DNA of 64,000 nt from Pseudoxanthomonas sp. F37 (lineage in GTDB: Bacteria > Pseudomonadota > Gammaproteobacteria > Xanthomonadales > Xanthomonadaceae): NCBI RefSeq assembly GCF_022965755.1, contig NZ_CP095187.1, forward strand, positions 2,294,001-2,358,000, written 5' to 3'. The notes below the pieces were generated by a model that saw nothing but the letters and a program-made list of their open reading frames with translations, was not told the DNA's origin and ran no database searches. A program made the position numbers and the translations under genes. How positions within the stretch are numbered: the stretch's first letter is position 1; every line of letters begins with the position of its first letter. This document shows, in pieces, positions 1 through 64,000 of the stretch.

Positions 1-370
1 CGGCGGCAGCTTCGGCGCCGGCAACTACGCCATGTGCGGCCGTGCCTACGGCGCGCGCTTCCTGTGGATGTGGCCGAATGCGCGCATCAGCGTGATGGGC
101 GGCGAACAGGCCGCCAGCGTGCTGGCCACGGTGAAGCGCGACGGCATCGAGGCCGCCGGCAAGGCCTGGAGCGCGGAGGAGGAAGATGCCTTCAAGGCGC
201 CCATCCGCGAGCAGTACGAGACCCAGGGCAGTCCCTGGTATGCGACCGCGCGGCTGTGGGACGACGGCATCATCGACCCCGCCGATACCCGCCGTGTGCT
301 GGGCCTGGGGATCTCGGCCTCGCTCAACGCGCCGATCGAGCCGGCGAAGTTCGGCGTGTTCCGGATGTAG
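1..370 (+). CDS. liuB: Methylcrotonyl-CoA carboxylase beta subunit, C-terminal fragment
   Basis: The reading frame is open from base 2 and stops at 370, giving the last 122 residues of a carboxyltransferase whose start lies outside the window. The visible piece has the glycine-rich [16 protein letters not shown] stretch and the [13 protein letters not shown] segment typical of the C-terminal carboxyltransferase half of methylcrotonyl-CoA carboxylase beta, and ends FGVFRM. The beta subunit moves the carboxyl group from biotin to 3-methylcrotonyl-CoA in leucine breakdown. The matching alpha subunit (liuD), hydratase (liuC) and lyase (liuE) lie at 7.7-12.5 kb, so the pathway is split by about 7 kb of unrelated genes. 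A propionyl-CoA carboxylase beta is the main alternative, less likely given the neighbours. Confidence 0.88.
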
Positions 371-555
371 CCTCAGGCGTGCCCGGCAGCGGCCCTCCTC
401 TTCATCGTTGTGATTGCCGCGTGCACAAGCCCGAATCCAGGGTGAACCGCGCCTGCCTGACCTGCGCCACGCCATCAATCGGCTGCGCAGGTCACAGCGC
501 GCGCAGCGAGGGGCGGCGATAGTCCGGGGTCCCTGCCACCCGGAGCATCCCCTGC

Positions 556-1089
556 ATGTCCATCTGGAAAGACCCAGGCCCCGCGAAGAAAGAGGCCGCC
601 ACGCCCCCCTCCGAACCCACGCCCGCCGGCATGCGTGAAGCTCCGGCCGTGGCCGACTTCTCGCCGACGGTCACCGCCCCGCCCGGCACCCGGGCGCCCG
701 AGCGGGTGCCGCAGGAAACGCTGAAGGAATCGCTGATCGCCGCCGACCTGACCATCGAGGGCAAGATCGAGGGCACGGGCCACATCCGCATCGCCGGCCG
801 GTTCAAGGGCGATGTCAACGTGCAGGGCGACCTGACCATCGAAACCGGCGCCAAGCTCAACGGCGGCGTCCGCGCCAAGAAGGTCATCATCGCCGGCGAG
901 CTCGAGGGCAACATCGAGTCGGCTTCGCGCGTGGAACTGCTCGCCTCTGGCGTGCTGGTCGGCGACGTCAAGGCCGGCTCGCTGACCGTGGCCGCAGGTT
1001 CGCGCATGCGGGGACAGGCCGACTTCGGTTGGGACGAACCGGGCAAGGCCGGCAAGGGCGGCGGCACGGAGCCTGGCACGGCGGCATGA
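556..1089 (+). CDS. Bactofilin (polymer-forming cytoskeletal protein)
   Basis: 177 residues. An N-terminal proline/alanine-rich tail of about 55 residues is followed by the bactofilin core (about residues 57-150), a beta-helix of short repeated rungs seen as alternating IEG, GDV, GNI and GSL turns at regular spacing. Bactofilins self-assemble without nucleotide into filaments under the inner membrane and act as scaffolds for cell-wall or polar proteins. There is no transmembrane segment; the N-terminal tail is the usual membrane- or partner-binding part. The next gene overlaps its stop (ATGA at 1086-1089), so the two are translationally coupled. The start at 556 has a GGAG about 11 bases upstream. 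Confidence 0.85.
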   Translation: MSIWKDPGPAKKEAATPPSEPTPAGMREAPAVADFSPTVTAPPGTRAPERVPQETLKESLIAADLTIEGKIEGTGHIRIAGRFKGDVNVQGDLTIETGAKLNGGVRAKKVIIAGELEGNIESASRVELLASGVLVGDVKAGSLTVAAGSRMRGQADFGWDEPGKAGKGGGTEPGTAA

Positions 1090-1454
1090 GCCAACCCCGC
1101 CCCGGCAGCGCCGGCGCCACCCGCACCTGCCCGCACTGCAAGGCGACCATCCTGGAGAGTGCGGCGGTCTGCCCCGGCTGCCGCCATCACCTGCGCTTCG
1201 AACCCGGCGCGGGCGCCAACGCGGCGCCTGCGCTCACCCCGCTGCGCATCGAGGGCACGCTGCAGCCGCCCGCGGAGGGCGCGGCGTGGGAATACAGCGT
1301 GGTGCTGTCCATCCGCAACGATCGCGGCGAGGAAGTGACCCGCCAGGTGGTCGGGGTCGGCGCGATGCAGCCGCACGAACGCCGCAGCTTCGTCCTGTCG
1401 GTCGAACTGAACCCCGCCACCGGGAAGGCGGCAGGGCGGCGTACGCGGCACTGA
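1086..1454 (+). CDS. Small zinc-ribbon protein coupled to bactofilin
   Basis: 122 residues starting at the ATG that overlaps the bactofilin stop. An N-terminal zinc ribbon is clear: CPHC around residue 15 and CPGC around residue 31. The rest (about residues 45-120) is a beta-rich domain without a motif I recognise, containing the segments EYSVVLSIRNDRGEE and HERRSFVLSVELNP. The in-frame ATG at 1029 was not used because it lies inside the bactofilin gene. The coupling suggests a partner or regulator of bactofilin assembly; this is inference, and the biochemical role is unknown. Confidence 0.7.
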   Translation: MSQPRPGSAGATRTCPHCKATILESAAVCPGCRHHLRFEPGAGANAAPALTPLRIEGTLQPPAEGAAWEYSVVLSIRNDRGEEVTRQVVGVGAMQPHERRSFVLSVELNPATGKAAGRRTRH

Positions 1455-1520
1455 CGCCCTCCCCGCCACCGCCCCGCCCGGCTACACTCGGCCTCGACAA
1501 GGACGCCAGCAGGGGGCTGG

Positions 1521-3215
1521 ATGATCGTCGGCATCGATCTGGGAACCACGCATTCGTTGATTGGCTATCACGGGCCGGATGGTCCGGTCCTGATACCGAA
1601 TGCACTGGGCGAGCTGCTCACGCCTTCCGTGATCAGCGTGGATGCGGACGACACGCTGATCGTGGGCCGGCCTGCGGTGGACCGGCTGATCACCCATCCG
1701 GATCGTAGCGTGGCCAGCTTCAAGCGCTGGATGGGCACCAATCGCGTCACCCGCCTCGGCAAGCACGCACTGCGTCCGGAAGAACTGTCGGCCCTGGTCC
1801 TGCGCGCGCTTGTCGCCGACGCGGAAAGCCATTTCGGCACATCCGTCAGCGAGGCCGTGATCAGTGTGCCGGCGTACTTCGGTGACGCCCAGCGCAAGGC
1901 CACCCGTATCGCCGGGGAACTGGCCGGCATCAAGGTCGAGCGACTCATCAACGAGCCGACCGCCGCCGCCATGGCCTACGGCCTGCAGCAGCGCGACGGC
2001 GGCGGACGCTTCTTGGTCTTCGATCTGGGCGGCGGCACCTTCGATGTCTCGATCCTGGAAATGTTTGATGGCGTGATGGAAGTCCATGCCAGCGCCGGCG
2101 ACAACTTCCTCGGCGGAGAGGATTTCCTGTCAGCGCTGCGCGATGCGTGCCTGCGCGAGCTCAAGATCGAAGCGAAAAGCCTGACAGCCAGCGAAGATGC
2201 CCTGCTGAGGCGCCGACTGGAGTCTGCCAAGCGCGAACTGTCGAACACGTCCGGCGACCTTATCGGCGTCGAGCTCCTGCTGGGCGGCGAGCCCCGTCGC
2301 TGGCAGATCGACGAGACGGAATTCTCGCGCCTGTGCGAGCCGCTGGTGCAGCGCATGCGCGCGCCACTCGAGCGCGCCATGCGCGACGCTCGCCTGGCCC
2401 CGGGCCAGTTGGACGACATCGTTCTGGTCGGCGGCGCATCGCGGATGCCGCTGACCGCCCGACTGGTCTCCCGCATGTTCGGTCGCCTGCCCTTGCGGCA
2501 CATTAACCCGGACGAGGCGATCGCGCTGGGCGCCGCGGTGGCGGCTGGCATGAAGGCGCGCGACGAATCGCTGGAAGAGATCATCCTCACCGACGTGTGT
2601 CCTCACTCGCTCGGCGTGGACACCGCGCAGGACGACGGGCATGGGCAAGTCACGACCGGCCTGTTCTCCCCGATCATCCATCGCAACGCGACCGTGCCGG
2701 TCAGCCGGGTCGAGCGCTATCAGCCGATGCGCGACCAGCAAACGCAGGTGGAGTTCAACATCTACCAGGGCGAGAGTCCGCGCGTGGAGAACAACGTCAA
2801 GCTGGGCACCATCTCGGTGAAGGTCCCGGCGCGCGCCGCGCGCGAGAACCCCGTTGACATCCGATTCACCTACGACGTTAACGGGCTGCTGCAGGTGGAA
2901 GCCACCATCGTGGCAACCGGTCAGACCCATGAGGTCGTCCTGCAGCAGAACCCTGGCGTGCTGACCCCGGACGAGATACGTCAGCGCCTGGCCGCGCTGT
3001 CGGAACTGAAAGTCCATCCCCGCGACCAGCAGGAGAATCTCCTGGTGATCGCGCGTGCCGAGCGCCTGTATGAAGAGCTGCTCTGGGCGCGCCGCGACCT
3101 GCAGGACGCGCTGGTGCGCTTCCGCACCGTGCTGGATGGTCAGGACCCCCTGCAGATACGCGAACATCGGGGCGATTTCACCCGGATGCTGGACAGCATC
3201 GAGGTCCAAGGGTGA
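1521..3215 (+). CDS. hscC: HscC-type Hsp70 chaperone
   Basis: 564 residues, shorter than DnaK (about 640) and close to E. coli HscC (556). The ATPase domain carries phosphate-1 ([11 protein letters not shown], residues 4-14), phosphate-2 ([11 protein letters not shown], about 170) and the adenosine motif (LVGGASRMP, about 310). The substrate-binding beta domain follows (about 375-500), with a short C-terminal helical lid and no DnaK-type EEVD tail. Two genes downstream overlap it in series and encode membrane-anchored J-domain proteins, the arrangement known for HscC with DjlB/DjlC. Hence the chaperone is likely recruited to the inner membrane by its two neighbours. A ribosome-binding sequence AGGGGG precedes the ATG; a possible -10 (TACACT, 1483-1488) lies upstream. 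Confidence 0.88.
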
Positions 3216-3892
3216 GCGACTGGCCGTACGACCTTCTTGACATTGACGAGAACGCTGACGAGCGCACCATCAAGCGCGCCTACGCCCGACTGCTGAAAGT
3301 CCACAGGCCCGACGATGATCCCGAAGGATTCCAGCGCCTCAACCATGCCTACCAATTCTGTCTCCTCCAGTTGGAGGGCAGCGTACGGGAATCGCCGAAG
3401 CGCTTGGGCATCAACGCGCCCGTCGCGACCGCGCCCAGGCCTGCGCCTGTGGTTGCTGCCGCATTTGACATGGAAATGTTCGTCGCTTCACTTCTCGACC
3501 TTTCACGAACGGCCAGCGGCCGCGACATCCTAAGTTGGCTGCAAGCGCACCCGGCGTTCTATTCCATCGGCGCGCGTGAAACCTATGCCTACCAGATCGT
3601 GGAAGCGCTGCTACGGAAGCCGCCACTGCCGCCGCGACACGTGGCCGCGGTTCTGCACTTCCTGGGACTGGATACGGCGGGTCCCGCACGCAGCCGGCTC
3701 AAGTCTTACGTCATCGCACTGGAACAACACGCACAAATGACGCTTGAGGATGCCGAAGCGATCCGGAAACCCTACACGGGGCCTTCCTCCTCCTCGTCCA
3801 GCGGTAGCTTGGGTTGGTCCTTCGGCGTGGCTGTTTGGATGATGCTAATTGCCGTGATCTCAGTGGCACGCTGTTCCGGAGGGGAACCATGA
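3212..3892 (+). CDS. DjlB/DjlC-like membrane J-domain protein 1
   Basis: 226 residues, starting at a GTG that overlaps the hscC stop (GTGA). Residues 1-55 form a J-like domain: DLLDIDENADERTIKRAYARLLK, with the HPD motif represented as HRPDDDP. The middle (about 80-185) resembles the linker of the next gene (a HPAFYSI... segment parallels HPALYDL there), so the two are paralogues. A single hydrophobic C-terminal segment (about 198-218, WSFGVAVWMMLIAVISVA) should anchor it in the inner membrane with the J domain in the cytoplasm. It is probably a co-chaperone of the HscC protein encoded upstream. The changed HPD tripeptide leaves ATPase stimulation to be shown. Confidence 0.8.
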   Translation: MSDWPYDLLDIDENADERTIKRAYARLLKVHRPDDDPEGFQRLNHAYQFCLLQLEGSVRESPKRLGINAPVATAPRPAPVVAAAFDMEMFVASLLDLSRTASGRDILSWLQAHPAFYSIGARETYAYQIVEALLRKPPLPPRHVAAVLHFLGLDTAGPARSRLKSYVIALEQHAQMTLEDAEAIRKPYTGPSSSSSSGSLGWSFGVAVWMMLIAVISVARCSGGEP

Positions 3893-5259
3893 CCGGGGCC
3901 TTCACCCTCCTTGGCCTGCCAGCGGACGCGGACGAACGCGCCGTCAAGCGAGCCTATGCGCGCCTGCTGAAGACGACGCGTCCGGACGAAGATCCGGCGG
4001 GGTTCCAGCGCTTGCACGAGGCTTACCAGGAAGCGCTGGCGCTGCTGACCGGACAACTCCTCGATGCGACGGCCGCGGATACGCGCTTTGTACCCGCCCC
4101 ATTGCATGCACCGGCACCTGATGCGTCGTCGCCCGCATCACCTATTGGACATGCGGACATCCTCCCGCCGCAGCCTGTCGCGCCACCAATCGACGAGACG
4201 GCGCTGCGCGAAGAGGTGATCGTCCATGCCGAAGGGGATCTGCCTTCCGCGTTTCGCCATTACCTTGAGCGCCATCCCGCCCTGTACGACCTGGAAGTGA
4301 AGCAACGCGTCGGCCAGGCGATCTTCGAGGGCATCGCCTATGAGGAGGTGCAGGTGCGGCCCGGGCCCCTGGCCGTCCTCGCGGACTTCTTTGGCTTCAC
4401 CCCGCCCGACTGGGTGGAACGACGCCAGCAGGTGTTGCAGGCGGTGTCCACGGAGGACACCGACGCCTTCGACGAAGATCGGCCGCTGACCATCCGGCAG
4501 CTGAAGCGCACCTTCGGATGGCCGCTGGCGCTCGTCTTGGCCTGCGTGCCGGGATTCGCGTTCCGCGCAGCGCGCCTGTCGCGACGGCTGACGGCAGACT
4601 ATGGCGATGACGTGCCCGGCCTCGACGGCCGACAGCAAGCCTTCTTCGAACGCATCGCCGACCCGTTCTATGCCGGGCCGTGGCGCTGGGCCACCGTCCT
4701 GCTCACGGCTGCGTTCGCGACGCTGGCCATCGCAGGCTTGTGCGCGGTGAGCGCACTCGCGCCGGAACGGCTGCAGCGCATGACGGGCCTGACCTTTGCC
4801 GCGGCGGCGGGCATGCTGTGCATCTGGCACGCGATGCGTGCCCTCTGGGCGCTACGCGAACGGCCCGCAACCCTGCACTCGCCGTGGATCGCGCTGATGC
4901 CGGCATGGCTGGCCGTGGCCGGATTGGTGGTGGCTTGGTGGCTGCCGCAACTGCCGGCGCTGGCGTTCGCGCTGGTCCTACCTGCCGCGCTGCTCCATTT
5001 CCGCCAGTTCTTCGATGCGCTGCGGTTTGCGATCGGCACCAGTTGGCTCGCGCGTGCATGGCCCACGCCCGACCTGCCGTCGCCTTGGTTGCTCGCGCTG
5101 GCAGGTGCCGCGATCGGCATGACTCTCTGCGACTGGGCCTACGCCAAGCGCCACCGGATCAGCATCGCGGCGGCGGCCGGCAACCGCTGGACGACGGTCG
5201 CCTCGTTCACGATATTCGTGGGGCTCGGCATCGCGGGATTGGCGATCCGTTACGGTTGA
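3889..5259 (+). CDS. DjlB/DjlC-like multi-span J-domain protein 2
   Basis: 456 residues from the ATG at 3889, chosen because it overlaps the previous stop (ATGA) and follows GGAGGGG; a longer frame from 3814 would start inside the upstream gene. The N-terminal J-like domain (residues 1-55) has YARLLKTTRPDEDPAGFQRL, so histidine of HPD is replaced by threonine-arginine. A paralogous middle domain follows to about residue 225, then a membrane domain with about six hydrophobic segments between residues 265 and 455. It is a second, polytopic co-chaperone candidate for HscC. Together the three overlapping genes look like one translation-coupled chaperone unit. The following gene on the other strand ends only 9 bases away with no visible terminator. 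Confidence 0.78.
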   Translation: MTGAFTLLGLPADADERAVKRAYARLLKTTRPDEDPAGFQRLHEAYQEALALLTGQLLDATAADTRFVPAPLHAPAPDASSPASPIGHADILPPQPVAPPIDETALREEVIVHAEGDLPSAFRHYLERHPALYDLEVKQRVGQAIFEGIAYEEVQVRPGPLAVLADFFGFTPPDWVERRQQVLQAVSTEDTDAFDEDRPLTIRQLKRTFGWPLALVLACVPGFAFRAARLSRRLTADYGDDVPGLDGRQQAFFERIADPFYAGPWRWATVLLTAAFATLAIAGLCAVSALAPERLQRMTGLTFAAAAGMLCIWHAMRALWALRERPATLHSPWIALMPAWLAVAGLVVAWWLPQLPALAFALVLPAALLHFRQFFDALRFAIGTSWLARAWPTPDLPSPWLLALAGAAIGMTLCDWAYAKRHRISIAAAAGNRWTTVASFTIFVGLGIAGLAIRYG

Positions 5260-5268
5260 GCCGCCCGC

Positions 5269-5517
5269 TCAACCACACCCATCGCAGCCGCCGCAGTCCT
5301 TGCCGGCGATCCGTCCGTTCACCAGGCTGCCGGCCGGTGCGATCCACCGGCCGAGGGCGTGCTGCCACTCCGCCCTGCCCTCGCGCAGCAGCGGCAGCGC
5401 CAGCGCGATCCGCGCCTTGCGCAGCGGGCCGGGGAACTGCTTCTTCAGCACCACCCACGCGCTTACCACCACCGCGATGGCGATGATGGCGTACTGCAGG
5501 GCGAGCGAGGCGTCCAT
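5269..5517 (-). CDS. FeoB-associated Cys-rich small membrane protein
   Basis: 82 residues. One N-terminal transmembrane helix (about residues 8-25, YAIIAIAVVVSAWVVLKK) is followed by a basic cytoplasmic stretch and a C-terminal cysteine cluster CGGCDGCG ending the protein. It starts 3 bases after the feoB stop, so it is the last gene of feoA-feoB-this gene. It resembles the short Cys-rich proteins that accompany FeoB in many bacteria and may take the place of FeoC; iron or Fe-S binding by the tail is inference. It is not the winged-helix FeoC of enterics. Confidence 0.72.
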   Translation of the reverse strand: MDASLALQYAIIAIAVVVSAWVVLKKQFPGPLRKARIALALPLLREGRAEWQHALGRWIAPAGSLVNGRIAGKDCGGCDGCG

Positions 5518-5520
5518 GGC

Positions 5521-7386
5521 TCAGCCGGCGCCCAATGCGCTGGCGACCTGGTAGGTCACCAGCGAGGCGAGGTAGGCCAACGCGAACAGGTAGAACGCGG
5601 CGAAGCCCATCTGCTTCCACGAGTTGGTCTCGCGCTTGATCGTGGCCAGCGTGGAGATGCACATGGGGGCGTAGATGAACCACACCAGCAGCGACAGGGC
5701 GGTGGCGAGCGACCAGCCGTCGCTGATCACCGGAGTCAGCGCCTGGATGGCCGCATCGTCGTCGGCGGCCGACAGTGCGTAGATGGTCGCCAGCGAGGAG
5801 ACCGCGACCTCGCGCGCGGCCAGGCCCGGGATCAGCGCGATGCAGATCTGCCAGTTGAAACCCAGCGGCGCGAAGAACACCGCCATCGCGTGGCCGATGC
5901 GTCCGGCGAAACTGTAGTCGATCGCCGGGCCGATCGCGCCCTCGGGCGGGGCCGGGAAATTCAGCAGGAACCACAACAGGATGGTCAGCGCCAGGATGAT
6001 GCCGCCGACGCGCTTGAGGAAGATCATCGCGCGCTCCCACAGGCCGATCAGCAGGTCGCGCGGATGCGGGATGCGGTAGGAGGGCAGTTCCAGCAGCAAG
6101 GCGTGCTCGCTCTTGTCCCGGCGCCACTTCTTCATCACCCAGGAGACGACCAGCGCACTGGCGATGCCGGCGGCATACAGGCCGAACAGCACCAGGCCCT
6201 GTTGGTTGAACACGCCCCACACCGTCTTCTGCGGAATGAAGGCGCCGATCAGCAGCGCATACACCGGCAGCCGCGCCGAACAGGTCATCAGCGGCGCCAC
6301 CAGGATGGTCGCCAGGCGGTCGCGCGGGTCCTGGATGCTGCGGGTGGCCATGATGCCGGGGATGGCGCAGGCGAAGCTCGACAGCAGCGGGATGAACGAA
6401 CGGCCCGACAGCCCGGCCGAGGCCATCATCCGGTCCAGCAGGAACGCCGCACGCGGCAGGTAGCCGCTTTCCTCCAGCGCCAGGATGAAGGCGAACAGGA
6501 TCAGGATCTGCGGGAGGAACACCACCACGCCCCCCAGGCCGGCGATGATGCCGTCCACCAGCAGGCTGTTGAGCGGACCCTCCGGCAGCAGGCCGCCGGC
6601 CCACTCGCCCACCGCGCCGCTGCCGGCCTCGATCAGGTCCATCAGCGGCGTGGCCCAGGCGTACACGGCCTGGAAGATCAGGAACATCACCACGGCCAGC
6701 GCCAGCAGGCCGAACACGGGATGCAGCAGCCAGCGGTCCAGTGCGTCGTCGATCTTCGCCGTGCGCGTGGGCATGGCCACCGCCAGCGACAACAGCCGGC
6801 GCGTCTCGGCGTGCAGGTCCGCGCCCTCGGCCAGGCACGCGGTGGGTTCGTGCGGGCGCGCGGCCGTGCGATCGATCTGCTCGATGAGCGCACGCGCACC
6901 GTTGTGCTTCACCGCGACGGTCTCGACCACCGGCACGCCCAGTTCGCGCTCCAGGGCGGCCAGGTCGATGGCGATGCCGCGGCGCTGCGCGGCATCCATC
7001 ATGTTGACCGCCAGGATCATCGGCTTGCCGAGTTCGCGCACTTCCAGTGCGAAGCGCAGGTGCAGGCGCAGGTTGGTGGCGTCCACCACGCAGACCAGCA
7101 CGTCGGGCGCGGGTTCGCCCGGATAGAAACCGCGGCAGACATCGCGGGTGACCGCCTCGTCCAGGCTGGCCGCGTGCAGGCTGTAGGCACCGGGCAGGTC
7201 GAGCACGGCGTACTGGCGGCCGGACGAGGTGGAGTGCAGCCGTCCTTCCTTGCGCTCGACGGTGACGCCGGCGTAGTTGGCCACCTTCTGGCGGCTGCCG
7301 GTCAGCTGGTTGAACAGCGCCGTCTTGCCGCAGTTCGGATTGCCGACCAGCGCCAGCCGCAACGTCGAGGCTTCGGCCGCGCTCAT
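5521..7386 (-). CDS. feoB: Ferrous iron transporter FeoB
   Basis: 621 residues from the ATG at 7386, which overlaps the feoA stop (ATGA); the frame stays open far upstream but that part is antisense to liuC. The N-terminal GTPase has G1 GNPNCGKTALFNQLTG (residues 14-29), G2/G3 DLPGAYSL, and G4 NMMD. The membrane part carries two Gate motifs with several helices from about residue 220 on, including the conserved cysteine in SSFACAIPGIMATR and CSARLPVY. It moves Fe(II) across the inner membrane. The protein is shorter than E. coli FeoB (773), mostly by a smaller helical linker after the G domain, as is common in this family. Confidence 0.95.
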   Translation of the reverse strand: MSAAEASTLRLALVGNPNCGKTALFNQLTGSRQKVANYAGVTVERKEGRLHSTSSGRQYAVLDLPGAYSLHAASLDEAVTRDVCRGFYPGEPAPDVLVCVVDATNLRLHLRFALEVRELGKPMILAVNMMDAAQRRGIAIDLAALERELGVPVVETVAVKHNGARALIEQIDRTAARPHEPTACLAEGADLHAETRRLLSLAVAMPTRTAKIDDALDRWLLHPVFGLLALAVVMFLIFQAVYAWATPLMDLIEAGSGAVGEWAGGLLPEGPLNSLLVDGIIAGLGGVVVFLPQILILFAFILALEESGYLPRAAFLLDRMMASAGLSGRSFIPLLSSFACAIPGIMATRSIQDPRDRLATILVAPLMTCSARLPVYALLIGAFIPQKTVWGVFNQQGLVLFGLYAAGIASALVVSWVMKKWRRDKSEHALLLELPSYRIPHPRDLLIGLWERAMIFLKRVGGIILALTILLWFLLNFPAPPEGAIGPAIDYSFAGRIGHAMAVFFAPLGFNWQICIALIPGLAAREVAVSSLATIYALSAADDDAAIQALTPVISDGWSLATALSLLVWFIYAPMCISTLATIKRETNSWKQMGFAAFYLFALAYLASLVTYQVASALGAG

Positions 7387-7628
7387 GCCGCGGCTCCGTT
7401 GCGCAGGCGGATGCGCGCGGCTTCGGAGCGGCGCAGCGCGAAGCGGGTGAAGCCCACCTGCACCAGCAGCGGTTCGGCGCCCAGCGGGCCTTTCGCGACC
7501 ACTTCCACTTCCTCGCCGTTGACGAAGCCCAGTTCGCGCAGGCGACGGGCAATGGCGTCCTGCGGCCCATGGTCTTCCACGGCGTCGACGATGGCGGGGA
7601 TACGCGAAGGCAGTTCTGTCAGGATCAC
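7383..7628 (-). CDS. feoA: FeoA-like SH3-fold protein
   Basis: 81 residues with a GTG start at 7628. It shows the FeoA fold: an N-terminal stretch, ARRLRELGFVNGEEVEVVAKGPLG (a helix, then beta strands) and a closing FALRRSEAARIRL segment. FeoA is a small cytoplasmic partner thought to tune the FeoB GTPase. The stop overlaps the feoB start, so they are co-translated. The GTG is only 13 bases downstream of a Fur-like palindrome. Confidence 0.88.
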   Translation of the reverse strand: MILTELPSRIPAIVDAVEDHGPQDAIARRLRELGFVNGEEVEVVAKGPLGAEPLLVQVGFTRFALRRSEAARIRLRNGAAA

Positions 7629-7640
7629 GCCGGACTCTCA

Positions 7641-7659
7641 AATGCGAACTATTCTCATT
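7641..7659 (-). promoter_or_regulatory. Putative Fur box upstream of feoA
   Basis: Read on the minus strand the 19 bases are AATGAGAATAGTTCGCATT, an imperfect palindrome close to the usual Fur consensus (AATGATAATNATTATCATT-like, with the AATGAGAAT half site exact in form). It sits between feoA and the divergent liuC, 13 bases from the feoA start, which fits Fe(II)-dependent repression of the iron-uptake genes. An effect on liuC is possible but not shown. Confidence 0.65.
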
Positions 7660-7736
7660 GTAGCATCGCCGCAGTGCAGGAAGGCTGCAACGCAGCGTGC
7701 CGGTATCATTCGGCGACTTCGCAAGGAACGGCTGCA

Positions 7737-8537
7737 ATGGCGGAAGCCCCGCAGGGACACCCTCTCGTACTGGAGCGCATCGGCGCGGTGGCCCGCCTGC
7801 GGCTGGACCGCCCCGCCCTCCACAACGCGTTCGACGCCGGCCTGATCTCGGCCCTGACCGCCGCCCTGGACCAGCTCGCCGGCGATCCGGCCGTGCGCGT
7901 GGTGGTGCTGGAAGGCAGCGGGACGTCGTTCTCGGCCGGTGCGGACCTGAACTGGATGCGCGGCATGGCGTCGGCCAGCGAGGCGGAGAACCGGCAGGAT
8001 GCGCTGGCGCTCGCCCGCCTGATGCGCACCCTGGACGAACTGCCCAAGCCCACGATCGCCCGCGTGCAGGGCCCGGCCTTCGGTGGCGGCGTGGGCCTGG
8101 TGGCCTGCTGCGACATCGCCATCGGCGTGCCGGAGGCGAAGTTCGGCCTGACCGAAAGCAAGTTGGGCCTGTTGCCGGCGGTGATCTCGCCCTACGTCGT
8201 CGCGGCCATCGGCGCGCGCCAGGCGCGGCGCTGGTTCGCCACGGCGGAGATCTTCGATGCCGCCACGGCGCTGCGGATCGGCCTGCTGCACGCGGTGGTC
8301 GGGGCCGATGCCCTGGACGAGGCCATCGAGCGCCAGATCGCGCTGCTGCTGAAGGCCGGTCCCGTGGCGGCGGCGGGCGCGAAGCGACTGGTCGCACGCA
8401 TTGCCGCCACGGCCGACCGCGAGCGCGTCGACCGCGACAACGCCGACCTGATCGCGCGCCTGCGGGTGTCGCCGGAGGGACAGGAAGGCCTGTCCGCCTT
8501 CCTCGACAAGCGCGCACCCCACTGGGCGAAGGACTGA
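7737..8537 (+). CDS. liuC: Methylglutaconyl-CoA hydratase (enoyl-CoA hydratase family)
   Basis: 266 residues from ATG 7737, preceded by AAGGA 10 bases upstream; the frame is open farther up but lacks a better start. Crotonase signatures are present: the oxyanion-hole loop SFSAGADLNWM (about residues 63-73) and PAFGGGVGLVACCD (about 110-123), and the ESKLGLLPAVISPYV segment carrying the acidic catalytic position. It would hydrate 3-methylglutaconyl-CoA to HMG-CoA between the carboxylase and the lyase of leucine catabolism. The assignment rests on the liuD and liuE neighbours; family membership alone would only give an enoyl-CoA hydratase/isomerase. Confidence 0.86.
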   Translation: MAEAPQGHPLVLERIGAVARLRLDRPALHNAFDAGLISALTAALDQLAGDPAVRVVVLEGSGTSFSAGADLNWMRGMASASEAENRQDALALARLMRTLDELPKPTIARVQGPAFGGGVGLVACCDIAIGVPEAKFGLTESKLGLLPAVISPYVVAAIGARQARRWFATAEIFDAATALRIGLLHAVVGADALDEAIERQIALLLKAGPVAAAGAKRLVARIAATADRERVDRDNADLIARLRVSPEGQEGLSAFLDKRAPHWAKD

Positions 8538-8541
8538 GACG

Positions 8542-8943
8542 ATGATCGACCACCTGGGCATCGAAGTCGCCGACTACGCGCGCAGCCGCGCGTTCTACGA
8601 ACGCGTGCTGGCCACCCTGGGCCATGGCGTGGTCATGGAGGTGACGCGCGACATGACCGGCGGTTACGAGGGCTGCGGGTTCGGGCCGCCCGGCCGCCCG
8701 CATTTCTGGGTCGGCAAGGGCGACGGCGAGCCTGGCCGCGGTGCGCACATCGCGTTCACGGCGGGCAGCCGCGCGCAGGTCGACGCGTTCCATGCCGCGG
8801 CACTGGCCGCGGGCGCACGCGACAACGGCGCACCCGGGCTGCGCCCGCATTACCACCGCCACTATTACGGCGCCTTCGCCATCGATCCGGACGGCCACAA
8901 CATCGAAGCCGTCTGCCACCTGCCCGCGGATACCGACGCCTGA
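8542..8943 (+). CDS. VOC (glyoxalase/bleomycin-resistance fold) family protein
   Basis: 133 residues. One VOC domain: MIDHLGIEVADYARSRAFYERVL at the N terminus, and the C-terminal YYGAFAIDPDGHNIEAV strand with the terminal metal-ligand-type glutamate. Candidate metal ligands are His4 and the late Glu. It starts 4 bases after the liuC stop and its stop overlaps the liuD start, so it is an internal member of the liu operon. The substrate is not evident; VOC proteins act as lyases, isomerases or dioxygenases. A small role in acyl-CoA metabolism is only inference. Confidence 0.78.
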   Translation: MIDHLGIEVADYARSRAFYERVLATLGHGVVMEVTRDMTGGYEGCGFGPPGRPHFWVGKGDGEPGRGAHIAFTAGSRAQVDAFHAAALAAGARDNGAPGLRPHYHRHYYGAFAIDPDGHNIEAVCHLPADTDA

Positions 8944-10934
8944 TGTTCTCGAAAATCCTGATCGCCAACCGCGGCGAGATCGCCTGCCGCGTCATCCGCA
9001 CCTGCCGGCGACTCGGCATCCGCACCGTCGCGGTCTACTCCGAAGCGGACGCCGATGCCCAGCACGTACGCGCGGCCGACGAGGCCTACCTGATCGGCGG
9101 GCCGCGGCCCGCGGACAGCTACCTGCGCGGCGACGCCGTCATCGCGGCGGCCAAGGACGCCGGCGCGGAGGCCGTCCATCCCGGCTACGGCTTCCTGTCG
9201 GAGAATGCCGACTTCGCCGATGCCGTCGCCGCCGCCGGCCTGGTGTTCATCGGGCCCTCGGGCGCGTCGATGCGCAAGATGGGCAGCAAGGCCGGCGCCA
9301 AGGAACTGATGGCCGCCGCGGGCGTGCCCGTCGTCCCCGGCTACACCGGCGAGGACCAGTCGCCCAACACGCTGGCCCGCGAAGCCGCGCGCATCGGCTT
9401 CCCGCTGATGATCAAGGCCGCCCATGGCGGCGGCGGCAAGGGCATGCGCGTGGTGCACCGGCTGGAGGACTTCATCGCCCAGCTGGAAAGTTGCCAGCGC
9501 GAGGCCGCCAACGCCTTCGGCCGCGACCGCGTGCTGCTGGAGCGCTACGTGGCGTCGCCGCGCCACATCGAGATCCAGGTGTTCGCCGATGCGCACGGCC
9601 ACACGCTGCACCTCAACGAGCGCGAATGCTCGGCCCAGCGCCGCTACCAGAAGGTGCTGGAGGAGTCGCCCTCGCCGTTCCTGACGCCCGCGCTGCGTGC
9701 GGCGATGGGCGAGGCGGCGGTGAAGGCCGCGCAGGCCATCGATTACGTCAATGCCGGCACGGTGGAGTTCATCGTCGATCCCGACGGGCAGTTCTATTTC
9801 ATGGAGATCAACACCCGCCTGCAGGTGGAGCACCCGGTCACCGAGCTGGTCACCGGGCTGGACCTGGTGGAATGGCAGCTGCGCGTGGCCGCCAGCCAAG
9901 CGCTGCCGCTTGCCCAGGACGACATCCGCCAGCAGGGCCACGCGATCGAGGTGCGCCTTTACGCCGAAGACCCGGAGGCCGGCTTCCTGCCCGGATCGGG
10001 CCGGCTGGAACGCCTCGCGCTGCCCGAGGCGTCGCCGGGCGTGCGGATCGATGCCGGCGTGGTGGAAGGCGATACGGTCACCATCTTCTACGACCCGATG
10101 ATCGCCAAACTGATCGTCCACGGCGCAGACCGCATGCAGGCGCTCGCACGCCTGCGCGAGGCCCTGGCGCGGTGCGACATCGCCGGCCCCAAGTCCAACA
10201 TCGCGTTCCTGGAACGGCTGGTGCGGCATCCGGCCGTGGCCGGGGGCTGGATCGACACCGGCTACCTCGACCGCCACCTGGACGAGTTCATGCCCACCCC
10301 GTCACTGGCACCGGCACAGCAGCTCGCGCTGGTGGCCGCAGAACTGCTGTGGCAAGAAGCCAACGCCCGGGTAGCCGCCCGGAGCAGCGGCGAACCGGAT
10401 TCGCCCTGGGCCATCGCCGACGGCTGGCGGCTGGGCCATGCCGGAGCGCGCCCCCTCGCCTTCGCCCACCAGGGGCAGACATGGACGGCGCTGGCGCACG
10501 GCCACGGCGGGCGCTACCGCATCGAACTGGGCGACGGGATGCACGATGTGGAGGACGCCCGCTTGACCGGCGACCTGCTCGGTTTGCGTATCCATGGACA
10601 GGCGCGGCGATTCTGTGTGTCCAGGCACGGCACCCGCCTGACGCTGCACGACGGGGAACAACGCACGGCGGTGGAGACGGTGCCTGCCTACCGGCGCGCG
10701 GAGGTGGGCGAGGCGTCGGGTAGCGGGAAGATCGTCGCACCGATGCCGGGACGCGTGGTGCTGGTCAAGGCGCGGCCCGGCGATGAGGTGGTGGCCGGAC
10801 AGGAGCTGCTGGTGATGGAAGCGATGAAAATGGAACTGGCCGTCAGGGCGTCGCGCGATGGCGTGATCGCCGACGTGCGTGCGGCGGCCGGCGACTTCGT
10901 CGAAGCCGATGCCGTCCTCGTGGCGCTGGAGTGA
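8943..10934 (+). CDS. liuD: Methylcrotonyl-CoA carboxylase alpha subunit (biotin carboxylase plus BCCP)
   Basis: 663 residues. The biotin carboxylase part (residues 1-450) starts KILIANRGEIACRVIRT and has the ATP-grasp glycine loop HGGGGKGMR and the MEINTRLQVEHPVTE active-site segment. A linker (about 455-585) leads to a C-terminal biotinyl domain with the biotinylation site EAMKMEL near residue 628. It carboxylates its own biotin with bicarbonate and ATP and works with the beta subunit encoded at the window start. Length fits MCC alpha (about 660-720). The start overlaps the VOC gene stop (TGATG). Acetyl- or propionyl-CoA carboxylase are alternatives; the liu context decides. Confidence 0.92.
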   Translation: MFSKILIANRGEIACRVIRTCRRLGIRTVAVYSEADADAQHVRAADEAYLIGGPRPADSYLRGDAVIAAAKDAGAEAVHPGYGFLSENADFADAVAAAGLVFIGPSGASMRKMGSKAGAKELMAAAGVPVVPGYTGEDQSPNTLAREAARIGFPLMIKAAHGGGGKGMRVVHRLEDFIAQLESCQREAANAFGRDRVLLERYVASPRHIEIQVFADAHGHTLHLNERECSAQRRYQKVLEESPSPFLTPALRAAMGEAAVKAAQAIDYVNAGTVEFIVDPDGQFYFMEINTRLQVEHPVTELVTGLDLVEWQLRVAASQALPLAQDDIRQQGHAIEVRLYAEDPEAGFLPGSGRLERLALPEASPGVRIDAGVVEGDTVTIFYDPMIAKLIVHGADRMQALARLREALARCDIAGPKSNIAFLERLVRHPAVAGGWIDTGYLDRHLDEFMPTPSLAPAQQLALVAAELLWQEANARVAARSSGEPDSPWAIADGWRLGHAGARPLAFAHQGQTWTALAHGHGGRYRIELGDGMHDVEDARLTGDLLGLRIHGQARRFCVSRHGTRLTLHDGEQRTAVETVPAYRRAEVGEASGSGKIVAPMPGRVVLVKARPGDEVVAGQELLVMEAMKMELAVRASRDGVIADVRAAAGDFVEADAVLVALE

Positions 10935-10941
10935 GGGCCCC

Positions 10942-11559
10942 ATGGCGCCCCTGCGTGCGTGGATCGTCGTGCTGCTGGCGGCCGGCCTGTTGACCGGATG
11001 CGTCATGTTCGAACAAGCCCCGGCCCCGCTGACCTGCGACCCGGCCCTGGTCGGACGCTGGATTCCCCTGCCCGACAGCCCGCAGGATCGCGTGCCGCTG
11101 GGCAAGGACGATTACGCCGAAGTCGACGCGGCCTGCCATGTTCGCCTGCGCGACGACAATCGCCGGGACGAGCCCGGCTTCGACGCGCTGGGCTTCGAGG
11201 TGGACGGCGAACGCTACCTCGCCCTGGGCTTCAAGGAACTGGAAGGCCTGTTCGGTACCGGCCAGGCCGCCGCGCCGCCGATACCCAAAGGCATGCCCGC
11301 GGGCGCCGTCACGTTGCTGAAATACCGCATCCGCGACGATACGCTGCAGGTCGCGATGCTCGACACGGTCACCATCATGCAGCAGGTCCAACAGGGCACC
11401 CTGAAGGCCCGCGAGGCGGACGCCAGTACCTACCTGTTCGAAGGCGGCCCCGCGCAGCTGCGCGAGCTGCTGCGCGAACATCCGGACCTGTTCGACGCCT
11501 TCGACGGCACCTCGAAGACCTTGCGCATGCGGCGCGCGAAGCCGGGAAAGCGCCCGTGA
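10942..11559 (+). CDS. Hypothetical lipoprotein in liu operon
   Basis: 205 residues. The start at 10942 gives a lipoprotein signal peptide with the lipobox LLTGC (cysteine about residue 21). The mature protein has no cysteine-rich or repeat pattern; it includes WIPLPDSPQDR early and a C-terminal TYLFEGGPAQLRELLREHPDLFDAF segment, suggesting a cell-envelope lipoprotein of Xanthomonadaceae without known function. It starts 7 bases after liuD and the liuE GTG overlaps its stop, so it is translated with the leucine genes. Its role there is unknown. Confidence 0.7.
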   Translation: MAPLRAWIVVLLAAGLLTGCVMFEQAPAPLTCDPALVGRWIPLPDSPQDRVPLGKDDYAEVDAACHVRLRDDNRRDEPGFDALGFEVDGERYLALGFKELEGLFGTGQAAAPPIPKGMPAGAVTLLKYRIRDDTLQVAMLDTVTIMQQVQQGTLKAREADASTYLFEGGPAQLRELLREHPDLFDAFDGTSKTLRMRRAKPGKRP

Positions 11560-12476
11560 ACGCACCCGCCCTCCCGCCGGCCGACGACTTCGTGCGCATT
11601 GTCGAGGTCGGGCCTCGCGACGGCCTGCAGAACGAGAAGGTGCAGGTGGCCACCGCCGACAAGGTGGAGCTGATCGACCGCCTGTCGCGTACCGGCCTGC
11701 TGACCATCGAGGCTACCAGCTTCGTCAGTCCCAAATGGGTGCCCCAGCTGGCCGATGCGGCCGAGGTGTTCTCGGCCATCCGGCGGCGGCCGGGCACGGC
11801 GTACCCGGTGCTGGTGCCGAACGAGACAGGCTACGACCGTGCACGCGCCGTGGGCGTGGAGGAAGTGGCGGTGTTCACCGCCGCGTCCGAAGCCTTCAAC
11901 CGGAAGAACATCAACGCCTCCATCGACGAATCCATCGAGCGTTTCCGCCCCGTGCTGGCACGCGCCGCCGCCGATGGCGTGAAAGTCCGCGGCTATGTCT
12001 CCACCGTGCTCGGCTGCCCCTACCAGGGCGAGGTGCCGCTGGCCGACGTGGTGCGCGTGGCGAAACAGCTGCATGCCCTGGGCTGCTATGAGATCTCGCT
12101 GGGCGACACCATCGGCGTGGGTACCCCGCGCAAGGCGGCCGAGATGCTGAAGGCGGTCGCATCCGAGGTGCCCCTGCCGGCACTGGCCGTGCATTTCCAC
12201 GACACCTACGGCCAGGCGCTGGCCAACCTGCTGGCCTGCCTGGACGCGGGCGTGCGCGTGGCCGATGCCGCGGTCTCCGGCGCCGGCGGATGCCCCTACG
12301 CGAAGGGCGCCAGCGGCAACGTCGCCACGGAGGACGTGGTCTACCTGCTGCACGGCCAGGGCCTGCGCACCGGCGTGGACCTGGACCTGCTGGCCGACAC
12401 CGGTCGCTGGCTGGCGTCCCGGCTGGGCCGCGAGACCGGCAGTCGCGTCGGCAAGGCGCTGGCGGCCGCCACATGA
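11556..12476 (+). CDS. liuE: Hydroxymethylglutaryl-CoA lyase
   Basis: 306 residues with a GTG start overlapping the upstream stop (GTGA). The TIM-barrel of the DRE metallolyase family is clear: VEVGPRDGLQNEK near the N terminus, LGDTIGVGTP in the middle, HFHDTYGQALAN with the metal-binding histidines, and the HMG-CoA lyase signature GAGGCPYAKGASGNVATED near residue 250 with its catalytic cysteine. It splits HMG-CoA into acetyl-CoA and acetoacetate, the last step of leucine degradation. The next gene overlaps its stop (ATGA). Confidence 0.94.
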   Translation: MNAPALPPADDFVRIVEVGPRDGLQNEKVQVATADKVELIDRLSRTGLLTIEATSFVSPKWVPQLADAAEVFSAIRRRPGTAYPVLVPNETGYDRARAVGVEEVAVFTAASEAFNRKNINASIDESIERFRPVLARAAADGVKVRGYVSTVLGCPYQGEVPLADVVRVAKQLHALGCYEISLGDTIGVGTPRKAAEMLKAVASEVPLPALAVHFHDTYGQALANLLACLDAGVRVADAAVSGAGGCPYAKGASGNVATEDVVYLLHGQGLRTGVDLDLLADTGRWLASRLGRETGSRVGKALAAAT

Positions 12477-15037
12477 ACCATGACGCGGCCAGCGGAGGTC
12501 TCGACCTGCCGGCGCTCGTCGCCGCGCTGGAGCGCGCTGCCGCCGAACGCGGCCCCGATGACGCCACCGCCCTGCTCCTGCGTCAGGCACGCGATGCCCT
12601 GCTCGCCAAGCAGTACGAAGCCGACACCGAACGTTCGCGCTACCGCAACCTGTTCGACGCGGTACCCGACCCGGTCAGCATCATCGCCGAGGACGGCACG
12701 GTGCTGGACCTCAACAAGGCCGGCATGCTGGCCTACCAGCGGCCGCGCGAGGAGATCGTCGGGCGCAACATCAACGTACTCAATCCGGACCTGCCGCGCG
12801 ACCACCTGGTGCCGGTGTGGGAAACACTGAACCGCGGCGAGACCTACGTCATCGAAGTCACCAACATGCGGGGCGACGGCACGCGGTTCCCGGTGGAAGT
12901 GCATTCGGCCAACATCAACTTCGACGGGCGCAAGAGCATCGTCGCCGTCGCGCGCGACATCAGCAGCCGGCGGCTCGCGGAAATGCGCTACCGCGAGCTG
13001 ATGGAAACCATCGACAAAGGGATCGTGGTCAACAACCGCGAGCTGGTGGTGCAGTATTGCAATGGCGCGGCCATGCGCATCTTCGGCATCCGCGAGGACC
13101 AGCGCGTCGGCCAGGAACTGGCCCTGGACCACTGGCACATCGTCGACGAGCACGGGCGCGAGATGCAGCGCCACGAGCTGCCCGCGCAGCGGGCGCTGGA
13201 TACCGGGCAGATGGTGGAAAGCGTGCTGCTGGGCATGTACCACCGCGAACGCAAGCACCTGATCTGGTTGACCGCCACTTCGGTGCCGCAGTTCGCTCCC
13301 GGCGAAAGCCGCCCGTCGCAGGTGACCACGCTGTTCAGCGACGTCACCGAACTCAAGCGCGACAGCGCGCTGTTCGACCGCGCCCAGTCGCTGGCCCACA
13401 TCGGCGGCTGGGAATGGGACATCGGCCGCGACCGTGTCTACCTGACCGACGAAGCCCAGCGCATCCTCGGCGCGGCGCGCCCGCTGGTGACGCTGGACGA
13501 CGTGCTGTCCTGCCTGCGCGAATCCGACCGCCGCCGCCTGCGTGGCGCGCTGGACCTGATCACCGCCGGCGGCCAGGGCTTCGACCTGGAACTGCAGGGC
13601 ACCCAGGCCGACGGACATCCGTTCTGGATCCGGGTGATCGGCGACGCCGAACCCGGCGATCCGGGCGCCTCGCGCATCACCGGCACCATGCAGGACATTT
13701 CGCAGGACAAGCAGGCCGAGGAGACGCTGCGCATCCAGGCGCGCACCGATCCCCTGACCGGGCTGATGAACCGCGACGCCGTACTGACCGAACTGGGGAT
13801 GCGCCTGGCCGATCCCGAACGCGCGCAGGTGGCGGTGCTCTACATCGACCTGGATCGCTTCAAGATGGTCAACGACGTGCTGGGGCACAACGCCGGCGAC
13901 GAACTGCTGGTGCAGGCCTCGGACCGCATCCGCGGCGCGGTGGGCACCGACGGCATGATCGCGCGCTTCGGCGGCGACGAGTTCCTGGTGATCTGCGATG
14001 CCGGCGAGGACCCCCTTCTGCCGGAAAAGCTGGCGCACGCGGTGCTGGGGGCCTTCGCCGACGCATTCCGCTTCGGCAAGGACGAGTTCGCCATCACCGC
14101 CAGCATCGGCCTGGCGGTCTCGCCCCGCGACGGCCTGCGCCCGCAGCAGCTGATCCAGAACGCCGACATCGCCATGTACGACAGCAAGCATCGCGCGCGC
14201 AACGGCTGGCAGAGCTTCACCCAGGAACTGGCGCAGCGCCAGCAGGACCGCCTGCAGATCGAGACCCAGCTGCGACGGGCGGTGGACAACGAGGAGTTCC
14301 GGCTGGTCTACCAACCCCAGGTGGACCTGCGCAACGGCCGCATCATCGCCGGCGAGGCGCTGATCCGCTGGCAGAACCACCAGTTGGGCGAACTGCGGCC
14401 GGACGTGTTCATCAGCCATGCGGAGACGACCGGCGACATCGTGCGCATCGGCAGCTGGGTGCTGCGCGAAGCCTGTCGCCAGGTGGCGGCGTGGCGCGAC
14501 CAGGGGCTGGGCATCGTGCGGGTGGCGGTGAACGTGTCGTACCGCCAGTTCGCCGGCGACGACCTCGCCGACCGCGTGCGCGCGATCCTCACCGAGTTCG
14601 ACCTGCCCGGCGCGGCGCTGGAGCTGGAATTCACCGAGCGGGTGCTGATCGAGGACGCCCCGGCCACGCTGCGCACCTTCGCCGACCTGCGCCAGTTGGG
14701 CGTGATGCTGACCATCGACGACTTCGGCGAGGGCTACAGCGCGCTGAACTACCTGCGCCGCCTGCCCATCCACGGCCTGAAGCTCAGCCCGCTGTTCACC
14801 GAGGGCGTGCCCAACAACCGCTCGGACGTGGCCGTCTGCCAGGCCGTCTCGGCCATCGCCCGCAGCCTGGGACTGGGACTGGTGGCCGAAGGCGTCGAGT
14901 CCGAGGCACAGCGACAGTTCCTGCTGAATCTCGGCGTCCCCGTCGGCCAGGGCTTCCTGTTCGCGCCCGGCCTGTCGCCGGACGAATTCGCGCGGCGGCT
15001 GGCCGACAGCCCGCTGGAGCGGGCGCTGCACGCCTGA
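12473..15037 (+). CDS. PAS-GGDEF-EAL cyclic di-GMP signalling protein
   Basis: 854 residues from the ATG overlapping the liuE stop. No membrane segment. An N-terminal helix is followed by PAS-like sensor domains (about residues 55-165, 175-295 and 305-415, the last with AHIGGWEWD, a PAC-type start). GGDEF follows (active-site ARFGGDEF near 500), then EAL (GEALIRWQ near 627, DDFGEGYS near 748, VAEGVES near 800). Both catalytic signatures are intact; in the EAL domain the usual KID element reads KLS, so the aspartate is missing and phosphodiesterase activity may be weakened. A soluble protein that makes or breaks c-di-GMP in response to a ligand. Its coupling to leucine genes is unexplained. 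Confidence 0.9.
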   Translation: MNHDAASGGLDLPALVAALERAAAERGPDDATALLLRQARDALLAKQYEADTERSRYRNLFDAVPDPVSIIAEDGTVLDLNKAGMLAYQRPREEIVGRNINVLNPDLPRDHLVPVWETLNRGETYVIEVTNMRGDGTRFPVEVHSANINFDGRKSIVAVARDISSRRLAEMRYRELMETIDKGIVVNNRELVVQYCNGAAMRIFGIREDQRVGQELALDHWHIVDEHGREMQRHELPAQRALDTGQMVESVLLGMYHRERKHLIWLTATSVPQFAPGESRPSQVTTLFSDVTELKRDSALFDRAQSLAHIGGWEWDIGRDRVYLTDEAQRILGAARPLVTLDDVLSCLRESDRRRLRGALDLITAGGQGFDLELQGTQADGHPFWIRVIGDAEPGDPGASRITGTMQDISQDKQAEETLRIQARTDPLTGLMNRDAVLTELGMRLADPERAQVAVLYIDLDRFKMVNDVLGHNAGDELLVQASDRIRGAVGTDGMIARFGGDEFLVICDAGEDPLLPEKLAHAVLGAFADAFRFGKDEFAITASIGLAVSPRDGLRPQQLIQNADIAMYDSKHRARNGWQSFTQELAQRQQDRLQIETQLRRAVDNEEFRLVYQPQVDLRNGRIIAGEALIRWQNHQLGELRPDVFISHAETTGDIVRIGSWVLREACRQVAAWRDQGLGIVRVAVNVSYRQFAGDDLADRVRAILTEFDLPGAALELEFTERVLIEDAPATLRTFADLRQLGVMLTIDDFGEGYSALNYLRRLPIHGLKLSPLFTEGVPNNRSDVAVCQAVSAIARSLGLGLVAEGVESEAQRQFLLNLGVPVGQGFLFAPGLSPDEFARRLADSPLERALHA

Positions 15038-15051
15038 ACGGCGTGATCCCT

Positions 15052-15196
15052 GTAGGAGCGACGTGAGTCGCAACCGGAGACCTCGAACTCCCCACGTCCT
15101 CTCCCGTGGATTGCAAAGCTTCACCTCGCAGGCGCAGCGCGCCGACCCGTCACCCAGCCTGCCCTGGTGTGCGGTCGCGAATCACGTCGCTCCTAC
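15052..15196 (+). repeat. GTAG-type palindromic repeat pair 1
   Basis: GTAGGAGCGACGTGAGTCGC at 15052 and its near reverse complement at 15173-15196 (ending CGTCGCTCCTAC) enclose about 97 bases between the signalling gene and the SDR gene. Each unit is a short hairpin beginning GTAG. It matches the general form of the GTAG (SMAG/REP) repeats of Stenotrophomonas and relatives. Confidence 0.75.
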
Positions 15197-15231
15197 ACCT
15201 GGTTCATGGCACCGCCGCCTCCGCCATCGCG

Positions 15232-15237
15232 TAAAAT
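15232..15237 (+). promoter_or_regulatory. Candidate -10 element for SDR gene
   Basis: TAAAAT lies 28 bases before the chosen SDR start, with a purine start point a few bases on. It is the only AT-rich hexamer in this GC-rich spacer. No clear -35 is seen. Confidence 0.4.
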
Positions 15238-15265
15238 GCCGGCTTTTCCGCAGCAGGTCCGCCGC

Positions 15266-16036
15266 ATGCAGCTTTCCGATACCCGTGCCGTCATCACCGG
15301 CGGCGTCTCCGGCCTGGGGCTGGCCGTCGCCCGCCATCTCGTCGCCCACGGCGGCAAGGCCGCGCTGTTCGACGTCAACGACGACAAGGGCGCGGCGGCG
15401 GTCGCCGAGCTCGGCCAGGCCAACGTCCGTTACTTCCGCACCGACGTGACCGATGAGGCCGGCGTGGCCGCCAACATCGCCGCGGCGAAGGACGCCCTGG
15501 GCGGGCTGAATGCCGCGATCAACTGCGCCGGCATCCTGGGCGCCGGCCGGGTGCTGGGCAAGGAGGCGCCGATGCCGCTGTCGACGTTCCAGACCACGGT
15601 GATGGTCAACCTGGTGGGCAGCTTCAACGTGGCCAAGGCCGCCGCCGACCTCATGCAGCACAACGCGCCGAACGGCGACGGCGAGCGTGGCGTGATCGTC
15701 AACACCGCCAGCGTGGCCGCGTACGAAGGCCAGATCGGCCAGGCCGCCTATTCGGCATCGAAGGGCGGCGTGGTGGGCATGACCCTGCCGATGGCGCGCG
15801 AACTGTCGCGCTTCGGCATCCGCGTGATGACGGTGGCCCCGGGCATCTTCTGGACGCCGATGGTCGATGGCATGCCGGAGGCCGTGCAGCAATCGCTCAG
15901 CGCCTCGATCCCCTTCCCGTCCCGCCTGGGCAAGCCGGAAGAATTCGCCGACCTGGTCGCCTACATCCTGGGCAACGCCTACCTCAACGGCGAGACCATC
16001 CGCCTGGATGGCGCGGTGCGTCTGGCACCGAAATGA
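15266..16036 (+). CDS. SDR-family 3-hydroxyacyl-CoA dehydrogenase (type II-like)
   Basis: 256 residues from the ATG at 15266; earlier in-frame ATGs fall inside or before the promoter-like element. Classical short-chain dehydrogenase: NAD-binding ITGGVSGLGLAVA (residues 9-21), NCAGILG, catalytic Ser in NTASVAAYEGQ and the YSASK motif (Tyr and Lys). The aspartate in FDVNDD after strand 2 favours NAD over NADP. The motif set and the GERGVIVNTAS context match 17-beta-HSD10-like 3-hydroxyacyl-CoA (or 2-methyl-3-hydroxybutyryl-CoA) dehydrogenases, which fits branched-chain acyl-CoA breakdown near the liu genes. The exact substrate is inferred. Confidence 0.82.
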   Translation: MQLSDTRAVITGGVSGLGLAVARHLVAHGGKAALFDVNDDKGAAAVAELGQANVRYFRTDVTDEAGVAANIAAAKDALGGLNAAINCAGILGAGRVLGKEAPMPLSTFQTTVMVNLVGSFNVAKAAADLMQHNAPNGDGERGVIVNTASVAAYEGQIGQAAYSASKGGVVGMTLPMARELSRFGIRVMTVAPGIFWTPMVDGMPEAVQQSLSASIPFPSRLGKPEEFADLVAYILGNAYLNGETIRLDGAVRLAPK

Positions 16037-16040
16037 ACCC

Positions 16041-16114
16041 GTAGGAGCGGGCCATGCCCGCGATGCTTTCCGCCGCGATGCCAGAAGAGCATCGCGGGCA
16101 TGGCCCGCTCCTAC
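16041..16114 (+). repeat. GTAG-type palindromic repeat pair 2
   Basis: A head-to-head dimer: GTAGGAGCGGGCCATGCCCG at 16041 and its inverse ending CCCGCTCCTAC at 16114, with the sub-element GCGATGC/GCATCGC. The arms pair over about 30 bases. It fills the space between the SDR gene and efpL and could act as a terminator or mRNA stabiliser. Confidence 0.8.
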
Positions 16115-16147
16115 GACCCTCTTCTTCCCCTGTCCACGGTCATCACC

Positions 16148-16714
16148 ATGAAAGCTTTCGAGATCAAGAAGGGCAACGTCGTCGAACACAACGGCGGCGT
16201 GTACCAGATCCGCGACATCGAGCGCAGCTCGCCGCAGGGCCGCGGCGGCAACGTGCGCTTCCGTTTCATCATGTACAGCGTGCCGGGCGGCAACAAGCTG
16301 GACGCCAGCTTCGACGCCGACGACAGCCTGACCGAAGTGGAACTGCTGCGCCGCCAGGCCACGTATTCGTACAAGGATGGCGATGCGTTCGTGTTCCTGG
16401 ACGATGAGGACTACACGCCGTACACGCTGGACGCGAACGTCATCGGCGACGACGCCGGTTACATTACCGACGGCCTGAGCGGCTGCTACGTGCAGGTGAT
16501 CGACGAACTGCCGGTCGCGCTGCAGCTTCCGCAGCACGTGACCCTGGAAGTGGTGGAAACGCCGCCGGAACTGAAGGGCGGTACCGCCACCAAGCGGCCG
16601 AAGCCGGCCAGGCTCAGCACCGGCCTGGAAATCATGGTGCCGGAGTACATCACCACCGGCGAGCGCATCCTGGTCAACACGACCACGGGCGAATTCGGCG
16701 GCCGCGCCGACTGA
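16148..16714 (+). CDS. efpL: Elongation factor P-like protein EfpL (YeiP)
   Basis: 188 residues from ATG 16148; the upstream in-frame ATG at 16100 lies in the palindromic repeat. Three EF-P-type domains: a KOW-like N domain (residues 1-65), and two OB domains, ending with the conserved [24 protein letters not shown] tail of the EF-P family. Loop between strands 3 and 4 reads SSPQGRGGN, so the tip has arginine (Arg32) rather than the modified lysine or rhamnosylated arginine of EF-P and the loop is extended, as in EfpL/YeiP. It relieves ribosome stalling at difficult motifs such as polyproline without needing modification. Single gene, own transcription likely. Confidence 0.92.
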
Positions 16715-16719
16715 CACCG

Positions 16720-18540
16720 CTACGACGCGCCTGCGGCAAGGGCCCGCAGGCGCGCGCCGATCGTCTCCAGGTTGGCCCCGATGCCGCGCAGGGCCTCGCG
16801 CTGGTCCTCGGGAAGCCAGCGTTCCAGGTCCCGGCGCAGCGATGCGTCTTGGCTGCGCAATCGCGCCACCCTCGCCTGCGCTTCGGCGACGATGCGCGCG
16901 CGCTCGGCGGATTGCGGCAATCCATAGCCCTCTCCCGCCAGTTCGGCGGGCCGGCTGACGAAGCCGGTATCCCCCAGCCATGCCTTCAGCGCTTCCAGCG
17001 CAGCCGCCGCACCGTCGGGCACGTCGTTCCCGAGGTAGCGCCGTTTGAGTTCATCGCGCAGCAGGAGCTGCTGCCGGCGCTGCGCCGCATTCTCCAGCAC
17101 CAGCAGGGCCGCGCTCGCCTTCAGGTCCGCCTGTGGCAACCAGCGCGCGCGCTCGCCTGGCGGCAGCGCCAGCCACGCCCGGGCGTCCCGTTGCGGCAGC
17201 GCCAGCGCCTCCCGCGCGACGGCGAACAGGGCCTCGTAGCGCGCACTCGCCGGTTCGAAGTAGTACCCCAGGCGGCGGGCCTCATCCGCGTCGGCGAGCG
17301 GACGACGATCGGCGATGCCTTCCCGCTCCAGCTTCCGCAGCAGCCCGGTGGGCGTGATGCTGGCCAACGAGGCGTCCGCGAGGCGGGGGACGCCGTCGTG
17401 CAGCAGCTTCCAGGTCTCCACCGCGCAGTTGTTGCCGATGAAGTAGTAGCGTCCGTCGTAGCTCCAGTGCAGCTGCGCGGCGCGCTCCAGCAGCGATGCG
17501 ATTTCGTGCTTCTGCAGCCGCAACGGTATGGACTGCAGGCCACGCAGCTCGACCCGGGTGTACTCCTCGATCACCTGGTCCAGCGGCAGCAGGAACAGGC
17601 GCGAGGGATACGAGCCGGTCAGCCCGCGCCAGCCGGAAATCTGCACGTCGCCGACGAAGGCGCGGAACGACAGCACGCGATGATGGGCCAGGTCCAGCCT
17701 GCATCCGGGCCCCGGCACGCGTCCGGGTGCGCACACCACCAGCCGCAGCATGCTGTGTCCCCAGCGGCTCATCGCCTGGGTGTTGCCTTCGGCCAGCAGG
17801 TAGTCCACCTCGTAGACGCGGGCGGGATCCAGCGCCAGCAACGAGGCCTCGCCCGCCTCGGCATCCACGTCCAGGAACGGCAGTCCGGGCGCGCAGGCCT
17901 GCGTCGGCACCGGCACGCCGAAGTGGGCCGAGAAATGGCGATGCAGCGCCGGGCGCCGACACCCGTAGGTGGGGTCGAGCACGAAATGCTCCAGGTTCAC
18001 CGCCACGTATTCGGACGGACGCCGCAGCTCGTACGGATCGGGCGTACGCCCGACGAAGTCGTTGCGGGAACGACGCCCCGCGAGGGCGAACACACTGTGC
18101 TGCCATCCCGCCAGATCGCGCAGGCGCGCATCGCCGGACAGGGCGTTGCGCTGCGCACGGTCGTAGGCGTGGGCCAGTTCGTGCACCAGCGCATGGCGGA
18201 CAGCGCGCCGCGGCTCGTCTTCCGTCGCCACGGGATCGCGGGCCCGCCACGCCTCCAGCAGGCGGCGCGGCAGCAGGATGCGGTCGCCGACCCGGCGGCC
18301 GGCGACATGCGCGGGCAGGCCGTCCCGCCATTCCAGGACCAGCCCGGCGGGCAAGCCGTCACGCCATGCCTGCGGCAGACGCGGCAGCACATCGTCCACC
18401 AGCGCCTGCGTCGCGGCGATGTCTTCCGTGGCCAGATGCGTGGGATCGATCTCGAGCGCGGTCGCCGTCGCCACCGGACCCAGCCACGCCCACAGCAGGA
18501 GCGCGGCGATGCGCCGGCCCCGGGGCCGACGCAGGTGCAT
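16720..18540 (-). CDS. Exported DUF4105-type protein with HELAH motif
   Basis: 606 residues from ATG 18540, which overlaps the stop of the gene before it (ATGA). A signal peptide (ALLLWAWLGPVATATALE) targets it out of the cytoplasm. The N-terminal domain (about 30-250) has VHELAHAYD, an HExxH zinc-protease-like motif. The middle (about 255-430) has the DUF4105 features WGHSMLRLVVC, YFIGNNCAVETWK and the Asn-Cys catalytic-type pair seen in membrane-lipid or peptide-type hydrolases. The C terminus is helical. It probably acts in the periplasm or at the outer membrane; substrate unknown. It forms a pair with the DUF2388-like gene. Confidence 0.75.
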   Translation of the reverse strand: MHLRRPRGRRIAALLLWAWLGPVATATALEIDPTHLATEDIAATQALVDDVLPRLPQAWRDGLPAGLVLEWRDGLPAHVAGRRVGDRILLPRRLLEAWRARDPVATEDEPRRAVRHALVHELAHAYDRAQRNALSGDARLRDLAGWQHSVFALAGRRSRNDFVGRTPDPYELRRPSEYVAVNLEHFVLDPTYGCRRPALHRHFSAHFGVPVPTQACAPGLPFLDVDAEAGEASLLALDPARVYEVDYLLAEGNTQAMSRWGHSMLRLVVCAPGRVPGPGCRLDLAHHRVLSFRAFVGDVQISGWRGLTGSYPSRLFLLPLDQVIEEYTRVELRGLQSIPLRLQKHEIASLLERAAQLHWSYDGRYYFIGNNCAVETWKLLHDGVPRLADASLASITPTGLLRKLEREGIADRRPLADADEARRLGYYFEPASARYEALFAVAREALALPQRDARAWLALPPGERARWLPQADLKASAALLVLENAAQRRQQLLLRDELKRRYLGNDVPDGAAAALEALKAWLGDTGFVSRPAELAGEGYGLPQSAERARIVAEAQARVARLRSQDASLRRDLERWLPEDQREALRGIGANLETIGARLRALAAGAS

Positions 18541-18839
18541 CAACGGGCCAGGATGGCCTGCGCCAGCTGCATGTCGCTGGCGCGGCGCGCGGCCTGGTCC
18601 GTTTCGCGCAGGTGGCGCAGCGCGGCTTCCAACTGGGCGCCGCGGATGCGGCCATTGCTGGCGACGAAACTGGCGGCATCCTCGCGCGCCTGCACGACGA
18701 TCTTGTCGTCGCCAGACGAGCTGTCGGACGAGGCCGACGAACCGGCCGAAGAAGCGCCTGCCGACGAGCCGGCGAAGCTGCCGGCGAGTGCCGGCACGGA
18801 GAACGCCAGCAGCACGCCGGCCAGGATCAATCGGGACAT
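18540..18839 (-). CDS. Small secreted DUF2388-like protein
   Basis: 99 residues from ATG 18839 (an ATG four codons earlier is possible). A signal peptide (about 20 residues, ending ALAGS) precedes a serine/alanine/glycine-rich low-complexity stretch (residues 20-42) and a conserved C-terminal core: DDKIVVQAREDAASFVAS, RGAQLEAALRHLR and SDMQLAQAILAR. This core matches what I recall of DUF2388, small periplasmic proteins of Pseudomonas found next to DUF4105 genes. Its stop overlaps the next start, so the two are made together. Confidence 0.7.
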   Translation of the reverse strand: MSRLILAGVLLAFSVPALAGSFAGSSAGASSAGSSASSDSSSGDDKIVVQAREDAASFVASNGRIRGAQLEAALRHLRETDQAARRASDMQLAQAILAR

Positions 18840-18978
18840 GGATGTTTCCACATGGGGGGAACGCCGTCACCGGCGCGGAGCGCAAAGATTACCCGCAAAT
18901 GCCCGGCGAGCGCCTGAATCCGGCCGCTCGCGGGAGCATCGCCCGCATCGGGGCCGGGTCGCGGGTGGCGAACGCGTG

Positions 18979-20367
18979 TCAGCTGTCGAACAGCTTGCCC
19001 GGATTCATCAGGCCGCTGGGATCCAGCACCCGCTTGATGCCCCGCATCACCGCGATCTCCTCGGCGCTGCGCGTGCTCTCCAGATAGCCCTTCTTCACCA
19101 GGCCGATGCCGTGTTCGGCCGAAATGCTGCCCTGGTGGCGCTTCAGCGATGCCGCCAGCAGCTTGGTGACCTGCTCGCACTGGGCGACGAACTCCGCGTT
19201 CTCCATGCCATCGGGCTTCAGCACGTTGATGTGCAGGTTGCCGTCGCCGATGTGGCCGAACCACACCACCTCGAACTGCGGATACGCCTCCCCCAGCAGG
19301 GCCTGGGTCTCGGCCAGGAACGCCGGCATGGCCGAGATGCGCACCGACACATCGTTCTTGTAGGGCACGTAGCGGGCCAGCGCTTCGGTGATGCCTTCGC
19401 GCAGTCGCCACAGCTGCGCGGCCTGGGCATCGGACTGGCTGATCACGCCGTCGCTGACCCAGCCCTGCTCCATGCAGGCCTCGAAGGCGGCCATCGCGGC
19501 GGCTTCCTGCGCCTCGTCGCCGATGGCGAACTCGGTGACCACATAGTACGGATGCGCCTGATCGAAGGGCTTCTGCGCACCGTGCGCCAGCACGTGGTGC
19601 AGCGCGCGGTCGGTGAAGAACTCGAAGGCCTCCAGTTGCAGGCGCTCGCGGAACGCGGCGAAGACCTGCATCAGCACCTCGAACGAGGGCAGCGCCAGCA
19701 GCATGACGTTGGTCGGCGGCGGCGGATCGGTCAGGCGCACGGTGGCTTCCACCACCACGCCCAGCGTGCCCTCGGACCCGATGAACAGATGGCGCAGGTC
19801 GTAGCCGCTGGAGTTCTTGATGAGCGCCTTGTTGAGCTCCAGCACGTCGCCGGCGCCGGTGACCACCTTCAGGCCGGCGATCCACTCGCGCGTGTTGCCG
19901 TAGCGGATCACCCGGATGCCGCCCGCGTTGGTGGCGATGGTGCCGCCGATGGCGCACGAGCCCCGCGAGGCGAAATCCACCGGGTAGACCAGGCCCTGCT
20001 CGCGCGCCGCATTGTGCACGGCCTCCAGCGGCATGCCGGCCTGCACGGTCAAGGTGCGGTCGACCGCATTGAAATCGATCGCCTGGTTCATGCGTTCCAG
20101 GCTGAGCACCAGTTCGCCGTTCGCCGCCACGGCGCCACCGGACAGGCCGGTGCGGCCGCCGGAAGGCACCACCGCGATGCCCTGTGCGTTCGCCCAGCGC
20201 AGCACCGCCTGCACCTCCTCCACCGAGCCCGGCAAGGCGATGGCCAACGGCGCGGGGGTCCAGCGCCGGGTCCAGTCGCGGCCGTAATGCTCCAGGTCGG
20301 CAGGGTCGGTCTTCAGGCGCAGCGCGGGGGCGGCGTCGAGCAGGGCTTGCAGGCGCGGATCGCTCAT
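18979..20367 (-). CDS. FAD-linked D-2-hydroxyglutarate dehydrogenase
   Basis: 462 residues from ATG 20367; the frame is open upstream but antisense to serA, so the far longer version is spurious. A PCMH-type FAD-binding domain (PSGGRTGLSGG, about residue 67; SRGSCAIGGTIATNAGGIRV, about 135) is followed by the C-terminal oxidase domain with GHIGDGNLHINV (metal-type histidines, about 370) and SAEHGIGLVKKGY. This domain set fits D-2-hydroxyglutarate, D-lactate and related dehydrogenases. It is divergent to serA, and in Pseudomonas a D-2-HG dehydrogenase sits beside serA and removes the D-2-hydroxyglutarate made by SerA. That context is the reason for the call; D-lactate dehydrogenase is the alternative. 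Confidence 0.82.
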   Translation of the reverse strand: MSDPRLQALLDAAPALRLKTDPADLEHYGRDWTRRWTPAPLAIALPGSVEEVQAVLRWANAQGIAVVPSGGRTGLSGGAVAANGELVLSLERMNQAIDFNAVDRTLTVQAGMPLEAVHNAAREQGLVYPVDFASRGSCAIGGTIATNAGGIRVIRYGNTREWIAGLKVVTGAGDVLELNKALIKNSSGYDLRHLFIGSEGTLGVVVEATVRLTDPPPPTNVMLLALPSFEVLMQVFAAFRERLQLEAFEFFTDRALHHVLAHGAQKPFDQAHPYYVVTEFAIGDEAQEAAAMAAFEACMEQGWVSDGVISQSDAQAAQLWRLREGITEALARYVPYKNDVSVRISAMPAFLAETQALLGEAYPQFEVVWFGHIGDGNLHINVLKPDGMENAEFVAQCEQVTKLLAASLKRHQGSISAEHGIGLVKKGYLESTRSAEEIAVMRGIKRVLDPSGLMNPGKLFDS

Positions 20368-20559
20368 TGCACGGGTGGATTTTCGGGGGCGCTCAGGGTG
20401 CCAGCGATGCCGTGCGGCGTCCAGCCGACGGCGAGTCGTTTCATGGGCAACCAAGCCGGAAAACCGGCAACCCAGCATTCCATTCCGCGCCGCAGCATGG
20501 ACGGCGCGCATCTGGCATAGTGGCGACCCCTTTCCATTCCCCGCTGCGACCTTCCGGCA

Positions 20560-21801
20560 ATGTCGAACAAGAAGACCTCGTACCCGAAGCAGGACATCCG
20601 CGTACTGTTGCTGGAGGGGGTCAGCCAGACCGCGGTGGAGACATTCCGGGCGGCGGGCTACACGCAGATCGAGTTCCACGAGAAGTCCCTGCCGGAAGAC
20701 GAGCTGAAGCGCCGCATCGCCGAGGCCCACATCGTCGGCATCCGTTCGCGCACGCACCTGAGCGATGAGGTGCTGGCCCATGCGCGCCGCCTCATCGCGG
20801 TGGGCTGCTTCTGCATCGGCACCAACCAGGTGGATCTGGACGCCGCCGAGCTGGCCGGCATCCCGGTCTTCAACGCGCCCTATTCCAACACCCGCAGCGT
20901 GGCCGAGCTGGTCATCGCCCAGGCCATCATGCTGATGCGCGGCATTCCGCAGAAGAACGCCCAGTGCCACCGCGGCGGCTGGAGCAAGTCGGCCGCGGGC
21001 AGCCACGAGGTGCGCGGCAAGACCCTGGGCATCATCGGCTACGGCCACATCGGCACCCAGGTGGGCGTGCTGGCCGAGGCGCTGGGCATGCACGTGCTGT
21101 TCCACGACATCGAGACCAAGCTCTCGCTGGGGAACGCGCGCCCGGCCATCGGCCTGGACGACCTGCTGGCGCAGAGCGACGTGGTGACCCTGCACGTGCC
21201 GGAAACGCCGGCCACCCAGGGCATGTTCGGCGCGGCGCAGATCGCCGGCATGAAGCCCGGCGCGCACCTGATCAACGCCTCGCGCGGCACGGTGGTCGAT
21301 ATCGACGCGCTGGCCGCTGCGCTGAAGTCGGGCCAGGTGGGCGGCGCGGCGGTGGACGTGTTCCCGGTCGAACCCAAGGGCAATGCCGAATCGTTCGAAT
21401 CGCCGCTGCGCGGGCTGGACAACGTCATCCTCACGCCCCACGTCGGCGGCTCCACCCTGGAAGCGCAGGACAACATCGGCATCGAGGTGGCGGCCAAGCT
21501 GGTGCGCTACAGCGACAACGGCAGCACGCTGTCGGCGGTGAACTTCCCCGAGGTCACCCTGCCCGGCCACGACGGCAGCCGCCGCATCCTGCACATCCAC
21601 CGCAACGTGCCGGGCGTGCTGTCGCAGATCAACGACATCTTCCGCGACCGCGGCATCAACATCGACGGGCAGTTCCTGCGCACCGACCCCAAGGTCGGCT
21701 ACGTGGTCATCGACGTCACCGCCGACGAGGAACAGACCACCAGCCTGCGCGAGGCGATGGCGGCCATCGCCGGCACGTTGCGGGTGCGCGTGCTGTATTG
21801 A
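20560..21801 (+). CDS. serA: D-3-phosphoglycerate dehydrogenase
   Basis: 413 residues, E. coli type. NAD-binding Rossmann core GIIGYGHIGTQVG (residues 149-161), substrate RSRTHLSDEVL, catalytic Arg in NASRGTVVDIDAL and His in TPHVGGST (about 290). A C-terminal ACT domain (about 340-413, RILHIHRNVPGVLSQIN) allows serine feedback. It catalyses the first step of serine synthesis and may also reduce 2-oxoglutarate to D-2-hydroxyglutarate, which the divergent gene would reoxidise. About 190 bases separate the two start codons. Confidence 0.96.
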   Translation: MSNKKTSYPKQDIRVLLLEGVSQTAVETFRAAGYTQIEFHEKSLPEDELKRRIAEAHIVGIRSRTHLSDEVLAHARRLIAVGCFCIGTNQVDLDAAELAGIPVFNAPYSNTRSVAELVIAQAIMLMRGIPQKNAQCHRGGWSKSAAGSHEVRGKTLGIIGYGHIGTQVGVLAEALGMHVLFHDIETKLSLGNARPAIGLDDLLAQSDVVTLHVPETPATQGMFGAAQIAGMKPGAHLINASRGTVVDIDALAAALKSGQVGGAAVDVFPVEPKGNAESFESPLRGLDNVILTPHVGGSTLEAQDNIGIEVAAKLVRYSDNGSTLSAVNFPEVTLPGHDGSRRILHIHRNVPGVLSQINDIFRDRGINIDGQFLRTDPKVGYVVIDVTADEEQTTSLREAMAAIAGTLRVRVLY

Positions 21802-21847
21802 GCGGGACGATGTGCCTGCGTTCCCGCGATCGCTCGCATGGACGCCT

Positions 21848-21948
21848 GTAGGAGCGGGCCATGCCCGCGATGCTTTTGAGACCTCACAGAAAAAAGCATC
21901 GCGCCCAAGGGCGCTCCTACAAAGCATGGCGCCCGAGGGCGCGCCTAC
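21848..21948 (+). repeat. GTAG-type palindromic repeat 3 (hybrid triple)
   Basis: Three units in 101 bases: GTAGGAGCGGGCCATGCCCG (at 21848), an inverse unit of the other subtype (GCATCGCGCCCAAGGGCGCTCCTAC, 21896-21920), and a third inverse unit ending CGCCTAC at 21948. The dimer mixes the GGGCCATGCCC and GCCCAAGGGC subtypes. The last unit runs into the end of the NUDIX gene. Confidence 0.78.
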
Positions 21949-22511
21949 AGAGGTCCGTCCTCGCTTGCGGACCGGGTCGTCAGCCATTTGCGCGCCATGC
22001 GGCTGAGGGATGCGTCCGGCTCGTCGGCGAGCGGGGCGATCTCGCGCCAGGCCAGGTCCAGCGACTCCTCGCTGACCACGTAGTCTTCGCTGCCGCCTGC
22101 ACGCACCACGTAGCGCACGTCGTAGTGCCAATGGCCCGGCACCCCCTTGCGCTCGGGTATCCAGTGGCGGTCCAGATCGAAGATGCCGCCCTCCACGGCC
22201 AGGTCGGACAGGCCCGACTCCTCCTGGGCTTCCTTCAGCGCGACGCGGGCCATGTCGGTGTCGCCATCGGCGTGCCCGCCCAGTTGCAGCCAGCGGTCCA
22301 GCTTGCGGTGATGGGTCATGAGGATGCGCAGGCCATCGCCGCTGACCAGCCACGCACCGCCGGTCAGGTGGCCTTCCAGCCGCTCGCGGACGAACGGATT
22401 GGCCGGCGCGTCCAGCAGCGCCAGGAAATGTGCGATGACCTCTTCTTCGTCGGGCCAGCGGCGGCGGTAATCGGCCAGGTGTTCTCGTAGCGAAGCATAA
22501 GCGGCTGACAC
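21945..22511 (-). CDS. NUDIX hydrolase
   Basis: 188 residues from GTG 22511, chosen because AAAGGA precedes it by 10 bases; an upstream ATG at 22566 is possible. NUDIX box region: GGHADGDTD, then VALKEAQEESGL (about residues 75-98), keeping the metal-binding EExxG core while the first glutamate is replaced (threonine) and the arginine of REUxEE is lysine. This subfamily with the GGHxDG start has unknown substrates (NUDIX proteins hydrolyse nucleoside diphosphates linked to another group). Convergent with serA across the repeat. Confidence 0.82.
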   Translation of the reverse strand: MSAAYASLREHLADYRRRWPDEEEVIAHFLALLDAPANPFVRERLEGHLTGGAWLVSGDGLRILMTHHRKLDRWLQLGGHADGDTDMARVALKEAQEESGLSDLAVEGGIFDLDRHWIPERKGVPGHWHYDVRYVVRAGGSEDYVVSEESLDLAWREIAPLADEPDASLSRMARKWLTTRSASEDGPL

Positions 22512-22696
22512 GACGTGCTTTTCCTTTCGACGGTGGCGAGGGCGGTGCCGATTATCGCCGGCCATGCTGCACCCGCGCTTGTGATCCCCCGCCCGCTTTG
22601 GCAAGGTACGGCCTTCCGTGGGGACCGTCCCCATGACCGTTGTCACCGCTCGGTGGGCCTTCCGCCGGCACTCAGTCATCTCAGGGGACGCTGCGA

Positions 22697-24187
22697 ATGC
22701 TCAAAGCTCTGTTCAGGGTCAAGCCGGTCGCGCCGGCAGGCCACGTCGATGCCGGTGAACCCTTCGAAGGCAGCCTGGACGGCGAAGCCACCCTGAAACG
22801 GACGCTGACGGCCAAGCACCTGGTCATGCTGGGCGTGGGCGCGGTGATCGGCGCGGGCATCTTCGTGCTGACCGGCCAGGCCGCGGCCAACCATGCCGGC
22901 CCGGCGATCATGCTGAGCTTCGTGCTGGCCGGCTTCGCCTGCGCCATGGCGGGCCTGTGCTACGCCGAGTTCGCCTCGATGATGCCGGTGTCCGGCAGCG
23001 CGTACTCCTACTCTTACGCCACCTTGGGCGAAGCGGTGGCGTGGTTCATCGGCTGGTGCCTGGTACTGGAATACCTGTTCGCATCGTCCACCGTGGCGGT
23101 GGGCTGGTCGGGCTATCTGGTGAGCTTCCTCACCACTACGGTGGGCGTACCCTTCCCCGAGCAGCTGGCCACCGCGCCCATCACCTGGACCGACGGCGGC
23201 TTCGTCGCCACCAACGGCATCATCAACCTGCCCGCCGTGCTGATCGTCGCGGCGGTCAGTGGCCTGTGCTACGTCGGCATCACCCAGTCGGCCTTCGTCA
23301 ACGCGATCATCGTGGCGATCAAGGTGGTCGTGATCGCGGCCTTCCTGGGCTTCGGCGTGCAGTACGTGGACCCGGCCAACTGGACACCCTTCATCCCCGA
23401 GAACACCGGTCCCGGACAGTTCGGCATGGACGGCGTGTTCCGCGCGGCGACCATCGTGTTCTTCGCCTACATCGGCTTCGACGCGGTTTCCACCGCGGCC
23501 GGCGAAGCGAAGAATCCGCAGCGCGACATGCCCAAGGGCATCCTGGGTTCGCTGGCCATCTGCACCGTCATCTACATCGCCGTCTGCGCGGTGCTGACAG
23601 GCATGACCCACTACAGCCTGCTGGGCACCGCCAAGCCGGTGGCCACGGCACTGGAAGAAGTCCTCAAGGCCGATCCGGGCGCCAGCGTCGGCTGGCTGAA
23701 GACCGCGGTGGAGATCGGCGCCATCGCCGGCCTGTCGTCGGTGATCCTGGTCATGCTGATGGCGCAGCCGCGCATCTTCTATTCGATGTCCCGCGACGGG
23801 CTGCTGCCGCGCCTGTTCGGCAAGGTGCACCCGAAGTTCCATACGCCCTACGTCGGCACGATCATCGTCGGCGTGCTGGCCTGCCTGCTGGCCGGCTTCA
23901 TGCCACTCAGCGTGCTGGGCGAACTGGTCTCGATGGGCACGCTGCTGGCGTTCGCCACCGTCTGCCTCGGCGTGCTGGTGCTGCGCTTCACCCGCCCCGA
24001 CCTCGCCCGCCCGTTCCGCGTGCCCATGTTCTGGCTGATCTGCCCGCTGGGCGTGCTGGCCTGCCTGTTCCTGTTCATGCAGTCGTTCATGGAGCACTGG
24101 CAGATCTTCGTGGGCTGGACGGTGCTGGGGCAGGTGATCTACTTCGCCTACGGCTTCCGGAACAGCAAACTCAGGCAGCGCGCCTGA
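22697..24187 (+). CDS. APC-family amino acid transporter 1
   Basis: 496 residues from ATG 22697, preceded by AGGGGA; an in-frame ATG at 22640 is farther from a ribosome site. About 12 to 14 transmembrane helices. The APC signature is clear: GVGAVIGAGIFVLTGQAA (helix 1, about residues 45-62) and ATLGEAVAWFIGW. The sequence matches cationic amino acid transporter (CAT/YhdG-like) permeases. A strong terminator follows, and a paralogue is next. Confidence 0.87.
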   Translation: MLKALFRVKPVAPAGHVDAGEPFEGSLDGEATLKRTLTAKHLVMLGVGAVIGAGIFVLTGQAAANHAGPAIMLSFVLAGFACAMAGLCYAEFASMMPVSGSAYSYSYATLGEAVAWFIGWCLVLEYLFASSTVAVGWSGYLVSFLTTTVGVPFPEQLATAPITWTDGGFVATNGIINLPAVLIVAAVSGLCYVGITQSAFVNAIIVAIKVVVIAAFLGFGVQYVDPANWTPFIPENTGPGQFGMDGVFRAATIVFFAYIGFDAVSTAAGEAKNPQRDMPKGILGSLAICTVIYIAVCAVLTGMTHYSLLGTAKPVATALEEVLKADPGASVGWLKTAVEIGAIAGLSSVILVMLMAQPRIFYSMSRDGLLPRLFGKVHPKFHTPYVGTIIVGVLACLLAGFMPLSVLGELVSMGTLLAFATVCLGVLVLRFTRPDLARPFRVPMFWLICPLGVLACLFLFMQSFMEHWQIFVGWTVLGQVIYFAYGFRNSKLRQRA

Positions 24188-24197
24188 TCGTCTTCAA

Positions 24198-24225
24198 GGC
24201 CGGCGGGCACACCGCCGGCCTTTTT
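24198..24225 (+). terminator. Rho-independent terminator
   Basis: A 9-base-pair stem GGCCGGCGG/CCGCCGGCC with a GCACA loop, directly followed by TTTTT. Ends the first permease transcript. Confidence 0.9.
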
Positions 24226-24262
24226 GGTTGTACTCCTCGATAACGTCCCGAGACCACGCACG

Positions 24263-25693
24263 ATGCTCCGACAGCTCCTGGCCACCAAGCACCCCCACGC
24301 CGCCCATACCGAAGCCGAAGGGCTCAGCCTGCGCCGCACGCTCGGCCCCTGGGGCCTGACCGCGCTGGGCATCGGCGCGGTGATCGGCGGCGGCATCTTC
24401 GTGATCACCGGACAGGCCGCGGCCAACCACGCCGGCCCCGCCATCATGCTGTCGTTCGTGCTGGCCGCCATCTGCTGCACGTTCTGCGCACTGGCCTATG
24501 CCGAATTCGCGGCGATGGTGCCGGTCTCCGGCAGCGCCTACACCTATACCTACGCGACCCTGGGCGAACTGACCGCGTGGTTCATCGGCTGGATGCTCGT
24601 CCTCGAGTACGGGGTATCGGCCTCGGCGGTGGCGGTCAGCTGGACCGGCTACTTCCTCAGCCTGCTCGAACACTTCAACATCTACCTGCCGCAGGCGCTG
24701 GTCAGCGCGCCGCTGGACGCGCAACTGCGGCCGACCGGCGCCATCGCCAACGTGCCCGCCGCTGTCATCGTGCTGCTGCTGACCTGGCTGTGCTACGTGG
24801 GCATCCGCAAGTCGTCGGCCATGAACATGGCCATGGTGGTGCTGAAGACCGGGCTGATCCTGCTGGTCATCGTCGCCGGCTGGCAGTACGTCGACCCGGG
24901 CAACTGGCAGCCGTTCATTCCCGCCAACGAGGGCCCGGGCAAGTTCGGCTGGGAGGGCGTGCTGCGCGGTGCGGCGATGGTGTTCTTCGCCTACATCGGC
25001 TTCGAGGCGGTGTCGGTGGCGGCGCAGGAATCGCATCGCCCGCAGAAGGACCTGCCGGTCGGCATGCTGGCCTCGCTGGCCATCTGCACGGTGCTTTACA
25101 TCGCCATGGCCGCGGTGATGACCGGCCTGGTGCCCTACACCGCGCTGGGCACGGCCGAGCCGGTGGTCACCGCGGTGGCCGCGCATTCGGAACTGGGCTG
25201 GCTGCGGGTGACGGTGGAGATCGGCGCGCTGATCGGCCTGTCCTCGGTGGTGCTGGTGATGATCATCGGCCAGCCGCGCATCTTCATGATCATGGGCCGC
25301 GACGGCCTGCTGCCGCCGGTGTTCACCAAGATCCATCCGGAATACCGCACGCCGCACATCAACACGGTCATCACCGGCGTCGGCATCGCCCTGCTGGCGG
25401 CGCTGTTCCCCTTGGACATCCTGGGCGAACTGACCTCGATGGGCACCCTGATCGCCTTCGCCTCGGTCTGCGTGGGCGTGCTGGTGCTGCGCCGCACGCA
25501 GCCGGACCTGCCGCGTCCGTTCCGCATTCCCGCGGCCTGGCTGGTCTGCTCGCTGGGCGTGCTGAGCTGCATGGCGCTGCTGTCGGCGATGACGGCGCAC
25601 AACTGGATGCTGATGGGCGTGTGGACCGCCGTCGGCTTCCTGATCTATTTCCTGTACGGCTACCGCCACAGCCGCCTGCGCACGCCGCGCTGA
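24263..25693 (+). CDS. APC-family amino acid transporter 2
   Basis: 476 residues from ATG 24263. Same architecture as the permease before it, with GIGAVIGGGIFVITGQAA and ATLGELTAWFIGWMLVLEYG; the two proteins are clearly paralogues from a tandem duplication, differing in the loop between helices and at the substrate-side segment (HFNIYLPQALVSAPL). Predicted inner-membrane amino-acid uptake; separate transcription is likely because a terminator lies between them. The split between the substrate specificities cannot be read from sequence. Confidence 0.87.
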   Translation: MLRQLLATKHPHAAHTEAEGLSLRRTLGPWGLTALGIGAVIGGGIFVITGQAAANHAGPAIMLSFVLAAICCTFCALAYAEFAAMVPVSGSAYTYTYATLGELTAWFIGWMLVLEYGVSASAVAVSWTGYFLSLLEHFNIYLPQALVSAPLDAQLRPTGAIANVPAAVIVLLLTWLCYVGIRKSSAMNMAMVVLKTGLILLVIVAGWQYVDPGNWQPFIPANEGPGKFGWEGVLRGAAMVFFAYIGFEAVSVAAQESHRPQKDLPVGMLASLAICTVLYIAMAAVMTGLVPYTALGTAEPVVTAVAAHSELGWLRVTVEIGALIGLSSVVLVMIIGQPRIFMIMGRDGLLPPVFTKIHPEYRTPHINTVITGVGIALLAALFPLDILGELTSMGTLIAFASVCVGVLVLRRTQPDLPRPFRIPAAWLVCSLGVLSCMALLSAMTAHNWMLMGVWTAVGFLIYFLYGYRHSRLRTPR

Positions 25694-25717
25694 ACGGAGC
25701 CGGCGGGTGGAACAGGG

Positions 25718-25744
25718 AAAAGGCGCGGTCACCCGCGCCTTTTC
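25718..25744. terminator. Bidirectional terminator
   Basis: AAAAGGCGCGG-TCAC-CCGCGCCTTTT forms an 8 to 11 base-pair hairpin with A and T runs on both sides. It lies between the second permease and the convergent HiPIP gene and can serve both. Confidence 0.82.
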
Positions 25745-25765
25745 GCTTTCCGCAAACCGGACGTA

Positions 25766-26095
25766 TCAGGGCTTCTTGGCCCAGGCGCTGCACCAGCCCT
25801 TCGCGGCGACCGAGTTCTTGGGGAACAGCGTGCACGGGCCATAGGCCTGGCCCGCCGCCGCCTTGAAGAAGTTGCAGTTGGCGCACTGGTCGCCGGCCTT
25901 GTGCTTGGGGTGCTTCGCGGTGGCGGCGTTCTCGGTGTAGGCCAGCGCCTTGGCGGTCGGATTGTTGGCATCCAGCTTGGGCAGGGCGGCAGGCGCGGCG
26001 GCCTCGGCGCGCCCCATATGCCAGGCCAGCGGGGCCACGGCGGCGGCGGTCAGGGTGGTGGTCAGGAAACGGCGGCGGGAGGCATCGTGGCTCAT
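25766..26095 (-). CDS. High-potential iron-sulfur protein (HiPIP)
   Basis: 109 residues from ATG 26095. A twin-arginine signal ([19 protein letters not shown]) exports the folded, cofactor-bound protein to the periplasm. The mature part carries four conserved cysteines in the HiPIP pattern CANC, then GPC about 14 residues on and WC about 14 after that, binding a [4Fe-4S] cluster, with the aromatic residues nearby (FF, W). HiPIPs pass electrons between a cytochrome-bc1-type complex and terminal oxidases. No partner enzyme is visible here. Divergent from mtnB. Confidence 0.9.
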
Positions 26096-26198
26096 CTGGC
26101 TGGGCACCTGCGGGAAGGAGTCGCCAGTATCGCGCCCGCGTCCGGCTCCGGCATTGCGCAGGATCAATGGACCCTGCGGGCGTGCGGACGGGTTCCGC

Positions 26199-26204
26199 TA
26201 GAAT
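26199..26204 (+). promoter_or_regulatory. Candidate -10 element for mtnB
   Basis: TAGAAT sits 8 bases before the mtnB ATG, so the transcript would have a very short leader or none. A -35 element is not evident. Confidence 0.45.
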
Positions 26205-26211
26205 GCGCGCC

Positions 26212-26853
26212 ATGAACACCCTGCCCTACGACGCCGACCAGCTGCGCGACCGCGCGCAGTCCATCATTGCCAATGTGCGCGAGCTGTCGCAGCTGGGCTG
26301 GACCCCGGCCACCAGCAGCAATTTCTCGCAGCGGCTGGACGAGGAGCATGCGGCCATCACCGTCTCCGGCCGCGACAAGGGCCGGCTGGTGGAGGCGGAC
26401 ATCATGGTGGTGGACTTCGAGGGCAAGGCCGTCGGCAGCGACCATCGCCCCTCGGCGGAAACCCTGCTGCACACCCAGCTCTACCGGCGTTACCCCGAGA
26501 TCGGCTGCGTGCTGCACACGCACTCGCTGGTGCAGACGGTGGCCTCGCGCCTGTTCGCCGGCGCCGGCCATGTCCGGCTGGAGGGTTTCGAGCTGCTGAA
26601 GGCCTTCCACGGCAACCACACCCACGAGATGGCCATCGACGTGCCGGTGTTCGCCAACACCCAGGACATGCCGACCCTGGCCGCCCAGGTCGACGCGCTG
26701 CTGGACCGGCAGCCGCTGTGGGGCTACCTGATCGACGGCCACGGCCTGTACGCATGGGGCCGCACCATGGCCGAGGCGCGCCGGCACCTGGAAGCCTTCG
26801 AGTTCCTGTTCGCGGCCGAACTGGAGCTGCGCAAGCTCGGCTGCCGCGGCTGA
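26212..26853 (+). CDS. mtnB: Methylthioribulose-1-phosphate dehydratase
   Basis: 213 residues from ATG 26212. Class II aldolase fold with the zinc-binding histidines HTHS and a later DGHG. Signature [12 protein letters not shown] near residue 31 and the glutamate ETLLHTQLY. It dehydrates 5-methylthioribulose-1-phosphate in methionine salvage. It heads mtnB-mtnD-mtnC. mtnA and mtnK, needed upstream in the pathway, are not in the window. Confidence 0.92.
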
Positions 26854-26948
26854 CGACCGCCGGTCATCCCCGCGTTACCTTTCCGCAACCGGGTGTCCGG
26901 GCCGGGTTTGCTACTCTAACGCCCCCCTCGCCGCCTCACGCCACCGCC

Positions 26949-27509
26949 ATGAGCCGCCTGCGCATCTTCAAGGAATCCGACCCGTCCACCCCGGAGTTCG
27001 CCAGCTACGATCCGGACTTCATCGCCACCGAGCTGAAGAAGATCGGGGTGACGTTCGAGCGCTGGAAGGCGAACAAGCCGGTCGAACCGGGCGCCTCGCC
27101 GGAAGAGGTGATGGACGCCTATCGCGCCGACATCGACCGCCTGGTGGCCGAGCGCGGCTTCAAGAGCGTCGACGTGGTCAGCATCGCGCCGGACCACCCG
27201 CAGCGCGAGGCGATGCGCGCCAAGTTCCTCGACGAGCACTACCACAAGGAAGACGAGGTGCGCTTCTTCGTGGCGGGCTCGGGCCTGTTCACGCTGCACG
27301 TGGATGGCAGGGTCTATGAGATCGAGTGCGTGCAGGAGGACCTGATCGCCGTGCCGGACGGCGCGCTGCACTGGTTCGACATGGGCCCGGAGCCGCGCTT
27401 CGTCGCCATCCGCTTCTTCACCGAGCCGGATGGCTGGGTGGGCCACTTCACCGGCACCACCATCGCCCAGCAGTTCCCGCGCTACGACGGTCTGACCGAA
27501 GGACACTGA
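26949..27509 (+). CDS. mtnD: Acireductone dioxygenase
   Basis: 186 residues from ATG 26949. Cupin fold with the metal ligands in [13 protein letters not shown] (H..H....E) and a later histidine in GALHWFDMG. With iron it yields methionine's keto-acid precursor and formate; with nickel a different split occurs. A -10-like TACTCT lies about 32 bases upstream. Between this gene and mtnC is a 96-base spacer without a recognisable element. Confidence 0.93.
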
Positions 27510-27605
27510 TATCCGCTGGCGGGGTTTGGCCCCGACTCGCGGATGAAACGGACAGCCAGCGGTCAGGGCTGAAGCCCTCCCCCTCTTTCCCCCCGCCCCC
27601 TTGCC

Positions 27606-28307
27606 ATGCCCGTTTCCGCCATCCTGACCGACATCGAAGGCACCACCAGCAGCATCTCGTTCGTGAAGGACGTGCTGTTCCCTTACGCGCGACGCGCCCT
27701 GCCCGGCTTTGTGCGCGACCATCGCGACGACCCGGACGTCCGCCGCTGGCTGGACGTGGTGGCCACCGAGCACGGCAGCATCTGCAGCGACGACGTCATC
27801 GTGGAGACGCTGCAGGGCTGGATCGACCAGGACCGCAAGCACACGGCGCTGAAGGCGCTGCAGGGCATGGTCTGGGAGGCGGGCTACCGCGATGCCGACT
27901 TCACCGCCCACATCTATCCCGACGCGGCGCCGGCGCTGCGCGACTGGCACGCGCGCGGTTACCCGCTGTACGTGTATTCGTCCGGCTCGGTGCCGGCACA
28001 GAAGCTGTTCTTCGGCCATAGCGATGCCGGCGACCTGACACCGCTGTTTTCCGGCTGGTTCGACACCGAGGTCGGCGGCAAGCGCGAGGCGGACAGCTAC
28101 CGGATGATCGCCGGGCGCATCGGCGTGCCCGCCAGCGCCATCCTGTTCCTGTCCGATGTGGTGGAAGAACTGGATGCCGCGCGCGAGGCCGGGGTGCAGA
28201 CGCGCCTGATCGACCGGCTGGACGATTACCCGCGGCCCCGCGAAGGCGAGGCCGCGCACGGGCATGTGCGCGTGGCATCGTTCGCCGACATCGCGCTGCC
28301 CGACTGA
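27606..28307 (+). CDS. mtnC: Enolase-phosphatase E1
   Basis: 233 residues. HAD phosphatase with [23 protein letters not shown] (motif I, residues 6-28), motif [15 protein letters not shown] (Ser) and motif IV near [10 protein letters not shown]. It both enolises and dephosphorylates 2,3-diketo-5-methylthiopentyl-1-phosphate in the methionine salvage route. This combination (mtnB, mtnC, mtnD) without MtnW and MtnX is the enterobacterial form of the pathway. Confidence 0.93.
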
Positions 28308-28316
28308 GTCCGCTCC

Positions 28317-29186
28317 ATGGCGTCGCAACGCACGGCCACGCTGACCGGGCTGGCCGCCATCCTGCTGTGGGCTTCGCTGGCGGTGCTGACGACCGCGACC
28401 GGCAACCTGCCGCCGTTCCAGGTGCTGGCGGTCAGCTTCGGCATTGCGGCGCTGCTGGGCCTGGCGCGCGCGGCGCTACGCGGCGCGGCGGGCTGGCACG
28501 AGCTGCGCCAGCCCGGCGCGGCACTGGCGCTGTCCACGCTGGCGCTGTTCGGCTACCACGCGCTCTATTTCATCGCGCTCAAGCGCGCGCCGGCGGTGGA
28601 GGCGAACCTGCTCAACTACCTGTGGCCGCTGCTGATCGTGGTGTTCGCCGGCCTGGTGGGCGGGGTGACGGTGCGTGCCGGGCAGTGGGCGGGCACGCTG
28701 CTGGGCCTGGTGGCCGCGGTGCTGCTGGTGACCCGCGGGCATGGCCTGCAGATCGACAGTGCGCACGTGCCGGGCTACCTCGCCGCGCTGGGCGCCGCGG
28801 TGATCTGGGCCGCGTATTCGGTGATCAACCGCCGCTTCGCCGATGTCCCCACCGCCGCCATCACCGTGGCCTGCGCGTGCGTCTCGGTGCTGGGCGCCGC
28901 GACGCACCTGCTGTTCGAGCGCACGGTCGCGCCGGACGCCACCCAGTGGCAGGTCCTGGTCGTGATGGGCATCGGTCCGGTGGGCGCGGCGTTCTGGCTG
29001 TGGGACCACGGCACCAAGCGCGGCGACATCGCCCTGCTGGGCAGCCTGTCCTACCTCGCGCCGCTGCTGTCGACCCTGCTGCTGGTGGCGTCCGGCCGCG
29101 CGCAGGCGCACGGGATCCACGCGATCGCCATCGCCCTGCTGCTGACGGGTGCCTGGCTCAGCGTGCGCGCCAGCGCTTCGCGCTGA
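28317..29186 (+). CDS. EamA-family transporter
   Basis: 289 residues starting 10 bases after mtnC stop. Ten hydrophobic helices in two five-helix repeats (DMT/EamA pattern), with ALFGYHALYFIALKRAP in the first half and WLWDHGTKRGD in the second. Putative export or import of small metabolites or amino acids. Same-strand continuation of the mtn genes suggests joint transcription; a methionine-related role is inference only. Confidence 0.82.
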   Translation: MASQRTATLTGLAAILLWASLAVLTTATGNLPPFQVLAVSFGIAALLGLARAALRGAAGWHELRQPGAALALSTLALFGYHALYFIALKRAPAVEANLLNYLWPLLIVVFAGLVGGVTVRAGQWAGTLLGLVAAVLLVTRGHGLQIDSAHVPGYLAALGAAVIWAAYSVINRRFADVPTAAITVACACVSVLGAATHLLFERTVAPDATQWQVLVVMGIGPVGAAFWLWDHGTKRGDIALLGSLSYLAPLLSTLLLVASGRAQAHGIHAIAIALLLTGAWLSVRASASR

Positions 29187-29313
29187 TAGCGATTCGCGTT
29201 TCCGCACGGTCGGGGCGATCTGGCTAGACTGCGCGCCACGTCGCCCGCCCGCCTTCGCCAGCCCGCTACGTGGACCTCGCCCGCCAGCCCCCGCTCGCCC
29301 GCCAGGTTCCAGG

Positions 29314-29337
29314 ACGCCTCCTCCGGGAGGCGTTTCC
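29314..29337 (+). terminator. Hairpin with T-rich tail, end of eamA or of a small RNA
   Basis: ACGCCTCC-TCCG-GGAGGCGT followed by TTCCGTTTC. Stable stem; the T run is broken, so strength is moderate. It lies between convergent genes and about 85 bases after a -10-like TAGACT at 29225-29230. Confidence 0.6.
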
Positions 29338-29340
29338 GTT

Positions 29341-29919
29341 TCAGGACCCGTGGATCTTCTCGCCGCGCGCGAGCATGGCAACCAGCTTCTCCACGCGGGC
29401 CTGCCGGGTCTGCGGCTTCACCGCCGTCTGCACGCGCCAGCACACCGCGTACCGGTTGGTCTTGTCGAGCGTGTCGAAGAAGGCCCGGGCCTTGCGGTTC
29501 TTCGCCAGCGCCCGGGCGAGTTCCACCGGCACCTCCATCGATCCGGCGCCATCGTAGGCCGCGTCCCACCGGCCATCGGCCCTGGCGGCCTCGACCTCGC
29601 GCATGCCCGCCGGCCGCATCCGCCCGGCCGCGACCAGGGCTTCGATCCTGGCCACGTTGATCTTGGACCACGTGCTGCGCGCCCGGCGCGGCGTGAAGCG
29701 CTGCAGGAAGCACTGCGCGTCGAAGCCCTTCTTCTGGCCGTCGATCCAGCCATGGCACAGCGCCACGTCCAGCGCCTCGGCGTAGCTCACCGACGCGACG
29801 CCCGAGTCCTTCTTGGCGATCTTCAGCCACACGCCCGTGGATCCCGGATGTCGCTCCAGCCAGCGTTCCCACGCCGCAGCGTCCACGAAATGTTCGATGG
29901 GAAGTTCCGTCGCGGCCAT
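29341..29919 (-). CDS. YdeI/OmpD-associated family protein
   Basis: 192 residues from ATG 29919. Domain features: an N-terminal EWLERHPGSTGVWLKIAKK, the conserved CHGWIDGQKKGFD and RFTPRRARSTWSKIN segments, and a C-terminal helical region (AMLARGEKIHG). This family is defined by conservation; members are cytoplasmic and their function is poorly known (one was linked to bacteriocin protection). It starts 2 bases after the upstream phosphoesterase gene, forming a pair with it. Confidence 0.8.
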   Translation of the reverse strand: MAATELPIEHFVDAAAWERWLERHPGSTGVWLKIAKKDSGVASVSYAEALDVALCHGWIDGQKKGFDAQCFLQRFTPRRARSTWSKINVARIEALVAAGRMRPAGMREVEAARADGRWDAAYDGAGSMEVPVELARALAKNRKARAFFDTLDKTNRYAVCWRVQTAVKPQTRQARVEKLVAMLARGEKIHGS

Positions 29920-29921
29920 GA

Positions 29922-31502
29922 TCAGGGCTCCGCCATCTGCAGGCGATACGACGTGCGGGCCGAGTGTTCGCCGCGCCAGCGGTCGAAGGCGCGCACCTCG
30001 ACCGCATGCTCGCCTTCGGCCAGGTCGGTGGGCAGCGCGCCGCGCCACAGGTGCGGGGACGCTTCGGCTTCCGGGGAGCGGTCGTAGCCACGCAAGGCAT
30101 CGCTCGTGTCGTCGCGCATGTTCTCCACCAGCAGCCGTGGATCCGGCTGCTCCACGCGCTTCATCGGTTTCCATTCGCCGCCGTCGATACGGTATTCCAC
30201 ACGGGTCTGCGCATCGCCCATGTAGACATTGGCGAACACGCCCCACGCCGGATACGCGCCCTTGCGCAGTACCCGCGGCGCGTGCAGGCCGATGCCGCTG
30301 TCGTCCGCCCCGCGCGCCGGATGCCACGACAGCGCGTACCCGCCGCCCGCGCGCACGCGCAACCGCGCGTAGCCATTGGGCGTACCGTCGGCCATCGTCG
30401 TGTCGGGAATGCCGTCGGCGTCCTTCACGCCCGACCAGTAGGCGCCGCAGGCGGCGCCGACATTGTATTCGTGCAGCGGCTTCTCGCCGTGCCAGCCGGT
30501 GGAAGCATCGTGGTACCAGTGCCGCTGGGTGTGGGTGTGCCCGCTGAGCAGCAGCACGTGCGGAAAGTCCGCCAGCAACGCGAACAGGCGCTTCCGGTCG
30601 GCGGCGCGGAAACCGCGCGCGCCGGGTTCGTAGAACGGGATGTGCACGCCGATCACCAGCAGGCGGTCCTTGCGGACCGTGGGCAGGTACGCCTGCAGGA
30701 AAGCGAACTGGTCCTCGCGCAGCCCGCCGAAGTACGCAGGCGTGCCCCCGGGCTGGTAGACCACGTCATCCAGGCCGATGAAGGTGGCGGCCTCTTCTTC
30801 CCACGCGAACGTGTCCGGTCCCAGGTGATGGCGGAACGTGCGCAGCGAATCCTCATCGCCGGCGGCATCGAAATCGAGATCATGGTTGCCCGGGATGAAC
30901 AGCCAGGGCACCTGCAGGCTCATCGTCGTGCGCAGGATCTGCGGGTACAGCGACAGGTCGTCGCTGGTCACATCGCCCAGGGTCAGGCCCAGCGCGGCCC
31001 CGTGCTTCCCGACCAGCGGCTGCACGATGTCCCGCCAGTAGTAGTCGACGTCCTTCACCGAAGATGTCTGGCTGTCGGCGAACAGCAGCACCTCGAGCGT
31101 GCCGTCCTTCGCCACCGGCCGTGGACGCAGCCCGAAGTGCGTGCAATCGGGCTGGCGCTGCGGGATGCCGCCGTATTTCAGCCTCGGCCCGGCGTGGTAC
31201 TGCAGGTTGCGCCAGCGGGCCGGCAGGCCGTCCGGCCGCACTGCCAGCTCGTAGCCCGCCGGCTTGATGATGAAGAGCGTGCGGCCATCGACGTAATCCA
31301 GCCCGTATTCGCCCTGCGCATCCGTGACCGCGATCTCGACACCGTTGGACACCTTGATGCCCGGCAGGCCAGGCTCCCCCGCGTCGCGGGTCCCGTTGCC
31401 GTTGCGGTCCTCGTACACCTGTCCCCCGCTGCAGGGCGGCGGCAGCGCATGGGCGGGGACGGCCAGGCAGGCCAGCAGCAGGACGATGAACGAAGCACGC
31501 AC
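29922..31502 (-). CDS. Secreted calcineurin-like phosphoesterase
   Basis: 526 residues. A signal peptide (ending at about residue 19, AHA) leads to an N-terminal beta domain with EDRNGNGTRDAGEPGLPG, a calcium-type SdrD-B-like repeat segment (about 32-50). The metallophosphoesterase domain (about 135-400) has LFADSQTSS, TLGDVTSDD, IPGNHDLDF and SGHTHTQRHW, the usual metal-binding order. A C-terminal beta sandwich follows. It would hydrolyse phosphate esters outside the cytoplasm; no specific substrate can be named. Confidence 0.82.
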   Translation of the reverse strand: MRASFIVLLLACLAVPAHALPPPCSGGQVYEDRNGNGTRDAGEPGLPGIKVSNGVEIAVTDAQGEYGLDYVDGRTLFIIKPAGYELAVRPDGLPARWRNLQYHAGPRLKYGGIPQRQPDCTHFGLRPRPVAKDGTLEVLLFADSQTSSVKDVDYYWRDIVQPLVGKHGAALGLTLGDVTSDDLSLYPQILRTTMSLQVPWLFIPGNHDLDFDAAGDEDSLRTFRHHLGPDTFAWEEEAATFIGLDDVVYQPGGTPAYFGGLREDQFAFLQAYLPTVRKDRLLVIGVHIPFYEPGARGFRAADRKRLFALLADFPHVLLLSGHTHTQRHWYHDASTGWHGEKPLHEYNVGAACGAYWSGVKDADGIPDTTMADGTPNGYARLRVRAGGGYALSWHPARGADDSGIGLHAPRVLRKGAYPAWGVFANVYMGDAQTRVEYRIDGGEWKPMKRVEQPDPRLLVENMRDDTSDALRGYDRSPEAEASPHLWRGALPTDLAEGEHAVEVRAFDRWRGEHSARTSYRLQMAEP

Positions 31503-31554
31503 GGCGACTCCAGCGGGGGCGACCGGCGGATTATGGCGCAGGGCCGATGTCCTT

Positions 31555-31627
31555 GTAGGAGCGCCCTCGGGCGCGATGCTCTTCGCTACGGTTGCCGAAA
31601 AAGCATCGCGCCCGAGGGCGCTCCTAC
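31555..31627 (+). repeat. GTAG-type palindromic repeat pair 4
   Basis: GTAGGAGCGCCCTCGGGCGCGATGC at 31555 and its inverse ending GCGCTCCTAC at 31627, with a short loop. It closes the space between the phosphoesterase start and the histidine operon end. Confidence 0.82.
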
Positions 31628-31643
31628 AATCCGCTGGGATGCG

Positions 31644-32270
31644 TCACCGGGGGGCGTGGCGCTCCCGCAGCACACCGACCGCATCGGCCAGCGACAGGCC
31701 GCGTGCGCGCAGCAGAACGGTCAGGTGGTACAGCAGGTCGGCGCTTTCGCCCAGCAGTGCGGTTTCGTCCTGGGCGACGGCGGCCAAGGCGGTTTCCACG
31801 CCCTCCTCGCCCACCTTCTGCGCGATGCGGCGTACGCCGGCTTCGAACAGCCGCGTGGTGTAGCTGTCCGCCGGGCGTTCGCGCTCGCGCTGCGCAACCA
31901 GGGCATCCAGCTCCGGCAGGAATGCGGACGGTGCCGACGGGAAGCAGCTGGCACGCTGCAGGTGGCAGGTGGGCCCGTGCGGACGCGCGAGGACGAGCAG
32001 CGTGTCGTCGTCGCAGTCGGCCTGGACCGACACCAGTTCCAGCACGTGGCCGGAACTCTCGCCCTTGGTCCACAGCCGCTGCTTGCTGCGACTGAAGAAG
32101 GTCACGCGCGCACTGGCGAGCGTGGCCTGCAGCGCTTCGCGGTTCATGTAGCCCAACATCAGCACCCGCAGCGTCGCCGCGTCCTGCACGATGACGGGCA
32201 GCAGGCCCTCGCCCTTGTCCCAGTCGAGTCCGGAGGGGTCCAACGCCGGTTGCCGGTTGTCAGTGGCCAC
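31644..32270 (-). CDS. hisI: Phosphoribosyl-AMP cyclohydrolase / phosphoribosyl-ATP diphosphatase
   Basis: 208 residues from GTG 32270. Fused HisI (residues 1-110, with [10 protein letters not shown] and the zinc-type CDDDTLL ... CHLQRASCF cysteines) and HisE (about 115-208, [12 protein letters not shown]). Catalyses steps 2 and 3 of histidine synthesis. Last gene of the operon; its start overlaps the end of hisF by 11 bases. Confidence 0.95.
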
Positions 32271-33036
32271 GCCTCACCTCGATGCCTTGTTGCGCCAATG
32301 CCTGCTTCAGTGCCGGAATGCGGACGTGCCCGCTGTGGAAGACGCTGGCCGCCAGCGCGCCATCCACATCCGCCTGCAGGAACACGTCGGCGAAATGCGC
32401 CACCTCGCCCGCGCCGCCCGAGGCGACCAGCGGCACCTCGCAGACGGCGCGTACCGCGCGCAGCTGCGCCAGGTCGTATCCGCGCCGCACGCCGTCCTGG
32501 TCCATGCAGTTCAACACGATCTCGCCCGCGCCCAGGCGCTGCGCCTGCACGACCCAGTCCAGGGTCCTCAGTCCGGCACCCTGCATCTTCGACGGGTCGC
32601 CGGTATAGCGGCGCACGCGCCATTCGCCGTCGGCTTCCAGGATGGAATCCACACCGACCACCACGCACTGCACGCCGAAGGCACGTGCCAGCTCGCCGAT
32701 CAGGCCCGGACGCTCCAGCGCGGGCGTGTTCACCGACACCTTGTCGGCCCCGCTGTACAGCACGCGACGGGCGGTCTCCACGTCGCGGATGCCGCCCGCC
32801 ACGCAGAACGGAATGTCCAGCAGCCGCGAAACGCGCTCGATCCAGGCGTAGTCCACCGAACGTCCTTCCGGGCTGGCGCTGATGTCGTAGAACACCAGTT
32901 CGTCGGCCCCTTCGTCGCGGTAGCGCAGCGCGAGGTCGGCGATATCGCCCATGTCGACGTGGTCGCGGAACTTCACGCCCTTGACCACCCGGCCTTCGCG
33001 CACGTCCAGGCAGGGAATGATGCGCCGGCTCAGCAT
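32260..33036 (-). CDS. hisF: Imidazole glycerol phosphate synthase, cyclase subunit
   Basis: 258 residues from ATG 33036. TIM barrel with catalytic aspartates in [13 protein letters not shown] (Asp11) and VVGVDSILE, and [13 protein letters not shown] (Asp about 130). Works with HisH: uses ammonia to close the imidazole ring. The start overlaps the end of hisA. Confidence 0.96.
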
Positions 33037-33767
33037 GCCAGCGCCTGCGGCAAGGCGAAGCGGCCCTCGAGCAACGCACGCCCGAGCACGATGCCGGCGC
33101 ACCCCGCTTCGCGCGCCCCCATGACATCCGCCACCGCGCTCACGCCGCCGGACGCCTGCACGGCCAACCCCGGCACGCGGGCACGCAGGTGGGCGTACAG
33201 GCCCAGGTTGGGGCCGCTCAGCATGCCGTCGCGGGCGATGTCGGTGCACAGCAGGTGGCGCAGGCCTGCGTCCGCGTAACGCAAGGCCAGGTCGTCCAGT
33301 GTCCCGGATGCCATCTCCGTCCAGCCATGCACGGGCAGACGCCAGGCGCCGGTATCGTCCAGCCGCGTGTCCAGCGCCACGGTGATGCGCTCGCTGCCGA
33401 ACTCGGTCAGCCACGCCACGACCGCATCCGGGTCGCGGACCGACAACGAACCGATGACGACACGTTCGGCCCCCGCGTCGAGGATGCGCGCCACATCGTC
33501 GCGGCCGCGCACACCGCCGCCGGTCTGCACCTTCAGCGGGGTCGTGCGCGCGATGTCGTCCAGCAACGGCGCAAGCGTGTAGCCGCCGGCGCGCGCCGCG
33601 TCCAGGTCGACCAGGTGCAACCATCGGGCACCCTGCGCAGCGTAGCGCTGCGCGACCTCCAGCGGCGTGCCGTCATAGCGCGTCTCGCGGGCGTAGTCGC
33701 CCTGCGCCAGCCGGACGACGCGGCCCTCGCGCACATCGATGGCGGGATAAACGGTGAAACCTGTCAT
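33030..33767 (-). CDS. hisA: ProFAR isomerase
   Basis: 245 residues from ATG 33767. TIM barrel closely related to HisF, with the paired catalytic aspartates in [15 protein letters not shown] (residue about 10) and [14 protein letters not shown]. It opens the ribose ring of ProFAR. The start overlaps the hisH end (4 bases). Confidence 0.95.
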
Positions 33768-34366
33768 TGCAGTCCGTACTCGATGAAGTTCTTCAGCAGC
33801 CGCGCGCCGACGGCACCGGAGCGCTCGGGATGGAACTGCGCACCCGCGACGTTGCCCCGCTGCACGACGGCGGCGAAGCGCTGGCCGTGCTCGCTGCTGC
33901 ACAGGCAGTCGTCGTCGACGGCGGCGGCGTAGCTGTGGACGAAATAGGCGTGGTCCCCGTCTGCGATTCCCTCCACCAGCGAGCCGCCGCGCCGCCGCTG
34001 CAGGGTGTTCCAGCCCATGTGCGGCACACGGATGCCGGGGGCGGCCCGCAGCTTGCGTACGCTGCCCGGCAGCAGGCCCAGGCAGGGGGTGTCCTCCTCC
34101 TCGGAATGGGCGAACAACAGCTGCACGCCGACGCAGACGCCCAGCAGCGGCCTGTCCAGGGTGCGCAGCACCTCCACCAGGTCCAGGTCCCGCAACCGCG
34201 CCATGCACACGGCAGCGGCGCCCACGCCGGGCAGGATCACCCGGTCGGCGGCGCGGATCGCCGCCGCGTCGCCGGTCAGTTCCGCGTCCACGCCCAGGCG
34301 CTGCAGGGCGTAGCGTACCGAGCCGATGTTGGAGCCACCGGCATCGACCAGCACGACCTTCGTCAC
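33764..34366 (-). CDS. hisH: Imidazole glycerol phosphate synthase, glutaminase subunit
   Basis: 200 residues from GTG 34366. Class I glutamine amidotransferase: Cys78 in [10 protein letters not shown], the oxyanion strand PGVGA and the His/Glu pair in QFHPERSG near residue 178. It feeds ammonia to HisF. The start overlaps the hisB stop (GTGA). Confidence 0.95.
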
Positions 34367-35436
34367 AGCGCCCCCTTGGTGCTGGGCAGCTCGGCGCCCT
34401 CGCGCTTCACCGCCTGGCGCAACGCGCGCGCCAGGGCCTTGAAGCTGGCTTCGACTTTGTGGTGGTCGTTGTCGCCTTCCACCTTCAGGTTGAGGTTCAG
34501 GCCGGACGCATCGCAGAGCGAGCGGAAGAAGTGCGGCACCAGTTCGGTCGGCAGGTCGCCGACGCGCTCGCGCCGGAACTGGCCCGCGAAGACGAAGTAC
34601 GGCCGCCCGCTGAAGTCCAGCGCGGCGCTGGCCAGGGTCTCGTCCATCGGCAGCGTGAAGCCATAGCGGCCGATGCCGCGCTTGTCGCCCAGCGCTTCCT
34701 TCAGCGCCTGGCCCAACGCCAGACCGGTGTCCTCGACGGTGTGGTGCTCATCGATGTGCAGGTCGCCATCGGCGCGCACGTCCAGGGCGAAGCCACCGTG
34801 CTTGCCGATCTGTTCCAGCATGTGGTCGAAGAAGGGCAATCCCGTCTTGGCGACCGGCTCGGCAATGCGGTCAAGGTCCACCTCCACGCGGATCTTCGTT
34901 TCCTTGGTGTTCCGCTGCACCACCGCGCGGCGCGGGGCGTCGGCCAGCTCGTGCGCGATGCCGGCCCAGTCCCACTCGCCGCCGAACTGCGGGGTCTTCA
35001 GCTGGAACGCGCGGATGTTCAGGTTGTCGGCGAACTGGTTGTCCGTCGGCCGGTCGCCCACCATCGCCGAGCGCGCCCAGTCGATGCTGCGGTCCTGCAG
35101 ATACGGGACGACCAGTCCGATGCCGGGCTTGCGCGTGGGCCTGTTCTCGTGCGGCCAGCTTTCGTCGATCAGCACGTCGCGGAAGCGGATGCCCTGGCTT
35201 TCGAACACCTGCATCATCAGCGCATGCGGGCCTTCGAACGAAGCGCGCGGATACTGTTCGCTGCCCAGCCCGTCCTGGTTGCTGACCATGACGAACTGGT
35301 AGCCCGCATCGCGCAGTTTCAGCAGCGCCGGGATGACACCGGCGACGAAGCGCAGCTTCTCGTACGCATCGATCTGGAAATCGTCCGGTTCCTCGATCAG
35401 GGTGCCGTCGCGGTCGATAAAGAGAATGGGCGTCAT
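34363..35436 (-). CDS. hisB: Bifunctional histidinol-phosphatase / imidazoleglycerol-phosphate dehydratase
   Basis: 357 residues. N-terminal HAD phosphatase (residues 1-165): catalytic FIDRDGT (Asp8 and Asp10), Ser52 region VSNQDG, Lys103, and VGDRPTD. C-terminal IGPD (about 168-357): [24 protein letters not shown], and the late [10 protein letters not shown] and GDNDHHKVE metal-binding elements. The E. coli zinc loop (Cys-x-His then two cysteines) is replaced by [14 protein letters not shown], with no cysteine, so the structural zinc site of the phosphatase is missing. Both reactions are steps of the histidine pathway (dehydratase step 7, phosphatase step 9). Confidence 0.94.
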
Positions 35437-36515
35437 GCGGCCTGCTCCCTTGCGTCGAGGGCCGCGATCACGCGGTCGTTCTGTTCCGGCGATCCGATGG
35501 TGATGCGCAGCGCATCGCCGAGCTGCGGCGCGGCGCGCTGGTCGCGCACCACCACGCCGGCCGAGAGCAGGGCGCGGAATGCGCGCCCGGGGTCGTCGAA
35601 GCGCACCAGCAGGTAATTGCCCTGGGAAGGATAGACGCGACGCACGCCCGGCAGGCCGCCGAGTGCGTACAGCAGACGTTCGCGCTCGCGGCGCACCACC
35701 GCCACCCGTTCGCGGGTCTGGGCGAGCGCCGGGTCGGACAGCCCGGCCAGGGCCAGCTCGGCGCAGGGCGTGGGCACCGGATACGGCGCCTGGCAGCGCT
35801 GCAGCACGGCGATCAGTTCCGTATCACCGATGACCACGCCGATGCGCGCGGCGGCCAGGGCATGGGCCTTGGACAACGTGCGCAAGACAACGACATTGGC
35901 ATGCGCATCCAGCAGCGTCGTCGCCGAAGCGCCGTCGGCGAATTCGCCATAGGCCTCGTCCACCACCACCAGCGCGCGGCCTTCCAGCGCGCCCGCCAGC
36001 GCCACGATGCCGTCCAGCGGGATGGCCGAGCCGGCCGGGTTCGATGGCGAGCACAAAAACACCAGCTTGGCGCCCTGCCCCAGTGCCGCCTCGCCGATGG
36101 CGTCGAGATCGGCGGCCAGGCCGGCGTCGCCATCGACCAGGGGCACCTGGATGATGCGTGCCCCCTGCAGGCGCGCGCACACCACATACATGCCGAACAC
36201 CGGCGGTGTCACCACGATGGCGTCCTGCCCGGGCACGCACAGCGCGCGTACCAGCAGGTCGATGGCCTCGTCGCTGCCGCGACCGATCAGCAGCTGGTCG
36301 GGCCCAACGCCATAGACGTCCGCCAGCCGTGCGCGCAACGCGGGGGGCTGGGGATCGGGATAACGGCGGCTGTGGCCCTGCGCATCCGCCGGATTGGCCC
36401 AGGCGGACTCGTTGGCGTTCAACCAGACATCGCCGCGCAGCGCCTCGCTGCGCGCGGACTTGTAGCCGGCGAAGTCGCGCAGGTCCGGCCGGACGAGGTC
36501 GAGCAGCGCGCTCAT
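35433..36515 (-). CDS. hisC: Histidinol-phosphate aminotransferase
   Basis: 360 residues from ATG 36515. Fold-type I PLP enzyme: [10 protein letters not shown] near the N terminus, [21 protein letters not shown] and the PLP lysine in [14 protein letters not shown] (about residue 222). Step 8 of histidine synthesis. Overlaps both neighbours. Confidence 0.94.
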
Positions 36516-37825
36516 GCCGCCACCTTGCGCAGGCGCAGCGCGACGGCATTGGCGTGGGCGTCCAGTCCTTCGGCGCGTGCCAGGGTCAGCGCACAGCCAC
36601 CGATGGCCGCGATGCCGGCGCGGCTGGCCGACTGCACGCTGACGAAATTCTGGAAACTGGCGACGCTGACGCCGCTGTACGCCCGCGCCGCGCCGCTGGT
36701 GGGCAGCACGTGATTGGTGCCGCTGCAGTAGTCGCCCAGTGCTTCCGGCGTGTAGTCGCCGAGGAATACCGAGCCGGCGGCCTCCACCTTGTCCAGCCAT
36801 GCGCGCGGTTCGCGCAGGGCGACGATCAGGTGTTCCGGTGCATAGCGGTTGCTGATGGCGAAGGCGTCGTCCAGGGTGGCGACCTTGACCAGGCGCGACG
36901 CCGACAAGGCCTGGCGTGCGATGTCGGCCCGGTCGAGTGCGGCAAGCTGCGTGGCCAGTGCGTCCTGCACGCCTTCGATCAGCCCCTCATCGTCGGACAA
37001 CAGCAGCACCTGCGAATCCGGGCCATGCTCGGCCTGCGACAGCAGGTCCGCCGCCACAAAGGCCGCGTCCGCGCCGGCATCGGCGATCACCAGCACTTCC
37101 GAGGGGCCCGCCGGCATGTCGATGGCGGCGGCACCGGCCTGCGCGACCTGCTGCTTGGCTTCGGTCACGTAGCTGTTGCCGGGCCCGAACAGCTTGTCGC
37201 ACTTGGGCACGCTGTCCGTGCCGAAGGCCATCGCGGCGATCGCCTGCGCGCCGCCCAGCTTGAACACGCGGCGCACCCCGGTCAGCTGCGCGGCCACCAG
37301 CACCGCCGGGTCGGCGGTGCCGTCCCGGCGCGGCGGCGTGCACAGCACGACTTCGCGGCAGCCGGCCAGGCGCGACGGCACGCCCAGCATCAGCGCCGTG
37401 GAGGGCAAGGGCGCGCTGCCGGCGGGCACGTACAGGCCCACGCGCGGGATCGGCCGGATCATGCGTTCGCAGACCACGCCGGGGGCGGTTTCCACGGTGT
37501 ACGGCTGCGCCATGCCGGCGCGATGGAAGGCTTCGATCCGTTCCGCCGCGTCCTGCATCGCCTGGCGCAGCTCGGCGGACACAGCGGCGTGCGCCGCGGC
37601 GAACTCCTGCTCGCTCACCTCGAAGGTTTCAAGCTCCACGCCATCCAAGCGCGCGGTGGCCTCGCGCAGCGCCACGTCGCCGCGCGCCTGCACGTCGGCC
37701 AACAGTCCGGCCACGGCATCGCGCGTGCGCTGGGCGACCGTCTGCACCGGCCGCGCCAGCAGGGCATCGCGCGCGGCGTCATCCAGCGCATTCCACTCGT
37801 ACACCGGTGCGGGCGAGGCACTCAT
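36512..37825 (-). CDS. hisD: Histidinol dehydrogenase
   Basis: 437 residues from ATG 37825. Zinc-dependent NAD enzyme with [36 protein letters not shown], the AEHGPDSQ segment and the [19 protein letters not shown] motif near residue 370 carrying catalytic His and zinc ligands. Last two oxidations of the pathway. Its stop overlaps the hisC start (ATGA) and its start overlaps the hisG stop. Confidence 0.96.
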
Positions 37826-38736
37826 GCCAGCGACCTCTCGACCGACAGGACCATCAGGCCCTGCGCACCGGCGCGCTGCAATTCCTCCAGCCGCTGCCAG
37901 GTGACGGCGCCGTGGCACATGGCCTGCAGCGACAGGCGTCCGTCCTCGCCGCCCGGCAGCGTGACCAGGCCATCGCTGTCGGTCAGCAGGCGCGACAGCG
38001 CCGGCACGGTCTCGCGCTCGGCACGGAACATCAGCAGCTTGCTGTCCTTGAGTTTCAGCACGCCGTCGAGGCGGCGCAGCAGCATGTCGGCCAGGCCGGC
38101 GCGGGCGTCGTCGAACTCGCGCGCCGGTCCGGCCAGCACCGCCTCGCTGTCGAGCAGGGTTTCCACCGGCTTCAACTGGTTGGCGGCGAGCGTGGCGCCG
38201 CTGGAAACCAGATCGCAGATCAGGTCCGCGGTGCCCAGCTTCGGCGCGATCTCCACCGAGCCCGACAACTCGACGACCGCCGCCTCGATCCCGCGTGCCT
38301 GCAGCCACTGCCGCAATACCGACGGATAGCTGGTGGCGATGCGCAGGCCCTGCAGCTGCTGCGGCCCCTGCCATTCCCAGCTTTCGGGGACGGCCAGCAT
38401 CAGGCGGCAGCTGCCGAAGCCGAGCGGACGCAGTTCGCGATAGGCCTGCGGCAGCCCGATCAGGGCCCGCTCGCCGGCCTGTTCGTCCAGCTCGTTGCGC
38501 CCGACGATGCCGAAATCGCACACGCCGTCGGCGATCAGGCCGGGAATGTCGTCGTCGCGCACCAGCAGCAGGTCGACCGGCAGGGATTCGCCGTAGCAGA
38601 ACAGCTTGTCGCGGCTCTCGCGCCAGCTCAGGCCGCAGGCGGCCAGCAGGGTGCGGGCGGGTTCGGCCAGCCGCCCGCTCTTCTGGATGGCGATGCGCAG
38701 ACGCTCGCGCGTGGCGGGGGTCAGGGAGGGACTCAT
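37822..38736 (-). CDS. hisG: ATP phosphoribosyltransferase, long form
   Basis: 304 residues from ATG 38736. Long-type HisG: catalytic half ([51 protein letters not shown]) plus a C-terminal domain for histidine feedback. First, committed enzyme of histidine synthesis. An 8-base gap separates it from the regulator gene before it. Confidence 0.95.
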
Positions 38737-38744
38737 GGACGGAC

Positions 38745-39083
38745 TCAGTGGGAGGCGGAAGCCGTCGCCGCCTGCTGGCGGTGCACGGCGGCGGCGTAAC
38801 CGCCGGCGCCCCGCTCCAGGGTACGGGCGACGCGGCCGATGGTGGTCACGCTGACCTGGGTGAGGTCGTGGATTTCCCGGTAGGGAACACCCTTCAACAA
38901 GAGCGGCACCACGCGCCAGCGATCGGCCATGGCCTCCAGCTCGGCAGGCGTGCACAGATCTTCCAGGAAGGCCCGCACCTCGCCCGCGTCCGAAAGCGCC
39001 GCCAAGGCCCTGGCGAGGGCCTGGAGGGGGGCGTTGTCGGCGATTTCATCCTGGGGAGAGCGGCGCTTCATGTCGACGGTCAT
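38745..39083 (-). CDS. hisR: TrpR/YerC-family regulator at head of his operon
   Basis: 112 residues from ATG 39083 (a second ATG at 39071 is possible). All-helical TrpR-type repressor: [22 protein letters not shown] then [23 protein letters not shown], the helix-turn-helix (about 62-90). It heads the operon hisR-G-D-C-B-H-A-F-IE. A perfect inverted repeat lies 5 bases from its start. I recall a TrpR-family histidine regulator (HisR) having been predicted for Xanthomonadales by comparative genomics, with histidine as likely co-repressor; the identification here is by fold and position. Confidence 0.8.
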
Positions 39084-39088
39084 GCACC

Positions 39089-39112
39089 AATGTATTAGCG
39101 TGTTAATACATT
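39089..39112. promoter_or_regulatory. Putative HisR operator (inverted repeat)
   Basis: AATGTATTA-GCGTGT-TAATACATT: nine-base arms with no mismatch, spacer six. It lies just before the hisR start and overlaps the -10 of the candidate promoter. It stands out as the most AT-rich stretch in this region. Confidence 0.82.
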
Positions 39113-39137
39113 AATCGAAGAGCAGAACGACCGTCAA
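39108..39137 (-). promoter_or_regulatory. Candidate sigma-70 promoter of his operon
   Basis: On the minus strand TTGACG (39137-39132) is followed after 17 or 18 bases by TTAATG or TAATGT (39114-39108), inside the operator. The overlap supports repression by the HisR protein. Confidence 0.55.
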
Positions 39138-39228
39138 GCCGGGGACTGTCTGGAATGCGGCGCGCTTTCCGTTACTTCCGGCATGGGCACGCCAGGGGAC
39201 CGACGATGGGCTGGAGCGGGCAAGGACG

Positions 39229-41133
39229 ATGAGTACACTGCCAAGGACGCCGGAGGGCGCCGCGGGCGACAGCCGCGGCGCCCGGAGCGGCCACCCGGGG
39301 GGGATGGGCATGGGGGAATGGAAGGACGTCATCCGGCACCGGCTAATGGCGCCGTGGTTCCTGGTGCTGGCGTTGTGGCCGCTGGCCGCCGCGGGCGCGA
39401 CGCAGGCGCACGTCTCACACGACGCCAGCTACCTGCCCTTGGCACCGCAGACCACCTACCTGCATGACGCCGGCGGCGCGGCCACGGTCCAGGACGCCAG
39501 GCGTCTGCACGCCGAGGGCCGTTTCGCGCCCCTGCCCGATGGCGATGCCTCGTTCGGGTTCCAGACCGGCGCATTCTGGTTCCGGGTGGACGTCGTCAAC
39601 GGCAATCCGCGCGAACAGCGCTGGCTGCTGGTGCAGCAGTACGCGCTGAGCGACCGCATCGACGTGTACGCGCGCTACCCCGATGGCCACACCGTCCACC
39701 ATGCCGGCGGCGACACGTTCCCCTTCGAGCAGCGCAGCATCCGCTACCGGCATCCGAACTTCTGGCTGGACCTGCCCAGCGGCCAGCCGGTCGAACTGCT
39801 GGTCAGGGTGCAGAGCCAGAGTTCGATGCAGGTGCCGCTGTTCCTGTACACGCCTGCGGCCTTCGCCGAGCTGTCGCGCGACGGCCAGCTGGGCATCGGC
39901 ATCTACTACGGCATTCTGCTGGCGCTGTTCTTCTACAACCTGGTGCTGTGGCTGGTGCTGCGCGACGGCAGCTATTTCTGGTACCTGTTCCACATCACCG
40001 CGTTCGGGCTGGTGCTGTTCACGCTCAACGGGCTGGGCTTCGAATACTTCTGGCCGCATTCCACCTGGCTGGCGGACAAGTCGGTGCCGCTGTCGGTCTG
40101 CCTGGCGCAGATCGGCATGCAGCAGTTCTCGCGCACCTTCCTCGACCTCAACACGCGATGGCGGCTGGGCGACCGCATCAGCAAGGCGATCATCGCGTTC
40201 TTCGTGCTGCTGGGCATCGCCGCCACCCAGTTGCCCTACCACGTGGCCACGCCGATCGCGTCGGCCGCCGTGTTCCCCAGCATCGTCTGGATCGCGGTGA
40301 TCACGCTGATGGTCGTGCGTACCGGCTACCGGCCGGCCAAGGTCTTCCTGCTGGCGTGGGCGATGTTCCTGCTGGGCACCGGCATCTTCGTGGCGCTGGC
40401 CTTCGGCCTGCTGCCCAAGACCTTCCTGACCGAATACGGCGTGCAGATCGGCTCGGCGCTGGAGATGCTGCTGCTGTCGGTGGCGCTGGGCTACCGCTAC
40501 GCCGCGCTGCGCAACGAAAACGAACGCATCGTGCGGCAGGCCAAGAACCAACTGGAAGAGCAGGTGGTCACGCGCACCGCCGAACTCAGGCAGGCCATGT
40601 CGGAACTGGAAAGCGCGCACCACCGGCTGCGCGAATCCAGCCGCCTCGACGGCCTGACCGATCTTTACAACCGCACCCATTTCCGCGAAGCGTTCGAGCA
40701 CCTGCTGTCGCAATCGCGGAATTCGCAGCGCCCCATCTCGCTGCTGATGATAGACCTGGACCACTTCAAGCGCGTCAACGATACCTACGGCCACCTGGTC
40801 GGCGACGACTGCCTGCGCGGCACGTCGAACACGCTGGCCGAGACGCTGCGCCCGCACGGGGCGTTGCTGGCGCGCTTCGGCGGCGAGGAATTCATCGCCG
40901 CCCTGCCCGGCATGGGCCTGGGCGAGGCCAGCGTGGTGGCCGAGGAACTGCGCCAGGCGCTGCGGGCCGCGCCATGCCGCAGCGGCGAACTGGAGATCGC
41001 GGTCTCGGCAAGCATCGGCGTGCACTGCGTGGACCTGGAGGCCCGCGACAGCCTGGAATCCGCGCTGCAGGTGGCCGACCAGGCGCTCTACACCGCCAAG
41101 GCCGAAGGGCGCGACTGCGTGCGGACGTTGTAG
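39229..41133 (+). CDS. 7TM-DISM diguanylate cyclase
   Basis: 634 residues if the ATG at 39229 is used (AAGGAC precedes it closely); ATG 39304 is an alternative that removes 25 residues. After a signal segment (ALWPLAAAGATQA) a periplasmic sensor (about 60-215, 7TMR-DISMED2 type) is followed by seven hydrophobic helices (about 220-425), a coiled coil (NQLEEQVVTRTAELRQAMSEL) and a GGDEF domain with intact ARFGGEEF near residue 550 and IDLDHFKRVNDTYGH. No I-site RxxD is obvious. It makes c-di-GMP on an external cue; the ligand is unknown. Divergent from hisR. Confidence 0.88.
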   Translation: MSTLPRTPEGAAGDSRGARSGHPGGMGMGEWKDVIRHRLMAPWFLVLALWPLAAAGATQAHVSHDASYLPLAPQTTYLHDAGGAATVQDARRLHAEGRFAPLPDGDASFGFQTGAFWFRVDVVNGNPREQRWLLVQQYALSDRIDVYARYPDGHTVHHAGGDTFPFEQRSIRYRHPNFWLDLPSGQPVELLVRVQSQSSMQVPLFLYTPAAFAELSRDGQLGIGIYYGILLALFFYNLVLWLVLRDGSYFWYLFHITAFGLVLFTLNGLGFEYFWPHSTWLADKSVPLSVCLAQIGMQQFSRTFLDLNTRWRLGDRISKAIIAFFVLLGIAATQLPYHVATPIASAAVFPSIVWIAVITLMVVRTGYRPAKVFLLAWAMFLLGTGIFVALAFGLLPKTFLTEYGVQIGSALEMLLLSVALGYRYAALRNENERIVRQAKNQLEEQVVTRTAELRQAMSELESAHHRLRESSRLDGLTDLYNRTHFREAFEHLLSQSRNSQRPISLLMIDLDHFKRVNDTYGHLVGDDCLRGTSNTLAETLRPHGALLARFGGEEFIAALPGMGLGEASVVAEELRQALRAAPCRSGELEIAVSASIGVHCVDLEARDSLESALQVADQALYTAKAEGRDCVRTL

Positions 41134-41148
41134 GCGCGGGATGCGGAT

Positions 41149-41204
41149 GCGGGAGCGACGCAGGTCGCGCGCGTCGAAGCTATCGCGACTCGCGTCGCTC
41201 CCGC
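41149..41204 (+). repeat. GTAG-related palindromic repeat pair 5
   Basis: GCGGGAGCGACGCAGGTCGCGCG and its inverse ending CGTCGCTCCCGC, separated by a few bases. It lacks the GTAG but keeps GGAGCGAC and is like pair 1. It lies between the two convergent genes and may act as a terminator. Confidence 0.7.
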
Positions 41205-41220
41205 ATCGGATTTGAAGGCC

Positions 41221-43110
41221 TCAGCGGTTGCGGACCGCGGCCAGGATCTCGCCCGATTCGACCAACCGCACGGCGGTGGCGACTTCGCCATCCAGCGCGC
41301 GATCGCGGTCGAGGAAGGGGATCTTCGCGCGGATCGCCGCATGCGCGGCAGCCACGGCATGTCCCGGATGGAAGGCTTCGCTGGCCGCCAGCGCGGCGCG
41401 CAGGGCATCGACCTCGGCCAGGAACACGTCGCGCCCTTCGGCGCCCGGCTGCGGACCGCCCGCCACCTTCGTCGCCAGTCCTTCGGCATCGGTGCGGGCC
41501 GACAGTGCGCGCGCGGCATTGATCATGTCGCGCCGCAGGTCCAGCGCCTGTGCGGCGGTGTAGAGCTCCAGCGCCAGCACCTTGCCCAGGTCCTGCACCA
41601 TGGCCAGCACGTGGCGCGCCTCGTTGGCGCCCATCGACACATGGTCTTCCGCGTTCGCACTGGTCGGCACCGAGAACACGCTGGCCGGATGCGCGCGGCT
41701 TGCCAGGTCGTTGACGATGGCCGCGGCGGTGTACTGCACGATCATGTGGCCCGACTCGGTGCCGTCCTCGTTGCCGATCAGGAACGCCGGCAGCCCGTCG
41801 TTGGTGGCCGGATCGACCAGCTTGTTGAGGCGGCGCTCGGAGATCGACGCCAGGGTGGGAATGGCCGCCTTCACATAGCTCATCGCCAGCGCCAGCGGCA
41901 TGCCGTGGAAATGACCGGCGGAAATCACCTGCTCCTCGACATGCCGGGCTTCGCGGTCCGGGAACACCAGCGGGTTGTCGGTGACCGCGTTGAGTTCGAT
42001 CTCCAGCACGCGCTTGGCCTGCTCCACCGCATCGCGCACGGCGCCGTGCACCTGCGGGATGCAGCGCAGCGAGTAGCTGTCCTGCGGCTGGTGCTTCTTG
42101 CCGCCGCGGAACGGCATGAAGCGCTGGTAGAACTTTTCCCGGCCGTGGCGCTGCCCGGTGGGCACCCAGTCCCAGCCGATGTCGAAGCGCAGCGCCTGCG
42201 CTTCCGGCGTGTCCCAGCTGTCCGGCAGCCAAGTGCGGAAGCGTGGCACCAGATGGTAGGGAATGTCGGCCAGCGTCGATCCATCCAGCAGGTCGCGCAG
42301 CCGCGCCGCCACATGCACCTGGCCCGGGTGCGGGCGCAGGGCGTGCACTTCCTCCGCGAAGGCGCCCAGGCGGCCGGCGAACGCATCGAGGGTCATCGCG
42401 GCGGCCAGGTCGGCCGTATCCAGCAGCTGGTCCAGCCGGTAGGTCGCCAGCACGCCCATCGCCAGCATCTGCGCGGTGCCGTTGTTCAGGGCCAGGCCTT
42501 CCTTGTACGAGAGCGAGACCGGCGACAGCCCGGCGCGCTCCAGCGCCTCGGCACCGGACATGCGCTCGCCTCCATGGAAGGCCTCGCCCCCGCCCAGCAG
42601 CACGATGGCCAGGTGCGACAACGGCGCCAGGTCGCCGGACGCGCCCACCGAACCCAGCGACGGCACCACCGGCACGATGCCGGCGTTGAGCATGGCCGCA
42701 AGGGCCTGCAGCGTTTCCACGCGGATGCCGGAATGCCCCTTCAGCAGCGTGTTGATGCGGATGCCCAGCATGGCGCGGACGATCTCCGGCGCCATCGGCT
42801 CGCCCACGCACACGGCGTGGGTGACGATCAGGTTGTACTGGAGTTCCTCGTGCAGCGAACGCCCGGACTTCGTCGCGCCCGGCAGTTCGTCGCGCAGCGG
42901 GTGCGCGCCCAGCAGCTTGTCGGCATTGCTGCCGAAGCCGGTGGACACGCCGTAGATCGGCTCTTCGCGACGCACCTGTTCGGCCAGGAAGTCGGCCGCG
43001 CGGGCGACGTCCTTCAGCGCGCCCTTGTCCAGCTCGACGCTGGCGCCGAAGGCGATCTCGACCAGCCGGTCGCGGGTGAGCGACTTGCCATCCAGCAGGA
43101 TCGGCTTCAT
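41221..43110 (-). CDS. Histidine/aromatic ammonia-lyase family enzyme, long form
   Basis: 629 residues; family members such as Pseudomonas HutH are about 510. The MIO-forming triad ASG (157-159, GSVGASGDLAPL) and the catalytic tyrosine in YGVSTGFG (53) are present. In the selectivity loop the pair Thr97-His98 (LIVTHAV) resembles the Ser-His of histidine ammonia-lyases, favouring histidine, but it is not identical. Two departures: an insertion of about 55 residues (281-340, DIPYHLVPRF...QPQDSYSLRC) and a longer C terminus. Its ATG is one base after the hisS stop. Histidine, phenylalanine, tyrosine or another amino acid are all possible substrates. Confidence 0.8.
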   Translation of the reverse strand: MKPILLDGKSLTRDRLVEIAFGASVELDKGALKDVARAADFLAEQVRREEPIYGVSTGFGSNADKLLGAHPLRDELPGATKSGRSLHEELQYNLIVTHAVCVGEPMAPEIVRAMLGIRINTLLKGHSGIRVETLQALAAMLNAGIVPVVPSLGSVGASGDLAPLSHLAIVLLGGGEAFHGGERMSGAEALERAGLSPVSLSYKEGLALNNGTAQMLAMGVLATYRLDQLLDTADLAAAMTLDAFAGRLGAFAEEVHALRPHPGQVHVAARLRDLLDGSTLADIPYHLVPRFRTWLPDSWDTPEAQALRFDIGWDWVPTGQRHGREKFYQRFMPFRGGKKHQPQDSYSLRCIPQVHGAVRDAVEQAKRVLEIELNAVTDNPLVFPDREARHVEEQVISAGHFHGMPLALAMSYVKAAIPTLASISERRLNKLVDPATNDGLPAFLIGNEDGTESGHMIVQYTAAAIVNDLASRAHPASVFSVPTSANAEDHVSMGANEARHVLAMVQDLGKVLALELYTAAQALDLRRDMINAARALSARTDAEGLATKVAGGPQPGAEGRDVFLAEVDALRAALAASEAFHPGHAVAAAHAAIRAKIPFLDRDRALDGEVATAVRLVESGEILAAVRNR

Positions 43111-43111
43111 C

Positions 43112-44494
43112 TCAGCGCCCCGCCAATGCGCGGGCCTGTTCCAGCTCCACCTTCAGGCTGCTGGCCAGTTCCTCGCGCTTCACTTCGAACTGCTGCTCGC
43201 GCAGCAGGTCCTTCACCGTCACCGCGCCGCGTGCGCGCTCGTCCTCACCGGCCAGCACGACGAAGCGGATGCCGGCGCGCGAAGCGTACTGGAACTGCTT
43301 GGCCAGCTTGCGGCCTTCCATCTGCACTTCGGTGTTGATGCCGGCCGCGCGCAGGCGCCGGGCGATGTCCAGCGACTCGGCCAGCTGGCCCTCGTCCATC
43401 AGGGCCACCATGGCCTGCACGCTGCTCTCGTCGCTGCCGGCGATCAGGCCGGCTTCGCGCAGCTGCCAGAACAGGCGGGTCAGGCCGATGGAGATGCCCA
43501 CGCCCGGCAGCTTCGACTTGGTGTAGTGGCTGGCCAGGTCTTCGTAGCGGCCGCCCGAGCAGATCGAGCCGATCTGCGGGTAGCCGTCCAGCTGGGTCTC
43601 GTAGACGGTGCCGGTGTAGTAATCCAGGCCGCGGGCGATGGAGAAGTTCAGGCAGTACGCGCTCTCGGGCACGCCCAAGGCCTTCACCAGTTCCAGCACC
43701 TCGCGCAGTTCGGCGATGCCCTGGTTGAAGGTGTCGCTGCCCTGCCCCAACGCGTCCAGCCGCGCCAGCGCGTCGGCATGGCCGGTGCTGCGCACGGCGA
43801 CGAAGTCGAGGATGCGGTCCACGCCCCCGGCCGACATGCCGAAGCCTTCGCCGGTCAGCGTCTGGCGCACGTAGTCGGCGCCACGCTTGTCCAGCTTGTC
43901 GACTTCGCGCAGCACCATCGCCTGCTGTTCGCTGTCGGTGACGCCCTGCGCCTCGAAGAAGCCGCGCATCAGCTTGCGGTTGTTCAGCTGGATGGTGAAG
44001 TCGCCGATGCCCAGGTCGCTGAACACCGCGTGGATCACCGCCAGGATCTCGGCGTCGAAGCGCACGCTCAGTGCGTCCTTGCCGATCACGTCGATATCGC
44101 ACTGGTAGAACTCGCGGAAGCGGCCGCGCTGCTGGCGCTCGCCACGGTAGACGCGCTGGATCTGGTAGCGGCGGAACGGGAAGGTCAGTTCGTGTTCGTG
44201 TTCGGCCACGTAGCGGGCCAGCGGTACGGTCAGGTCGAAACGCAGCGCCAGTTCGGGCAGGCCCTCGCCTTCCTTGGCCAGTGCGCCGGTGGACTGGACG
44301 AAGTAGACCTGGCGCTCGGTCTCGCCGCCGGACTTGGTCAGCAGGGTCTCGGACAGTTCGAAGACCGGCGTTTCCACGGGCAGGAAGCCGAAGCGCTCGT
44401 AGTTCCGGCGGATGGTGTCCAGCATGCGCTGGAAGGCGATCTGCTCGCGCGGGAGCAGTTCCATCACTCCGGGCGGGGTACGGGGCTTGATCAA
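43112..44494 (-). CDS. hisS: Histidyl-tRNA synthetase
   Basis: 460 residues. Class II aminoacyl-tRNA synthetase with motif 2 ([27 protein letters not shown]), the HisA signature [11 protein letters not shown] (about residue 285) and motif 3 ending [13 protein letters not shown], then an anticodon-binding domain (about 365-460). It charges tRNA-His. It is followed immediately by the ammonia-lyase gene. Confidence 0.95.
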
Positions 44495-44643
44495 GCGGGC
44501 AACTCCGGCATGCGTAGACAGCGCATTTTACGTGTCCGGCGCCATCGGCCGCAGCCTTCCGGCGCAGCGGACCCGGGCGCGGCGGAAAGTCGGCCCCGGG
44601 TCTTGCCCAGGCCGGGGCCGCTCACTATAATGGCGCGCTCAGT

Positions 44644-44720
<77 letters not shown>

Positions 44721-44732
44721 ACAAAGAAGTGC

Positions 44733-44768
44733 AAAAAGGCTGGAAATCTCAGGATTTCCGGCCTTTTT
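44733..44768 (+). terminator. Terminator downstream of tRNA-Pro
   Basis: AAAAAGGCTGGAAATC-TCAG-GATTTCCGGCCTTTTTTT: an 11 or more base-pair stem with a T-G wobble, flanked by an A run and seven T. Confidence 0.92.
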
Positions 44769-44904
44769 TTGTGCGCCCGGCCCTTGCCCCCTGTTCCGAG
44801 CAGAAGGCGGGCCGAGGCCGTACGGCCTCAACCGGATGCCGGCGCCCTGCTCCCTGGTGAGGGGGAAGGAGAAGAACGCTGGCGGGTCAACTCACGTCCG
44901 TGGC

Positions 44905-45305
44905 CGCAGCGTTGGACGGGGAACGGGGGTTCCACCCCGAAATCACGGACGGTTGTAGGAAGGCCGAGACCTTCTGGTCCTGCCTGGCGACTCTTCGCCG
45001 CATGCTGGGGTTGTGGAACCACTCGATGCATGCGAACACATCAGCCCTTGCTGCACCGAGTGTCGGGGAGCCGCCACTTCGGAACCGGCGGCCCCGGTCG
45101 GCGTGCAGGATCACCGGATGCGTGCCCGGCTGTCCTCGTGCGACTCACGGATGCGGTCAAGCAAGCGCTGATTGTCGAACTGGCGGGCACGGGGCGGGCG
45201 CTTGCTCCAGCCGCAATGGCCACTGGCCGACACCCGCAGGCAACGGCACATCCGTCGAACCGGCACCTCATCGCGACAACGTTCGATCGCCTGATACCTC
45301 AGGAT
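44905..45305 (-). pseudogene. Degraded IS3-family transposase OrfB remnant
   Basis: Minus-strand pieces: [20 protein letters not shown], then [12 protein letters not shown] (about 45302-45150), an OrfB N-terminal part; then after a junction near 45120 [13 protein letters not shown] (IS3 HxDxG-type core) and ARADVFACIEWFHNPSM, the OrfB C-terminal element (about 45120-44940). The central catalytic region with the first Asp is deleted and the frame is shifted at the junction, so no functional transposase remains. No terminal inverted repeat could be identified. It marks past mobile-element activity next to the tRNA gene. Confidence 0.72.
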
Positions 45306-45718
45306 GCTCCCGCCTGAATCGGCCTTCGTGCAAGCGTCCGCGATAAAAGGGGATGAACCCCGCGCGCGTAGCCCAACGATGAGCCGTGCATAAACCCCAC
45401 ACCGGAGTTTACACAATTTAACTCCAGCGAACTTTTCGCAACAAATGGGCGATCTACGATCGTCGGCGTCGCGCCCACGTCCGCAACCCGGGCAGGCCGA
45501 ATGCATCCCGGCATTACCGATCCCTTTCTATCAGGTGAGTCCTTCACCCGATGGCAGCCCACCCTGTGGTGCAGGAAGCCTCAGTCGACGGTCCCCACAG
45601 CAGTGCGGGTGGCCGATGCTCGCCAGCGAGCAGCTCCGCTGGCGCTCTGCCCTTTGGCCCGCCCGATACAAGGTGGCCGCGATTATGACGTTGCTCCACC
45701 CCCACAAACTACAAGAAC
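45306..45718. other. Gene-free spacer with a CpxR-like box
   Basis: No convincing gene. The DNA is less GC-biased than the flanks, for example around 45400-45440. It contains one candidate response-regulator site (45408-45422). Short frames here carry no family signature and no signal peptide could be found in frame with the next gene; a stop at 45686-45688 closes the frame upstream of its ATG. Confidence 0.6.
45408..45422 (-). promoter_or_regulatory. CpxR-like box 1
   Basis: On the minus strand GTTAA-ATTGT-GTAAA, the same two pentamers and spacing as the site before the response-regulator gene at 49546-49560 (GTTAA-ATTAG-GTAAA). It is about 300 bases before the TolC-like gene, in the spacer upstream of it. 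CpxR binds GTAAA-N5-GTAAA in either orientation. Confidence 0.6.
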
Positions 45719-46861
45719 ATGGTCCAGAAGCCAGCGCACGCGATTGCAGATGATCACTTCACCCCCCGTGGCGCTGCGTTGAGATCCTCACGCGCCAATG
45801 ACGATGCCCGACGTCACGTCTTCAGCAAGTACGAAACCCACTGGTACCTCGGCGCCATCGACCAGGAGCCCGCTGACGAAGGCACGCTGGCCAGCTGGTG
45901 GAGCCTCATGGGGCTGCCCAATCTTCCTCCTCTTGTCGATGTCCTGATTCGACAGTCCATTCAACTGTCCACGTCACATCTTCAATTGCGTCGCTCATTG
46001 ACGGCACTTCCCAGTCCTGCCTCGCAGGACGACGGTGATGACACCGCGGCCTATCCATGGATAGCGCGCATGGCGCTCTACCAGAACGAGCGCCTGTCCA
46101 TCATCGCTTCGTTCGCTTCTTGCTATGTGGCCTGCCTTCTAGTTTCCGAGCGAATGCAAAATGTTGTCCGTGGCATGGGGCAACTCCAGGCCTTCATTGA
46201 CGGCCTGGCGGACGGGGGAGCGGTGAAGTCGGCCCCGGCCGGCGTCATCACGCAGATGCACCAACTCCACACCAGGCACGAGTCGTTGGCGTCCGCCAGA
46301 GACGAAGCGCTGCTTTCTCTTGCCGAATTCCTCAGTGAACCCTTTGATGTCACCTATGGCCGGGTGCTTCTCGACCGATTGCCTCACGTGCCGGCGCCCA
46401 AGCCTGCCATTGGCACGCCTATGGACATGATCAACCGCCGGCCCGACCTGATCGCGCTGAATCATGCTCTTCAGATGGCCCAAAGCACGTCCGCCCCTGA
46501 TGGCGAGGCGGTATGCGCCGCGTCGCTTGACTATGACCGTGCCCGACTGGGCGCGCGTACCGAAGTTGAGCGCGCCATCCGGCGCATGCGGGCCCACAAC
46601 AATGCGCTTCCGGCTATCCGCGAATGTGTCCTGGTCGGCGAGCGTTCCATCAGGCAACTCGAGGACGAAGTGCTCCGCGGCCGGGCTCCGCTCGAGTCAT
46701 TGGCACACGCCCACTACGAGCTGTGCATACGTCGCGACCACGAGATCGAATGCCGCGGCAGCACGTACCTCGCATCGATCGACATCTATCGCGCCATCGG
46801 AGGCGGATGGCCCAGCGAAGGCTATCTGAATGCAGATCAGCCGCTGGAGCCCGTCAAGTGA
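45719..46861 (+). CDS. Divergent TolC/OMF-like protein without evident signal peptide
   Basis: 380 residues. Recognised by scattered outer-membrane efflux features: ASWWSLMGLPNLPPLVD near residue 60 (compare WWTLFGDPALDALV in NodT-type OMFs), a long heptad region, VPAPKPAIGTPMDMINRRPDLIALNHAL near residue 240 (compare the RRPD motif) and IYRAIGGGW near the C terminus. Compared with typical OMFs (about 470) the segments for the two membrane beta-strand hairpins are short or absent, and no N-terminal signal or lipobox is visible. It may be a periplasmic alpha-barrel relic, a soluble variant or a decayed gene with unusual regulation. Its stop overlaps the BamA-like start (GTGA). Confidence 0.6.
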   Translation: MVQKPAHAIADDHFTPRGAALRSSRANDDARRHVFSKYETHWYLGAIDQEPADEGTLASWWSLMGLPNLPPLVDVLIRQSIQLSTSHLQLRRSLTALPSPASQDDGDDTAAYPWIARMALYQNERLSIIASFASCYVACLLVSERMQNVVRGMGQLQAFIDGLADGGAVKSAPAGVITQMHQLHTRHESLASARDEALLSLAEFLSEPFDVTYGRVLLDRLPHVPAPKPAIGTPMDMINRRPDLIALNHALQMAQSTSAPDGEAVCAASLDYDRARLGARTEVERAIRRMRAHNNALPAIRECVLVGERSIRQLEDEVLRGRAPLESLAHAHYELCIRRDHEIECRGSTYLASIDIYRAIGGGWPSEGYLNADQPLEPVK

Positions 46862-49317
46862 TTCCTGTTCGTCGCAAGTCCCTGCTTCCCATCCTCCTCA
46901 TCCCCGCGTTCCACAGTCCGCTTGAAGCACAGGAACAACCGGCCACCCGCGCCGAAACGTTCGTTGCCGCCGACATCCGCGTGGAGGGACTTCAACGCAT
47001 CGCAATGGGCACGGTCCTGACGTATCTCCCCATCGAGCGCGGCGATCTGGTGACGTCTTCGGGGCTCGCCGAGTCTTTGCGCTCCCTGTACAAGACGGGG
47101 TTCTTCGAGGACGTCCGGCTCGATCGCCAAGGCGACATCCTGGTGGTCACGGTCACCGAGCGTCCGGCGGTCAACAAGCTCACGCTGGATGGAAACAAGG
47201 ACATCAAGACCGAGGACCTGCTCATCGGATTGAAAGACATAGGATTGTCCGAGGGCGATACGTTCAACCGGCTGAGCCTGGACCGGGTGACGCAGGAGCT
47301 GGTGCGCCAGTACAACAATCGCGGCAAGTACACCGTCGAGATCACGCCCACCGTCAGCCCGCTGGACCGAAACCGTGTCGACGTGGCCATCAAGGTAGAG
47401 GAAGGCAAGGCGGCCAAGATCAGGCACGTCAACGTGGTGGGCGCAGAGAAGTTCGAGACCGAGGACCTGCTGGAGAACTGGGAGTCCAAGGAGACCAGCT
47501 GGCTGTCCTGGTACCGTCGCGACGACCAGTATTCCAAGGAGAAGCTGTCCGGCGACATGGAGCGCCTGAACTCCTGGTACCTGGACCGCGGCTACGTGGA
47601 CTTCAACATCGACTCCACCCAGGTATCGATCAGTCCCGACAAGCGCGACATGTTCATCACCGCCGGCATCAGCGAAGGCGAGCAGTACAAGATCTCCGAC
47701 GTGAAGGTCACCGGCGACACGGTGCTGCCGAAGGAGGAGATCGAGAAGCTGGTGATCGTCAAGCCCGAGCAGACGTTCTCGCGCATCCTGCTGGAAATGA
47801 CGTCCGACTCCATCACCGCCACGCTGGGCAACATCGGCCACGCGTTCGCGCAGGTGAACCCCATCCCGACCATCGACCGCGAGAACCGCACCGTCGCCAT
47901 CAACCTGCAGGTGGTGCCGGGCCCGCGCGTCAACGTGCGCCGGATCGTCTTCAAGGGCAACACGCGCACGTCCGACGAAGTGATGCGCCGCGAGATGCGC
48001 CAGTTCGAGGGCAGCTGGTTCTCGCAGGTCGCCGTGGACCGCTCGCGCGTGCGCCTGCGCCGCCTGGGATTCTTCGAGACTGTCGATGCAGAGACGTCAC
48101 CCGTTCCTGGCACCGACGATCAGGTCGATGTCGTCTTCACTGTAAAGGAGACCACCTCGGGCAGCTTCATGTTCGGCCTCGGATACTCGCAGACCGACGG
48201 CCTGACCACCTCCTTCGAGCTCTCCCAGAACAACTTCACAGGAAGCGGCAATCGGATTGCGGTTTCGGCCAAGCGTAACAGCTACCAGAACGCCTATTCG
48301 TTCTCCTACACCAATCCGTACTTCACGGACGAGGGGCTGGCGCTGGGCTACCAGGCCACCTGGAGCGAGATCGACTACTCCGATTACAACGCCGCTCAGT
48401 ACAACACCACCAATACAGCGTTCCAGAGCGTGTTCGGCCTTCCCATCAGCGAGAACGACTCCGTTTCGATGTCGCTCGGCATAGACAGCAAGCAGGTCAC
48501 GGTCTATGAGAGCTACACGCCGCAAGCCATCATCGACTACATCGACGCGGTGGGTCAGCGCACCTTCCATGCGTGGCGCTCCGAACTCGGTTGGGCGCGC
48601 GATACGCGCAATGACTACTTCATGCCGACCAGCGGCATGTATCAGCGCGTGTCAGCCGACATCGCCCTGCCCGGTTCCACGGTCGAGTACTTCAAGATCA
48701 ACTACGACCTGTCCAAGTACTGGCCGCTTGCACCATGGCTGGTCATGCTCACGCGCGCAGAGCTGGGCTACGGCGACAGCTACGGCGCTGACATCAAGCG
48801 CTACATCTGCCGCGCCAACGGCTCCGACCCCCAGGTATCCGGCCAGACCATCTCGGACGGTTCTTCCGGCCCAGGGGGTGTCTGTGGGGCCGACGCCACC
48901 CTGGAGCGCACCCTGGTCGCCAGCGGCCTGCCATTCTTCGAGAACTTCTATGCCGGCGGCACCCGCTCGATCCGGGGTTTCGAGGACAACAGCCTTGGCC
49001 CCCGATCGGAAGTGTCCAGTTCCTACCCGGATGGTCAGCCACTTGGCGGGTCGTTCAAGACCATCGGATCTGTCGAACTGCTGTTCCCCAAATTGTTCGA
49101 CAGCAATGCCGCACGAGTCTCGGCCTTCCTGGATATAGGCAACGTGTTCGACGGCTACAAGTCGTTCGACTCCAAGGAACTCAGGGCATCGACGGGCATA
49201 GCGTTGCTGTGGCGCGCGCCCGTGGGCCCCATCTCCATCAGCTATTCCTTTCCTGTTCGCAAGGAAGAGGGCGACAAGCTTGAACGCCTGCAGTTCTCCT
49301 TCGGCGGGGGCTTCTGA
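46858..49317 (+). CDS. BamA-type Omp85 protein (second paralogue)
   Basis: 819 residues from GTG 46858, overlapping the upstream stop. A short signal sequence (SLLPILLIPAFHSPLEAQ) is followed by five POTRA-like units (about 30-405) and a 16-strand barrel (about 420-819) with the loop-6 motif IRGFEDN near residue 705 and a C-terminal FSFGGGF. Length and domain order match BamA rather than TamA or FhaC. BamA is essential and normally encoded near lpxD elsewhere, so this is likely an extra copy, perhaps dedicated to a partner from this locus. Codon choice changes near residues 195 and 400 (see findings). Confidence 0.87.
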   Translation: MIPVRRKSLLPILLIPAFHSPLEAQEQPATRAETFVAADIRVEGLQRIAMGTVLTYLPIERGDLVTSSGLAESLRSLYKTGFFEDVRLDRQGDILVVTVTERPAVNKLTLDGNKDIKTEDLLIGLKDIGLSEGDTFNRLSLDRVTQELVRQYNNRGKYTVEITPTVSPLDRNRVDVAIKVEEGKAAKIRHVNVVGAEKFETEDLLENWESKETSWLSWYRRDDQYSKEKLSGDMERLNSWYLDRGYVDFNIDSTQVSISPDKRDMFITAGISEGEQYKISDVKVTGDTVLPKEEIEKLVIVKPEQTFSRILLEMTSDSITATLGNIGHAFAQVNPIPTIDRENRTVAINLQVVPGPRVNVRRIVFKGNTRTSDEVMRREMRQFEGSWFSQVAVDRSRVRLRRLGFFETVDAETSPVPGTDDQVDVVFTVKETTSGSFMFGLGYSQTDGLTTSFELSQNNFTGSGNRIAVSAKRNSYQNAYSFSYTNPYFTDEGLALGYQATWSEIDYSDYNAAQYNTTNTAFQSVFGLPISENDSVSMSLGIDSKQVTVYESYTPQAIIDYIDAVGQRTFHAWRSELGWARDTRNDYFMPTSGMYQRVSADIALPGSTVEYFKINYDLSKYWPLAPWLVMLTRAELGYGDSYGADIKRYICRANGSDPQVSGQTISDGSSGPGGVCGADATLERTLVASGLPFFENFYAGGTRSIRGFEDNSLGPRSEVSSSYPDGQPLGGSFKTIGSVELLFPKLFDSNAARVSAFLDIGNVFDGYKSFDSKELRASTGIALLWRAPVGPISISYSFPVRKEEGDKLERLQFSFGGGF

Positions 49318-49545
49318 GAACACGCTGGTCGAGCAACGCCCACACGCCCTCAATCGGCTCAGGACGCCAGGTCGCTTCGCGCCACGGTTTCCGCTGGCGT
49401 TGGCGCATGCCGTGCGAACAGGCACGCTGCATGACTTGTCGCCCATCGGTCTCACCGTTTGGCGTCCATCGAGGGCTCCGGTGCGGAGGGCGGCATAGGG
49501 GCAAAGTAAAGTGTTACTTGATTTCATCAGTCGCCGTAACCTCGC

Positions 49546-49560
49546 GTTAAATTAGGTAAA
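49546..49560 (+). promoter_or_regulatory. CpxR-like box 2 and nearby inverted repeat
   Basis: GTTAA-ATTAG-GTAAA lies 52 bases before the response-regulator start. Upstream at 49504-49519 is AAGTAA-AGTG-TTACTT, a perfect inverted repeat. This 294-base spacer is the AT-richest of the region and probably holds the promoter of the two-component genes. Confidence 0.6.
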
Positions 49561-49611
49561 TATTGCTGCCTGGAGCGCGCTTCTGAAGGCGTTTGCCCGG
49601 ATACTTTGACC

Positions 49612-50307
49612 ATGACCAAGGTGCTTCTCGTCGACGACGATGCCGATCTCGCCTCGCTTCTATCTCAGTACTTACTGAGAGAGGGCTTTGAGGCGACCAT
49701 GGCCCATGATGGCGAGGCAGGCGTGTCCGAGGCCATATCGGGCCACTATGCGCTCGTGGTTCTCGACATCATGATGCCCAAGCTCTCCGGCATCGATGCG
49801 CTGCGGTGCATCCGCGAGAAAAGCAATGTCCCTGTCCTGATGCTTACCGCCCGGGGCGACGACATCGACCGCATTGTCGGCCTGAACATGGGCGCCGACG
49901 ATTATGTCCCCAAACCATGCACGCCCGCGGAGCTGGTGGCACGTATTCGCGCCATTCTCCGCCGCACCGAACGCATCCAGATGACGACCGCAGGATCGGC
50001 ACCCAAGCCATTGCACGCCGGCGATCTGACGCTCTTCCCTGGCAGCCGGAGCGCCACCTGGCGCGGCGAGGCACTCGAGCTGACCGGCACGGAATTCAGC
50101 CTCCTGGAGGTCCTTGTCCGCAACTCCGGCCGACTGGTCAACCGGCACGACATTTCGGTGCAGGCGTTCGACCGTCCGCTGACCCGCTTCGACCGTCGCA
50201 TCGATGTGCACATCAGCAGCATTCGGCAGAAGTTGGGCGTGCGGGTCGACGGACAACCCTGGATCAAAAGTGTCCGCGGGCTGGGCTATCAGCTCCTGGA
50301 GGACTGA
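49612..50307 (+). CDS. OmpR-family response regulator (CpxR-like)
   Basis: 231 residues from ATG 49612 (an in-frame TTG two codons earlier is unlikely). Receiver domain with acidic pocket DDDAD, phosphoacceptor Asp in VLDIMMPKLSG (about residue 52), and Lys in YVPKPCTPAEL. C-terminal winged helix (about 130-231) ends VDGQPWIKSVRGLGYQLLED. The sequence is of the CpxR type. It is coupled to the kinase by TGATG. Confidence 0.9.
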   Translation: MTKVLLVDDDADLASLLSQYLLREGFEATMAHDGEAGVSEAISGHYALVVLDIMMPKLSGIDALRCIREKSNVPVLMLTARGDDIDRIVGLNMGADDYVPKPCTPAELVARIRAILRRTERIQMTTAGSAPKPLHAGDLTLFPGSRSATWRGEALELTGTEFSLLEVLVRNSGRLVNRHDISVQAFDRPLTRFDRRIDVHISSIRQKLGVRVDGQPWIKSVRGLGYQLLED

Positions 50308-51362
50308 TGTTCGAACGGATACCGAGCCGCCTGTTCTGGAAGCTCCTTCTTGCGCTGCTGATAAGCGGGGCGCTTTCGATCGTCGGGGCTTACATCATTC
50401 TCCGGCTCAGTGGGCACACGCCCCCGCCCGCAAACGAGCACCTGCGCATCGGCATCGTCCCGCTTCTTCCATTTGCACCCTTGCTGTCGATCACCCTGGC
50501 TGTCGTCGTGACCAGCGCCGGATTGGCCTGGTATCTGTCGCGCCCTCTCGAACGCCTGAAATGGGCGCTGCGCCGTGCTGCGGAAGGGCGGCTGGACACC
50601 CGCGTCCACGCGCTCATGAGTGGTCGTCGCGACGAAATCGTCGACTTGGCCGAGGACTTCGACCGCATGGCGACGCGACTTCAACAACTTCAGGAGTCGC
50701 GTCGCATCCTGCTGCATGACATTTCTCACGAATTGCGATCCCCGCTCAGCAGGATTCAGGCCGCCATCGGCGTGCTAGAGCAAGACCCATCCCAGACAGG
50801 AATCATGATCGATCGCATCACCAGGGAGAGCGAGCGCCTCGATACGTTGATCGAAGAGCTACTCACCTTGCACCGGATCGAGGATCTGACAGCCAACATG
50901 GTCCGCGAGTCGGTTGACGTGATCGAGGTGCTGCATGCGGTGGCTGCAGACGCAGCCTTCGAGGCCCGCGCATCGGCTCGCACGGTGTCCATCGATGCTC
51001 CGGGCCGCTTCGTCATGCCCGCCAACGCGGACCTGATCTACCGCGCTTTCGAGAATGCTGTTCGAAATGCGGTGAAGTTCAGCCCACCACAGGGAGACGT
51101 CGAAATTGTCGCCGTGGTGGCGCCCGACGGAACGTGGCTCGACGTCTGCATCCTGGACCGCGGCCCGGGCGTGAGCGAAGAGATGCTCGAAACCATTTTC
51201 CATCCCTTCACCCGCGCCGGCGGTAGCGAGTCCGTCGCCGGGTCGGGACTGGGGTTGGCCATCACGCGTCGCGCCGTGGAAATGCATGGAGGCCAGGTGT
51301 CGGCGGCGCGCCGTCTGGGAGGCGGTCTTAGTGTCCGCTTCTCGATCCCCCTGTCCAGCTGA
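50307..51362 (+). CDS. Sensor histidine kinase (CpxA-like, short periplasmic loop)
   Basis: 351 residues from ATG 50307. Two transmembrane helices (about 11-33 and 50-76) with only about 16 residues between them, then HAMP (about 75-130), HisKA (phospho-His in LHDISHELRSPLSR) and HATPase (ENAVRNAVKFS, LDRGPGVSEEM, GSGLGLAITRRAV). CpxA has a large periplasmic domain; this one has almost none, so it likely senses the membrane itself or a membrane protein partner. It would phosphorylate the regulator encoded upstream. Confidence 0.9.
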   Translation: MFERIPSRLFWKLLLALLISGALSIVGAYIILRLSGHTPPPANEHLRIGIVPLLPFAPLLSITLAVVVTSAGLAWYLSRPLERLKWALRRAAEGRLDTRVHALMSGRRDEIVDLAEDFDRMATRLQQLQESRRILLHDISHELRSPLSRIQAAIGVLEQDPSQTGIMIDRITRESERLDTLIEELLTLHRIEDLTANMVRESVDVIEVLHAVAADAAFEARASARTVSIDAPGRFVMPANADLIYRAFENAVRNAVKFSPPQGDVEIVAVVAPDGTWLDVCILDRGPGVSEEMLETIFHPFTRAGGSESVAGSGLGLAITRRAVEMHGGQVSAARRLGGGLSVRFSIPLSS

Positions 51363-51396
51363 ATGCGGAGGGAGACTTCGAACGGGTGGGTGGCGC

Positions 51397-51888
51397 TCAG
51401 TCCATTGTTCCCGGTTGAGGCTCCACGCCCATGGATACCAGGCACCGCCCGAGCAACGAGATGAGCTTGTCCTGCTCCTGGTCGCTCAGCCCCGATGTGG
51501 CGCCCTCCACAACGCTTTGGGCGATCGCACTACCCCGCGCCACAAGGTCCAATCCCTTTTCGGAGACTTCCGTCGTGAGAACCCGCCCCAAGTAAGGATG
51601 CGGCTTCCTCTCAACCAAACCTTCGCGCTCCAGCCGCACGAGGATCTGGTGCATGGTCTGAGGTGATACAGCCGCCATGCGGGCCAGGTCCGCGTTCGAC
51701 GCCCCAGGATTGTCGGCCAGCATCAGTAGCGCGAGAGCCTGTGGGCGTGTGATCTCAATGCCTCTCTCCCGCAGTTGCTCCTCGATACCCGCCGTCAACG
51801 CCATGTGCAGGCCTTTAAGAAGCATGGCGAGCCGATGGGCCTTGGAGTTCTTCAGGGCTTTGAGCGCCTTGGGCAGATCTTTCTTCAT
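51397..51888 (-). CDS. MarR-family transcriptional regulator
   Basis: 163 residues from ATG 51888, chosen for GGAG 8 bases before it; ATG 51906 is possible. Winged helix: ALLMLADNPGASNADLARMAAVSPQTMHQILVRLEREGLVERKPHPYLGRVLTTEVSEKG (about 55-115). Divergent from the membrane-fusion gene, the MexR/MarR arrangement, and likely represses both by binding the operator in between. No cysteine pair of the MexR redox type is visible. Confidence 0.87.
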   Translation of the reverse strand: MKKDLPKALKALKNSKAHRLAMLLKGLHMALTAGIEEQLRERGIEITRPQALALLMLADNPGASNADLARMAAVSPQTMHQILVRLEREGLVERKPHPYLGRVLTTEVSEKGLDLVARGSAIAQSVVEGATSGLSDQEQDKLISLLGRCLVSMGVEPQPGTMD

Positions 51889-51917
51889 GTCTTGTTCTCC
51901 AACCATTCCGGCAACTT

Positions 51918-51957
51918 ATCAGCATGCTGATATTTTGTCAGCTTACTGATAGGATGC
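51918..51957. promoter_or_regulatory. Putative MarR operator
   Basis: ATCAGCATGCTGAT (51918-51931) is a perfect 14-base palindrome. Related half-sites (TCAG-CTTA-CTGA at 51938-51949 and GGATGCTGAT at 51952-51961) follow, overlapping the promoter region of the efflux operon and that of the regulator. Confidence 0.72.
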
Positions 51958-51966
51958 TGATTCCTC

Positions 51967-53061
51967 ATGACCAACGCACTGCGGCGCGCCCTTCCCTTTC
52001 TCTGTGCTCTGGCACTGACGGCGTGTCACGACACGGAGACCTCCGCACCCAGTGCCAGTCTGACGGTGACGATGGCCACGCCTCAGGAGCGAACCGTCGT
52101 CCGTGACGTCGCCGCCTCTGGCGCCGTGGCAGCATGGGAGGAAGTCGCCGTAGGGGTGGAGTTGTCCGGCCTGCGCGTGGCTTATGTCGAGGTTGAAGTC
52201 GGCAGTACCGTCAACAAGGGAGACGTGCTGTTGCGGGTCGACTCACGCACCATGGACTCGCAGTTGGCCCAGGCCCAGGCTTCGCTGGCCGAGGCCAGGA
52301 CCAATCTGGATACGGCGCAGCGCAAAGCACGGCGCATGCGCCAGCTGGCCGACGAGAAGATGGTGTCGCTGCAGGACGCAGAGGAGGCCGAGGCCTCCCG
52401 CAACAACGCCAACGCCCGCGTCAATACCGCCCTGGCCAGCCTCGATGCCGCCCAGGTCCAGCGAGACTTCACGGTGGTTCGTGCGCCTGTTGACGGCGTG
52501 GTATCGGCCCGAAGCGTGCAACCAGGCCAGGTGGTCTCCGCCGGCACGGAACTCATCCGCCTCATCCGCGATGGCCGCCTGGAATGGCGCGCCGAACTCC
52601 CCCAGGCCGATCTGCTGCGCGTCACCCCCGGCGCGCGCGTTCGGGTCCAGTCCCCGACCGGCGACGTCGAAGGCACGATCCGCCGGGTGTCGCCGTCACT
52701 GACCCCCGAGACACGGACGGGCACAATCTTTGCTGATCTCCCAGAACCAGGCCCGTTGCGCGCGGGCGTGTTTGCGCAGGGGCGCATCGCCTTGGCGCAA
52801 TCCAAGGCCCTTCTGGTCCCCGATGAGGCGGTCGTGCGTCGTGACGGGCGCACCTATGTATTTACGGTCGACCAGGACAACCGGTGCCGCCAGCGCAACA
52901 TCGAGGTGGGCGGTAGTTTTGGATCCGATGTCGAAGTCCTCAAGGGGCTCGATGCCGGCGAACGGGTGGTGGCTCAAGGCGCGGGCTTCCTCGGCGATGG
53001 CGATCTGGTGCGGGTGGTGGCGCAGGCCGGACAGGCGCCGGCTGCCGAGGCTGGCGAATGA
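51967..53061 (+). CDS. RND efflux membrane-fusion lipoprotein
   Basis: 364 residues. Lipoprotein signal with lipobox LTAC (Cys about residue 20). Barrel-sandwich/lipoyl half (GAVAAWEEVAVGVELSGLRVA), helical hairpin (about 90-155, QLAQAQASLAEARTNLDTAQRKA), and C-terminal beta-barrel (about 215-285). It links the inner-membrane pump to an outer-membrane factor. Ends ATGA on the RND start. Confidence 0.9.
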   Translation: MTNALRRALPFLCALALTACHDTETSAPSASLTVTMATPQERTVVRDVAASGAVAAWEEVAVGVELSGLRVAYVEVEVGSTVNKGDVLLRVDSRTMDSQLAQAQASLAEARTNLDTAQRKARRMRQLADEKMVSLQDAEEAEASRNNANARVNTALASLDAAQVQRDFTVVRAPVDGVVSARSVQPGQVVSAGTELIRLIRDGRLEWRAELPQADLLRVTPGARVRVQSPTGDVEGTIRRVSPSLTPETRTGTIFADLPEPGPLRAGVFAQGRIALAQSKALLVPDEAVVRRDGRTYVFTVDQDNRCRQRNIEVGGSFGSDVEVLKGLDAGERVVAQGAGFLGDGDLVRVVAQAGQAPAAEAGE

Positions 53062-56000
53062 ACATTTCCGCGTGGTCCATCCGCAAGCCATTGCCGGCCG
53101 TCCTGGCCTTCATCCTGCTGACCGCCGCGGGACTGTATGCATTTCGCCAGCTCGCGATCTCCAAATTCCCCGACCTGACCGTTCCCACGGTCACCGTGAC
53201 GGTCAATCTGCCGGGCGCCACCCCGAGCACGCTCGAAACCCAGGTCACCCGCAAGATCGAAGATGCCGTTGCCAGCATTGCGGATATCGATGATCTGACG
53301 TCCACCATCAATGAGGGCGTATCCACCACCGTGGTCGCATTCGATCTGGGGAAGAATGGCAACATCGCCAAGGACGAGGTGCGCGATGCGGTGGACCGGA
53401 TTCGCGTCGACCTCCCCAGCGAAATCGAAGCGCCGATCGTCTCGCTGGTCAATGTGGCCGGCGACGACATGATCACCTACGCCGTGACAGCGGATGGATG
53501 GAACGATGAAGAGCTCAGCTGGTTCATCGACAACGCGATCAACAAGCGTCTGTTCGGCATCGCCGGCGTCGGCGCGGTCAAGCGCGTGGGCGGCGTGGAT
53601 CGCGAGGTCCGCGTGGATCTTCGCCCCGAGGCCTTGCAGGGGTTCGGCGTCAGTCCCGCACAACTGTCCCAGCAACTGGCGAAAATACAGCAGGAACAGC
53701 CCGGCGGCCGCACCACCGTGGGCGGCAATGAGCAAGCAGTACGCACCCTGGCCACGGTCGATGATGCTTCGGACCTGACCGACTATCCGATCTTCGTGCC
53801 CGATGGCCGCAAAGTCCGCCTGTCGACCTTGGCCAGCGTCCATGACGGCCACGCAGAAGTCACGCAGCTGACCACCCTCGACGGCACGCCCGTGATCGGC
53901 TTCTCCGTCCAGCGCACCCTGGGCTCGAGCGAAGTCGATGTGGGCGACGCGGTGCGCGAAAGCATCGACGCCCTCCAGAAAGAGATGCCGCGCTTGCGCT
54001 TCGTGGAGGTTGCCTCCACCACGCCCGAGGCCGAAGCCTCCTACGAGTCCTCCATGCACATGCTGTACGAGGGTGCGCTCCTCGCCGTCGTGGTCGTGTT
54101 CTGGTTTCTTCGTGACTGGCGCGCGACGTTCATCTCCGCCGTCGCCCTGCCCTTGTCCATTATCCCGACGTTTGCCGTGATGTACTGGTTCGGGTTCAGC
54201 CTCAACATGATCACGCTCCTGGCGCTGGCCGTGGTCGTGGGCATCCTGGTGGATGACGCGATCGTCGAGGTGGAGAACATCGATCGCCACCTCGGGATGG
54301 GAAAAACCCCATTGGAAGCGTCACTGGAAGCAGCGGACGAAATCGGTACGGCGGTCATCGCCACGTCGTGCACGCTGGCCGCCGTCTTCATCCCTGTGGC
54401 GTTCATGCCAGGGATCCCCGGAAAGTTCTTCAAGGAATTTGGCTGGACCGCGGCGGCCGCGGTGCTCTTCTCCCTGCTGGTTGCCCGCCTCGTCACTCCC
54501 ATGATGGCCGCCTACATGCTCAAGCCCATGCCTGAGCACAAGGGCGACTCCAGGCTCATGACCTGGTATCTGGGATGGGCCGACCGCGCCCTGCGCCATC
54601 GCGGGCGCACGCTCTGGCTGGCTTTCTGGCTGTTCGTGGCCTCCATGGCCATCATCCCCTTGATCAAGATGACCTTCATCCCGGGTAGCGACGGCGTCCA
54701 AAGCTCGCTGATGGTGGAGCTGCCGCCGGGAAGCTCCCTGCAGTCCACTCAGAAGACGGCGGAAACCGCACGCGCACTGATCGCCGACATCCCGGAAATC
54801 GAACACATTTTCATCACCTCTGGCGCAGGCGGCAGCAGCGGTGGCCCCGGCGGCGCATCTGTGGCGGAGGTTCGCAAGGCGACATTGACCCTCCGCTGGA
54901 AGGACGACCGTGACCGCTCTCAGGCCGAACTGGAAGCCCAGGTACGGGACCGTCTCTCGGACCTCCCGGGCGTTCGCCTGAGCTTTCAAGGAGGCGAACC
55001 GGGACGGGCGACCTCCCTGGTGCTGGCAGGCGACGACCCCGTCAGGCTCGCAGAAGTCTCACGCGACGTGGAGCGCGAGATCCGCCAGTTGCCGGGCCTG
55101 GGCACCGTCAGTTCCTCAGCTGCACTGGTGCGTCCGGAACTGATTGTGCGGCCCGATGCGGCGAAAGCGTCCGATCTCGGCGTATCGACAGCCGAAATCG
55201 CCGCGGTGACGCGCGTGGCCACGCGCGGCGACTACGAGCAGTACCTGGCCAAGCTCAATCTGCCGGAGCGCCAGGTTCCCATCCGTGTCCAACTGCAGGA
55301 GTCCGCCCTGTCCGACCCCAGCCTGCTGGGCCAGTTGCGCGTCGCTACCGCGGCGGGCGCAAGCGTGCCGCTGTCCGCCATTGCGGATGTCACCACCGAA
55401 AGTGGTCCCTCGCAGATCGCGCGCTTCGACCGCCAACGCAACGTGACCATCACCGTGGACCTCAACGGGCAGCCGCTGGGTGACGTCGACAAGCAGATCA
55501 AGGCGCTGCCCTCGTTGCAGAACCTGCCAGAGGGTGTGCAGCTGCAAGCCACGGGCGACGCGGAGATCTTCGAAGAAATGTTCTCCGGCTTCGTTGTAGC
55601 CATGATCGCAGGCATCTTCTGTGTGTATGGCGTGCTGTTGCTGCTGTTCAACCATGCCAGCCAACCCTTGACCATCCTGGTCGCCGTTCCGCTGGCTGCA
55701 GGCGGCGCGTTCGGTGCGCTTCTTCTGACGGGGACGGACATCTCACTTCCGGTACTGATCGGTTTGATCCTGCTGATCGGCATTGCGGTGAAGAACTCCA
55801 TCCTGCTGGTCGACTATGCCGTCATCGCAGAGAAGACGCTGGGCTTGTCGAGACACGAAGCCCTGATCGATGCCTGCCACAAGCGGGCGCGCCCCGTGAT
55901 CATGACGACGCTGGCCATGGGTGCGGGCATGCTTCCGATTGCGCTTGGCTTCGTGGCCGACTCGAGCTTCCGTGCACCCATGGCCATCACCGTCATTGGC

Positions 56001-56117
56001 GGCCTGCTGACATCCACTGTGCTGAGCCTGGTGGTGGTGCCGGCCGCATTCACCCTGGTCGACGACGTGGAGACCTGGTTGCTTCGCAAGATGGGCCGCA
56101 GCGGACAGGCAGCATGA
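53058..56117 (+). CDS. RND-family efflux pump
   Basis: 1019 residues. Twelve helices with two periplasmic domains. Helix 4 has VVVGILVDDAIVEVEN, with the paired aspartates of the proton relay; helix 10 has GIAVKNSILLVDYA with the lysine. Length matches HAE-type multidrug pumps rather than heavy-metal ones. Uses proton motive force to export a compound through an outer-membrane channel. No canonical OMF gene follows, so it may use the host TolC or the TolC-like protein at 45.7 kb. Confidence 0.93.
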   Translation: MNISAWSIRKPLPAVLAFILLTAAGLYAFRQLAISKFPDLTVPTVTVTVNLPGATPSTLETQVTRKIEDAVASIADIDDLTSTINEGVSTTVVAFDLGKNGNIAKDEVRDAVDRIRVDLPSEIEAPIVSLVNVAGDDMITYAVTADGWNDEELSWFIDNAINKRLFGIAGVGAVKRVGGVDREVRVDLRPEALQGFGVSPAQLSQQLAKIQQEQPGGRTTVGGNEQAVRTLATVDDASDLTDYPIFVPDGRKVRLSTLASVHDGHAEVTQLTTLDGTPVIGFSVQRTLGSSEVDVGDAVRESIDALQKEMPRLRFVEVASTTPEAEASYESSMHMLYEGALLAVVVVFWFLRDWRATFISAVALPLSIIPTFAVMYWFGFSLNMITLLALAVVVGILVDDAIVEVENIDRHLGMGKTPLEASLEAADEIGTAVIATSCTLAAVFIPVAFMPGIPGKFFKEFGWTAAAAVLFSLLVARLVTPMMAAYMLKPMPEHKGDSRLMTWYLGWADRALRHRGRTLWLAFWLFVASMAIIPLIKMTFIPGSDGVQSSLMVELPPGSSLQSTQKTAETARALIADIPEIEHIFITSGAGGSSGGPGGASVAEVRKATLTLRWKDDRDRSQAELEAQVRDRLSDLPGVRLSFQGGEPGRATSLVLAGDDPVRLAEVSRDVEREIRQLPGLGTVSSSAALVRPELIVRPDAAKASDLGVSTAEIAAVTRVATRGDYEQYLAKLNLPERQVPIRVQLQESALSDPSLLGQLRVATAAGASVPLSAIADVTTESGPSQIARFDRQRNVTITVDLNGQPLGDVDKQIKALPSLQNLPEGVQLQATGDAEIFEEMFSGFVVAMIAGIFCVYGVLLLLFNHASQPLTILVAVPLAAGGAFGALLLTGTDISLPVLIGLILLIGIAVKNSILLVDYAVIAEKTLGLSRHEALIDACHKRARPVIMTTLAMGAGMLPIALGFVADSSFRAPMAITVIGGLLTSTVLSLVVVPAAFTLVDDVETWLLRKMGRSGQAA

Positions 56118-57976
56118 ACAGACCGCTCCATCTCGCACTGACCCTCCTGGTCGTGGTCGCGACACAGGGGTGCGCGGTCGTCTCCGTGAAGCGCCACACC
56201 GGGCAGGGGCCTGCCGGGGACACCAGGCCGTCCTCGACAGCCTACGGATCCGAGACAAATGCCACCCTCAGCATCGTCGGCTCCGCCTCGGACGAGTGCC
56301 GCGCGAATGTGGAATCCTGCGCCTCCCGCCTTCATCAGTTCGAAGGCGTCATCGGCGACCAGGTGCAATCGGCATTGTCCGAGGTGTATCTCGGCCGTGC
56401 CCTGTCCATGCGCTGCGCCGCTACCGACCCTGCGTGCGGAGCGGATCGCACGGACCTCCTGATCGAGAGCGCACGAAACGCCTACCTTTACCTGCTTTAC
56501 GGGAATGAGCATTCCGACCGCCGGGCGTATCGTCAGCGTCCCATTGACGTGCGGAACATCTACAACCGCGCGGTACAGGAAATCGCATTGGAGGCGTACC
56601 GGCTGGCGAAGGAAGCCGATCCCGGCACGCCCATCTCCATGGGACGGGGGGCCTCCATCAGTCTGGTCACGGGCTCGGCCAAGCGCATTCCCAGCGAGCT
56701 CATCCCTGCGTCCGAGCTGACCTTTGACGGACTTCGCAACACCTACACGCGTGACGGTTTCGGCGCCGATTTCGTGACCGTGACGGATCCACACGCGGAT
56801 GCGGACACGCCCTACCTGGAACTCAACTACCAACCCATCACCGTCGTCCTGGAGTTCGATGGCCGCGACGCCGATGAGGTACGGTCGTCACGACGGATGA
56901 GGCTGAGCTTGCGGGACGCGCGCCTGGAACCGGAGGTGCGGTTGGCCGGCCAAGGACTGCCCTTGGCCGGCAATTTTTCGGCCGCGTATGGTTTATGGCT
57001 GGCCCGGACGGATCTCATGAAACTCGGCATGTCGGGACTGCTGGGGCGTGGTGTAGAAGGCCAGGATGGGCCCCGCGTCATCATGTTGGAGCCCTACGAC
57101 CCCACGCGCCGCGTTCTGATCCTGGTGCATGGGTTGGCCAGCAGCCAGGAGGCATGGGTCAACGTGGCCAATGAGGTCATGGGAGACCCTGCGCTGAGAG
57201 AGAACTTCCAGATATGGCAAGTCGTCTACCCCACGCGCATCCCGATCCTGGTCAGCCGGGCCCGCATACAGAGCGCCCTCAACGAGACCTTCACCCGCTT
57301 CGACCCTGACCGCACCCATGTGGCGAGCCACCATGCCGTGCTGGTGGGACACAGCATGGGCGGTGTCATTTCCAGACTGATGGTGTCATCCAGCGACGAT
57401 CTACTTCTGGACCGTCTGATCGGCGACCTAGCCCCCGATCCTGCGCGCCTGCTTGCCAACGACACGCTGCGCACCTACGTCCAATGGACTCCCCTGCCGC
57501 CGGTCAGTCGCGCGGTCTTCATCGCCGCGCCCCATCGCGGCACTCCTTTCGTCGACCACCGCCTGCGCAATCTGTTCGGCCGGCTCATTCGGCTCCCCGT
57601 GGATCTCATGGAGAGCTTCAACGCCATTCTGCCGGCCGAAAGCATGGACCGCCAGGCCATCAAGTCGCTCGGGGTCCACCGACCGGACAACGGCGTGAAC
57701 GAGCTCGCAGAGGGCTCCCGCTTCATGCGGGCAACGGCAACACTGCCCATGGCACCCGCCCTCCCCTTTCACAGCATCATCGCGCGCAAGTCACAGGAGG
57801 GCCCGCTGGAGCAATCGAGCGACGGCCTGGTGCCCTATGCGAGCGCTCATCTGTCCGGGGCCCGGAGCGAGTCGGTGATCGTGTCCGGGCATAGCGTCCA
57901 GGAGATGCCGGAGGCCATCCTGGTCTTGCGGGAAATCCTGAGAACCCACCTTCGCGACGAACGCAAGGACGACTAG
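56114..57976 (+). CDS. Lipoprotein alpha/beta-hydrolase (PGAP1-like esterase/lipase fold)
   Basis: 620 residues starting on the ATGA overlap with the RND stop. Lipobox ATQGC (Cys about 20) predicts a lipidated envelope protein. The first 320 residues have no domain I recognise (a helical DLLIESARNAYLYLLYGNE segment). The C-terminal hydrolase has VHGLASS near 338, nucleophile elbow GHSMGG near 411 (Ser413), Asp in SDGLVPYASA near 570, and His in VSGHSVQEMP near 592, so the full triad is present. It may hydrolyse a lipid or ester that the pump exports or detects. The coupled position in an RND operon is uncommon. Confidence 0.82.
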   Translation: MNRPLHLALTLLVVVATQGCAVVSVKRHTGQGPAGDTRPSSTAYGSETNATLSIVGSASDECRANVESCASRLHQFEGVIGDQVQSALSEVYLGRALSMRCAATDPACGADRTDLLIESARNAYLYLLYGNEHSDRRAYRQRPIDVRNIYNRAVQEIALEAYRLAKEADPGTPISMGRGASISLVTGSAKRIPSELIPASELTFDGLRNTYTRDGFGADFVTVTDPHADADTPYLELNYQPITVVLEFDGRDADEVRSSRRMRLSLRDARLEPEVRLAGQGLPLAGNFSAAYGLWLARTDLMKLGMSGLLGRGVEGQDGPRVIMLEPYDPTRRVLILVHGLASSQEAWVNVANEVMGDPALRENFQIWQVVYPTRIPILVSRARIQSALNETFTRFDPDRTHVASHHAVLVGHSMGGVISRLMVSSSDDLLLDRLIGDLAPDPARLLANDTLRTYVQWTPLPPVSRAVFIAAPHRGTPFVDHRLRNLFGRLIRLPVDLMESFNAILPAESMDRQAIKSLGVHRPDNGVNELAEGSRFMRATATLPMAPALPFHSIIARKSQEGPLEQSSDGLVPYASAHLSGARSESVIVSGHSVQEMPEAILVLREILRTHLRDERKDD

Positions 57977-58098
57977 GACGCCCCAGGAAGCGGTACGCCG
58001 CGCCGGGCGCTCCAGCGCACGGCTCAGGCGTCCGCTACCAGGCCATTGTCGGGTACTCGGTCGTCATGGCCGGGATACGCCTCGGCCGGTCGCTGCCG

Positions 58099-58124
58099 CC
58101 GGTCCACTGGACCGGCCCGCTTTT
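58099..58124 (+). terminator. Candidate terminator hairpin
   Basis: CCGGTCC-ACT-GGACCGG followed by CCCGCTTTT. Between the convergent hydrolase and outer-membrane genes; the T run is short. Confidence 0.5.
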
Positions 58125-58159
58125 CGCAGACACTGCAAGCCTGATGAGGGAGCGGTCAA

Positions 58160-59089
58160 TCAGAACGCCACGAACGCCTGCAACCGCAGGTACCGGTACG
58201 AATAGCTGTCCGTCCCCGTATCCGTCAGCACCGGCGTGTCCGTGTAGCCGGCATCCAGTCGCAGCCAAGCGTCCTTCCAGCGCGGCGTCTCCACGCCCAC
58301 TTCCAGCATGCGCGCCCGCTTGGACGTGTCGCCCGCGCTGCGCTGCCGGCCCAGGCCCGCGCGCGCCGTGTACTGGTAACCGCCCACATGCCGGCGCCAG
58401 CCCACCACGCCCAGCGCCTCGCCGTACCAGCGCGGCGAATAGTAGTCCGCCTCGCGCGGTTCGCTGTTGCGGTAGTAGCGCGTGCGCAGCTGCAGGCTGA
58501 GACCCTGCGCCGGCGCCGCTGCGAACACCAGGTTGCCGCGCAGGTGCGTGCGCAGGTTGTCGCCCACCCCGAAGTCCTGCAGACCGGCCACGCCGCTGGC
58601 CGACCAGCGCTCGCCCATCGGCACATCGATGCCGGCACCGGCGAAGGTCTGTACCCAGCCCTGCGCGACGCCATTGCGCGTCTCCAGCACGTCGCGTTCG
58701 ATGAAGAACTCCTTGCGGTAGGCGTCCCGGCTGTGGATCGACGCACGGCCGATCAGGTCGTCCCCGTTCGTGCCCACATCGCCGTCCCACTGCCACTGGC
58801 TGCCGGCATCGCCCGCGCCGCCGACGAACACGCGGTCCTGGTCGTCGTGCCAGCCGCGTCCGGAAAAGCGCGCGCGCTCCACCTTCACGCCCCACCAGTG
58901 CTCGATGTCGCGATGGTCCACGTCCCAGCCCAGCGCCAGCTTGCGGGCCTGGTTGCCGTCCGCATCCGAGCCCACCCACAGGTCGGTGCGCACGGCCTGC
59001 TTGTCGCCGTCGGTTTCCGCCTGCGCCAGCGCAGCGGGCGCCGCGGCGGCCAGGCCCAGCGCAACGGTCAGGAGATATGGCTTCATCAT
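58160..59089 (-). CDS. Outer-membrane beta-barrel protein paired with glycosyltransferase
   Basis: 309 residues from ATG 59089, overlapping the glycosyltransferase stop. Signal peptide (about 22 residues, ending AQAE). The mature part is alternating-hydrophobicity strands with many Trp, Tyr and Gly and ends LRLQAFVAF with a terminal phenylalanine, typical of outer-membrane barrels. It is probably the outer-membrane partner for the polymer made by the GT2 protein. XagA of the Xanthomonas xagABC exopolysaccharide set is a possible homologue, but I could not verify this. Confidence 0.7.
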   Translation of the reverse strand: MMKPYLLTVALGLAAAAPAALAQAETDGDKQAVRTDLWVGSDADGNQARKLALGWDVDHRDIEHWWGVKVERARFSGRGWHDDQDRVFVGGAGDAGSQWQWDGDVGTNGDDLIGRASIHSRDAYRKEFFIERDVLETRNGVAQGWVQTFAGAGIDVPMGERWSASGVAGLQDFGVGDNLRTHLRGNLVFAAAPAQGLSLQLRTRYYRNSEPREADYYSPRWYGEALGVVGWRRHVGGYQYTARAGLGRQRSAGDTSKRARMLEVGVETPRWKDAWLRLDAGYTDTPVLTDTGTDSYSYRYLRLQAFVAF

Positions 59090-60510
59090 CACTTGGTACC
59101 CCAGGTCTTGCGCAGGCGCAGCAATTCGGCGGCGTAGCCCATCACGCACACCGGCTGCAGGATCATGGTGTAGGCCAGCGTGTAGAACACGAAGCCGGAG
59201 ACGTTCCGCCGGACCCGCAGGTCCTGGCTTTTGAACATGCGCGACTGCACCCGGAAGATGACGATGTTCCACAGCGCCGCCAGCGGCAGCACCAGCAAGG
59301 TCATGATGCCGGCGATCCAGTAATAGCCGAACAAGGCCAGCACGATGCCGGGAATGAAGGCGAACGTGTACACCAGGTCCAGCGGCAGGAACAGCAGGTT
59401 CCACCAGATGAACAGCGTGGTCATGCGCGGCTTCATCAGCAGGCGGCCATGGCGCGCGAAGGCCTCCATCAGGCCACGCGACCAGCGCTGGCGCTGGCGG
59501 GCGAACTGGCCCACCTTGGTGGGCACCTTGGTGAACAGGCAGGCTTCCTCGCAGTAGCCGATGCGCGCGCCGGTTTCCAGCAGCGCCCACGACACCACGA
59601 TGTCCTCGCCGACGCATTCGGGCCAGCCGCCCACGCCTTCCAGCGCCTGGCGGGTGTAGAGCGAGAACGCGCCCTGCGCCACCAGCGTGCCGTGGTACAT
59701 GCTCTGCATGCGTTTGACCGCGGCGATGCCGTGGAAGTAGTCCCACTCCTGGCTGCGGGTCAGCCAGTTCTCGCGCGAGTTGCGCACCAGCACCGCGCCG
59801 GCGACGGCCACCGTGCCGGGCGGATCGGACAGGAAGCGTTCCACCAGCTTGCGCAGCGCGTCGGCGCGCAGGTAGGAATCGCCGTCCACGGTCACCACCA
59901 GCGCCTGGCCCGTTTCGGCCAGACCGCGGTTCAGCGCCTTGGACTTGCCGCCATTCTTCGGCTGCGCCAGCACACGGATCCGCAGGCCTGGGCGAGCGAG
60001 CTGGGCGGACATCGCACGGGCGATGGCCAGGCTGTCGTCGGTGGAACCGTCGTCGATCACCACCACTTCCACCTCGCCCGGATAGTCCTGGCGCGCCAGG
60101 CTGGTCAGGGTATCGGCGATGTTCTCGCTCTCGTTGTAGCAGGCGACCAGCACGCAGACCTCGGGCAGACGGTCGAACCTGCGCAGCACCGGGCGGCGGT
60201 CGGACAGGATGGAGCCGATCAGGAAGGCATTCATGAAGCCGGGCACGTAGGCGATGAAGGCGATCACGAACAGCGCCAGCCCGAAGCCCAGCGGCTTGGA
60301 CAGCTCGTTCAACCAGGGCTGGGACAGCTTCACCGACATCGCGGCCCAGGCCAGCGAGACGAGCAGGATGAGGACGTACTTCACCCGCACGGGCACATAG
60401 AAACGTCGGCGCGCGGGCGCCGCATCGCCCGCGGACTGCCAGGACGGCTCGGCGACAGGTTCGGGCGGCGAGGTGTCCGGCGGCGGGAGAGATGTCTTGA
60501 CGTCGTACAT
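59089..60510 (-). CDS. Membrane glycosyltransferase family 2 (PgaC/HmsR-like)
   Basis: 473 residues. Two N-terminal helices, then a GT2 core with DDGSTD, NGGKSKALNRGL, VDGDSYL and QRQRWSRG (the QxxRW motif, about 310), and three or more C-terminal helices. This is a processive glycan synthase of the poly-GlcNAc or hyaluronan-like type. With the outer-membrane partner it would make and export an exopolysaccharide; c-di-GMP control is plausible given two GGDEF genes in the window, but no PilZ-like motif is visible here. Confidence 0.85.
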   Translation of the reverse strand: MYDVKTSLPPPDTSPPEPVAEPSWQSAGDAAPARRRFYVPVRVKYVLILLVSLAWAAMSVKLSQPWLNELSKPLGFGLALFVIAFIAYVPGFMNAFLIGSILSDRRPVLRRFDRLPEVCVLVACYNESENIADTLTSLARQDYPGEVEVVVIDDGSTDDSLAIARAMSAQLARPGLRIRVLAQPKNGGKSKALNRGLAETGQALVVTVDGDSYLRADALRKLVERFLSDPPGTVAVAGAVLVRNSRENWLTRSQEWDYFHGIAAVKRMQSMYHGTLVAQGAFSLYTRQALEGVGGWPECVGEDIVVSWALLETGARIGYCEEACLFTKVPTKVGQFARQRQRWSRGLMEAFARHGRLLMKPRMTTLFIWWNLLFLPLDLVYTFAFIPGIVLALFGYYWIAGIMTLLVLPLAALWNIVIFRVQSRMFKSQDLRVRRNVSGFVFYTLAYTMILQPVCVMGYAAELLRLRKTWGTK

Positions 60511-60614
60511 GGGGGGATCGCATCGACAGGGGGGCGCCCCTTCGAAGCAAATACCGTGCCACCCGTCACATCCCGGAATAACGAAGCTTTAACCTTATTG
60601 CGCAACGCGCATCA

Positions 60615-60637
60615 CAAAAACATGACGCCCGGCGTCA
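60615..60637 (-). terminator. Terminator of proA
   Basis: Minus strand TGACGC-CGG-GCGTCA then TGTTTTTG. The stem includes the proA stop codon. Ends the argH-proB-proA transcript before the glycosyltransferase gene. Confidence 0.75.
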
Positions 60638-61915
60638 CTTTGCGCCCTGGTCGGCCCCCAGCCATCCCGGGTGGCGCACCTGTCCTTCGCCGCGCACCAC
60701 GAAGCGCTCCACGGTCAGCGCCTCCAGGCCCATGGGGCCATACGAATGCAGCCGGGTGGTCGAGATGCCGATTTCGGCGCCCAGCCCCAGTTCGCCGCCG
60801 TCCGAGAAGCGGGAGGACGCATTCACCATGACCACGGCCGAGCGCAGCGCATGCACGAACGCGTCCGCACGGGCCGGGTCGCGGGTGATGATCACCTCGG
60901 TATGGTCCGAGGTGTGGCGGCGGACGTGCGCGATGGCGGCGTCGAGGTCGTCGACCACGCCGATGGCGAGGACCAGGTCGAGGAATTCGGCGGCGAAGTC
61001 CTCTTCGGTCGCCGCCACCGCATCCGGTATCCACGCCCTGCCCGCCTCGTCCACGCGCAGTTCCACGCCGCGCGCGCGCAGCGCGGCCGCCGCCTTCGGC
61101 AGGAAGCCCGGCGCGATGTCGCGATGGACCAGCAAGGTCTCCAGTGCGTTGCAGGCCGACGGCCGGGAAACCTTGCCGTCCAACAGCAGCGCCAGCGCCA
61201 GGTCCTCGTCGGCGCCGGCATCCACGTACTGGTGGCAGACCCCCTTGTAATGCTTGATCACCGGCACGCGAGCGTGCTCGGCCACGAAGCGGATCAGTCC
61301 CTCGCCGCCGCGCGGGATCACCAGGTCGACGATGTCGCTGAGCTGGATCAGTTCCAGGATGGTCTCCCGGCGCAGGTCCTGGACCAGCGTCAGTACCGCC
61401 TCCGGCAGTCCTGCATCGCGCAGCGCACGCTTCAGCGATGCCGCGATGGCGGTGTTGGAATGGATCGCCTCCGAGCCGCCGCGCAGGATCACCGCGTTGC
61501 CGGCCTTCAGGCACAGTGCGGCGGCATCGGCCGTCACGTTCGGGCGCGCCTCGTAGATCATCGCGATCACGCCCAGCGGCACGCGCACGCGCTGCACGTG
61601 GATGCCGTTGGGGCGATCGTAGGCGCGGGTGACCTGGCCGACCGGGTCCGGCAGTTCCGCCACCTCGCGCACGGCAGCGGCGATGCCCTGCAGGCGCGCG
61701 GTGTCCAGGCGCAGGCGATCCAGCATGGCGCTCCCGATGCCTTTCGCCGAAGCTGCCTCGAGATCGCGCCCATTGGCGGCCAGGATCGCGGCTTCGTCGG
61801 CCGCCAGTGCGTCCGCCATCGCGCGCAGCAGGGCGTTCTTGGCTTCCGTGGGCAGGGACGCGATGGCGGCGGACGCGTCGCGGCATTGCAACGCAAGCGT
61901 CTTGATGTCGGTCAT
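60635..61915 (-). CDS. proA: Glutamate-5-semialdehyde dehydrogenase
   Basis: 426 residues from ATG 61915, with AAGGAG 7 bases upstream; the longer in-frame start at 61951 is less well placed. Aldehyde dehydrogenase fold with [42 protein letters not shown], and the catalytic cysteine in [15 protein letters not shown] near residue 260. Second step of proline synthesis. A repeat pair separates it from proB. Confidence 0.95.
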
Positions 61916-61957
61916 GGGGTCTCCTTGCTCACGGTCGATCATGGGATCCATTCTTCT

Positions 61958-62033
61958 GTAGGAGCGCCCTCGGGCGCGATGCCTTTACTCAAGACTTCGG
62001 ACCGAAAAGCATCGCGCCCAAGGGCGCTCCTAC
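61958..62033 (+). repeat. GTAG-type palindromic repeat pair 6
   Basis: GTAGGAGCGCCCTCGGGCGCGATGC at 61958 and its inverse ending GGCGCTCCTAC at 62033. It lies within the argH-proB-proA operon, between proB and proA, not at its end. Confidence 0.82.
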
Positions 62034-62062
62034 GGAAGCGTGCGATACGGGAAGGCGACGCA

Positions 62063-63208
62063 TCACAACAGCACCAGGTCGTCGCGATGCACGACGTTCT
62101 CGCCATAGGTATAACCGAGTATGCCTTCGATCTCGCGCGAATGGCGCCGCGCGATGCGGCGGATGTCCACCGCCGAATACTGGCTGACGCCGCGTGCGAT
62201 GCGCCGTTGGCCGACGTCATCGCGCAGCGCCAGTTCGACCATGTCGCCGCGGCGGAAGTCGCCCTCCGCCGTGATCACGCCGCCCGGCAGCAGCGACGCC
62301 CCCTTCTGCCCCATCGCGCTGGCCGCACCGGCATCCACCACGATGGCACCGGCCTCCACCGGCACGTTGCGCAACCAGTACTTGCGCGCGGCCAGGCGGT
62401 TCTGCGCGGGCCGGAAACGCGTGCCAAGCAATGCTCCGCGCGACAACGCCGACAGCGTGCCCGCCCGCGTGCCGTTGAACAGGAAGGTCTCGATGCCCGC
62501 GGCGGCGGCCTTCGCCGCGGCTTCCAGCTTGGTGTGCATGCCGCCGGTGCCGGCGCCGCTGCCGGCGCCGCCGGCCATGGCGAAGAACTCGGGCGTCAGC
62601 GCCTGGACATCCATGATCGGGCGCGCGTCGGCGTGCGTGCGCGGATTGGCGGTATAGAAGCCGTCGATGTCGGTGGCGATGAACAAGGCGTCGGCATCCA
62701 CCAGCGCGGCGACGACCGCGGCCAGGTTGTCGTTGTCGCCCAGCTTGAGCTCATCGACGGACACGGTGTCGTTCTCGTTGACCACGGGCAACGCGCCCAG
62801 CGCCAGCAGTTCCTGCAGCGTGGCGCGCGCGTTGAGGTAGCGACGCCGGTTGCGCAGGTCGTCGTGGGTCAGCAGCACCTGCGCCACCGGCCGATCGAAG
62901 AAGCGCTGCCACAGGGCGATCAGCTGCGCCTGTCCCAGCGCCGCCAGCGCCTGCCGTTCGGCCATCGCGGCGCCGGCCTGCGGCTTGCGGTGCAGCAGGC
63001 CGCGGCCCGCCGCCACCGCCCCGGACGAGACGATCACCACCTCGCGCCCGGCTGCGATGCTGGACGACACGAACTGCGCCAGGTTCAGCGCATGGCGCGG
63101 ACTGAGCCCCTCGCCCTCGGCCGCCAGCAGGCTGCTGCCGACCTTGAGCACGGCACGGCGCCAGGCCGGCAAGGGCTGTTCTGCGAACGTAGGCGACGAG
63201 GCGGGCAT
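62063..63208 (-). CDS. proB: Glutamate 5-kinase
   Basis: 381 residues. Amino acid kinase domain: VLKVGSSLLA, IVSSGAVAAGRGLL, PVVNENDTVSVDELK and ATDIDGFYTANP, plus a C-terminal PUA domain (about 285-375). It phosphorylates glutamate as the first step to proline and is proline-sensitive in relatives. In the argH-proB-proA order of this family. Confidence 0.95.
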   Translation of the reverse strand: MPASSPTFAEQPLPAWRRAVLKVGSSLLAAEGEGLSPRHALNLAQFVSSSIAAGREVVIVSSGAVAAGRGLLHRKPQAGAAMAERQALAALGQAQLIALWQRFFDRPVAQVLLTHDDLRNRRRYLNARATLQELLALGALPVVNENDTVSVDELKLGDNDNLAAVVAALVDADALFIATDIDGFYTANPRTHADARPIMDVQALTPEFFAMAGGAGSGAGTGGMHTKLEAAAKAAAAGIETFLFNGTRAGTLSALSRGALLGTRFRPAQNRLAARKYWLRNVPVEAGAIVVDAGAASAMGQKGASLLPGGVITAEGDFRRGDMVELALRDDVGQRRIARGVSQYSAVDIRRIARRHSREIEGILGYTYGENVVHRDDLVLL

Positions 63209-63218
63209 CAGGGTCGGC

Positions 63219-63476
63219 TCAGCGGGTGTTCCATTCGTACACGGTGAGGTCGGAGGTGCCGGTCAGCGCCAGCGGATCACGGGCCGCGATCGCCCGCGCT
63301 TCCTCCACCGAGGCCACGTTCACCAGCACGTACGCGCCTCCCGACCTGTCGCTGAAACCGCCGGTCATTTCCAACTGCCCCGCGGCGCGCAGATCGTCGA
63401 GGAACGCGAGGTGCGGCGCGATGACCGCCTCGTCGAACGACGGGCGCCGCATCGCCATGACCAGATAGCGCGTCAC
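63219..63476 (-). CDS. YciI-like protein
   Basis: 85 residues from GTG 63476 that overlaps the argH stop (GTGA). YCII fold: [27 protein letters not shown] then [18 protein letters not shown] and a DPLAL segment. The putative catalytic His (HLAFL) and Asp of this family are present. Function unknown. It lies between argH and proB. Confidence 0.75.
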
Positions 63477-64000
63477 AGCGCCTCCCATCGCGCGAGCAGC
63501 GCGTCCAGGCGCAGATCCGCCGCGGCGCCCGGCGATGTCCGCGCGGCCAGGCTGCCTTCCGGCGTGCGCCCCTGCCCCGCGCTGTCGGCGGCCGCGGCGG
63601 CCGCCTTGTAGGCCTCGCGGAACGGAACCCCCGCCACCGCCGCTTCCACGGCGACATCGGTGGCGTACATGCCCGAATCGATGGCCGCACGCAGGCGGTC
63701 CCGGCGCCATTCCAGGTTCGCCAGCAGCGCCGGCAACAGTTCCAGCGCGGGCAATCCGCGGCCGAAGCCGTGGAAGATCGCGCCCTTGCTGGCCTGCAGG
63801 TCGCGGTGGTACCCGGACGGCAGCGACAGCAGCTGCTCGATCTCCATGCGCGCCGCCGCCACGCTGGCGTGGGTGGCGCGCATCAGCTCGATGACGTCCG
63901 GGTTGCGCTTGTTCGGCATGATCGAACTGCCGGTGGTGTACTGCGCCGGCAGCGCGACGAAGCCGAACTCCGCGCTGGTGAACAGCGACAGGTCCCAGGC
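63473..64000 (-). CDS. argH: Argininosuccinate lyase, C-terminal part
   Basis: The window end cuts this gene; the visible 175 codons read on the minus strand from position 64000. The fumarase/aspartase signature [12 protein letters not shown] (about 30 residues from the visible end) is exact. It splits argininosuccinate to arginine and fumarate. Confidence 0.95.

Follow-up and report, generated by a model that had tools for sequence, protein, structure and literature searches.

A putative transferable second BamA module with a barrel-less TolC-like protein in a genomic island of Pseudoxanthomonas sp. F37

A second BamA (BamA2) is encoded in Pseudoxanthomonas sp. F37 next to TolCL, a derivative of outer-membrane efflux channels (OMF), and a CpxRA-like pair of response regulator (RR) and histidine kinase (HK). 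On balance we judge it probable, if only just, that these four genes (unit A) form a horizontally moving, self-regulated and stress-induced 'second BamA' module, which would appear to move between genera. They lie in a stretch of 64,000 nucleotides (the window, meaning the whole of the DNA analyzed), on an island that also carries a MarR gene and the genes MFP-RND-hydrolase (unit B; Table 1). BamA is essential, and natural antibiotics, bacteriocins and phages target it. If the module is indeed a spare BamA that carries its own regulation and can be transferred, it would offer a general route around such attack.

Table 1. Features of the island and its left edge (window positions).
Feature	Position	Strand	Remark
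tRNA-Pro (CGG), left edge of island	44644..44720	+	ARAGORN
Genomic island, about 13.4 kb	44722..58159		just after tRNA-Pro (CGG)
IS3-family (ISXc8-like) transposase gene remnant, two fragments	44890..45329	-	tblastn
CpxR-type box GTTAAATTGTGTAAA	45408..45422	-	about 300 bp upstream of TolCL
TolCL, OMF (NodT/OprM) derivative	45719..46861	+	stop overlaps BamA2 start
BamA2, BamA paralogue, five POTRAs and Omp85 barrel	46858..49317	+	GTG start; residues about 181-404 converted from the host's own BamA
CpxR-type box GTTAAATTAGGTAAA	49546..49560	+	upstream of RR
Response regulator, OmpR family, nearest CpxR	49612..50307	+	Pfam, NCBIfam
Histidine kinase, HAMP/HisKA, CpxA-like core	50307..51362	+	Pfam, NCBIfam, hydropathy
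MarR-family regulator	51397..51906	-	Pfam; divergent from MFP
Perfect palindrome ATCAGCATGCTGAT, MarR-MFP gap	51918..51931		candidate MarR operator
Periplasmic adaptor (MFP, HlyD type)	51967..53061	+	Pfam
RND permease (AcrB type)	53058..56117	+	Pfam
Putative lipoprotein (lipobox by eye), C-terminal alpha/beta-hydrolase	56114..57976	+	Pfam; GHSMG at 412

The 13.4-kb stretch is a genomic island. When its interior was compared with the equivalent sites of seven relatives, the island DNA was missing from all of them, and only 79 bp in L194 (G001) and 76 bp in L196 (G027) lie between the end of tRNA-Pro and the equivalent of window position 58160. The GC content is 0.634 in the island versus 0.693 and 0.694 in the flanks, dropping to 0.61-0.66 over the locus in 2-kb windows. 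A tRNA-Pro gene and an IS3 remnant in front of the locus had been recognized from the sequence alone, and both were confirmed: in a tblastn search against plasmids the two IS3 fragments matched annotated Xanthomonas IS3-type (ISXc8-like) transposases (best identities 69 and 65%, E 9e-23 and 4e-10), although a Pfam scan of both gave no match. No integrase was found among the ORFs scanned in the island, and the edge stretches compared share no word of at least 8 bases that could be a direct repeat.

All eight ORFs named by the sequence-only reading are present at or near the positions it gave, and Pfam domains bear out BamA2, RR, HK, MarR, MFP, RND and the hydrolase. Its description of mostly overlapping genes applies to four of the seven junctions (TolCL/BamA2, RR/HK, MFP/RND and RND/hydrolase). 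Since MarR lies on the minus strand, divergent from MFP, the eight genes do not form a single operon, which is also ruled out by the restriction of CpxR-type boxes to unit A.

Unit A recurs in other genomes, and its grouping is therefore not random. A profile search of 395 genomes of the family, with at most five TolCL candidates scored per genome, identified TolCL in five of them: the window's own (G000), G033, G035, G049 and G268. The four members from which the profile was built scored 588-511 bits and G268, which had been left out of it, 219 bits; the next matches, at 45.6 bits and less, were ordinary channels. A class-wide sample of 369 genomes gave no match outside the window's own genome (which is in both samples; the class set includes some members of the family). 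A BamA gene lies directly downstream of TolCL in all five genomes, the contig of G035 holding only its first part. At E<=1e-150 and with at most two candidates scored per genome, 387 of the 395 genomes have a BamA match and six have two, namely the five TolCL genomes and G281, a 550-contig assembly. In G268 a single misassembled stretch may account for both matches; the second copy in this genome rests on BamA pieces on C1, C8 and C9. A BamA joined to lpxD there was not accepted as truly adjacent to the pump operon and was read as a misassembly, because the stretch contains Ns and is chimeric and BamA is spread over these pieces. A plasmid-borne TolCL was likewise rejected, with no match in 72,556 plasmid records. 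No description of the module was found in the literature searched, most subscription papers lying outside the search. As a separate observation, a small secreted protein without a Pfam family is encoded in G033 and G049; the G049 copy has no plasmid match, and a relative of 33% identity occurs elsewhere in G000.

A NodT-MFP-RND pump operon stands beside TolCL-BamA2, with CpxR-type boxes, in three of the five genomes (G033, G049 and G268), and the NodT of this operon is limited to the same three of the 395 genomes (E<=1e-120, four candidates scored per genome). This pattern, and the role of TAM as a chaperone in TolC assembly according to the available part of PMC8809574, would fit a BamA2 dedicated to assembling a single client, namely the linked pump's NodT channel. 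The sequence-only reading had come close to this idea in giving BamA2 a special outer-membrane partner; the constant position of TolCL before the BamA gene and the pump beside the pair speak for such a partnership, but the link it drew to the hydrolase was not supported. We regard the single-client explanation as rather unlikely, since G000 and G035 have TolCL-BamA2 and yet no module NodT was found in them at E<=1e-120 with four candidates per genome, nor do they have a close module RND (best matches 51 and 29% identity, respectively).

The two-component pair adjoins TolCL-BamA in four of the five genomes. The window RR and HK are 77 and 63% identical to those of the G268 module, and the pair in G033 is a more distant relative (RR only 45%, HK 42% identical to G268). 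Neither a two-component system of the module type, nor a pump, nor a CpxR-type box was found at the G035 locus. The term CpxRA-like, proposed from the sequence alone, is justified in that CpxR and CpxA are the best NCBIfam matches and that the boxes are of the GTAAA-N5-GTAAA type, which is the CpxR box motif according to the available part of PMC9600279. It does not extend to membership, as both proteins fall below the curated cut-offs (RR 239.2 bits vs 341 for CpxR; HK 189.5 bits vs 486 for CpxA) and the kinases of the window and G268 are without a large periplasmic domain. The hydrophobic peaks of the window HK (residues 13-31 and 50-68) leave only about 18 residues between them, while the gap in the G033 HK is about 135 residues.

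Boxes were searched with the pattern GTWAR-N5-GTAAA, in which the R at position 5 was widened after the sites had been seen; five of the seven module boxes remain with the strict GTWAA form. The window contains two matches and 100 shuffles of it none. The five whole genomes contain ten, seven of them inside the modules. As the reversed control pattern matches 21 times in the same genomes, it is the location of the boxes that counts and not their number. The flanks of GTTAAATTGTGTAAA resemble the module pump promoter region of G049 and G268, in which a TCTASGAT motif likewise stands at a spacing of 30 nt, as counted by eye. Scans for sigma-70 promoters at both boxes gave no match, and nothing on a GTAAA consensus of CpxR in Xanthomonas was found in the literature searched. 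Boxes and an adjoining two-component pair thus occur together in four of the five module genomes, and binding of the regulator to them is putative.

For the second-BamA module we propose the following course of events. An envelope or membrane cue would activate the kinase, and the CpxR-like regulator would bind the GTWAR-N5-GTAAA boxes and thereby induce TolCL-BamA2, the operon that encodes the regulator itself and any NodT-MFP-RND pump linked to them. TolCL would be made in the cytosol in translational coupling to BamA2, and BamA2 would enter the host BAM complex by docking on the resident Bam lipoproteins; its POTRAs, which gene conversion with the resident BamA would keep similar to those of the host, could therefore dock. 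As an insertase, BamA2 would differ in lateral gate and surface because it has its own barrel, and outer-membrane assembly could continue under blockage, attack or overload of the resident BamA, while the linked pump would lower the offending compound. Activity of BamA2 and its benefit to the host are part of this proposal, and the locus shows no link to an agent that targets BamA.

The gene downstream of TolCL had been called a BamA paralogue, and this assignment is firm: the protein scores 810.9 bits against the NCBIfam equivalog TIGR03303 (cut-off 297.15) and has five POTRA stretches and an Omp85 domain in Pfam. The loop 6 motif is SIRGF in the window BamA2; the BamA2 of G268 is an exception, with RVF as against RGF in the others. 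In the window genome the POTRA3-5 region of BamA2 matches the DNA of the resident BamA at 99-100% identity, and the barrel differs. Within residues 197-391 two stretches, of 357 and 226 nt, are the same in both copies, compared with a longest run of 63 in 1000 shuffles. This identity reflects gene conversion by the host's own BamA, and a recent tract is established in G000 only. Tracts in G035 and G268 are suggestive: the G035 copies agree fully, though no more than 20 codons can be read, and those of G268 are 92% identical, the assembly breaking there in both genomes. No long identical run was found in G033 or G049. The G000 BamA2 joins the BamA of its host in the POTRA tree (100/99) but not in the barrel tree, where the BamA2 proteins of G049 and G268 (100/100) and those of G033 and G035 (96/86) pair with each other; the placement of G049 in the POTRA tree is weak. 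Literature on BamA gene conversion and POTRAs concerns, by title, mostly Treponema. If the proposal is correct, part of an essential machine could be swapped between species by converting its docking domains and keeping the new barrel.

The combination of a differing barrel and partly homogenized POTRAs in G000 could also mean that the barrel serves as a changed surface, BamA2 replacing a BamA to which phages, contact toxins or lectin-like bacteriocins bind as their receptor. The available part of PMC6240691 describes BamA loop 6 as setting sensitivity to lectin-like bacteriocins in Pseudomonas, a second bamA in some pseudomonads, and such bacteriocins in Xanthomonas, with the receptor there unsettled. 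The differences from BamA1 in G049 and G268 nevertheless cover a long stretch (residues 480-600, only 25-33% identical) rather than single loops, and the AlphaFold2 model of BamA2 with 17 other BamAs (pLDDT 53.4) is too poor for mapping them. Such a receptor exchange would moreover leave the linked pump and the sensor unexplained, and we consider it improbable.

The second-BamA module has partial counterparts among known paralogues. In Klebsiella, according to the accessible text of PMC13059784, BaeSR induces bamK, whose product takes the place of BamA and is resistant to the inhibitor PTB1-1. BamA2 resembles BamK in being a paralogue besides a resident BamA, in its putative link to an envelope two-component system and in the near-consensus regulator box upstream (PMC13059784, same portion). 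That portion mentions neither an OMF-like partner nor an adjoining two-component system for BamK, whereas sensor, BamA2 and a barrel-less OMF occur together here and, in the window genome, part of the POTRAs has been converted by the host bamA. The bamA2 of Pseudomonas (Heinz and Lithgow, 2014; PMC4104836) is, in the part of the article available, likewise a recent BamA duplicate at another site, with downstream genes common to the species; its upstream genes are unconserved there, unlike the TolCL gene found upstream at all five loci here, and the same part names no pump, two-component system or OMF-like partner.

TolCL shares ancestry with the NodT family (hhalign probability 97.9, E 4.8e-13) and aligns with OprM at E 1.9e-16. 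OprM residues 73-136 and 289-352, which we take to be the segments holding the two transmembrane hairpins, are without counterpart in TolCL. Like NodT/OprM (TIGR01845; OprM entries 6zre and 1wp1), TolCL has three aligned blocks and retains WW, RRPD and GxGW; unlike them, it lacks two segments, a lipobox and an evident signal peptide. By hydropathy, none of the five members has a 15-residue stretch above 0.9 in its first 40 residues. The open frame upstream of TolCL extends over 10 codons in G000 and 2 in G033, but over 68 in G049, 88 in G035 and 561 in G268. The window protein scores only 27.4 bits against TIGR01845 (cut-off 210.05), and no Pfam OEP domain was found in it. The earlier label TolC-like is thus correct as to homology and misleading as to architecture: judged from these alignments, TolCL has lost both barrel hairpins and is probably cytosolic. 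An AlphaFold2 model of TolCL alone is all-helical, its pLDDT of 43.8 being too low for use.

Loss of the membrane hairpins and of an evident export part, fast divergence (pairwise identity 28-40%) and the stop/start overlap with the BamA gene at all five loci would also be expected of a decaying channel gene that is kept only as an upstream reading frame translationally coupling BamA2. We think this quite unlikely, since all five frames are open, the proteins still find each other by blastp (E 3e-22 to 3e-67), 35 positions including WW, RRPD and GxGW are invariant in the five members, and first and second codon positions are conserved above a codon-shuffled control (mean excess 0.228, 0.344 and 0.078 at the three positions vs 0.122, 0.200 and 0.025), part of this signal being alignment bias. 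Most likely, TolCL descends from an efflux channel and now serves as a soluble accessory factor or regulator. It is possible, though we hold it only tentatively, that TolCL is a new kind of protein, a channel without barrel and signal that has become a cytosolic partner or regulator of BamA2 and that forms, with the sensor, a portable BAM bypass whose host-converted POTRAs would make BamA2 fit every new host, the barrel remaining foreign. A conserved efflux-channel relative without a barrel would not have been expected, and that it always accompanies a BamA paralogue raises a direct question.

Unit B has its own regulator and was seen together with unit A nowhere else in the genomes examined. 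Its MFP and RND are 36-38 and 51% identical to those of the module pump, and at 51% the window RND was rejected as the module RND. The closest relative seen of the window pump is in G268 (RND 60%, MFP 49%), about 390 kb from the module, and no hydrolase match was found near it in the 20 kb fetched. Of 120 genomes, 23 encode a homologue of the hydrolase, among them that of the window. An RND match is missing in 14 of the 16 hydrolase neighbourhoods examined, of which G001 and G043 each contribute two and G000 one, around a weaker copy; the other two, L122 and L123, have a distant RND alongside. The proposed lipid link between hydrolase and pump is not supported, and neither is one integrated eight-gene locus, the unit B genes not having been found at the other module loci. 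The sequence-only reading had offered scattered homologues that never co-occur as a refutation, and the result is split, because TolCL, BamA2 and RR-HK (this pair in four of five genomes) are found together and the other four genes were not found with them at the other module loci. We think it very improbable that the eight genes work as a single locus with a hydrolase that processes a lipid-like compound of the envelope as substrate for the pump: the common island boundary, the RND-hydrolase overlap and the neighbourhoods L122 and L123, the latter with an adjoining LpxR gene, stand against a gene set that was found at none of the four remaining module loci, no CpxR-type box found in unit B, and separate control suggested by MarR and the palindrome. 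The palindrome ATCAGCATGCTGAT itself may be the operator of MarR.

The island genes form two units, not one. In the window, unit A (TolCL-BamA2-RR-HK, the last two encoding a CpxRA-like response regulator and histidine kinase) lies entirely on the plus strand, with a 294-bp gap between BamA2 and RR. In unit B, MarR is on the minus strand, divergent from the genes for a periplasmic adaptor (MFP), an RND permease and a hydrolase, and a pattern scan of the window found no CpxR-type box within this unit. All eight open reading frames of the sequence-only reading were confirmed as real, inside an island of ~13.4 kb. The gene content given in that reading was right, while its view of a single integrated locus was wrong, given the opposite strand of MarR and the absence of CpxR-type boxes from unit B. 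The surprise of the locus is the association of TolCL, a barrel-less derivative of NodT/OprM-type outer-membrane factors, with a second BamA (BamA2), and not the hydrolase.

A profile search of 395 family genomes detected full-length TolCL in five: the window's own (G000) and the relatives G033, G035, G049 and G268. The profile was built from four of these (588-511 bits), and G268, outside the profile, scored 219 bits; the next-best matches, at most 45.6 bits, were ordinary outer-membrane factors, and of the 277 genomes matched, we take all others to hold such factors as well. TolCL was not detected in the 368 further genomes of a class-wide sample, which takes in a few family members, and had no match among 72,556 plasmids. 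The BamA start sits within the TolCL stop in all five loci; the overlapping sequence is TGATG in G268 and GTGA or ATGA in the other four. Further BamA sequence was present elsewhere in each of these genomes, in the lpx-dnaE neighbourhood wherever looked at (genes named by eye). At 1e-150 or better, 387 of the 395 family genomes had a BamA match and six had two, namely the five TolCL genomes and G281, the two counted for G268 possibly being pieces of one misassembled stretch. The second copy of G268 rests on pieces on contigs C1, C8 and C9 (L161, L181, L182), where BamA2 and BamA1 seem fused as a chimera with ambiguous bases; automated annotation of it would wrongly put the pump operon beside lpxD. 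In G281 (550 contigs, 86% complete) no TolCL was seen, and the double BamA may reflect either a fragmented assembly or a second BamA gene present without a TolCL gene.

The NCBIfam model outer_NodT matched TolCL with E-values from 1.4e-6 (window) to 1.5e-14 (G049), far under the curated score, and the TolCL profile matched that of the module NodT with a probability of 97.9. On OprM, the profile aligned to residues 40-72, 137-288 and 353-458 and skipped 73-136 and 289-352, the stretches that hold the two transmembrane hairpins. TolCL is probably soluble and cytosolic, because hydropathy revealed no signal-like N-terminus in any of the five proteins; upstream there is no room for a signal in G000 and G033, and in G035, G049 and G268 the reading frame stays open beyond the start. 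The window protein has one hydrophobic inner segment (126-144). Sequence comparison argues that TolCL is not a random remnant, since all five frames are open (25-33% identity to the window member across the full alignment), 35 positions are invariant, and codon positions 1 and 2 are conserved beyond a codon-shuffled control, a signal that is partly alignment bias.

The resident BamA (BamA1) of the window's genome, most likely a Pseudoxanthomonas by this protein, is 87-100% identical to P. japonensis BamA per 60-residue block. Compared with BamA1 DNA, that of BamA2 is 99-100% identical across residues 180-360 and 91% identical across 360-420. The two genes share uninterrupted identical runs of 357 and 226 nt, and the longest such run seen in 1000 shuffles was 63 nt. 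By usual spacing, the near-identical tract (residues ~181 to 404) would span POTRA3 to most of POTRA5; outside it, identity is 79-83% over residues 60-180 and 71-80% in the barrel. In a POTRA tree, this BamA2 groups with its own host's BamA (100/99) and that of G033 falls inside its host's clade (clade 100/99, weak within), the position of the G049 protein being weak. In the barrel tree, BamA2 stands apart from the host's BamA, with the groups G049+G268 (100/100) and G033+G035 (96/86). Over block 360-420, BamA2 and BamA1 of G035, both of which break off in the POTRA part, are identical over the readable part of at most 20 codons, and those of G268, whose assembly is chimeric there, are 92% identical. 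An identical-run search found no recent conversion tract in G033 or G049. The simplest reading, proven for one genome, G000, is gene conversion, which would hold the docking domains close to the host's own and leave the barrel different.

Gene order and putative regulatory sites of TolCL-BamA2 loci and unit B
Feature	Genome	Position or arrangement
Module	G049	RR-HK facing away from NodT-MFP-RND-small-TolCL-BamA2
Module	G268	RR-HK facing away from NodT-MFP-RND-TolCL-BamA2, as in G049; small gene not found
Module	G033	RR-HK facing away from small-TolCL-BamA2-NodT-MFP-RND
Module	Window	TolCL-BamA2-RR-HK
Locus	G035	TolCL and BamA2 start, at contig end
Strict GTWAA-N5-GTWAA	Window	Upstream of TolCL and of RR
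Strict GTWAA-N5-GTWAA	G049, G268	Between RR and NodT
Strict GTWAA-N5-GTWAA	G033	Between RR and small gene
GTAAG-form boxes	G049, G268	Upstream of small and TolCL
Perfect palindrome	Window	51918-51931, between MarR and MFP-RND-hydrolase

The module NodT was detected in 3 of 395 genomes, each also with TolCL. The module RNDs of three genomes are 79-84% identical to each other and the window RND only 51%; G268 has a window-type RND (60%) away from its module. RR and HK of the window are 77% and 63% identical to those of G268, the G033 pair being farther off (45% and 42% to the G268 pair). At the G035 locus, where the contig ends, no module two-component system or pump was found. The small protein that precedes TolCL in G033 and G049 (L111 10945-11640, L112 8067-8918) is apparently secreted; it has an SG[VR]WTPD motif and no Pfam family, and the window's genome carries a 33% relative at C1:2989369. 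In G033, L163 9526-16991 and L111 187-1239, at a distance of a few kb from the module, contain a second MFP-RND-RR-HK set, a MipA-family gene and a probable MlaA gene (by eye).

The CpxR motif is given as GTAAA-N5-6-GTAAA (PMC9600279). The form GTWAR-N5-GTAAA, its R picked once sites had been seen, had two matches in the window against none in 100 shuffles, and 10 over five whole genomes, 7 of them within module loci; a backward-read control pattern had 21 in the same genomes. No box was found in the 563 bp upstream of TolCL in G035. The stretch upstream of the window TolCL resembles the region upstream of NodT in G049 and G268; in all three the distance to a TCTASGAT motif, counted by eye, is 30 nt.

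The nearest precedent for the way in which the module most likely works is Klebsiella BamK. BamK is reported to be activated by BaeSR, with a near-consensus BaeR box upstream, to take over from BamA and to withstand a BamA inhibitor; the Mdt efflux pump is likewise increased by BaeR (PMC13059784, the last point from its discussion). The Lysobacteraceae module joins sensor and second BamA in one unit, with a pump in three genomes.

The genome of the window is a single contig of 3.97 Mb. At the same site, fetched from each of seven relatives, none matched the island interior over at least 60 bases. In G001 and G027, whose flanks are 86-93% identical to the window's, only 79 and 76 bp, respectively, separate the tRNA-Pro end from the equivalent of window position 58160; the four relatives other than these and G008 pick up again only near 60,660-60,690. 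GC content is 0.634 in the island versus 0.693 in the flanks. The left end carries an ISXc8-like IS3 remnant; no integrase was found among the ORFs scanned at the island, and its edges have no common word of at least 8 bases. G008 (L195) carries another insert, of ~2.5 kb, at the same tRNA-Pro site, which may thus be an insertion hot spot.

The hydrolase, with a lipobox-like N-terminus (by eye) and a GHSMG motif, is part of unit B, and its proposed tie to BamA2 was not borne out, no link between the two being found. Of 120 genomes, 23 have a homologue, a number that includes the genome of the window, and a distant RND lies nearby in 2 of the 16 neighbourhoods read, one of them also with LpxR. 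In the first of these two, from G043 (L122, 6625-11552), the homologue adjoins a distant RND gene, and in the second, from G019 (L123, 8855-16303), RND, a pyridine-nucleotide oxidoreductase, the homologue and LpxR (lipid A deacylase) stand in a row; these neighbourhoods hint at a lipid-linked role for some hydrolase homologues.
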